IMG/VR virus record: IMGVR_UViG_3300043395_001930 | Span: 1 to 28,946 of that record | DNA from: a virus | Strand: one strand, 5' to 3' | DNA length: 28,946 bases | Shown: positions 1-28,946 of the stretch, one piece after another | How positions within the stretch are numbered: the stretch's first letter is position 1 | Layout of the letters: every line of letters starts with the position of its first letter | Notes under the pieces: generated by a model | The model's input: the letters and a program-made list of their open reading frames with translations, nothing else | Database searches by the model: none | What the model was told of the DNA's origin: nothing | Translations under genes and position numbers: made by a program

Positions 1-1031
1 AGGGCGCCGGCGCAGCGTATGACGTGACCTTGACCGTCAAGAGCAAAGGCGTGCGCGGGAACGCGTGGTATGCGAAGCTCGACACTTCGCTGGCTCCGAG
101 CGGCAACGTCACTACGATCACGGGCGGTACCCCGACTAGCTCGGGCATGGTCCCGTTCTCTGGCGGATCTGGCACCGACGACGCTACGAACGTGATCAAC
201 CTGCTCAAGGCGACGGAATATTTCCGTATCGCCGCTGCGCAGAACGATTCAACCAATGCGGCGCTCTGGGAAGCTCATGCTGACGCCGAAGCGGACCCGC
301 TCATTGAGCATCTCGAGCAAGTCGTCTTCGGACACAACGGCACGCTCGCGGCTGCTACCACGCTAGCCCAGAGCACGCTGAACGCGTATCTGTGCTCGCT
401 CTACTGGTGCCGATACAGCCGCAAGCACCCGAGCCAGATTGCAGCGCGCATCGCGGGCATCCGCTGCGTTGCAGAGAGCACGAATCCCTGGACTCGGTAT
501 GACGGGCACTTCAACGATTCGACGGCGCTGCTCTGGACGACCGTCCCGCAGCTGAACGCGGACATCCCCCTGCATTCGGAGCTCAAGTCTGCGCTCAACT
601 CTGGCGTTTCGCCCATCAGCACGTATGCCGGCGACCTTCGCATCGTTCGCAGCATCTGCTCGCGCTCGCTGAACGGGTCGGCACCTGACTACCGTTGCCT
701 CGATACGGCTGACGTGAGCGTGCCACAGCGCGTGCGCGAAGAACTCGCGGTGCTCGGCGGGACATTCATTGAGAACAATCCGGGATGCGGTCCGGACTTG
801 CCCGATGGTCAGCCGCAACGGCCCGGCGTTGGCACCCCAAAGATCTGGAATGCTCTCGTCATCGGACTCGCTCGCGAGCTTGAGCAACGCGGATGGGTCT
901 CCGATGTTGACACGAACAAGCCCACGAGCACGTGGAACAACTCTAACAAGCGCATCGAGACGGCTTTCCCTGTCGTCGTTACGTCTCATCAGCATCAGCT
1001 GGTGAATTCGATCCGACAGGTTGCGGTCTGA
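1..1031 (+). CDS. Contractile tail sheath protein (5' truncated by window edge)
   Basis: Forms the outer contractile cylinder around the tail tube. The reading frame is open to the window edge with no upstream start; a GTG at 24 would be an arbitrary internal start, so the gene is probably cut. The visible 340 or so residues resemble the C-terminal part of Mu gpL-type sheaths: a helical stretch around PLIEHLEQVV, a HPSQIAARIAG segment (the motif that anchors neighbouring subunits), ALNSGVSPIS, then a block with IVRSICSR followed by VPQRVREEL. The next gene is a tail tube protein, the order seen in contractile-tail phages, which strongly supports the call. A terminator follows 10 bases after the stop. 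The assignment to the sheath family is by recognition, not by search. Confidence 0.8.
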   Translation, partial: GAGAAYDVTLTVKSKGVRGNAWYAKLDTSLAPSGNVTTITGGTPTSSGMVPFSGGSGTDDATNVINLLKATEYFRIAAAQNDSTNAALWEAHADAEADPLIEHLEQVVFGHNGTLAAATTLAQSTLNAYLCSLYWCRYSRKHPSQIAARIAGIRCVAESTNPWTRYDGHFNDSTALLWTTVPQLNADIPLHSELKSALNSGVSPISTYAGDLRIVRSICSRSLNGSAPDYRCLDTADVSVPQRVREELAVLGGTFIENNPGCGPDLPDGQPQRPGVGTPKIWNALVIGLARELEQRGWVSDVDTNKPTSTWNNSNKRIETAFPVVVTSHQHQLVNSIRQVAV

Positions 1032-1040
1032 GTAGGCTTG

Positions 1041-1089
1041 CCGGATGCGCTGCGCTTAATCCCCCGCAGCGCGGCGCATCCGGTTTTTT
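1041..1089 (+). terminator. Rho-independent terminator after the tail sheath gene
   Basis: A 10-bp perfect stem, CCGGATGCGC (1041-1050) with GCGCATCCGG (1074-1083), is followed directly by six T residues (1084-1089). A further TGCG/CGCA pairing extends it inward. It sits between sheath and tube genes, so it probably attenuates rather than ends the late transcript, adjusting sheath and tube levels relative to downstream genes. Confidence 0.8.
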
Positions 1090-1092
1090 ACG

Positions 1093-1106
1093 CGGGCCTA
1101 GGCCCG
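1093..1106. repeat. 14-bp perfect palindrome upstream of the tail tube gene
   Basis: CGGGCCTAGGCCCG reads the same on both strands and lies 13 bases before the tail tube ATG at 1120. It could fold in the mRNA leader or bind a protein. Nothing else shows its role. Confidence 0.4.
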
Positions 1107-1119
1107 GATTGGATTCAAG

Positions 1120-1494
1120 ATGGCCAGTAAATACCGATGGGCCTCGTGCTTCGTTGACGGGCGACGCGTAGCGTACAGCACTGAAGGCAGCTATGAGATC
1201 ACCGAGAATGGTGAGCCGATGATCACTGAGGATGGTTGGAACGGTGAATCAGACGGCGTGATCCTTACTTCGATGAATCTTACCCGCGCGTGCCCGGTTG
1301 GCGGCGACGGCCTTACGCTTGAAGAGACGCTCTTGCAGCGCAAGTACGTCAAGATCACTTGGGCTTCGTTGAACGGGAAGATCTTCACCAGCGAGATGAA
1401 GATTAAAACCGCGAGCTTTAGTGGTAATCATAACAGCGGCGCTCAGAACGGCACCATTACGGCTGCCGGAGGGAAGCCGGAGATCGTGGGCTGA
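1120..1494 (+). CDS. Tail tube protein (Mu gpM-like)
   Basis: A 124-aa protein, the usual size for the tail tube subunit that stacks as hexameric rings inside the sheath. It begins MASKYRWASCFVDGRR, then has a beta-rich body with VILTSMNLTRACPVGGDG and an acidic loop, and ends in a Gly-rich strand (residues 105-124). Position directly after the sheath gene and before the chaperone and tape measure genes is the standard order in Mu/P2-type tails. The start ATG at 1120 has only a weak purine-rich site (GGATT) upstream. No frameshift or truncation is visible. The call rests on size, beta-rich composition and neighbourhood; sequence similarity was not searched. Confidence 0.75.
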   Translation: MASKYRWASCFVDGRRVAYSTEGSYEITENGEPMITEDGWNGESDGVILTSMNLTRACPVGGDGLTLEETLLQRKYVKITWASLNGKIFTSEMKIKTASFSGNHNSGAQNGTITAAGGKPEIVG

Positions 1495-1513
1495 TAGTGA
1501 GTTCGGGGGAACC

Positions 1514-2172
1514 ATGAAGGCATCGAATCTAATTCGCGGATCGCTTGCGGTCCGCAGGGCAAAGCTGCCGCTCGCGAGTGATCCGAGCGGCAATGGGGCC
1601 GATCTTGGGAGCGCTGGGAGTAGTGCGCCCGAGGTCGGCCTTAAGCCGCTCAATGGCATCGAGACCGCGGAAGTCTTGCAGCGCGCGCGCGAGTTCGCAT
1701 CGTCGCGCGGAGTGACGGAGCCGAAAGAGGATGATGAGCTTTACCAGTACGGCAAGGCCGTCTGGTCGATTCTCCTCGGCTGCGTTGACCCGGACGAGCC
1801 AAAGGCGCGCTTCTTCGACGGCGGACTTGACCAGTTGCTTGGTCTACTGGGTCGAGACGAAGTGCTGCTGCTCTCTGAGCTTCAGGAGCAGTGGCAGCAA
1901 GAGTGCTCGCCGATGGTTAAGGACTTCTCCGAGGAGCAAGTCTCCGAGGCCATCGATACGCTTGCGGGTCCTGCTGGGAGTGCTTTTTTTTTGAGCTTGC
2001 GGCCCGGTTTGCGCTGGAACTTAGTGCGTTCTATGGCCGCCCTGCTGCGGAGCTCTCAGCCTGGCAGGTCAATCTCTGGTTCCACGCATACGTACGTGCC
2101 AGAAAGCGTCTGGAAGGCTCTGGAGAGCGAGCAGAGCGAGCAGAGTACAATCCCGCAACCGACCCGGGCTAA
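1514..2172 (+). CDS. Tail assembly chaperone made by -1 programmed frameshift (219 aa)
   Basis: Starts at ATG 1514 with a GGGGGA site six bases upstream. The zero frame gives 159 sensible residues (acidic, helical, with a DELYQYG segment) up to the T9 run at 1984-1992. In the zero frame the next 74 codons are Arg/Ser-rich and unlike a folded protein, ending at 2215. Shifting back one base gives a clean 60-residue extension starting FELAARFALELSAFYGR and including WQVNLWFHAYVRARKR, ending at TAA 2170-2172. P2 gpE/E' and lambda gpG/GT use the same device: the short form and the extended form together bind the tape measure protein during tail polymerisation. Position between tube and tape measure genes fits. 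The unshifted 233-aa form may also be made. A sequencing error in the homopolymer is the main alternative. Confidence 0.75.
1984..1992 (+). promoter_or_regulatory. Slippery T9 run for -1 ribosomal frameshift
   Basis: Nine T residues are read GC(T TTT TTT TTG) in the entering frame, which contains the T-TTT-TTT slippery heptamer. Slipping back one base lets both tRNA-Phe re-pair perfectly. The -1 frame downstream codes for a conserved-looking Trp/aromatic-rich segment, while the entering frame becomes low-complexity. P2-type phages use a T-run of this sort at the equivalent gene. Confidence 0.7.
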
Positions 2173-2211
2173 GCGCATCCTGAAGCCAGGCAGAGGCCTC
2201 CGGAGGCGCCG

Positions 2212-2745
2212 GTGAAGGCCTCCGACTTGCCCAAGCGCCGGCCGTTGGTTGTCGAGCGGCTAGAGCCAGCAGACTTCGCAGACCGGTGGGGATCGCGTCC
2301 AGATGGCGGCGTTGCCGTCGGGCTGCGTTTCATCTCCGACGCTGCCGAGGGGCAGGCGCGCAACGATGCCGCGCGAGAGGCTGCGCGCAAGTACGCCGAT
2401 ACGCAAGACAGAGATGCGTCGGTCGCTGAGTACAATGACGAATTGATGGCTCGCATCGTTGGCGCTGCCATCTGTGACCCGAACGATGTTTCGCGCGACC
2501 CGGAGGCGATACAGTTCGCCGAAGACACGACGCGCAGCGCGTTGCGGTCCAGTACGATTGCGCGGCTCTTTCGACGCATCGAAGCCATGCGCATCGAGCA
2601 TGGCGCGCATGCTGAAGCGGATGACGATGACCTTGCAGAGATTTCCGACCTGCTGGAGCTCGGGGTCATCAATCTGCTGGACGAATCAAACGCCAGGCGC
2701 GCCAGACGATACGCCGCAGCGTTGCTTGAAACCCTGAGACTCTAA
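2212..2745 (+). CDS. Small acidic helical protein of the tail chaperone region
   Basis: A 177-aa protein starting at GTG 2212. The start is well supported: GGAGG at 2202-2206 lies five bases upstream, and the GTGA overlaps the unshifted stop of the previous frame. The first residues (MKASDL) echo those of the preceding gene (MKASNL). The body is helical and charged, with an acidic run DDDDLAEISDLLELG at about residues 138-152 and a basic C-terminal helix. I do not recognise the family. Its place just before the tape measure gene, where a second tail chaperone or tape-measure partner often lies, suggests a role in tail assembly. It ends in TAATG, overlapping the next start by one base, so translation is probably coupled. 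Confidence 0.6.
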   Translation: MKASDLPKRRPLVVERLEPADFADRWGSRPDGGVAVGLRFISDAAEGQARNDAAREAARKYADTQDRDASVAEYNDELMARIVGAAICDPNDVSRDPEAIQFAEDTTRSALRSSTIARLFRRIEAMRIEHGAHAEADDDDLAEISDLLELGVINLLDESNARRARRYAAALLETLRL

Positions 2746-5075
2746 TGGCCACCACACCCATCAGAATCCGCGTTGGCGCCTCTCTCGATTCGTCCGTTGA
2801 CGAAGTGTTCGGGAGCATCGAGAAGCGCGCCAAAAAGGCGGCTGAAGTGGTGGCCCGCACGAATCAAAAGAGCCAACGCGAAACCGTGCAGCAGGCCGCA
2901 CGCGTCGCCCGTGGCCCAGGCGGCACTAACAAGGAAAAGGAAGAGGCCAAGCAAAAGGTCAAGGCCGCCAAAGACGAAGAGCGCGCCAAGGTTGCCTCGG
3001 CGAGGGCAGAGGACCGCGCCAAGAAAGAGGCCTTCCGCAACCGTATGCGGGAGATGAAGGAAGAGGCTCGGCAACGTCGCGATGACATGAAGCGCAACGA
3101 GCGCGCGCGCAAGCAATTCGAGTTTGAGATGCGCCAGATGGGGCGCGAACATGAGCGCGAAGAGGCAAAGCGCGCTCGTACAGCAGAGCGCATGCGACGG
3201 CGTGCACTTGGCCAGCAGAAGCGCCAGGAGTTGGCATCCAGTCGCGAAGTTGACAGATTCGCAACGCGTGCGTCACATCGGTTCACTCGATTCTTGGCGC
3301 CTAATCTGCCAATCCTTAGCACCGCCAAACGTGTTGCCGGTGATATCGTTCGAGGCATTGGTGTTGACACTAGCGTTTCAAGCTCACTAGGCCGCAGCGT
3401 TGACCTGGAAAAGCAGGCCGTAGCACTTTCGAACCAAGGCCTGCTTACCAAGACCCAGGATCCGACTGGCCGCAACACTACCCGAGTATCCGCCAAAGAT
3501 CTGATGGCAGAAGTGCGCAGCGTCGGGACTGCCAAGGCCTTCGACCCTGCCGAGCTGATGGCTGGTCTCGGCAAGTTCACCGACTTTACGGGCGATCTGA
3601 AGTCGGCGCGCGAAACAATGGCTGGCATTGCTGACCTTGCTGGCGCCACTGGCTCAAGCTTTGAAGAGCTCATGCAGGCCGCCGGCGGAGTCTCTAAAGC
3701 GCTTGGTGATATCCCTAACAAGGGGACAGCCGTTCTTGCCATCATGAACACGCTCGCCGGGCAGGCCAAGGTCGGCTCGGTAGAGATGCGTGACATGGCG
3801 CACGGGATCACCAAGATCACCGCTGCATCCGGCATGTTCGGCGGCTCGCGTGCGCAGAACGTAGCGGAGCTTGGTGCTCTTGCGCAGGCCGCCATGGAGG
3901 GCGGCGCGTCTAGTGCTGACGAAGCTTTGAATGCCGTTTCTCGCTTTTCGGATGCGCAAACTAAGAGCGCGCGAGTTAGCGCGTTTAAGAGCTTCGGAAT
4001 CAACCCTTACACCGACGATACGAACACGAAGCTACGCAGTCCGCTTGCTCTGCTGAAGGACTCACTCACAGCGACAGGCGGCGACCAGATCAAGATGATG
4101 AGCATATGGGGCAGCACGATTGGCCAGAAGGCCACGCGCCGCGCTGCCAATGTGTTTACGGATGCAGGCGGAGGAGAAGCTGGCCTGGCTGCTGTTGACA
4201 AGATGTTCGAGCCGCTTCTAAAGGCAGCACTCAATGAGCAGACGATTGCAGAAAACAATGCCGAGCGACTGAAGACCACAGCTGCCAAGGTCCAACAGTT
4301 CCAAAACAATCTCGACAAGATTGTGGCAACCACGGCCGACAAGGTCCTTCCGGCGTTCGAAGAGATGGCGCCCAAGGTTCTTAAGCTTACGGAGGCGCTG
4401 GGTGGCTTGGTCGAATGGGCTGCCAAGAATCCGCTCGAAGCTGCGTTCGTTGGCATTGGCGCAGCGGCAGCGCGCGCGATTAGCGAAAGCATCCTGCGCG
4501 CTGGCATTGATAGGGCGCTTACGTCGGCGCTTAATAGCTCTGGTGCCGCAGGCGTTGCGTCTGGCGTATCTGGGGCAGCTGGGCGCGCCGGCAGTGCCGT
4601 TGGCGGCATCGGTGCACTAGGTGGCCCGCTTGGCATAGCTGCAGCGATTGCGACAACGGTTGGAATTGGCGCTCTTACTGACGAGTGGAGCGCTCAGGGT
4701 CGGCTGCAGAAGGGCGAAAAGGTTGACGCCAGCGATCACTTGATGGGTTCAATTGGCAGCGCGATGACTGGTGGAGGTATCGTTGGGATGGCTTCACGCG
4801 CATGGCACGGCGGGAGCCTGGACGATATTATGCAGCAGTCCACTGGGTTTAAGCTGATGAATGCTATGTTCGGCAAAGACCCGGCGAATGCAGCTACAAG
4901 CGCATATCAATCGGTCGGCGGCAACGCTCAGGGCGGCAAGGTCAACGAGGATGCCATCGGTCGCGCAGCAGGGGCCAGCGTTGCTGATGCAATCGCAAGC
5001 CGCACGGTTGCGGTTCGCGTGACGAATCCGAAGGACATCGGTCTAGGTACACCCGGCGGACGAGAACCGAACTAA
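2745..5075 (+). CDS. Tail tape measure protein
   Basis: 776 aa, the longest protein of the tail module, directly after the chaperone genes as in nearly all long-tailed phages. Residues 20-165 are extremely charged (Lys, Arg, Glu, Ala) and should form a long coiled coil. The middle has Gly/Ala-rich helical repeats. Two hydrophobic stretches lie at about residues 566-590 and 610-645 (rich in Ala, Gly, Ile), typical of tape measure proteins that later cross the host membrane. The protein sets tail length and fills the tube until ejection. By the usual scaling of about 0.15 nm per residue the tail would be near 115 nm. No lytic enzyme domain is apparent. Both ends overlap neighbours by one base (TAATG). 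Confidence 0.85.
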   Translation: MATTPIRIRVGASLDSSVDEVFGSIEKRAKKAAEVVARTNQKSQRETVQQAARVARGPGGTNKEKEEAKQKVKAAKDEERAKVASARAEDRAKKEAFRNRMREMKEEARQRRDDMKRNERARKQFEFEMRQMGREHEREEAKRARTAERMRRRALGQQKRQELASSREVDRFATRASHRFTRFLAPNLPILSTAKRVAGDIVRGIGVDTSVSSSLGRSVDLEKQAVALSNQGLLTKTQDPTGRNTTRVSAKDLMAEVRSVGTAKAFDPAELMAGLGKFTDFTGDLKSARETMAGIADLAGATGSSFEELMQAAGGVSKALGDIPNKGTAVLAIMNTLAGQAKVGSVEMRDMAHGITKITAASGMFGGSRAQNVAELGALAQAAMEGGASSADEALNAVSRFSDAQTKSARVSAFKSFGINPYTDDTNTKLRSPLALLKDSLTATGGDQIKMMSIWGSTIGQKATRRAANVFTDAGGGEAGLAAVDKMFEPLLKAALNEQTIAENNAERLKTTAAKVQQFQNNLDKIVATTADKVLPAFEEMAPKVLKLTEALGGLVEWAAKNPLEAAFVGIGAAAARAISESILRAGIDRALTSALNSSGAAGVASGVSGAAGRAGSAVGGIGALGGPLGIAAAIATTVGIGALTDEWSAQGRLQKGEKVDASDHLMGSIGSAMTGGGIVGMASRAWHGGSLDDIMQQSTGFKLMNAMFGKDPANAATSAYQSVGGNAQGGKVNEDAIGRAAGASVADAIASRTVAVRVTNPKDIGLGTPGGREPN

Positions 5076-5953
5076 TGCCTACCGCGATCGAACAATTCCA
5101 GCGGCTCAAGTTCGCCGGCATACAGATCCCGTATCAGTCGATTCAGACGTCTGGCGGGATGCGGGATCATGTGCACGAGTACCCGCACATCCCGGGTGGC
5201 TCGCCTGAAAAGTTGGGGCGCCGTCTGTACACCATCCGTGTGCAGACGCGCTTTGACAACAGGCTGAAGAATCCGAAGTACGCCAAGCTGTATCCAAACG
5301 ATCTGGGCGTGCTGATGGCGCTGTTCGAGGATGGCGTTACGGATTCGCTGGTCATCCCGGGCATCGGAGAGATCCGCGCGTACTGCGTCAACTGGACGCG
5401 CACGCTTGCGTCGCGCTTGCAGTCTGGTGAGGATGTTGAGCTTGAGTTCAGGGAAGACCAAGAGTCCGCGTATCTGGTTCTGACCCAGATCAATCTACCA
5501 GCGGCCGACATGGCAACGATGCTCGGTGACCTTGACCGGCTAACGCCGGAGCCAAAGCCGAGCATCTTCCAAATCATTCGCGATGGCATTAACGGCGTGC
5601 TTGCCTACCGCGACCAGGCGCTCATGTACCGCGGCGCCATCATCGAGAAGATTGAAGAGCTCAAACGGCTCTGTGATGAAGCGGACGCAACGCTCGATCT
5701 GCTCAAGAACCCAATCAACTACGAACTGATCGCAGCGTTTCAACGGCTCTGGCAGTCGGTTAACAACCTAGCGGAAGAGATTGCTGGCGTCAGCGAGTTC
5801 AGGACGTACGTCACTCCGCGCGACATGACGGCGCAGGATGTTTCGATGGCCATCTTTGGCGATACGCTGCACGTGGCCGACGTGCTGAACTTGAACGCCA
5901 TCACTGACCCGTACGCAATACAAGCCGGCACTTCGATCCGCTACTTCAGGTGA
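5075..5953 (+). CDS. DNA circularisation/baseplate protein (Mu gpN-like)
   Basis: A 292-aa protein resembling the DNA-circulation N-terminal family: an early block LKFAGIQIPYQSI, then HVHEYPHIPGG and LGRRLYTIRVQTRF, as in Mu gpN homologues, which start with a conserved His-Glu-Tyr-Pro segment. The middle (residues 155-235) is helical. The C-terminus, with LNLNAITDPYAIQAGTSIRYF, resembles the short peptidoglycan- or tail-binding module of gpX/LysM type. In Mu this protein is part of the baseplate/hub region between tape measure and gpP, which is where it lies here. The start ATG overlaps the tape measure stop. The family name refers to DNA circularisation, but a structural baseplate role is better supported by position. 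Confidence 0.7.
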   Translation: MPTAIEQFQRLKFAGIQIPYQSIQTSGGMRDHVHEYPHIPGGSPEKLGRRLYTIRVQTRFDNRLKNPKYAKLYPNDLGVLMALFEDGVTDSLVIPGIGEIRAYCVNWTRTLASRLQSGEDVELEFREDQESAYLVLTQINLPAADMATMLGDLDRLTPEPKPSIFQIIRDGINGVLAYRDQALMYRGAIIEKIEELKRLCDEADATLDLLKNPINYELIAAFQRLWQSVNNLAEEIAGVSEFRTYVTPRDMTAQDVSMAIFGDTLHVADVLNLNAITDPYAIQAGTSIRYFR

Positions 5954-5957
5954 TGCG

Positions 5958-7157
5958 ATGAATGACAAGGCATGGCGAGACGACGAGATTGTGCTGCGCG
6001 TAGGCACAAGCAAGAGCCGACGCCTTGTCTCGTATCGCATCGAGTCCAGCATCTTTCGGCAACCCGGCGCGTTCAGCGCGCGCTTCGGGCACGCTGAGAT
6101 GTTGCCTGCGATTCTGTCGCAGCCAATCCACGGCGCCAAGTTCGAGCTGCACATGGTGAAGGCCGGGCAAGAGTCTGGCGTCATCATGCAGACCGGCATC
6201 GTTGACGCATTCTCCGTTGGCAGCTCCGGACCGAGCGAGATTGAGCTGCGTGGGCGTGACATGATCGCGCCGCTGTTCAACTCGTTCTTTCTCGCCGATC
6301 GCGCATTCGATAGCGTCAACTATTACGACATCACGGCCGAGGCGATGAAGATCGCCGGCATGGATCCAGCGAACCTGGTGACTGGTCCAGGTGCGCGCGA
6401 CAGCATCATCGGCGGCGTCAAGAAAGCGAAAGCTCGGAAGCCGTCAACCGATGCCAAGTCGCAGATTGTGCAGCAGACCGAGGGCAACAAGACTCGGGTT
6501 GTGTACAACACAATCAAGGCCGACGTCGGCTCGAACTTGTATCAGTGGCTTAAGGACCAATACAAAAAGTCCGGGCTGTTTCTGTGGTCGGCTCCGAACG
6601 GCAAGCTGGTGCTGTCGGCGCCGAATGCCAACGTCATCCCGCAGTTCAAGATCACACGCAAGCTCAGCGGCCAGACGTCAACGGACGTGAACATCGAGGC
6701 GTGGGATTACGGCATTGACTATTCCGGAATGCACTCTCACGTGTACGTGTACGGCCGAGCCGGAGGCGGCAAGGATGGCCGTCGGCGCATCGGCGCTGTA
6801 GCGGTTGACCAGCGACTATTGGACGCCGGTCTGCAATCGCGCATCTCGTATGAGGATGATGTGCGGACGCAAAAAGAGGCAGAGTACCTCGCCAAGCGCT
6901 ATGCCATCGAAGAAACGCGCAACGGGCTGACCATCGAATACACGCTCAGCGGGCACTCGGCGCCGAGCCAAGTTACACCTGGCGTTCGCCTGCCCTGGAC
7001 GATTGACGAGATTGTAGCGGTTGACGATGAGTGGCTGGGCATCAAACAGAATTTGTACATCGGCGATGTGACGTATACTCGTGATGCTCAGGGCACGCGC
7101 ACAACGATCAAGCTGTACCGCCCGCGTGACCTAGTGTTTGCGGAGAATGCACAATGA
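5958..7157 (+). CDS. Baseplate hub protein (Mu gpP/gp44, T4 gp27-like)
   Basis: A 399-aa protein with the features of gpP/gpD-type hubs that form the trimeric ring attaching the spike to the tail tube: an N-terminal beta domain (DEIVLRVG, then YRIESSIFRQPGAFSARFG), a segment ELRGRDMIAPLFNS, a central domain with LYQWLKDQYKKSGLFLWSAP, and a C-terminal barrel with YTRDAQGTRTTIKLYRP. The order GRD, then QWLKD and LFLW, is typical of the family. AGGTGA lies just upstream of ATG 5958. The last four bases overlap the start of the spike gene (ATGA), as expected for hub and spike partners made in matched amounts. Confidence 0.8.
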   Translation: MNDKAWRDDEIVLRVGTSKSRRLVSYRIESSIFRQPGAFSARFGHAEMLPAILSQPIHGAKFELHMVKAGQESGVIMQTGIVDAFSVGSSGPSEIELRGRDMIAPLFNSFFLADRAFDSVNYYDITAEAMKIAGMDPANLVTGPGARDSIIGGVKKAKARKPSTDAKSQIVQQTEGNKTRVVYNTIKADVGSNLYQWLKDQYKKSGLFLWSAPNGKLVLSAPNANVIPQFKITRKLSGQTSTDVNIEAWDYGIDYSGMHSHVYVYGRAGGGKDGRRRIGAVAVDQRLLDAGLQSRISYEDDVRTQKEAEYLAKRYAIEETRNGLTIEYTLSGHSAPSQVTPGVRLPWTIDEIVAVDDEWLGIKQNLYIGDVTYTRDAQGTRTTIKLYRPRDLVFAENAQ

Positions 7158-7918
7158 GATGGGCATGGTCATTCGGCGCGTCACAGTTCAGTGAATACGA
7201 TGCGGATGGGTTCCTGGGAATCCAGATTGACCCGCAGGGCGAAGACGGCGGCGCTGCGCTGCTCGAGTTGGCGCATCCGTATGGGTTCGCGTCTCGACCC
7301 GTTGACCCGGACGCGGATGGCCTCGGCTGCGCCGTGCTGGTTGGCAAAGCTGGTGCTCGCGACTCCTGGGCCTGGCTAGGACATGACCCGCGCATGGCCA
7401 GCAAGGTGCCTGAGCTCAGCAAGGGCGCATCGGTGCAGTACGGCGCGACCGGCACATTCGGACTCATCGACGGCGAAGACGGCACCTGGACTCAGTACGT
7501 GCCGTGCGAGTTCGACGGTTCGGGTACTCCGACGAAAGCGCATCTGGTGCAAGTTGGACTCGACCCGAACGGCGAGAAGACGATCTCGATCGTGCACGCC
7601 GATGGCATGGCCATCACGATGTTTGACGGCAAGACCGTCATCTCGAACAAGAGCGGCAATGCATACATCGAGATCGGTGATGATGGCATCGTGCTCAATG
7701 GCAACGTGAAGCTGAACGGCGGCGTTGATGTTGGCGGGACCGGCGGGATGCCGCTGGTGAATCACGCATTATTCGTTGCTTGGTGGAATGCGATGGCCGC
7801 AGCCATTACCACTGCCAAGCCAGACGTGCCGCTTGCGCCGTCGGCACTTGGGCCAATGCTGGCAACGGCCGGGGCCGGTCTGGCCGCGGTCGGGACGCTA
7901 ATCACTAAGGGCAAGTGA
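7154..7918 (+). CDS. Baseplate central spike (Mu gp45/P2 gpV-like)
   Basis: 254 aa. The N-terminal 150 residues look like the OB-fold domain of gpV/gp45 spikes (GFLGIQIDPQGEDGG, then ASVQYGATGTFGL). Residues 160-200 are short beta repeats (NAYIEIGDDGIVLNGNVKLN) that fit the triple-stranded beta-helix forming the membrane-piercing needle. Many gp45/gpV spikes then carry an HxH iron-binding tip; here I see only a single His in the corresponding stretch and no HxH, and the C-terminus is Ala-rich and helical instead. The tip may therefore be provided by another protein. It overlaps the hub gene by four bases and the following Pro-Leu repeat gene by one. Confidence 0.75.
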   Translation: MRWAWSFGASQFSEYDADGFLGIQIDPQGEDGGAALLELAHPYGFASRPVDPDADGLGCAVLVGKAGARDSWAWLGHDPRMASKVPELSKGASVQYGATGTFGLIDGEDGTWTQYVPCEFDGSGTPTKAHLVQVGLDPNGEKTISIVHADGMAITMFDGKTVISNKSGNAYIEIGDDGIVLNGNVKLNGGVDVGGTGGMPLVNHALFVAWWNAMAAAITTAKPDVPLAPSALGPMLATAGAGLAAVGTLITKGK

Positions 7919-8244
7919 TGAGCCGCTGCGCGTTCGCCATTCCGCCGCTGCCTAGCCTGGCGCTGCCGAGTCTGCCCATTCCAGGGTTGCCGAGCCTTCC
8001 GACGCTGCCGAGCATCGGGCTGCCAGGGATACCGTTGCCGGGCCTGCCGAGCTTGCCGGTACCAAGCCTTGCCACGCCAAGCCTGCCTATCCCATCACTG
8101 CCAACGTTACCGACCCTGCCTGGTCTTCCGGCGCTGCCTGGTGTGCCGTCGCTTCCGGTGCCGTCCCTAGCGCTGCCTGCGCTGCCCATCCCATCCCTGC
8201 CGTCGCTGCCGACGCTGCCCGGGCTCTCCTGCCCACTGGACTAA
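7918..8244 (+). CDS. Pro-Leu repeat protein next to the tail spike
   Basis: 108 aa, of which 33 are Pro and 27 Leu; the rest are mostly Ser, Thr, Gly, Ala, Ile and Val. From residue 9 on Pro recurs mainly every third residue (motifs such as SLPTLP, PSLPIP), with a few phase slips. Three longer near-copies of PSLA-x-P-x-LPIP-x-LP-x-LPTLP begin at about residues 12, 49 and 82. A polyproline II helix has three residues per turn, so Pro and Leu would each form a stripe. One Cys lies near each end (residues 4 and 105). ATG 7918 (TGATG overlap, AAGG upstream) is preferred over GTG 7915. I do not recognise the family. Position between spike and wedge genes suggests a baseplate or spike accessory. 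Confidence 0.7.
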   Translation: MSRCAFAIPPLPSLALPSLPIPGLPSLPTLPSIGLPGIPLPGLPSLPVPSLATPSLPIPSLPTLPTLPGLPALPGVPSLPVPSLALPALPIPSLPSLPTLPGLSCPLD

Positions 8245-8248
8245 CGCC

Positions 8249-8698
8249 ATGAGCGCTGGACTCTATCCGCCCGCGACCACGCTCGCAGGGTTCGGCCCAG
8301 TTGTGGCCAACGATGCCAATCGGCGCGCGCTGCCTCCGGCTCCGCTGGTTGACAAGGCATCGCGCGAAGTGCCGCTCGAGACGACGGGACTCGTGAAGGC
8401 GCTGCACCCGGTCGATTCGCAAGTCTCGATTGGTCTTGGCTTTCGGCAAGGCACGATTGGCGGCGACCCAACAATCGGGCACTCGTTTCACCTGGTCAGT
8501 CTCGCGCAGCCGCAAGCGCAACTACAAGCGGACGTGGAGCAGCGTGCGCGAGCGGCCAACCCAATCAAGCGTCTTTTGGATGCTGGAGATATTGAGATAA
8601 TCTCGGTGCAAGCCGAACGGCTGCCAAGCGGTCTGCAAGTCGTAACCCACTATCGGAACATGCGAACCGGCATTGTCGGGCGCGTGCAGGCAACGTGA
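8249..8698 (+). CDS. Baseplate wedge protein (Mu gp46/T4 gp25-like)
   Basis: A 149-aa protein between the spike region and the gp47-like gene, the place of gp46 in Mu and of gpW/gp25 in other contractile tails. The C-terminal half has the family pattern: a helix LQADVEQRARAANPIKRLLD followed by a beta hairpin with IEIISVQAER and a basic terminal strand. In contractile machines this small protein joins the wedge to the sheath start and triggers sheath assembly. The first 70 residues are less regular and Pro/Ala-rich. The start ATG 8249 has no strong ribosome site and lies four bases after the previous stop, so translation is probably coupled. Confidence 0.65.
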   Translation: MSAGLYPPATTLAGFGPVVANDANRRALPPAPLVDKASREVPLETTGLVKALHPVDSQVSIGLGFRQGTIGGDPTIGHSFHLVSLAQPQAQLQADVEQRARAANPIKRLLDAGDIEIISVQAERLPSGLQVVTHYRNMRTGIVGRVQAT

Positions 8699-8701
8699 GC
8701 C

Positions 8702-10162
8702 ATGGTTGATATTGCAGTCAAAAGCCGCGACCAGATCGTTGAAGACTACCAACGCGCTTACAAGCTCCGAAACCCGTCGGCGGAAGTTGGCCCAGGCACG
8801 CAAGCGTATATCGATGCAGTGACTTTGGCTGACTCGCTGCTGCCGATGTATGCGAACGCGCAGCGAGTTGGCGCATCGATTGGTCTAGATGGCCAGTCGG
8901 CTGGCGATCTTGATGAGAGCGCCCGGGACGTAGGAATCGCGCGAGCGTCCGCTGTCGGTTCGGTTGGATACGTTACGCTCCGCACATCGTCTGGCGGCGC
9001 CACCATTCTTGCTGGCGATGGTCTGCGTGAACCCAACACGGGGCTCAGATTCACGTTCACCGAGACCGCGACTTACACGAATGGGTCGCAAGCGCGCATT
9101 GCTGCAGCAGACACGGGCCCAGCCACGAACCTAGACGCCGGCACTACGCTGCAGATCTCAAACCCGCGGCCAGGTTGCGCGCCGACTTGCACGATTGCCG
9201 AGCAGTCTGGTGGCGCTGGTCTCACCGGCGGAGCCGATAGCGAGGGAGACGAATCGCTACGAAGCCGCATTCGCGAACGCAGGCGCAAAGCATCTGACTA
9301 CGTCAAGGCCATCTACGATACGCCCGGCGTGCAAGTCGAAGCCGCGTTTATCTACCCGTGCGCGTATGGCCCCTCAACGCTGGGATTCACGTTCACGGTC
9401 CCAGGCACAAGCAGGATTCCCAGCGCCGCTCAACAGTCTGCTGTCTTGGCGCAACTCGAAAGTGCATCGCGCGGCACGGATGTTTTCTATTCGTTGGGGC
9501 TCTTGCCGGATCCCAAGACGATCGTTGCTCGAGTGAAGTGGTTGACGGGATCTGCGCGTTGGATTGATAACAGCCCATGGCCCGGATACTTCGCGACAAG
9601 CCCTGGCTCCGGAAGCGCAGGCATTATCGTTGACCCGGCCATCACGCCAACGGCAACAAGCTTCCGGCTCAAGACAATCAACGGAAACTACTCTTCAACC
9701 ACTAACCCCGTAGCTGGTCAGACCATCGCGATCTTTGACAAGGATCGTCGGCGCTTCTCTCGCAAGCGCATTGCGACAGTGATTGGCACCGGACCGTGGA
9801 TGATCACTTGCGACACGACATTCGGCGCAACTGATACTTCGTTCGTTCCTTACAGCGGCTTGCGAGTGTGCCCGTGGAGCGATGCGCTTGATTCTCTGGT
9901 GAGCATTCTGTTCGCGCACTTTGCCAAGCTTGGGCCCGGTGAGATGTTCGCCGATAGCTACATCGGCGGGCGCGCGTTACGGCAACCGCAAAGTCCGCTA
10001 TATTGGCCGAGCACGCTCACTCAGGATCTTGCCTCGGAACTGTTCAAAGCGTCCGGCATCGCGAACTTGAGCGTGGTCGAGGGAATCGGAGACTCTGCAT
10101 CTGTAACCGGCCTTGCGCCGGCTTTGCCGACAATCGGCGACTTCGCTGTGTTCGCTCTGTGA
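8702..10162 (+). CDS. Baseplate J-like wedge protein (Mu gp47, P2 gpJ-like)
   Basis: 486 aa. Typical baseplate_J features: N-terminal helix DQIVEDYQRAYKLRNP, then an ADSLLPMYANAQ helix, a beta region with GDGLREPNTGLRFTF, a Gly-rich GGAGLTGGADSEGDESLRSR motif at about residues 170-190 (the conserved GG-DxE-D-LR-R signature), and ASDYVKAIYDTPGVQ. The family builds the wedge arms that connect hub and fibres. The C-terminal region carries an extra beta-rich insert (about residues 290-400). Followed eight bases later by the next gene with a GAGGAAA ribosome site. Confidence 0.85.
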   Translation: MVDIAVKSRDQIVEDYQRAYKLRNPSAEVGPGTQAYIDAVTLADSLLPMYANAQRVGASIGLDGQSAGDLDESARDVGIARASAVGSVGYVTLRTSSGGATILAGDGLREPNTGLRFTFTETATYTNGSQARIAAADTGPATNLDAGTTLQISNPRPGCAPTCTIAEQSGGAGLTGGADSEGDESLRSRIRERRRKASDYVKAIYDTPGVQVEAAFIYPCAYGPSTLGFTFTVPGTSRIPSAAQQSAVLAQLESASRGTDVFYSLGLLPDPKTIVARVKWLTGSARWIDNSPWPGYFATSPGSGSAGIIVDPAITPTATSFRLKTINGNYSSTTNPVAGQTIAIFDKDRRRFSRKRIATVIGTGPWMITCDTTFGATDTSFVPYSGLRVCPWSDALDSLVSILFAHFAKLGPGEMFADSYIGGRALRQPQSPLYWPSTLTQDLASELFKASGIANLSVVEGIGDSASVTGLAPALPTIGDFAVFAL

Positions 10163-10169
10163 GGAAACC

Positions 10170-10661
10170 ATGAGCCCTGAATATTTCGTGTTTGATGGTG
10201 ACTCCGGCGCGGGCGTTCTGCCCTATCGGCCTTCGTTGGATGATGTTGGCGGCGCAGCGAAAGAGGATGACCAGGCGTTTCCGCCGGATCCTGTGACGAT
10301 GCCGACCGCGGCAGACTGGAACCAGATCGCTCGGCTGGTTACGGCATACGGAGCTGTGTGCCCACTGTTCGCTGCGCGCATCGATGTCGGCGCTGGCACT
10401 CGAGCCTTCGAGCATATTGCGACGGTTGCCCCGGACAAGATCGATGACGTTTCGCTGACGCTCACGGCAACCGGCACAGGCGTCACGACGATTGAGTGGG
10501 CATCCGGAACGATGCCCGATCATTACATCGCGACAGTCACGCCTGTTACATCGAGCGCAGTGCACGCGACAGTAACCTTCGGCGTGAACTCGCTTGTGGT
10601 GCGCACGTTCGATGCAGCCGGCGCTGCTGTTGATTGTGACTTCTGCGTGGAAGTTCGCTAA
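10170..10661 (+). CDS. Unknown baseplate-region protein
   Basis: 163 aa from ATG 10170, chosen because GAGGAAA lies four bases upstream; the frame is open further upstream but inside the preceding gene. The N-terminal third contains FPPDPVTMPTAADWNQI and looks like a conserved phage structural segment; the C-terminal two thirds are Thr/Val-rich beta strands, compatible with a small jelly-roll or Ig-like fold. It lies between gp47-like and gp48-like wedge genes, so it is probably a baseplate or fibre-attachment part. I do not recognise a named family. It overlaps the next gene by one base (TAATG). Confidence 0.6.
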   Translation: MSPEYFVFDGDSGAGVLPYRPSLDDVGGAAKEDDQAFPPDPVTMPTAADWNQIARLVTAYGAVCPLFAARIDVGAGTRAFEHIATVAPDKIDDVSLTLTATGTGVTTIEWASGTMPDHYIATVTPVTSSAVHATVTFGVNSLVVRTFDAAGAAVDCDFCVEVR

Positions 10662-11626
10662 TGCCCAAGTTCTCAGCGTTCTCAAAGTTCGGACATCTAG
10701 CGTTCTCCGGACGCGAGCCGCTTGCCAAGCGCATCTATGACGCGCAGCGCGCAGCTCTTGGCGGCGAGGAGAACTTGCCGGATGCGTTCGACGCATCACA
10801 CATGGCTGGCACTCTGTACGCCCGCGCGATGTCTCTTGCAACGGCGCAGCTGACTTTCGAACGCGCTATCAATAATCGTAGGCCGGGGCATTCGACGGAG
10901 GCGATAGAGGCGCACGAGAAAGACTGGGGCACGGTACCATCGCCACTTGCAACGCTAGACGAGCGCCGCGCTGCTTTGCGCGCTGCTGAGCTTGCGATGG
11001 GCCCAGCCACCGAGAGCACCATCCGCGAAGCACTCAGCACGCTGCTTGGAGCAGACTTCGTTGACATCGTAATGATTACGGATGGCGTTGCTCCGTCGGC
11101 GGTGCTCGTGGACCCTGACGAGGTCTGGGACGCTGCGGATGGGCCAGGCACATGGCTGCCGCCAGACACCGTGCAGAAGTGGCACCGTCTGGACGGTGAT
11201 GTTTATGCCGGAGTCCAGACCGTGAGCACGACTCATATGGCCAGTTCCACTGAGCCATTCGCCGTTGGCGAGCAGTTGGTGGTACATCCGGGCGTTCTTG
11301 GGAGACAAGAGCGCATCGTCGTTTCTGCCGTGAATGGCTCAAGCATCACGGCGACATTCAGACGTCCACACGAAGCTGGCGCGCCAATTACGAGCACACC
11401 GTGGCCTTTGGCGTTCTCGTACAATCGTGTGATCTTGGTTGTGGTTTCGCAGTCGGCGGCTCGCAGTTATCAGTCTCGCGCAAACATAGATGACCTGATG
11501 GATCGTATGCTGAGTGAGTCTGACCACTGGAACATCGTGGAAGAGTCTGGGCCGGGCACATTGGGTCCGTTCCGCGTGAGTGATGGCCGTATCGGCTGCA
11601 CGCCTATCGTTTCGATCAGCATCTAA
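10661..11626 (+). CDS. Baseplate wedge protein (tail protein I/Mu gp48-like) with inserted beta domain
   Basis: 321 aa. The N-terminal half has the helical features of gp48/DUF2313-type proteins: LAKRIYDAQRAALGG, HEKDWGTVPS, LDERRAALRAAELAMGPAT, then STLLGADFVDIVMI. The C-terminus (LMDRMLSESDHWNIVEESG, then GPFRVSDGRIGCTPI) matches the end of such proteins. Between them, about residues 150-255, is a beta-rich stretch that makes it longer than the roughly 200 aa usual for gp48. In Mu-type tails this protein follows gp47 and attaches the fibres. The order here, with fibre genes next, fits. Start overlaps the previous stop by one base. Confidence 0.65.
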   Translation: MPKFSAFSKFGHLAFSGREPLAKRIYDAQRAALGGEENLPDAFDASHMAGTLYARAMSLATAQLTFERAINNRRPGHSTEAIEAHEKDWGTVPSPLATLDERRAALRAAELAMGPATESTIREALSTLLGADFVDIVMITDGVAPSAVLVDPDEVWDAADGPGTWLPPDTVQKWHRLDGDVYAGVQTVSTTHMASSTEPFAVGEQLVVHPGVLGRQERIVVSAVNGSSITATFRRPHEAGAPITSTPWPLAFSYNRVILVVVSQSAARSYQSRANIDDLMDRMLSESDHWNIVEESGPGTLGPFRVSDGRIGCTPIVSISI

Positions 11627-11634
11627 AGGAACCC

Positions 11635-12438
11635 ATGGCGCACAACACTAGAATCAGGGCCGATGTTGCGGCCTGGGGTGTCGGTACGGTTGTCACACCG
11701 GATGAATTCGACACGCTGGATCGAGGTCAATATACGGCCATCAATGGCGATGACGGTGGAGTGTGGAGCCCCGTCGCGTATATCGGAATCGGTGGGCAAG
11801 GCGTGCGCCTATCCGGGGCGAATCACCAGATTACTGGCACGGCCACCGTAATGAGCGGCGGCTATGTGACCGTTGCAAGCGGCGGGCATTTGGACCTGTC
11901 TAGCGGCGCAGCGATGGCAATATCGGCTGGCGCCAACATCGGAATGAGCGGGACGCTAAATGTCTCTCCGACTGGCACGCAGACCGTTGATGGCATTCTG
12001 AATCCGCGGTCCGGTTCGACGTTGAAGCTTGAGGGCTCAGCGACGCTTGAAGCAACGGGCTCAATCGAGCTCAAGGTCAATTCTACGTTCACGGCTAAGA
12101 CGCCAATTGTTCTAACCAATGGCGGTCGCCTTCGGCTGCGCGTTGGCACCGGAACTGACTCGAACAATATCTATTCGCCTACCGGTTACGATGTCATCGT
12201 GATTCCGAGCCTCACGGCGGTTCGAACGTATGCGCTTGACGCAACCGGCTGCGCGTCTGGAGACACAATCACATTCAGCGTCGCGCGCGCCGTGAGCGCA
12301 AGCTACTATGTGCAGTTTACGGGCTCCGGCGACGCGTCTGGCCTAGCTGTTGGCAACGCGTCGAGCATGCCGAGCCAAATCACATTCATCCTGGACGGCG
12401 CTAATTGGTACGTCCTTCACTCATCGGACAAGAACTGA
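11635..12438 (+). CDS. Beta-helical tail fibre-like protein
   Basis: 267 aa with AAAGGA ahead of ATG 11635. Residues 1-55 form a compact attachment-like domain (DEFDTLDRGQYTAINGDDGG). Residues 56-155 are short repeats rich in Gly, Ser, Thr, Ala with strands such as VTVASGGHLDLSSGAAM, a pattern that fits a beta-helix or beta-prism shaft. The last 110 residues form a beta domain (YDVIVIPSLTAVRTYALD) seen at the ends of phage fibre proteins. Likely a fibre or fibre-base protein exposed at the baseplate. The next gene starts within its stop (TGATG). Exact family not identified. Confidence 0.6.
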   Translation: MAHNTRIRADVAAWGVGTVVTPDEFDTLDRGQYTAINGDDGGVWSPVAYIGIGGQGVRLSGANHQITGTATVMSGGYVTVASGGHLDLSSGAAMAISAGANIGMSGTLNVSPTGTQTVDGILNPRSGSTLKLEGSATLEATGSIELKVNSTFTAKTPIVLTNGGRLRLRVGTGTDSNNIYSPTGYDVIVIPSLTAVRTYALDATGCASGDTITFSVARAVSASYYVQFTGSGDASGLAVGNASSMPSQITFILDGANWYVLHSSDKN

Positions 12439-13181
12439 TGACCACTCCCTATGTGAAGGTTCGGGCGTCCGTTAACTCTGGCGCTGTTACCAGCGGAGGA
12501 ATCACCGTCGTGGATGGTGATTCCGTCGCGCTGTCTCTGCAGAGCACAGCTGGAATCGCGTCTTGCCTATGGGAGATTTACGCGTACCCGTCTGGGTATT
12601 CGACTCCGTCTGGCTGGACTGAAGATGTTCCAGGGAATCGCTTTTACTATCTGGGACTCACTCCTCCCGCGCTTGATATGACCGGCGCCCCGTGGGGCAA
12701 GTACCTCATCCGAGCCACGGGCAACGACGGAGTGCGCGGCGGCTCGGTTGTCGTGGCTCCAACGGACGGGACCACGATGCGCGACGAGAGCACCGCGCTT
12801 TCGATTCGCAGCGCATCCGGTCTGCGTGACTTGGCAACAATCGAGGGCACACAGTTCAGCGCGTCGCGTTCTTGGGTCGGTGACTTTCAAACGAATCTTC
12901 GCACGCTGGACGCTGGAGCCCTTCGTGGCTCGTACGTTGGCAGCATCGTTAAAGGCTCACTCGGTGCTGGCCTCACATTCACAGAGGACGTTACTGTGAC
13001 TGGAGTTGCAGCAACCGACAGCATCACAGTCAACGCGCAAGACGCCCTGCCAGCTGGTATCGTTGTGTATGGCTTTAGGCAAAGCGCTAATACTGTGCGC
13101 ATCGTTTGGCAGAACTGCACCGCGGGCTCTGTTTCTGTTGGAACCCATACATACGTGGTTGCGGCTCGGAGAACAGTCTAA
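12438..13181 (+). CDS. Ig-like tail/adhesin protein
   Basis: 247 aa starting at ATG 12438, which overlaps the previous TGA; an in-frame GTG at 12405 lies inside the upstream gene and is not needed. Residues 10-110 look like an Ig-type beta sandwich (VDGDSVALSLQSTAG, then CLWEIYAYP, YLIRATGNDG). The C-terminal 60 residues (VTVTGVAATDSITVNAQDAL, VRIVWQNCTAGS) match a small beta domain common at the ends of phage tail proteins. Probably an accessory fibre or decorator; Ig folds in phages typically bind carbohydrates weakly. It ends TAATG with the giant fibre gene, implying matched synthesis. Confidence 0.6.
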   Translation: MTTPYVKVRASVNSGAVTSGGITVVDGDSVALSLQSTAGIASCLWEIYAYPSGYSTPSGWTEDVPGNRFYYLGLTPPALDMTGAPWGKYLIRATGNDGVRGGSVVVAPTDGTTMRDESTALSIRSASGLRDLATIEGTQFSASRSWVGDFQTNLRTLDAGALRGSYVGSIVKGSLGAGLTFTEDVTVTGVAATDSITVNAQDALPAGIVVYGFRQSANTVRIVWQNCTAGSVSVGTHTYVVAARRTV

Positions 13182-16100
13182 TGGATCAGACACTGGTTGC
13201 CAGCTTCAATGCGTTCAAGCTCGCCCCGCGCAACGATGCCGAAGTCCCGACTCCGGCATCCGGTGAAACAATCTATTATTCGATCGAGCAGAGCGCACTT
13301 GTCTCGAAGGACTCCGCTGGAGTCGTTAGTGTGATCGGTTCTGGAGCAACGCCAGCGCCCGACCCGGTGACGTTCGATGAAGTGCATGCGGCTCTTTCTG
13401 AAGCGAACGCCGGCATCAGCGTCAACAGCCAACGCATCACGGATCTTGTGCCTGGCACCGATCCATCTGATGCGGTCGCCGTAAGCCAGCTTGATTCGAA
13501 ACTGAACACGGATGGCGGAACGCTGTCCGGTTCGATCTCGATGTCTGGCAACAAGATCACAGCACTCGGATCTGCCGAGAGCAATGGTGACGCGGTCAAC
13601 TATGGCCAGCTGCTGACGCGAACGAAGCTGAATGACGTCATCACGACGATCCTTTTTGGCGATGGATCTGACGGCGATCTGACGATCGCAGACTCCGGAT
13701 CTGCCGTTACGCTGACCAAGGACTCGTACTATGACGAAGTCACGATCTCTGGCACCGGATACATCGCGACGGCCGGATACAAGCTCTATATCCGCAAGCT
13801 GACGCTCACCAATGCAGGAGCCGGTGCCATCCGCTATGATGGCAACGCTGGCGGCAACGCGTCCGGAGCCACTGGCGGCAGCGCTGGGGCAGCCATCACC
13901 GGCGTGAGCGTTGGCAGCACTGGCGCCGGGACGGCTGGGTCTACGGCCACGACTGGCACCGGGACGGCCGGCGCTGGCGTCTCTGCGCTCTCTCTGGGCT
14001 CCGGGGGGACTCCCGGAGGGGCAGGAGGAGGCGGAGGCACTGGAGCGGCCGGAGCGGCTGCCGGAGGCGGGTCCAACAGCGCGGCCATCACAACGGTATG
14101 GCTGGGCCACCAACTCCACGATCATCATCTCCGCGGGACGACGCTTGTTGGCGGTGGCGTTGGCGGCCGTGGTGGCTCTGCGGGGTCTGGAGACGGATCT
14201 TCTGCAGTCGGCGGAGGCGGAGGCGGAGGCGGTGGCGGTGGGCCGTACCTGTGGCTCTCCGTCCGCGAGCTCGTGACCGGCCAAAGCACGGCTGCCGGAG
14301 CCATCCGCGCGCTCGGTGGCAATGGTGGCAACGGTGGCAACGGAGCGAGCGGCAACACTGGCGGCGGTGGCGGAGGCGGTGGTGGAGCAGGCGGACGCGT
14401 AGATTTCCGCTACCAGATCCATTCTGGCACCGATGCAACCGCGCTGTTTTATGCAGACGGCGGCAATGGCGGCACTGGTGGCAATGGATCTGGCACTGGC
14501 ACGACTGGCGGCAACGGAGTCGGCGGAACCGCTGGACGCGTCAGCATCTGCAACGTCACGACTGGCGTTGTAGAATACCACGCGCAGACTGTTGCGCCGA
14601 GCGGAGTAACTGGCGGGCAGACGCGCGTTGACCTCGCTGCCGACGCGTCCACGGGCGGATACACGATCATGGCTCCCGAGTTCAACTCGAGCGCCACGCG
14701 CGAGCGCGCAGCGAACTTCGCTGCATCCGTTACCGATGCCAAGGTCGCTCTTGCGGCTGCCACTGGCAATCTATGGGGCAGCACAACCGAGGTTGATACG
14801 ACCAACGTTGACGGCATCATCGTACTGACTCGATCGAATGCGTACTACGCCGGTCTGCCGGCTGCGGTGCGCACGCTTGCTGATGGCCTAGCGTCGAGCA
14901 CGCTCGAAGCTTTCGCGCTCTATCAGCAAGACGCGACCGCGCTCTATGTCATCGGCAACTCGCTCACTGGCTGTCAACATGGCCTGTATGAGGTGCTCGA
15001 TCGCCTCGGCTTTCGTTGGTATATCCCGGGCTCCGAGTGGACGATCACGCCGTCTGTTGTTTCGCACCGGCTGACGGTCAGCGAGATTGTAGAGCCCAAG
15101 TTCCGGCGCATGTTCAGCTGGGATACGTGGCCGAGCAATCTAGGATCCTATCCCGTTGAGAATCCGACCGCGCCCAAGACGGCCCAGGACTATTGGATCC
15201 GCAGAAACAAGTACACGACTGAATTCCACACGGCTGGGCACTCTTGGCAAAACTTCCTGGCGAACATGGTTTCGGCGCCAGGAACGCCGATGACTACGGA
15301 CCCGGTATTCTGGGCCGAAGTCGATGGCGTCCGAGTCTCGCCCACGAACCCGGCGAACACTAACAACAAGTTCCACTCGACCAACTATGGCAAGGTAAAC
15401 GGAGTCGAGAGCACGACGGATTACTCATCCTTCTCCGGCACGGTTCGACTCTTCGTGCTCGACAGGCTCTCGACACTGCAAGCGGTAGTGAACAGCGACC
15501 CAGACCAGTACACAGCTAGCGGCGTTTCGGTTATGCCGTCTGACGGGTATCTGGGCGAGGATGCGATCTGCGGATGCGCGAAGTGCGTGAACCTGCTGCG
15601 CAACGGTCCGTGGCAGCAGGTGAATGCTGATTCGACGGTGAGCGATCGAGTCTTCACGCTCGGTTGCGAAGTGGCAAAGCGCATGCTTGGCGCGCCAGAC
15701 ATGACTCGAGTTGCTGAGTACGCCCAGGCATCAACGTACCTCGCATCCGGCAAGACGCTGCCGAATGCAACGGACCTGCAGGATAGGTACGTGCTCTGCG
15801 CCGCGGTTCACAAGTACACTCTGCCTCCGAATAACGTGGTCATTCTGCCCAGCAACTTCGTCATCACGCTGAATGCATGGGACACCGGCACAAGCAACCT
15901 AACGAAGAAAACAGACCTCGAAACCATCGCTGCGTGGGTCAATCACAAGTTCGCGACGAGCGGAGAATACATCCTAGTTGATAAGAACTTCACGACGGTC
16001 ACTGGCACCGGCGACATGTGCGAACCAACGCACTCGCCACATGTCTCGCACTATCGCAGGAAGACCGCGCTGGATAACGGATTCGAAGGCTGCGCACTTA

Positions 16101-17443
16101 CGTCCTCAAACTCGGGCCCTTGCGCTGGCTGGTTCAACTGGCTCATGGGGCGTCAGGGTTGGTACGCAAACACGAATGCAACCACGCTACTCGATGCCGC
16201 GTTCACGGATCTGTTTGGGGCAGCCGCGAGCACCGTGCGTACGATGTTCGAGGAGTTTTGGGAGACACACAACCGCTGGGAAACAACCGACTGGCAACTG
16301 ACCAAACGCAACATCGGGCGCGCCTACCAGTTGCTTGCAACCGCTCGCGGTCAAGTGGTTGGGCAGACGGCCATCGAGACTCGGCTCAGCCGGCTTCGCT
16401 GGTACGTGCATTTTCTGCGGCTTGTTTATGAGTATGATCTTCAGGCGTTTGAGGCCCCGGATAGCCAAGCGCATCTTGATGCCGCGAATGCTGTTATTCG
16501 CTGGGCATGGTGCTGCCATCCGTATGGTCTCATCGATGCGTATGGCATCCAGCGCTATCGCATCACCAATGAGACCGAAACAATCAGCGCCGCGCTCAAC
16601 TCGAATTGGTCAACAAGCAAGAGCATCGGTCAATCGCCCTGGAATGGCTGCACGGCAGCGGCTGCTGCTACCAGAGCAACTGAGCTCGAAGGCGGCGAGG
16701 CTGCCTATATAGCCGAGGCACTGGCAGACATCGCGCATACCCGCACCACACTCGTGCAGCCGATTGCTTCGAACGCCGGCACCGACTACGTCACGGGGAC
16801 CACGTTCACCAATGCAAGCCCAGCGTCAACGTTCTTCCTGGCGCCAGGCGGGGAAGCCGTGACATGCAACGTTGGTGTCCAGACCACGACCCTCAGTGAT
16901 ACGTCAACCGCGCGCGTGGTTCTGCGAGACGCTTCGGGGAACTCGTCAAGCTTTGATGTTGCGTTCCCTGGCGGAGCTCAGGCCGGGCAATGGTACGAGA
17001 CCGAGCTCAACTTTGGCACGTTGAGCGCTGGTCAATACTCGGTCCAGATCACAACGATGAGCGCAGCTCATTACCTGCGGGCGTCGTTCAAGCGCAAGAT
17101 TCCAAACGCCACATGGGGACGCGTCCGGCAGAATCTAAACGGAATCACCCAGTATTTTTGGGTACCGTCCGGCACGACTTCGTTCATCGTTGAAGGTCGC
17201 TTCTTTGGCAACACGGCGCCCACTATCAAGTGCGAAAACACGGTAGTGACTCCGACCCAGCGCTATAACGAATACCTCGTTACTGTTGGCGCCGGTCAAG
17301 ACGGCAAGGTCTGGAACATCACGAACACGAAGTGGCAGGGCGCTTCAACCGCATCGGGGCGCCTTGGCGCCTTCCTGCGATTGCGCGGTGTGCCCAATCT
17401 GTTTTCACCAAGCGCTGACCAAGTCCTCTCAATCGCACCGTAA
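13181..17443 (+). CDS. Giant tail fibre with polyglycine region and DUF4838-type glycosidase region
   Basis: 1420 aa from ATG 13181 (TAATG overlap). Order: a tail-fibre N-terminus (residues 1-150) with repeats such as ITALGSAESNGDAVNYGQL; a beta domain (150-220); a Gly-rich region (220-455) with an 11-Gly run and GGNGGNGGN repeats; an alpha-glucuronidase/DUF4838-like region (about 500-1185); and a C-terminal beta-sandwich, probably carbohydrate-binding (1190-1420). The enzyme part shows LYVIGNSLTGCQHGLYEVLD and LGFRWYIPG at 588-618, which match the N-domain of such enzymes, MPSDGYLG with CGCAKC at 783-802, and a helical tail LLDAAFTDLFGAAASTVRTM. Phage fibres with enzymes usually degrade capsule or exopolysaccharide. 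Catalytic residues could not be assigned, so activity is an inference. Confidence 0.75.
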   Translation: MDQTLVASFNAFKLAPRNDAEVPTPASGETIYYSIEQSALVSKDSAGVVSVIGSGATPAPDPVTFDEVHAALSEANAGISVNSQRITDLVPGTDPSDAVAVSQLDSKLNTDGGTLSGSISMSGNKITALGSAESNGDAVNYGQLLTRTKLNDVITTILFGDGSDGDLTIADSGSAVTLTKDSYYDEVTISGTGYIATAGYKLYIRKLTLTNAGAGAIRYDGNAGGNASGATGGSAGAAITGVSVGSTGAGTAGSTATTGTGTAGAGVSALSLGSGGTPGGAGGGGGTGAAGAAAGGGSNSAAITTVWLGHQLHDHHLRGTTLVGGGVGGRGGSAGSGDGSSAVGGGGGGGGGGGPYLWLSVRELVTGQSTAAGAIRALGGNGGNGGNGASGNTGGGGGGGGGAGGRVDFRYQIHSGTDATALFYADGGNGGTGGNGSGTGTTGGNGVGGTAGRVSICNVTTGVVEYHAQTVAPSGVTGGQTRVDLAADASTGGYTIMAPEFNSSATRERAANFAASVTDAKVALAAATGNLWGSTTEVDTTNVDGIIVLTRSNAYYAGLPAAVRTLADGLASSTLEAFALYQQDATALYVIGNSLTGCQHGLYEVLDRLGFRWYIPGSEWTITPSVVSHRLTVSEIVEPKFRRMFSWDTWPSNLGSYPVENPTAPKTAQDYWIRRNKYTTEFHTAGHSWQNFLANMVSAPGTPMTTDPVFWAEVDGVRVSPTNPANTNNKFHSTNYGKVNGVESTTDYSSFSGTVRLFVLDRLSTLQAVVNSDPDQYTASGVSVMPSDGYLGEDAICGCAKCVNLLRNGPWQQVNADSTVSDRVFTLGCEVAKRMLGAPDMTRVAEYAQASTYLASGKTLPNATDLQDRYVLCAAVHKYTLPPNNVVILPSNFVITLNAWDTGTSNLTKKTDLETIAAWVNHKFATSGEYILVDKNFTTVTGTGDMCEPTHSPHVSHYRRKTALDNGFEGCALTSSNSGPCAGWFNWLMGRQGWYANTNATTLLDAAFTDLFGAAASTVRTMFEEFWETHNRWETTDWQLTKRNIGRAYQLLATARGQVVGQTAIETRLSRLRWYVHFLRLVYEYDLQAFEAPDSQAHLDAANAVIRWAWCCHPYGLIDAYGIQRYRITNETETISAALNSNWSTSKSIGQSPWNGCTAAAAATRATELEGGEAAYIAEALADIAHTRTTLVQPIASNAGTDYVTGTTFTNASPASTFFLAPGGEAVTCNVGVQTTTLSDTSTARVVLRDASGNSSSFDVAFPGGAQAGQWYETELNFGTLSAGQYSVQITTMSAAHYLRASFKRKIPNATWGRVRQNLNGITQYFWVPSGTTSFIVEGRFFGNTAPTIKCENTVVTPTQRYNEYLVTVGAGQDGKVWNITNTKWQGASTASGRLGAFLRLRGVPNLFSPSADQVLSIAP

Positions 17444-17451
17444 GGAAAACC

Positions 17452-18501
17452 ATGCTGAGCCTAGGCCTGTCTGTGTGGCAGAGGCGCGGAGCATCCGGCG
17501 GTAACATCGCTCCGGCAGTTGCGGTCACAAGCCCAATTGCCGGAGCGACGTTAATCGAAGGGCTCGCTGCCAATCTTGCCGGAACTGCAACCGATGCGGA
17601 TGGATCGATCTCTTCGGTAACGCCCAAGCTTGACGGAGTCGGCCTCGGCTCTGCCACGATTGGGGCCGGGACTTGGTCATACTCATATGCGCCAGCGGCT
17701 GCCGATATTGGTTCGCGGACAATCACGGCAACGGCAACCGATAGCAGCGGAGACTCTGTCACATCGTCCGACGTGAGCGTTACGATTCAAAGTGCCGAGG
17801 CCGGGATCGTTGCGGCATGCGCCCCAGACATCTTGCTCGTCGCGGGGATTCGCGGGACCACGTACTTAACCGGCAATCCAATTACGGCGTGGGATGATGC
17901 GACGGCCAACAATCGCGATGGTTCCGCGACAGACGGACCAGCAACGTACACAGCAAGCGGGCAGACGTTCGCTGACTTCGAAAACACTGTAGACTCCAAC
18001 GGTCAGCGCATCACGATTCCGCATGCGTGGCTTTCCGGCGCAACGAAGTTTTCGATCGCGTTCGTTGTTCAGCGCACGAAGCTAGCTCAAACCACGCTGC
18101 TCTTCTCGTGTGACTCGTTCGATATCGCAGCGCGATTCTATACCGATGGCGGGAACTCGATTCGGTTTCACCCGACCGCGGCAACACCGTATGGCTACTG
18201 TGCACTCGATGCCAACCTGAACCTAATCGAGTGGGATTTCGATGGCACCCAGGCCACCAACGCCACCAAGATGCAGATCTACATCAACGGAGTGGCGCAA
18301 GGTTTAACGTTTAGCGGTTCGCTCGGAACCGCGGTTCCAGCCCTGCTTGCGGGCTCTATCGGCCGCCAGTCGAATGATACCGGCGCATGCCAGGCACGCC
18401 TTGGAATGTTCCTCGGCAAGGCTGGTAGCGTGCTCGATTCAACCGCGAAGACTGCGCTGCGGGCGCGGGCGAAAACCCTTTTCCCATCACTACCGTACTG
18501 A
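17452..18501 (+). CDS. Ig-like plus LamG/concanavalin-type lectin protein
   Basis: 349 aa with AAGGAAAA just before ATG 17452. Residues 20-115 are an Ig/cadherin-like repeat with VAVTSPIAGATLIEG, TATDADGSISSV and TITATATDSSGDSV, the pattern of bacterial Big domains. Residues 125-349 fit a LamG/concanavalin-A jelly roll: WDDATANNRDGSA, then FSIAFVVQRTK, FDIAARFYTDGG and KMQIYINGVAQ, the last being the classic edge strand of laminin-G-like lectins. Likely a carbohydrate-binding adhesin partnering the fibre. It closes the host-recognition block; the holin-like gene follows after six bases. Confidence 0.65.
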   Translation: MLSLGLSVWQRRGASGGNIAPAVAVTSPIAGATLIEGLAANLAGTATDADGSISSVTPKLDGVGLGSATIGAGTWSYSYAPAAADIGSRTITATATDSSGDSVTSSDVSVTIQSAEAGIVAACAPDILLVAGIRGTTYLTGNPITAWDDATANNRDGSATDGPATYTASGQTFADFENTVDSNGQRITIPHAWLSGATKFSIAFVVQRTKLAQTTLLFSCDSFDIAARFYTDGGNSIRFHPTAATPYGYCALDANLNLIEWDFDGTQATNATKMQIYINGVAQGLTFSGSLGTAVPALLAGSIGRQSNDTGACQARLGMFLGKAGSVLDSTAKTALRARAKTLFPSLPY

Positions 18502-18507
18502 GGCACC

Positions 18508-18747
18508 ATGAACGCAAAAGATCTGCTGACCATAAGCTCCGCTTCTGCTCTCTCGGCTAGCGGGGCCTATCTGCTCGGCCTTCCAGCAGAGCAGACCGCG
18601 GCCATCTGCGCCGTCTCTGTTGCCATCGTCATTGGCGTTGCTCGGGCATGGGTGCGCTACGTCGGCCCGGAGAACACGCGCGTTGACGAGGCACTAGAGG
18701 CTGCCGAGGATATAACGATCGGCGCCAGCAAGGCCGGCAAGCCGTGA
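18508..18747 (+). CDS. Holin-like small membrane protein
   Basis: 79 aa with GAGG upstream of ATG 18508. Two hydrophobic segments are visible, about residues 6-26 and 30-48, separated by PAEQT, followed by an amphipathic charged tail (GPENTRVDEALEAAED). This is the layout of small class II holins, which sit in the inner membrane and time lysis. It opens a run of small genes leading to a candidate endolysin. The sequence itself does not identify a holin family, so another small membrane role is possible. It overlaps the lipoprotein gene by four bases (GTGA). Confidence 0.5.
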   Translation: MNAKDLLTISSASALSASGAYLLGLPAEQTAAICAVSVAIVIGVARAWVRYVGPENTRVDEALEAAEDITIGASKAGKP

Positions 18748-18968
18748 GGCTCGGTCTTGCTGCTCTCATGCTCTGTGGATGCGCGAAGACTGGACCTGTC
18801 ACGCCCGCCAATGCGCGATCGGTTTACTGCTCCGACGCATCCGTTATCGCTCTGGATGAGTCCTGCAAGGCTGCCATCTACGCAGCGAAACCAGCGCAGC
18901 GCGCTGCCGTCGTGGACGCGTGCTCTACGATGATTGACCTGCAGGCCCTAACCTGTGGTGATCCATGA
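18744..18968 (+). CDS. Small lipoprotein, possible outer-membrane spanin
   Basis: 74 aa from GTG 18744. The first 14 residues are a short signal peptide ending in a lipobox (LCGC, modified Cys at residue 14), so the product should be a lipoprotein with a mature chain of about 60 aa. The mature part contains four further Cys and is not Pro-rich, unlike classical Rz1. Its place after a holin-like gene and before the candidate endolysin suggests an o-spanin that disrupts the outer membrane, but no i-spanin is evident; a surface-exclusion lipoprotein is an alternative. Start and stop overlap neighbours by four bases. Confidence 0.5.
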   Translation: MRLGLAALMLCGCAKTGPVTPANARSVYCSDASVIALDESCKAAIYAAKPAQRAAVVDACSTMIDLQALTCGDP

Positions 18969-19132
18969 ATCCGCTCGCAATCATCAAGACGATCCTGGCC
19001 CTGGTTCCGCTAGCCGAAGCCGCAGGAAACGCCGTCAAGCGCATCGTCAAAGGCAAACCTGAGCGCGACTCGAAGAAACGAAAGCGGGCGCTTGAAGATG
19101 CCAAACGAGACGCGGACGCTAACGATCGATGA
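18965..19132 (+). CDS. Small basic protein with hydrophobic N-terminal helix
   Basis: 55 aa, beginning at ATG 18965 inside the lipoprotein stop (ATGA). Residues 3-21 are hydrophobic (LAIIKTILALVPLAEAA) and could sit in a membrane; residues 25-55 are very rich in Lys, Arg, Asp. The layout (single N-terminal helix then charged coil) would suit a short i-spanin or antiholin beside the lipoprotein gene, but it is much shorter than typical i-spanins. The family is not recognised. Its last 35 bases are also read in another frame by the next small gene. Confidence 0.5.
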   Translation: MNPLAIIKTILALVPLAEAAGNAVKRIVKGKPERDSKKRKRALEDAKRDADANDR

Positions 19133-19241
19133 TGTGCAGGCGGTCGCAAACATCGTCCTTTGCGAGCTCGAAAAGCGGAATCTGCTGCCTGACCAGATTG
19201 TCCGTTTGATGTGGCACTTGCTGGATATGCGCGCGCGTTGA
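19098..19241 (+). CDS. Small protein overlapping the preceding gene by 35 bases
   Basis: 47 aa from ATG 19098, in a different frame within the tail of the preceding gene. The sequence (DDVQAVANIVLCELEKRNLL, then QIVRLMWHLLDMRAR) predicts two amphipathic helices and has normal residue balance, so it looks like a genuine product rather than a chance frame. A weak GAAG site lies immediately upstream. Function unknown. The overlap suggests it is translated from ribosomes finishing the upstream gene. It ends 48 bases before the candidate endolysin start. Confidence 0.45.
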   Translation: MPNETRTLTIDDVQAVANIVLCELEKRNLLPDQIVRLMWHLLDMRAR

Positions 19242-19250
19242 TTGGGGTTG

Positions 19251-19284
19251 CCTCCGTCGTATGCGATTGTAGATGCGACGGAGG
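19251..19284 (+). promoter_or_regulatory. Hairpin that buries the ribosome binding site of the candidate endolysin
   Basis: CCTCCGTCGTAT (19251-19262) pairs with ATGCGACGGAGG (19273-19284), a 12-bp stem with one G-T wobble and a 10-base loop. The 3' arm contains GGAGG, the ribosome site for ATG 19290. With the site paired, initiation should be poor unless a ribosome or other factor opens the stem. There is no T run, so it is not a terminator. Confidence 0.6.
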
Positions 19285-19289
19285 CAATC

Positions 19290-20075
19290 ATGGCGACCGG
19301 AGATACGGATAGATGGGTTCGGCCGTATGTGCTTCAAGCGCTCGCGACTGAGCTGGACAGGGATTACGTTTACGCAGCCGAAGTCTACGCGCTTTCGTGC
19401 GTTGCTCGGCTCGAATCGTTCTACGGCCGCGGGTGGAGAAGCCCGCCGCATGCGCCAGATATGGTTGGCTCCAATAACGTTGGCTCTGTTCAGTGCGTAG
19501 TTCACTCCAAGCAGTTCTTTAAGCGCTACGGCTCGCAGCGACCAGACCTCTCGAAGCATCCGGTGCCATCTGCCGTTGCCGGATGCTGCGCGCTTGCTGT
19601 TGACTCCAGCCCGGTCAATGGCGGGAATTCGTTCTACGTTACCACGTACAAGACGTATGCAGATCCGCAAGAAGGTCTGCAACATGTCTCGCGCCTGCTG
19701 CTGAAGATGGGCGTGATTGGCAGCGACGGGACAGCCGTGCGCGCGCGGACGTTCGACTCGGTATCTCGGCAGATGTATTTGCGGCACTACTACGAAGGCA
19801 CGGCCGCGACTCCTGAACAGCGGATTGCGGAGCACGCCGAAGCTGTTGCTAGGAATGCGCGCGACATTGCCAAGGCGCTTGGCGAGCCGATTGGGCTGGG
19901 TAGCGTTCCGGTGCCCGAGCGAGTGTTCGACGTGTCTCTGTTGCCTGAGCTGCCCGGCTCTCCTCCGGAGATATCGGACGAAGAGACGATGCAAGCGCTC
20001 ATCAACGCCGTGATGTATCGGAGCGCAGAAGACCGGCGCGCATCGCGTGACCGTGAGATGCGGGGGGACGAATGA
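19290..20075 (+). CDS. Candidate endolysin (lysozyme-like peptidoglycan hydrolase)
   Basis: 261 aa from ATG 19290, chosen because GGAGG lies five bases upstream; the frame is open back to a TTG at 19242, but that would include the hairpin. The pattern resembles lysozyme-fold phage hydrolases: a helix ending in ARLESFYGRGW (Glu42 a possible catalytic acid), NNVGSVQC, a central region with SPVNGGNSFYVTTYKTYADP, an EGLQHV helix and a later RHYYEG block. The C-terminal 60 residues are an acidic, helical extension. Location after holin-like and lipoprotein genes supports lysis. No signal peptide is seen, so holin-dependent release is expected. A tail-associated hydrolase or an unrelated fold cannot be excluded. 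The GGACGAATGA at its end starts the next gene. Confidence 0.5.
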   Translation: MATGDTDRWVRPYVLQALATELDRDYVYAAEVYALSCVARLESFYGRGWRSPPHAPDMVGSNNVGSVQCVVHSKQFFKRYGSQRPDLSKHPVPSAVAGCCALAVDSSPVNGGNSFYVTTYKTYADPQEGLQHVSRLLLKMGVIGSDGTAVRARTFDSVSRQMYLRHYYEGTAATPEQRIAEHAEAVARNARDIAKALGEPIGLGSVPVPERVFDVSLLPELPGSPPEISDEETMQALINAVMYRSAEDRRASRDREMRGDE

Positions 20076-20458
20076 GCTCTGTGCAATGGGACCGCGACGA
20101 TGACGAAGCGCTTTTTCAGCGCGCTTGCGCTGGACTTCAGCGCGGAAACGGCATCAAGCACGACCACGGCAAGCCGCGATTCGGACTCATCCCGCCCGAT
20201 GCTGAGCTCGAGGTTGCGAAGGCGTTGACATTCGGCGCCAGCAAGTACGATGACCCCGCGCGCCCGACTGACCCGAACTATAAGCGCGTGCCGCCGTATA
20301 GGTTCGAAGATGCAGCTCTGCGGCACGTGAACGCGCATCGCCGTGGAGAGCGCACCGATCATGAGAGCGGGTTGCATCCGCTGGCGCACGCGATCGTTGA
20401 CTTGCTTGTGGTTCTGCAGGCGGAGCTCGAAGCCGAGAAGCGGGAGGCTGCCAAGTGA
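20072..20458 (+). CDS. dATP/dGTP diphosphohydrolase N-terminal-domain protein (DUF5664)
   Basis: 128 aa overlapping the previous stop by four bases. It shows the family layout: KHDHGKPRFGLIPP, LTFGASKYDD, FEDAALRHVNAHRRGE, then DHESGLHPLAHAIVDLLVVL. The acidic and His residues in these blocks belong to an all-alpha, MazG-like metal-dependent pyrophosphatase fold. In phages such proteins trim purine dNTP pools; relatives (MazZ group) take part in 2-aminoadenine DNA synthesis, but no purZ-like partner is in this window, so that link is only possible. It is placed in a plus-strand accessory run, followed by the HNH gene (GTGA overlap). Confidence 0.75.
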   Translation: MSSVQWDRDDDEALFQRACAGLQRGNGIKHDHGKPRFGLIPPDAELEVAKALTFGASKYDDPARPTDPNYKRVPPYRFEDAALRHVNAHRRGERTDHESGLHPLAHAIVDLLVVLQAELEAEKREAAK

Positions 20459-21051
20459 ACGCTCAAGAGTGGAAGCGCCGCCACGATGCCGGCGAGTCGT
20501 ATAGGGATATCGCTGCCGGTTCTGGCGTGTCATGGTACACTGTACGACGGCATGTGATGCACGAGTCTGGCGCGTCGCTGCTTCCGACTAGCCCACTGAC
20601 CTGGAGCGACGACCAAAAGAGCCGGTTTTGGGCAAAGGTCAATGTGGCTGACGATGATGCGTGTTGGGAGTGGAACGCGTCGCTTGATAAGAAAGGCTAT
20701 GGGCAGTTCGCTGAACGTCACGGCGTTATGGTGAAGGCGCATCGTACGGCTTATGAGCTGTTGAGTGGCCCAATCACCGACGGGCTGTTTGCGTGCCACA
20801 CGTGCGACAATCCAAGGTGCTGCAATCCACGCCACATCTTCCTGGGCACCAACGCGGACAACATGAGAGACTGCGCCGCAAAGGGCCGCGCAGGCGCCCG
20901 CAAAAACTCAAAGCACGAGACAGATGCTCGGGCCGTGAAGATCCTTCGCACCATTACAGGATGGGGAGCGGTGCGCATCTCTAGGGCACTATCAATGCCG
21001 TTTGGATCGGTACAGAACATCTTGCAAAGCCGATGCTGGAGGAACGCATAA
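20455..21051 (+). CDS. HNH endonuclease (homing-type, HNH_3)
   Basis: 198 aa from GTG 20455. Residues 1-35 form a helix-turn-helix (SYRDIAAGSGVSWYTVRRHV). The nuclease core spans about residues 57-148: RFWAKV, ACWEWN, KGYGQF, KAHRTAYELLSGPI, then CHTCDNPRCCNPRHIFLGT, DNMRDCAAKGR. The His-Asn-His residues are His96, Asn124 and His127, with Cys pairs around a zinc site (114-123). A second HTH (residues 155-195) probably aids DNA binding. Free-standing enzymes like this are common in phages as homing genes or in DNA packaging. It fits without disturbance between neighbours, sharing four bases upstream and one downstream, so it is likely a long-standing resident. Confidence 0.9.
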   Translation: MNAQEWKRRHDAGESYRDIAAGSGVSWYTVRRHVMHESGASLLPTSPLTWSDDQKSRFWAKVNVADDDACWEWNASLDKKGYGQFAERHGVMVKAHRTAYELLSGPITDGLFACHTCDNPRCCNPRHIFLGTNADNMRDCAAKGRAGARKNSKHETDARAVKILRTITGWGAVRISRALSMPFGSVQNILQSRCWRNA

Positions 21052-21989
21052 TGCGCTGGTCAGACGATAAGTTGGCTCTTGCCATTGGCCTTTTGCAGTC
21101 TGGTCGATTCGCTACCGTCAACGATGTGGCGGCAGACCTAGGGACAACGCGTGACGCTTTGAAGTTTGCCTTCAGCTCGCGTGGGTTCGGGCCTCCGTCC
21201 ACGTACCTAACGGCGGACACTAGCTGCAAACAGTCGAAGCCTCAAGAGGTATCATCGTCCACAACCATCATGATGGTGTCGGATGTACATGTCCCGTACC
21301 ACGACAAGCGCGCATGGGAAACGGCAGTAGCGGCTTCCGAGGATCTGAAGCCGGACGTGATAGTCATAGGCGGAGACTTCCTAGACTGCTACGTATGCAG
21401 CAAGTTTGATAAGGCTCCGACTCGGTTCTCGCTACTCTCTGACGAGTTACGGGAGGCCCGCACTGAGCTTGCGAAGCTGAACGCGAGTCGCGTGATCTAT
21501 GTCGAAGGAAATCACGAGCACAGGCTGACGAGCTATGTGATTCGCAACACTGCGCCACTGGCCGGACTCGTTAGTATCGAGTCTGCTCTGCGCATTCGTG
21601 AGCGCGGATGGCAGTGGGTTCCGTACCCGCAGCACGTGACAATTGGGGACTTGCGCATCCAACACGAACCGATGCTTGGTGGCAAGTACGGCGCGATCAG
21701 GACTCTAGAGAGCGGTGGGGCGATCTCGTGGGCGTTTGGTCATACGCATACGGGTCAGGTTGCGTCGATGGGAACGCCCGATGGCTCTGAGATCCATGCC
21801 GTCAACACAGGCTGGTTGGGAGACTTCGATTCGCTCGCGTTCGATTACTGTTCTCCAGCTATGGCGCGGCAGCGATGGCGCCATGGGTTCGGTCTGTTTT
21901 ACCAGGATCGCGGCAAGACCATCTCCGCTCAATTCGTGCAGATCATCAACGGGGCATGTGTAGTCAACGGGAGGCGCGTTGCCGCATGA
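21051..21989 (+). CDS. Calcineurin-like metallophosphoesterase
   Basis: 312 aa from ATG 21051 (TAATG overlap; GGAGG eight bases upstream). A small N-terminal helical HTH-like part (residues 1-50) precedes the phosphoesterase. All dimetal motifs are present: D78-x-H80 in SDVHVPYHD, GGDFLD at 107-112, GNHEH at 153-157 and GHTH at 230-233, with a further His at 205. Such phage enzymes cleave phosphodiesters; the natural substrate is usually unknown, and nucleic-acid ends or nucleotide signals are both possible. The intact metal set predicts activity. Next gene overlaps by four bases (ATGA). Confidence 0.85.
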   Translation: MRWSDDKLALAIGLLQSGRFATVNDVAADLGTTRDALKFAFSSRGFGPPSTYLTADTSCKQSKPQEVSSSTTIMMVSDVHVPYHDKRAWETAVAASEDLKPDVIVIGGDFLDCYVCSKFDKAPTRFSLLSDELREARTELAKLNASRVIYVEGNHEHRLTSYVIRNTAPLAGLVSIESALRIRERGWQWVPYPQHVTIGDLRIQHEPMLGGKYGAIRTLESGGAISWAFGHTHTGQVASMGTPDGSEIHAVNTGWLGDFDSLAFDYCSPAMARQRWRHGFGLFYQDRGKTISAQFVQIINGACVVNGRRVAA

Positions 21990-22348
21990 AACGACGCAAG
22001 CTTGTTGTGCCCGTTTACGAATTCGACTTGCTTGTGTACCTCGGCGGAACGTGGCCCGAGTTTTACGATGCGATGGTTCGCGAGAAAGCGCTAAGTGTCA
22101 TCAAGGGCAGCAAGCGCACGGACTCATATGCCGGATTCGTTTCTGACGATGGCGCGTTCCGGGTATGGGTGCAGACAGACGACCCGTCAACTGTTTCGCA
22201 TGAGGCGACGCATCTGTCATGGTCGATCATGCGCGCAGCTGGAGTGCCAGTCTGCTACTCCAATGAGGAGTCGCAGGCATATCTGATCGGGTATCTATCG
22301 GAGGAGATCACCAAACTCTTCCGTAAGGCTTTTAAGGCGAAAACATGA
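21986..22348 (+). CDS. Small zincin-like HExxH protein
   Basis: 120 aa from ATG 21986, overlapping the phosphoesterase stop. A HEATH motif (His72, Glu73, His76) matches the HExxH zinc site of metallopeptidases, with Glu94/Glu95 and Tyr99 following at a distance suited to a third ligand (NEESQAYLIGYL). The length is short, near the minimal size for a zincin domain. Similar small phage proteins of unknown substrate carry this motif before an acidic helix. It could cleave a host or phage protein, or be a pseudo-enzyme. ATGA overlap with the next gene. Confidence 0.55.
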   Translation: MKRRKLVVPVYEFDLLVYLGGTWPEFYDAMVREKALSVIKGSKRTDSYAGFVSDDGAFRVWVQTDDPSTVSHEATHLSWSIMRAAGVPVCYSNEESQAYLIGYLSEEITKLFRKAFKAKT

Positions 22349-22740
22349 CCGACACCCCCGACAAGCCCAGAGAGAAAAGCGTCGCACGTCAGCTAGTTGT
22401 CACGTTGCACGAGACTCGCGAAAGCCTCGAACGTTCGATTGCCGAAACGCGCGCGGAGCTGAAGCATGAGCTGACTGACTATCGGTCCGAGGCGGCGCAA
22501 TGGCGGGCGACCGTTGACGTGCAGCTGCGGCGCCAGCTCGAACAGGTGGCGCAGCTAGCGGCCGACGTTGCCCGCGTCAACGCGCAGTCACGCCAGCAAG
22601 GCGGCGACATCGCCGAATTGCAAGCGGCTGCTGCTAGGTCTGGCCGTGGAGCTGGGCTCGTCTCTGGAGCTGCCGGAGGCGGCATCGCTGGCGCGCTGCT
22701 CTCGTGGCTCGCTCAGTGGGTTATGTCCGGCCTGCACTGA
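22345..22740 (+). CDS. Coiled-coil protein with C-terminal membrane anchor
   Basis: 131 aa. Residues 15-98 form a long charged coiled coil (many Glu, Arg, Gln, Ala heptads). Residues 103-129 are a Gly/Ala-rich hydrophobic segment, GAAGGGIAGALLSWLAQWV, with glycine-zipper spacing, so the protein is probably tail-anchored in the inner membrane. This shape could fit a late i-spanin-like or membrane-exclusion protein, but gene order does not decide. It is the last plus-strand gene, overlaps the previous gene by four bases, and a terminator follows 23 bases later. Confidence 0.55.
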   Translation: MTDTPDKPREKSVARQLVVTLHETRESLERSIAETRAELKHELTDYRSEAAQWRATVDVQLRRQLEQVAQLAADVARVNAQSRQQGGDIAELQAAAARSGRGAGLVSGAAGGGIAGALLSWLAQWVMSGLH

Positions 22741-22763
22741 CCACACAACCGAAGCGACACCAT

Positions 22764-22794
22764 GCCCCCGGCCCTCATCGGCTCGGGGGCTTTT
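22764..22794 (+). terminator. Terminator closing the plus-strand gene block
   Basis: GCCCCCG (22764-22770) pairs with CGGGGGC (22784-22790), followed by TTTT. It follows the last plus-strand gene and meets the end of the minus-strand block. No A run precedes the stem, so it should act only on plus-strand transcription. It overlaps the 3' end of a small minus-strand gene (22775-22945). Confidence 0.75.
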
Positions 22795-22945
22795 GGCTTT
22801 TGCCGGACTTGTACGCCAGTTCTGCGGCCTTCGGGGCCGACTCGGAGTAGTAGCCGCTCGGGCGCTCGCGACCCAGCGCATCGAGCCTAGGACGGGCAGG
22901 ACGGTTGCGTTGTGGGGCTAGGCCCTGGACGGTGTGACGTCGCAT
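22775..22945 (-). CDS. Small basic protein at the end of the minus-strand block
   Basis: 56 aa. The ATG at 22945 follows directly on the TGA of the upstream frame (TGAATG), with GGAG six bases before it, so the start is well placed. The product is Arg/Pro-rich at first, then GYYSESAPKAAELAYKSGKS, which looks like an ordered basic helix. Function unknown. Its last 16 bases lie in the plus-strand terminator hairpin. Basic charge suggests nucleic-acid binding. Confidence 0.5.
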   Translation of the reverse strand: MRRHTVQGLAPQRNRPARPRLDALGRERPSGYYSESAPKAAELAYKSGKSQKPPSR

Positions 22946-23161
22946 TCAAAACTCCAATTCCGGCCGCTTGGGCCTATCCGGAACATGCGTGCAGTGATGG
23001 CACGCGGCAACGGTTACGGGTGGCACGGCGGCACGACTGACGCGCACAAGGCCGCATGGCAGCCGGAGAGCGTGGGCGTGGCAGTAGCCCGGGCCAGGGT
23101 CAGCCGGAGACGACGAGACGACGGCGCAGCGGCTACGGGAGCGGGTAGGGCGCAAATCCAT
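22946..23161 (-). CDS. Possible small Cys/His protein
   Basis: 71 aa if started at ATG 23161, 29 bases inside the upstream gene, with a GGAA site before it. The second half has YCHAHAL and, further on, CHHCTH and PKRPELEF, suggesting a zinc-binding Cys/His set. The first 25 residues are Ser/Arg-rich and less convincing, and a later GTG start is possible. It fills a gap that would otherwise hold 187 bases without a gene, and its stop abuts the next ATG with a ribosome site inside its own end. Moderate support only. Confidence 0.35.
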   Translation of the reverse strand: MDLRPTRSRSRCAVVSSSPADPGPGYCHAHALRLPCGLVRVSRAAVPPVTVAACHHCTHVPDRPKRPELEF

Positions 23162-23381
23162 TGGCAGCATTCCAGGCGTCCGACTCAGCCCAGCCGGCCG
23201 GGTCACACACGCGGCACATATCGTCGCACGCATCATGCCCGCGGCATTCGCTGCACAGCGAGCAATCGTGGCCGGAGTAGTCAACGATCGTGACGATGGT
23301 GCACTCCGGTAGTACGCGATCGCATCCGCCGCATTGGGCGTGACCGCATCGGGTTGCCGCTGCTCGTTCGCGGCTTTTCAT
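23133..23381 (-). CDS. Cys-rich zinc-finger-like protein
   Basis: 82 aa with 12 Cys, arranged as CGHAQCGGC near residues 12-20, then CSLCSEC at 40-46, and CDDMC plus CRVC at 52-59. These paired Cys groups with neighbouring His should bind two or three zinc ions. No known family is recognised. The start ATG overlaps the previous stop by four bases. Cys-rich proteins recur in this minus-strand block. Confidence 0.6.
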   Translation of the reverse strand: MKSRERAAATRCGHAQCGGCDRVLPECTIVTIVDYSGHDCSLCSECRGHDACDDMCRVCDPAGWAESDAWNAANGFAPYPLP

Positions 23382-23608
23382 GACTCATCGACTCCAGTCT
23401 CATCATCAACGCCGAATCGGATGCGCGACGAGTGATTGTCGCGGAACGTGTTGACGTCATACGGCACGCCACGGAACACGCGAGCCACGCCAGGGCGACG
23501 CTTGGACGCCGCGATTGCCATCTCCGCGTCGGTCATGATTGGGTCATGACGAGTCCACTCTGAGCTGCATTCGCCGTCCGGATAAAAAACGACCGTGATC
23601 TGTTTCAC
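23378..23608 (-). CDS. Unknown small protein
   Basis: 76 aa from GTG 23608, which overlaps the upstream TGA (GTGA) and has a GGAAGGG site; longer starts would lie inside the previous gene. The first ten residues (MKQITVVFYP) form a beta strand, followed by an acidic helix and a basic segment (KRRPGVARVFRGVPYDV). The ending is acidic. No family recognised. It belongs to the operon that starts at 23832. Confidence 0.55.
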   Translation of the reverse strand: MKQITVVFYPDGECSSEWTRHDPIMTDAEMAIAASKRRPGVARVFRGVPYDVNTFRDNHSSRIRFGVDDETGVDES

Positions 23609-23832
23609 TGGTTCCACCCTTCCGCCGTCTTGATTGCGTCCAGCATGGCCGCCTTCAGCGTGGCGCCGGACCCGATGATGTCGTCGCTGGTCCAAACGGC
23701 CCAGCCCATGCCGGCCTCGCTCGGGCGCTCGATGCGCAGGCCATTGAGGCCCATGCTCAGCAAGCGGCGCTGCGCCACGTCAACCGGCTTGGAGATAACG
23801 AACGGCATGTTCTGGATTCGCGTCGTGTTCAT
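23605..23832 (-). CDS. Unknown small protein, first gene of an operator-controlled unit
   Basis: 75 aa, ATG at 23832. No ribosome site is seen; instead a promoter -10 box lies seven bases before the ATG, so the mRNA should start at or next to the start codon (leaderless). The sequence (RRLLSMGLNGLRIERPS, GWAVWTSDDIIGSGATLKAA) suggests a small alpha/beta fold. No family recognised. It heads the unit running through 22775. Confidence 0.6.
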   Translation of the reverse strand: MNTTRIQNMPFVISKPVDVAQRRLLSMGLNGLRIERPSEAGMGWAVWTSDDIIGSGATLKAAMLDAIKTAEGWNQ

Positions 23833-23868
23833 GAGTTAGAGAGTACGGCGCCAAGCCGTACAGGTCAA
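23833..23868 (-). promoter_or_regulatory. Sigma70-like promoter with dyad operator (copy 1)
   Basis: On the minus strand: -35 TTGACC (23868-23863), 17-base spacer, -10 TACTCT (23845-23840), then seven bases and ATG 23832. Within the spacer lies a perfect dyad GTACGGC-N5-GCCGTAC (23861-23843) whose right arm supplies the first three bases of the -10 box. A protein bound here would block polymerase. The other copy at 24956-24984 has the same geometry. Confidence 0.7.
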
Positions 23869-24053
23869 GGGCGTTTTGGAGTTTTCTTTGCGGCGGCTTC
23901 CGCCATCGCAATCGTGGCCTGCGCCTCGCGTAACAGGACCGAGCGGGCCCAATCGGCCAGCCCCAGACCAATCTGGTCGGCGGCGTATTGCAGCTGCCAT
24001 AGGTCGTCCGGCGCGATGCGCATCTCGAAGCGCGCGGTTTTATCGCCCGGCAT
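23865..24053 (-). CDS. Ribbon-helix-helix-like DNA-binding protein
   Basis: 62 aa. After a short lead, ARFEMRIAPDDLWQLQYAAD looks like a beta strand followed by the first helix of an Arc/MetJ/CopG fold, with LADWARSVLLREAQ as the second helix; the tail is basic. Such dimers bind short dyads and often regulate their own operon. The gene ends three bases inside the -35 of the operator-bearing promoter at 23833-23868, and its own unit begins at a second copy of that operator, making it the prime candidate regulator. The start at 24053 overlaps the previous gene by 14 bases, with GAAAGG upstream. Confidence 0.65.
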   Translation of the reverse strand: MPGDKTARFEMRIAPDDLWQLQYAADQIGLGLADWARSVLLREAQATIAMAEAAAKKTPKRP

Positions 24054-24243
24054 GGCTCAGCCTTTCCGATTCGTCGCGCTGGCCTTGTTCGTATTGTTCG
24101 CGCTCATCGGCGGTGGGCTCGCGCCCGCGGCGCACCGCGAGGGGGTCGCTCACCATGCGAAGGACGTGGTCGCCGGTGAAGCCTCGCGCGGCTTCCGTGC
24201 CGAGTTCATATGCAAGTTCGAGTGGGTAACGCGTGCCGATCAT
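24040..24243 (-). CDS. Unknown small charged protein
   Basis: 67 aa from ATG 24243, overlapping the upstream stop by four bases with GGAGGAGGGG just before it, an unusually strong ribosome site. The sequence is helical, with LELAYELGTEAARGF followed by a charged second half (DEREQYEQGQRDESER). No family recognised. The strong site suggests high expression relative to neighbours. Confidence 0.55.
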   Translation of the reverse strand: MIGTRYPLELAYELGTEAARGFTGDHVLRMVSDPLAVRRGREPTADEREQYEQGQRDESERLSHAGR

Positions 24244-24653
24244 AGCCCCTCCTCCGGCCAGACGAACGCCCAAAACTCCTGGCAGACGAGTCCCGTCGCG
24301 TGAGCGCCGGTCGCTCTGCGTGCCACGTCGTAGTGGCGGATCGACTCGCAACCCACTAGTGCCGCCGCTGCGAGCGGCTTTCCCTCGGCGCGAAACTCGG
24401 CGGCGTCGGCCGCTGCCGCGTCGTGTAGTGCCTCTAGCGTGCGCGCGACGATCGCGCTTAGTGCGTCAACGTAGTCGTTCCAACCCTGCTCGCGGTCCGC
24501 GTCCGCGCCGTCCAGGCAACGCGCGAGAAGCTCGTCGGTGCTCACGAGATCGCTCGCGAGATCGTCGAGATCTTGGCGCCATTCGGTACCCGTCTCGTTC
24601 AGGTTGGCGAGTGCGGCGGGGCTGAAGTTGGGTGCGTTTTTGCTTAGTGTCAT
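24240..24653 (-). CDS. Acidic helical protein, paralogue of the 24737-24949 gene
   Basis: 137 aa from ATG 24653, preceded by GAGGAG. The first 69 residues match the neighbouring upstream gene at 30 of 63 aligned positions without gaps (counted by eye), sharing blocks such as FSxAAL, NETGTEW/EETGTDW, LLAxCLxGAD and WxxYV. The last 68 residues (LEALHDAAAADAAEFR and a Trp-rich end) are an extension. Strongly acidic. Small acidic phage proteins sometimes mimic DNA or block host enzymes, but no such family is recognised here. Confidence 0.6.
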   Translation of the reverse strand: MTLSKNAPNFSPAALANLNETGTEWRQDLDDLASDLVSTDELLARCLDGADADREQGWNDYVDALSAIVARTLEALHDAAAADAAEFRAEGKPLAAAALVGCESIRHYDVARRATGAHATGLVCQEFWAFVWPEEGL

Positions 24654-24736
24654 GTGGTCTCCTCTAACGCCTTAAGCCCCGGGGCTCGGCGCCTACCGGG
24701 GCGGGAACTGGCCCCACGTGCGTGGGGAGGAGTGAG
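24654..24736 (-). other. Intergenic spacer with hairpins between the two paralogues
   Basis: 83 bases between paralogous genes. It holds a 7-bp stem CCCCACG/CGTGGGG with a two-base loop (24712-24727) and a 12-bp palindrome AGCCCCGGGGCT (24675-24686). No T run is present, so these are not clear terminators; they may stabilise RNA or attenuate between the two genes. Confidence 0.4.
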
Positions 24737-24949
24737 TCACACGAGCGTGTCGAGCTCAGCCACGTACTCGTGCCAAGCGGTCGCGTGCGCCTCGTCGGCT
24801 CCCTCGAGGCACTCAGCCAGCAGGCTGTCGGCTGTTTTGCTGCCGTCGCGCAGGCTGGCAAGATCGGTAGCCCAATCGGTCCCAGTCTCCTCGAGTACCT
24901 CGAGCGCTGCGGTTGAGAATTTCGGGGCCCGTGATTGCGTCGTCGTCAT
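24737..24949 (-). CDS. Small acidic helical protein, first gene of the second operator-controlled unit
   Basis: 70 aa, ATG at 24949. No ribosome site is visible; a -10 box TACAGT lies six bases upstream, so the mRNA is probably leaderless. The sequence is acidic and helical (KFSTAALEVLEETGTDW, LLAECLEGADEAHATAWHEY). It is a shorter paralogue of the next gene (24240-24653), so one arose by tandem duplication, and the two may form a heteromer. Family unknown. Confidence 0.65.
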   Translation of the reverse strand: MTTTQSRAPKFSTAALEVLEETGTDWATDLASLRDGSKTADSLLAECLEGADEAHATAWHEYVAELDTLV

Positions 24950-24984
24950 GGTTAGACTGTACGGCGCGCGGCCGGACTAGTCCA
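24950..24984 (-). promoter_or_regulatory. Sigma70-like promoter with dyad operator (copy 2)
   Basis: On the minus strand: -35 TGGACT (24984-24979), 17-base spacer, -10 TACAGT (24961-24956), six bases, then ATG 24949. The spacer holds GTCCGGC-N5-GCCGTAC (24977-24959), a dyad with one mismatched position relative to the perfect copy at 23843-23861. The bases after the -10 (CTAAC) also match the other promoter. It follows a terminator, as expected of a new transcription unit. Confidence 0.65.
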
Positions 24985-25004
24985 GCCCAAAATAGCGGGA
25001 CCCC

Positions 25005-25043
25005 CAAAAAAGTTTTGGCCCGGAATCCGCCAGGACCCGGGCC
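25005..25043 (-). terminator. Terminator after the Cys-rich lipoprotein gene
   Basis: On the minus strand GGCCCGG (25043-25037) pairs with CCGGGCC (25023-25017), a 7-bp perfect stem with a 13-base loop, followed after five bases by six T residues (25011-25006). It lies 22 bases after the lipoprotein stop and before the operator-bearing promoter, so it separates two transcription units. Confidence 0.65.
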
Positions 25044-25064
25044 GAATGCTTAGCCGGCTTGCGC

Positions 25065-25274
25065 TCACTCGCACCAGCGGCGCTCGACACAGACCGACAG
25101 ATCCTCGGCAGGGGCGCAGCACTCGCATCCGTCCGATCCGCACGGCCGCATGCAGCGCCGCTCTCCGCGGTCACTGACGCAGATCTCATCTCCCTCGCAT
25201 CCGGTCCCGCCAGCCTTGCACGGGATCGATTCGGAGCAGCCCAGTAGCACTAACGCAAACATGATCGCTTTCAT
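25065..25274 (-). CDS. Cys-rich lipoprotein
   Basis: 69 aa from ATG 25274, overlapping the previous stop (ATGA). A 12-residue signal peptide ends in LLGC (Cys13 lipidated). The mature 57 residues hold ten further Cys, in spacings such as CEGDEIC and CGSDGCECC, so several disulfides are likely outside the cytoplasm. The pattern resembles short Cys-rich lipoproteins I associate with Myxococcota, hinting at host range. A phage lipoprotein made outside the lysis cluster often blocks the receptor for later phages (superinfection exclusion, as in Llp and Cor). It is last in its operon, before the terminator at 25005. Confidence 0.6.
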   Translation of the reverse strand: MKAIMFALVLLGCSESIPCKAGGTGCEGDEICVSDRGERRCMRPCGSDGCECCAPAEDLSVCVERRWCE

Positions 25275-25618
25275 TCGTCGCACTCCTTCGCAACCCATAG
25301 GTGACAGAAACCATCCTGCGCGGCCGTGATATCCTCGACACACCGCAAGTGCTCGCCGCAGTAATTCAGGCACGTGCTGCACGTAGCTGTCGGACACGCG
25401 CGGACTGCCCAGCGGACGGCGTCCTCGGCGTTACCGAAAGCGCGGCTGCTCTCGTCGTCTGGCGAGTTTCCGTGACCGCGCCAGTGCTTGCCGTAGAACT
25501 CAAGGATGAGCGTTGTGCCCGCGAGATACGCTGCCCACGTCGGCCACCCGCAATCGTAATCCGGCGCGAACTCTAGGCCCGCATACTCGAACGCTTCGCC
25601 CTCTTTCGGTTCAAGCAT
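25271..25618 (-). CDS. Unknown Cys-rich cytoplasmic protein
   Basis: 115 aa from ATG 25618, overlapping the preceding gene by eight bases. The N-terminal half (FEYAGLEFAPDYDCGWPTW, LILEFYGKHWRG) looks like a small alpha/beta fold; the C-terminal half carries Cys groups CPTATCSTC and CGEHLRC that could bind zinc. No signal peptide is seen. Family unknown. It is coupled to the DUF551 gene upstream and the lipoprotein gene downstream. Confidence 0.55.
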   Translation of the reverse strand: MLEPKEGEAFEYAGLEFAPDYDCGWPTWAAYLAGTTLILEFYGKHWRGHGNSPDDESSRAFGNAEDAVRWAVRACPTATCSTCLNYCGEHLRCVEDITAAQDGFCHLWVAKECDE

Positions 25619-25796
25619 CGTTCTCCTCCGGCAGTTCCGGTAACGGCATCCAGTGGGTCACCAGATCGAATCCGTGCATGTAGCCAGAATCGACCCAGCA
25701 TCCACCAATCCAGCGCCCGAACTCTATTCCCGCGCCATCGCTCACAAGTACCTTGCCCGAATTCTCTGGCAGCCGCTCATCGCATCGAATCCACAT
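25611..25796 (-). CDS. DUF551-family protein
   Basis: 61 aa starting at ATG 25796, which has GGAGGAG five bases upstream and is where DUF551 proteins normally begin (MWIRCDERLPENSG). An earlier ATG at 25859 would add 21 Arg-rich residues and is less likely. The family end VTHWMPLPELPE is clear. DUF551 proteins are small phage and prophage proteins of unknown function. Confidence 0.75.
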   Translation of the reverse strand: MWIRCDERLPENSGKVLVSDGAGIEFGRWIGGCWVDSGYMHGFDLVTHWMPLPELPEENDA

Positions 25797-25855
25797 TACT
25801 CTCCTCCCGGGTTTTCGGCGCGCCGCCACATCAGACGGTGCGCGTGCATGACGTG

Positions 25856-26041
25856 TCATCCGTCGCCGGAGCCGGAGCCGTAGCCGTAGCCGGAGCCGGA
25901 GCCGGAGCCGTCGCCGTAGCCGGAGCCGGAGCCGGAGCCGTCGCCGTAGCCGGAGCCGGAGCCGTAGCCGCCGCCGTAGCCGGAGCCGGAGCCCGTCTGC
26001 GGCGTAGTGCTCGCCGTTGGCCGGCTAATCACGCGCGCCAT
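25856..26041 (-). CDS. Gly-Ser-Tyr tandem repeat protein
   Basis: 61 aa. ATG 26041 lies inside the end of the preceding gene. Residues 1-16 are ordinary (MARVISRPTASTTPQT); residues 17-61 are only Gly, Ser, Tyr and Asp, with two exact copies of GYGDGSGSGS and diverged copies around them. Such tracts are disordered and sticky, similar in composition to silk or phase-separating segments. The gene might instead be only a repeat tract; the coupled start and matching reading frame support translation. The other strand of this repeat would give an Ala-Val tract and has no ribosome site. Confidence 0.45.
   Translation of the reverse strand: MARVISRPTASTTPQTGSGSGYGGGYGSGSGYGDGSGSGSGYGDGSGSGSGYGYGSGSGDG
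25861..25980. repeat. 30-bp tandem repeat, four units
   Basis: Two perfect 30-bp copies (25891-25920, 25921-25950) flanked by one diverged unit on each side. The sub-structure is six-base steps of CCGGAG, CCGTAG, CCGTCG. The unit is a multiple of three, so changes in copy number would keep the Gly-Ser-Tyr protein in frame. Confidence 0.85.
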
Positions 26042-26355
26042 TCGGGCGCCCCCTGTAGCCATTGCGCGCCAGCAGTACGGCAATAGATGATTTCGCAAAC
26101 GTCGGACGATCGTAGATCGGTCCTATCAATGCGCGCGCCAATGCGGCAATTAGCTGCCTTGGCCGGATTGGGTCCGTAGACAGCGAGCTCACTCAAGCTG
26201 CCGGCGCCGTCCCAATACCAAATGCGCCTCGATTCTGTGATGGTGAGTCGCCCTCCGCGTTCCGCGCCCAGGTATCCGGCGTGGACGCCCGCGTCTCGGC
26301 ATCGGCAGATAACGTACTGTTTTTGGGTCTTTTTGATTGTTTTCTTGCTTGCCAT
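26029..26355 (-). CDS. DUF6948-like phage protein
   Basis: 108 aa, ATG at 26355 with AAGGAG upstream. The pattern VICRCRDAGVHAGYLGAERG, ITESRRIWYWDGAGSLSELA, then RIDRTDLRSSDVCEIIYC and the ending PEWRA matches a family common in diverse phages (DUF6948), of unknown function. Residues 1-13 are Lys-rich. The end overlaps the next gene by 13 bases. Confidence 0.7.
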   Translation of the reverse strand: MASKKTIKKTQKQYVICRCRDAGVHAGYLGAERGGRLTITESRRIWYWDGAGSLSELAVYGPNPAKAANCRIGARIDRTDLRSSDVCEIIYCRTAGAQWLQGAPEWRA

Positions 26356-26361
26356 TGTCCT

Positions 26362-26595
26362 CTACTCCTTATCCGGGTTTTCGGCGGTTACTCGCTCCGC
26401 TTCTAGGCACTCGGGGCAGCGGAGCAATTCTCCAGAGTCGGAGCTACCTAACCCATAGCGCCCGAAAGCCCTGCATTCGGCGTCAGTGTCACGTGATTCC
26501 CAGTAGTCCGCATAGACGTCACGCATGTGACACACCCCGCACTCGTCCGCCTTCGCCTCGGGGCCGCGGTCGATTGTGATGGTTAGTTTCGTCAT
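26362..26595 (-). CDS. Small protein with zinc-ribbon-like Cys pairs
   Basis: 77 aa from ATG 26595, overlapping the previous stop (ATGA). It begins with a beta strand (MTKLTITIDRG), then CGVC at about residues 19-22 and CPEC at about 60-63: two CxxC knuckles separated by 37 residues, as in zinc ribbons. Acidic overall. Family unknown. The earlier in-frame ATG would lie inside the upstream gene. Confidence 0.55.
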   Translation of the reverse strand: MTKLTITIDRGPEAKADECGVCHMRDVYADYWESRDTDAECRAFGRYGLGSSDSGELLRCPECLEAERVTAENPDKE

Positions 26596-26786
26596 TCGTC
26601 TGCCTCCAGTGCTGCGCGGACCCACCACTCAATCGCGTGCAACCCGGACGGCGGCAGGTGCGCAAAGTCACTGATGTCCGTCGTCGGTTTCATGCCCTTG
26701 CACGACCGCCACTGTCGGGTTTTCTCGACTTCCTTGAGCATCACCTTGAGTATCTCGACGCGGCGCTTGCAGCGTTTGCAGGTCAT
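26592..26786 (-). CDS. Small protein with N-terminal CxxC
   Basis: 64 aa from ATG 26786 in the GGGGGACGAATGA junction, which provides both the ribosome site and the upstream stop. It starts MTCKRCKRRVEILKVMLKEV, a CxxC with a basic helix, then a second part with DFAHLPPSGLHAIEWWVRAA. A third Cys at residue 29 may complete a metal site. Family unknown. Confidence 0.5.
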   Translation of the reverse strand: MTCKRCKRRVEILKVMLKEVEKTRQWRSCKGMKPTTDISDFAHLPPSGLHAIEWWVRAALEADE

Positions 26787-27874
26787 TCGTCCCCCGGTAC
26801 GCGGGCCCACTCGATATCTGGGCACCCGCATTCGATAACGCCGCGGCCGCCAAGTGACGCGCAGTCGCACGGGCGACTTACCCGCTCGGCCGTCTCCCAT
26901 CGTTCGAGCTTGGCGCGGAGTTCGTCGCGTTCGGTCACTAGGCAACGCACCCGCTCAATTAGCGGCAGATACGCAGGTGACGAGCATTCGCTATCGCTGA
27001 ACGCCGAGACCCCAGCGTCAGTCAGCGTCGCCTCGACGGCGGCCCGCTCGCCTAGGAGCGAGTACCTCACGCTGCGCGTTGTGATGAATGCGTCCCGATA
27101 CTGCTTCGCCGCGCGTTTCCAGAGGCGGGCGCGGGCTTCGGCGGCGTTGCATCGTTGCCGGTAGCTGTCCACGTCGGCGCCAAACGAGAGGACCACCCGG
27201 TGCCTATCCTCGCGCTCGCGTTCGAGTTGCGCGCGAAGTTCGTCGGCCTGCGCCTGGAACAAGTCCGCGGTTTCGGCAGTGTGCTTCACACGCTCGCGAA
27301 GTTCAGCGTTTGCGTGCTCCGCCGCTTCCGTGCGTTTCGCTCGCTGCATCATGCGCGCCAGTTCGCCCTCGGACGGCCGCATCGTTGGCGGCAGACCGAG
27401 CTCAGACGATATCTGGGCGCACTCGGAGCGCAGCTCATCCCGCTCCCGCTCGGCCTTCTCGGCGCGGCATTGCAGCGCCTCACGTGATGCGCCGAGGCAC
27501 GTGCGCGCGTCACGCAGGCGACCCCTCAACCGCGCGCACTGGTCGAGCAGGTCGGAGATGGTGGCATCGGCGTCGGCGCTCATCCGCTCGGCGGCAACCC
27601 GCGCGAGGCTGCGCAAATCCTCCACAAGCTTGCCGAATGTTATCCAGTCGTCCTCGTTGTCCGAGCGATAGCGCACCAGAAGCGCACGCACGGCATCGTA
27701 GGTCAGGCCTGCCGCGCGGGCGTCGTCGTCGATGTTCGCGAGCCGATTGGTGAGCGACTGCACCGACTCTTCGAGTTTTGCAACGTGGGCGCGGATGGCG
27801 TCGCGGGCCTTCCCGCTCTCGGCCTCGTAACCGAAGCGCGCGGACCAAAGCAAGTCGTCCAATTCGTCAGCCAT
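26783..27874 (-). CDS. Long coiled-coil protein with C-terminal Cys cluster
   Basis: 363 aa from ATG 27874, overlapping the previous gene by eight bases; GAGGGG lies just upstream. Residues 20-330 are mostly charged heptads (AEKAERERDELRSECAQI, QADELRAQLEREREDRHR), predicting a rod-like coiled coil. The last 30 residues are different: CDCASLGGRGVIECGC, a compact Cys cluster that could bind one zinc ion. It has no membrane segment. It is the largest gene of the minus block and its function is unknown; a scaffold or a host-complex binder is possible. Confidence 0.6.
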   Translation of the reverse strand: MADELDDLLWSARFGYEAESGKARDAIRAHVAKLEESVQSLTNRLANIDDDARAAGLTYDAVRALLVRYRSDNEDDWITFGKLVEDLRSLARVAAERMSADADATISDLLDQCARLRGRLRDARTCLGASREALQCRAEKAERERDELRSECAQISSELGLPPTMRPSEGELARMMQRAKRTEAAEHANAELRERVKHTAETADLFQAQADELRAQLEREREDRHRVVLSFGADVDSYRQRCNAAEARARLWKRAAKQYRDAFITTRSVRYSLLGERAAVEATLTDAGVSAFSDSECSSPAYLPLIERVRCLVTERDELRAKLERWETAERVSRPCDCASLGGRGVIECGCPDIEWARVPGDE

Positions 27875-28322
27875 CGCCCCTCGCAATCTCGGTCAGAATC
27901 GCCCGAACGCGTTCAACCTGCCTGTCGCGTTCTGCGTACATCACTGCGTCTATCGCTGCGGACCTCGCTGCGTCTATGGTTGCGGCACACGCAGCTCCCC
28001 TCGCAGCGCCCCTCGCGGAGGCCAACTCGTCCGCGGTCGCCTCGCCCCGCGCGAACCGGCGCGCGGTCTCTATTGCGGCGTAGCTGCGCGCATTGGTTAC
28101 GCCATTTTTACGGCAGGCTTCCTCGACAATGTCGCACGCAAATTCGCGCAGCTGTCGCGCCGGGATTACCTCCTCGCGCAGGACGACCCACAACCTGTCA
28201 GCTGCCGGAATGTCGAGCCCGAGCACCTGCAACGGCGTTAGTCCCTCAGGCGGGACGAGAGCGGCAATCCGTTCGTCGGAGTAGCACGCGCGCCACTGGC
28301 GCAGCAGCTCGCGGGTTATCAT
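27867..28322 (-). CDS. Imm5-like helical repeat protein
   Basis: 151 aa, ATG 28322 four bases inside the previous stop with GAGGGG just before it. The pattern WRACYSDERIAAL, LPLQVL-type leucines, DRLWVVLREEVIPARQLREF, AIETARRFARGEATADELAS, then an Ala-rich run resembles a family of phage and bacterial proteins annotated as putative Imm5-like immunity proteins. Such names come from toxin-immunity clusters, but no toxin gene is adjacent, so the role here is unknown. Confidence 0.6.
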   Translation of the reverse strand: MITRELLRQWRACYSDERIAALVPPEGLTPLQVLGLDIPAADRLWVVLREEVIPARQLREFACDIVEEACRKNGVTNARSYAAIETARRFARGEATADELASARGAARGAACAATIDAARSAAIDAVMYAERDRQVERVRAILTEIARGDG

Positions 28323-28567
28323 TCGCCCCTCGCAATCCGAGCCGCAAACGCATCACGCAGTGCAATCGCCTGCTCTGTCGCTTGCTCAGCAAGTCTAGCT
28401 CGCAAGATTGCGCGCTCGAGCGCTTGCTTGAATCGCGCATTCTCGGCCCGATAGGCATCGAGCTCACGCAACAACTCGCCTGTCTTGTCTGCGTCACTCA
28501 TGTCTTGCAGCGCTCCGCCGATGGCACTCAGCGCGATGCCAACGCACTCTGCAACTTGCCTCAGCAT
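28319..28567 (-). CDS. Small helical protein
   Basis: 82 aa from ATG 28567, with GGAG five bases upstream and overlapping the membrane-peptide stop. A short first helix VAECVGIALSAIGGAL precedes a charged coiled coil (ELLRELDAYRAENARFKQAL, ILRARLAEQATEQAI). A later ATG (28501) is possible but has a poorer site. Its 3' part lies in the 127-bp segment that is repeated at the window end, so another copy of this tail exists or was created in assembly. Confidence 0.55.
   Translation of the reverse strand: MLRQVAECVGIALSAIGGALQDMSDADKTGELLRELDAYRAENARFKQALERAILRARLAEQATEQAIALRDAFAARIARGE
28335..28461. repeat. 127-bp direct repeat, internal copy
   Basis: Identical base for base to 28820-28946, the last 127 bases of the window. 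It lies within the 3' half of the gene at 28319-28567. The left border is sharp: the base before it differs (A here, C in the other copy). Confidence 0.95.
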
Positions 28568-28719
28568 GACAGCTCCCGCGCAACGCATAGGCGCAGCGGA
28601 CCAGCCCAGATTGTCAGCCATCCGTTTCGCGAGATGCCCCAAGCATCGCGACATAATGCCCAGCGCCAGCCGTACCACATGACATAAACGATGAAACCAA
28701 ACAGAGAGATCGAGCGCAT
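28561..28719 (-). CDS. Small Trp-rich membrane peptide
   Basis: 52 aa, ATG 28719 with AAAGGA nine bases upstream. The N-terminus ISLFGFIVYVMWYGWRWAL is a single hydrophobic segment; the rest holds several Trp and Arg and probably lies at the membrane surface. The stop overlaps the next start by seven bases, which supports both genes. Function unknown; small Trp-rich phage membrane peptides can act on lysis timing or host envelope proteins. Confidence 0.55.
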   Translation of the reverse strand: MRSISLFGFIVYVMWYGWRWALCRDAWGISRNGWLTIWAGPLRLCVARELSC

Positions 28720-28756
28720 TGCAGTGCGTCCTTTCGTGTAAGGGTTTGATGTGTTG

Positions 28757-28819
28757 TGCCCGATGCCGGAATCGAACCGACGATAGCAACGCGATGCGCA
28801 TCGCGCGCCGTCCTACCAC
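28757..28819 (-). other. tRNA-like 3' half (T arm and acceptor strand)
   Basis: On the minus strand, GTCGG-TTCGATT-CCGGC (28781-28765) is a good T arm, followed by ATCGGGC and A (28764-28757), a plausible 3' acceptor strand with discriminator. Further upstream GGTAGGACGGC resembles a D-arm end. The anticodon region is a palindrome (CGCGATGCGCATCGCG) with no clear seven-base loop, and the 5' half runs into the repeated segment. It may be a broken tRNA, a tRNA cut by the assembly end, or an attachment-site remnant. Confidence 0.35.
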
Positions 28820-28946
28820 ATCCGAGCCGCAAACGCATCACGCAGTGCAATCGCCTGCTCTGTCGCTTGCTCAGCAAGTCTAGCTCGCAAGATTGCGCGC
28901 TCGAGCGCTTGCTTGAATCGCGCATTCTCGGCCCGATAGGCATCGA
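28820..28946. repeat. 127-bp direct repeat, terminal copy
   Basis: Second copy ending exactly at the last base. Read on the minus strand it codes for the same helical segment as the internal copy, then runs into a stop (TAG) in the tRNA-like element. The length equals a k-mer size (127) often used by short-read assemblers, so it probably marks the end of an assembled contig. Confidence 0.95.

Follow-up and report, generated by a model that had tools for sequence, protein, structure and literature searches.

A putative tail fiber carrying a distant homologue of bacterial DUF4838 proteins in a Mu-like contractile phage

The fiber gene and its tail operon

The window analyzed here is a linear virus fragment of 28,946 bases, the first part of which is taken up by a run of contractile-tail genes: a sheath (positions 24 to 1031), a tape measure protein (2745 to 5075), Mu gp43-like and hub proteins (5075 to 7157), a baseplate J-like protein (8702 to 10162, plus strand; PF04865, 67.5 bits), and a Mu gp48-like baseplate protein (10661 to 11626, plus strand), which matches phrog_203 and scores below the cut-off for PF10076. 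The gp48-like gene is followed by two small fiber-like open reading frames (ORFs), the gene considered here (13181 to 17443), and a gene for an Ig-domain protein. The operon is Mu-like and of the contractile-tail type, and the gene at 13181 to 17443, which lies within it and encodes a fiber-like N terminus, sits at the tail-fiber position.

This contractile-tail module (window positions 1 to 13181) is highly divergent. A tblastn search of 50,697 phage records at 1e-5 gives no match for the sheath, and the hub protein has a sole match among phage records, to Rhizobium phage PPF1 at 28.5% identity. When used as a host probe, the baseplate J protein yielded matches of 31 to 32% in 3 of 294 Planctomycetota-group genomes and in 0 of 289 genomes of the other phylum; the three matches are accompanied by no further shared gene and by no DUF4838 gene close by. 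Downstream of the fiber gene, positions 17452 to 18501 encode a bacterial Ig domain (Big_7, 38 bits) and then a LamG/concanavalin-like region, making this product a candidate second adhesin or fiber tip. A 277-aa ORF in the endolysin position (19242 to 20075) matches no PHROGs or Pfam family, and directly past the tail genes (20072 to 21989) are a protein with a dATP/dGTP diphosphohydrolase N terminus, an HNH endonuclease, and a metallophosphoesterase.

The fiber gene (plus strand, as are its parts described below) is real: it begins with an ATG that overlaps the stop codon of the preceding ORF, extends for 1,420 codons with no internal stop, and ends 9 bp before the next ORF. An earlier note on this DNA had described a single 1,420-aa protein with a fiber N terminus, a polyglycine region, and an enzyme region, and both the frame and the layout bear this out. 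Residues 1 to 150 (13181 to 13630) form the fiber N terminus, which, judging from the operon position, would presumably attach to the baseplate, and which includes a YadA_stalk-like stretch (aa 85 to 124, 13433 to 13552; Pfam score of 23.7 bits, under the cut-off of 28.4). A GDGSDGDLTI domain (aa 157 to 210, 13649 to 13810; 52% identical over 29 aa to a Gly-rich protein in L169, another viral contig) opens the stalk proper, a glycine-rich stretch (aa 211 to 460, 13811 to 14560) in which Gly makes up as much as 53% of a 30-aa segment. The combination of a GDGSDGDLTI domain and a Gly-rich block also occurs in L169 at positions 7692 to 8867, within a 391-codon frame of a 119-kb viral contig, and that frame has no obvious tail-fiber character.

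The remainder of the protein starts with a GH67N-like alpha/beta domain (aa 491 to 617, 14651 to 15031), at the end of which stands LGFRWYIPG (aa 609, position 15005). The front half of a DUF4838 barrel (aa 641 to 836, 15101 to 15688) carries W672, N676, K677, GH (aa 686 to 687), D788, and CxCxxC (aa 797 to 802); here, SDGYLG begins at aa 787 (15539) and includes the codon of D788 (15542 to 15544), a conserved acid and a candidate active-site residue, and the CGCAKC block (aa 797 to 802, 15569 to 15586) falls on conserved columns. The motifs that the earlier note had picked out are, therefore, all present. The back half of the barrel (aa 837 to 985, 15689 to 16135) has diverged beyond recognition and is followed by a helical domain (aa 986 to 1190, 16136 to 16750), which is also helical in the structural model of the phage protein, and by a C-terminal beta domain (aa 1300 to 1420, 17078 to 17440) that is common to bacterial DUF4838 enzymes.

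Homology to bacterial DUF4838 proteins

Direct searches do not identify the enzyme region, which has no match in Pfam, PHROGs, or NCBIfam. When the Pfam DUF4838 model (PF16126) alone is run against the record, it scores 12.5 bits at 16064 to 16243, below the cut-off of 26.6, such that the fiber protein falls short of the gathering score and is formally a nonmember. The nearest bacterial relatives of the phage module (those checked) score 115 to 173 bits with the same model, and we therefore regard the miss on the phage protein as a failure of sensitivity.

Homology was instead assessed through bacterial intermediates. A QNDN..YC.C..C DNA pattern, picked without reference to the phage sequence, retrieved 118 bacterial DNA stretches encoding such proteins, and the phage sequence aligns with an alignment of 74 of these pattern-fetched DUF4838 proteins at an hhalign score of 64.3, co-linearly and over some 500 residues, with decoys (20 shuffles, a reversed copy, and six other proteins from the window) reaching no more than 23.4. 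Querying those genomes with the phage protein led to closer DUF4838 types and then to the closest, L190 and L192, which possess the GH67N-like domain, the DG..C.C..C block, the helical domain, and the C-terminal beta domain (YFYVP...VW...GVPPYL), and which have the same end as the phage protein. As a single-sequence query, the C-terminal domain alone returns no matches; it is recognized only by way of L190 and L192. Their subfamily is present at an E value of ≤1e-30 in 28 of 246 genomes from the phylum of genome G165 (Planctomycetota group) and in 73 of 241 genomes from the phylum of a Lentisphaerae-titled genome.

A subfamily profile that excludes the phage and is built from 21 bacterial members of the DUF4838 family, drawn from Planctomycetota and the Lentisphaerae/Verrucomicrobiota group, matches the phage protein with 172.3 bits across aa 507 to 1416 (aa 507 to 836 plus 979 to 1416) and with an hhalign E value of 2.6e-34 over 719 columns. 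These members were collected with a four-row profile that had the phage among its rows, which makes the collection mildly circular; the 74-sequence test is free of this. The DUF4838 identity proposed in the earlier note is, then, missed by the single-protein Pfam search and recovered with this bacterial profile. By segment, hhalign scores against the bacterial profile are 82.6 for aa 485 to 640, 80.5 for aa 641 to 836, 85.7 for aa 986 to 1190, and 62.3 for aa 1190 to 1420, with 62.6 recorded for the C-terminal beta domain at aa 1300 to 1420, and the decoys (shuffled sequences, reversed sequences, and other window proteins) peak at 26. These four segments (the GH67N-like domain, the front barrel half, the helical domain, and the C-terminal beta domain) follow in the order of the profile, such that the module is co-linear with bona fide DUF4838 members from end to end. 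As tested through these intermediates, sequence similarity to DUF4838 is far beyond chance, and we consider the fiber protein to be a distant DUF4838 homologue. The stretch from about aa 490 to 1420 (about 930 aa) almost certainly represents an entire DUF4838 module, placed on a fiber N terminus and a glycine-rich stalk, in keeping with the earlier note, which had proposed a tail fiber fused to a module of the DUF4838 type and a beta domain at the C terminus.

The closest known arrangement is that of the bacterial DUF4838 subfamily with a PSDG/PNDG..CxCxxC block (L190, L192, L207, and others), in which the order of domains over about 930 aa is that of the phage and which shares with it D788, CxCxxC, the W..RNK/R and GH motifs, and the C-terminal beta domain. 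The bacterial forms, however, lack the fiber N terminus and Gly-rich stalk and retain the conserved back half of the barrel that the phage protein does not have.

Relatives in viruses were sought in several ways. Single-protein scans of INPHARED phages, viral contigs, and genome contigs recovered no relatives of the fiber protein, and a set of plasmid matches (E values of 7 to 8) was discarded as noise, the one from Microvirga being a LysR-type regulator. Among IMG/VR viral contigs, the motif L..[LMI]G.RWY.PG has five matches, none of which is a DUF4838 protein, and neither the QNDN..YC.C..C pattern nor patterns from the subfamily profile found DUF4838 relatives there; such scans require near-exact short peptides, so that relatives equally divergent would escape them, and we do not claim uniqueness. 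Similarly, the model of the phage module has no viral fold match in BFVD at an E value of ≤0.001, and a literature search located no paper linking DUF4838 with phages. Within these searches of IMG/VR, INPHARED, and BFVD, the DUF4838 enzyme is otherwise seen in bacteria only.

Fold and active-site residues

No solved DUF4838 structure is detectable by sequence in the copy of the PDB that was searched. The AlphaFold2 model of a bacterial homologue (L013; pLDDT of 86.8, pTM of 0.83) has its best fold match in GH115 (E value of 4e-20), followed by GH84, GH138, GH67, and GH20. The modeled family fold is that of the glycosidase superfamily with an alpha/beta N-domain and a TIM barrel, which includes the alpha-glucuronidases of GH115 and GH67. 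For the phage module, modeled with distant relatives as the alignment (pLDDT of 62.5, pTM of 0.70), the first 23 PDB matches are to GH84, GH20, and GH89, with E values of 3e-5 to 1e-3 and low TM-scores. On these models, there is good support for a glycosidase fold in the DUF4838 family, and the phage protein probably shares it, although this is not proven.

The earlier note had likened the enzyme region to alpha-glucuronidases, and a depolymerase of the GH67 kind is one way to read the locus: the best PDB sequence match of the DUF4838 profile is a GH67 enzyme (1k9d, E value of 4e-9), and the GH115 alpha-glucuronidases supply the best folds of the family model. The sequence match, however, is essentially to the N-domain, which is common to GH84, GH20, and GH138 as well, and bacterial relatives match PF03648 (Glyco_hydro_67N) with the N-domain only. 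For all of these families (GH67/GH115, GH138, and GH84/GH20), the resemblance to DUF4838 consists of N-domain sequence similarity and the overall fold of the bacterial model, and there is no sequence match at the level of the barrel, the back half of which is divergent in the phage. None of the GH67 Pfam domains (PF03648, PF07488, and PF07477) occurs in the phage protein, which the GH67 and GH115 models miss altogether.

Enzymes of GH163 are endo-beta-N-acetylglucosaminidases, an activity that agrees with the GH84 and GH20 fold neighbors of the family. A DUF4838 protein of Polaribacter has been annotated as GH163 (PMC9870897); this literature label is the one link drawn here between GH163 and DUF4838. 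Because several other GH families share the fold and because of this GH163 annotation, alpha-glucuronidase is only a fold-level label for the phage module: the likeness drawn in the earlier note holds for the superfamily, GH67 proper and the activity are not supported, and a GH67-type depolymerase is very unlikely.

An intact enzyme is likewise not supported, on account of the back half of the barrel. With an hhalign score of 17.9, aa 837 to 985 are level with their own shuffles, and the phage retains 3 of 8 conserved columns there (the bacterial minimum is 5), compared with 10 of 12, 12 of 18, and 6 of 8 in other regions. V876 stands where all 59 bacterial sequences have Tyr, N936 replaces the Tyr of a [DE]Y motif (its acidic neighbor is ambiguous, since D934 would align after a one-residue shift), and T974 replaces a Glu that 20 of 21 members of the closest subfamily possess, with E or Q in most others. 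The conserved back-half pattern (the Y, [DE]Y, and E/Q positions) is accordingly absent from the phage protein. Kept, on the other hand, are D788, an acid in 58 of 59 bacterial relatives, H687, R643, R718, W672, N676, and CxCxxC, and the [ND]D[NG]..CxCxxC block is represented by PSDGYLGEDAICGCAKC, with D788 and C797, C799, and C802.

Since aa 837 to 985 are at decoy level and without the family-conserved Tyr and Glu/Gln, catalysis is uncertain, and on the sequence we consider the chances that the module is active to be evenly balanced. It is possible, if somewhat doubtful, that the module is a pseudo-enzyme that would act solely as a large, lectin-like receptor-binding head. The only diverged segment is the half of the barrel that usually bears part of the active site, and Tyr and Glu have been lost while the scaffold domains were kept. 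D788 and the CxCxxC loop are nevertheless retained, the catalytic residues of DUF4838 are not established here, the position of E974 is Gln in most QNDN-type members, and rapid change is also compatible with a new specificity.

Origin and proposed role

In a quick tree, the phage falls within the subfamily clade (SH-aLRT of 99) on a long branch, its exact placement being unsure. The module has the same codon usage as the structural genes of the phage (distance of 0.142, the smallest among the regions tested), and its identity to bacterial relatives is 14 to 25%; if the module was transferred from bacteria, both suggest that the transfer was old. A recent transfer was rejected on the codon usage. 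The same observations bear on the prospect that assembly wrongly joined a phage fiber to a bacterial enzyme gene: the fusion is carried by a single viral record, and close relatives were not found in the scans run, but the 1,420 codons form one open frame with the next gene 9 bp on, the codon usage is phage-like, and bacterial relatives are no closer than 14 to 25% identity, all of which renders a chimera highly improbable.

From its position in the tail operon, the fiber N terminus, and the Gly-rich stalk, we infer a receptor-binding fiber with a glycan-directed head, and the module is quite probably part of a glycan-directed tail fiber. Our best reading of the sequence is of a tail fiber that recognizes host glycans and was built from an anciently captured glycosidase, with cleavage being plausible. 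The protein would be the distal tail fiber of a Mu-like contractile phage, attached to the baseplate through aa 1 to about 150, with the glycine-rich region forming the stalk; aa ~490 to 1420 would represent a DUF4838 glycosidase taken long ago, presumably from a bacterium, and kept whole. The conserved front half of the barrel would most likely dock a glycan of the host envelope, and the remodeled active site, in which D788 is kept, would probably also cleave it, rendering the fiber an unusual depolymerase. Taken in full, cleavage included, this account of a receptor-binding fiber derived from a captured DUF4838 glycosidase could go either way. A more tentative formulation is that a bacterial DUF4838 glycosidase was captured whole and its active-site half was rebuilt, yielding either a depolymerase of a new class with altered chemistry or a lectin-like receptor binder.

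Phage depolymerases attract study for their removal of capsules and biofilms, and most of those described in detail are beta-helix spikes. Tailspike and tail-fiber depolymerases combine a fiber N terminus, a center of carbohydrate-active type, and a C-terminal beta domain, as is the case here. The reviewed ones are beta-helix hydrolases and lyases, whereas the center in this protein is a DUF4838 barrel, and neither DUF4838 nor glucuronidase is among the classes of the review (PMC10621286). The protein would be of a known kind, a tail fiber with a carbohydrate-active module, and its DUF4838 center would set it apart. A full bacterial-type glycosidase module on a tail fiber is overlooked here by Pfam, PHROGs, and NCBIfam alike, which suggests that some tail-fiber enzymes escape standard annotation, and the module offers a natural case for how an enzyme turns into a receptor-binding protein.

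Since the searched copy of the PDB yields no DUF4838 structure by sequence, structural work on the module would also help a large and poorly studied bacterial family. Many DUF4838 candidates are present in some of four bacterial genomes (G010, G150, G165, and G146), as many as 71 of them, at first look, in G010, numbers that suggest large expansions of this little-studied family.
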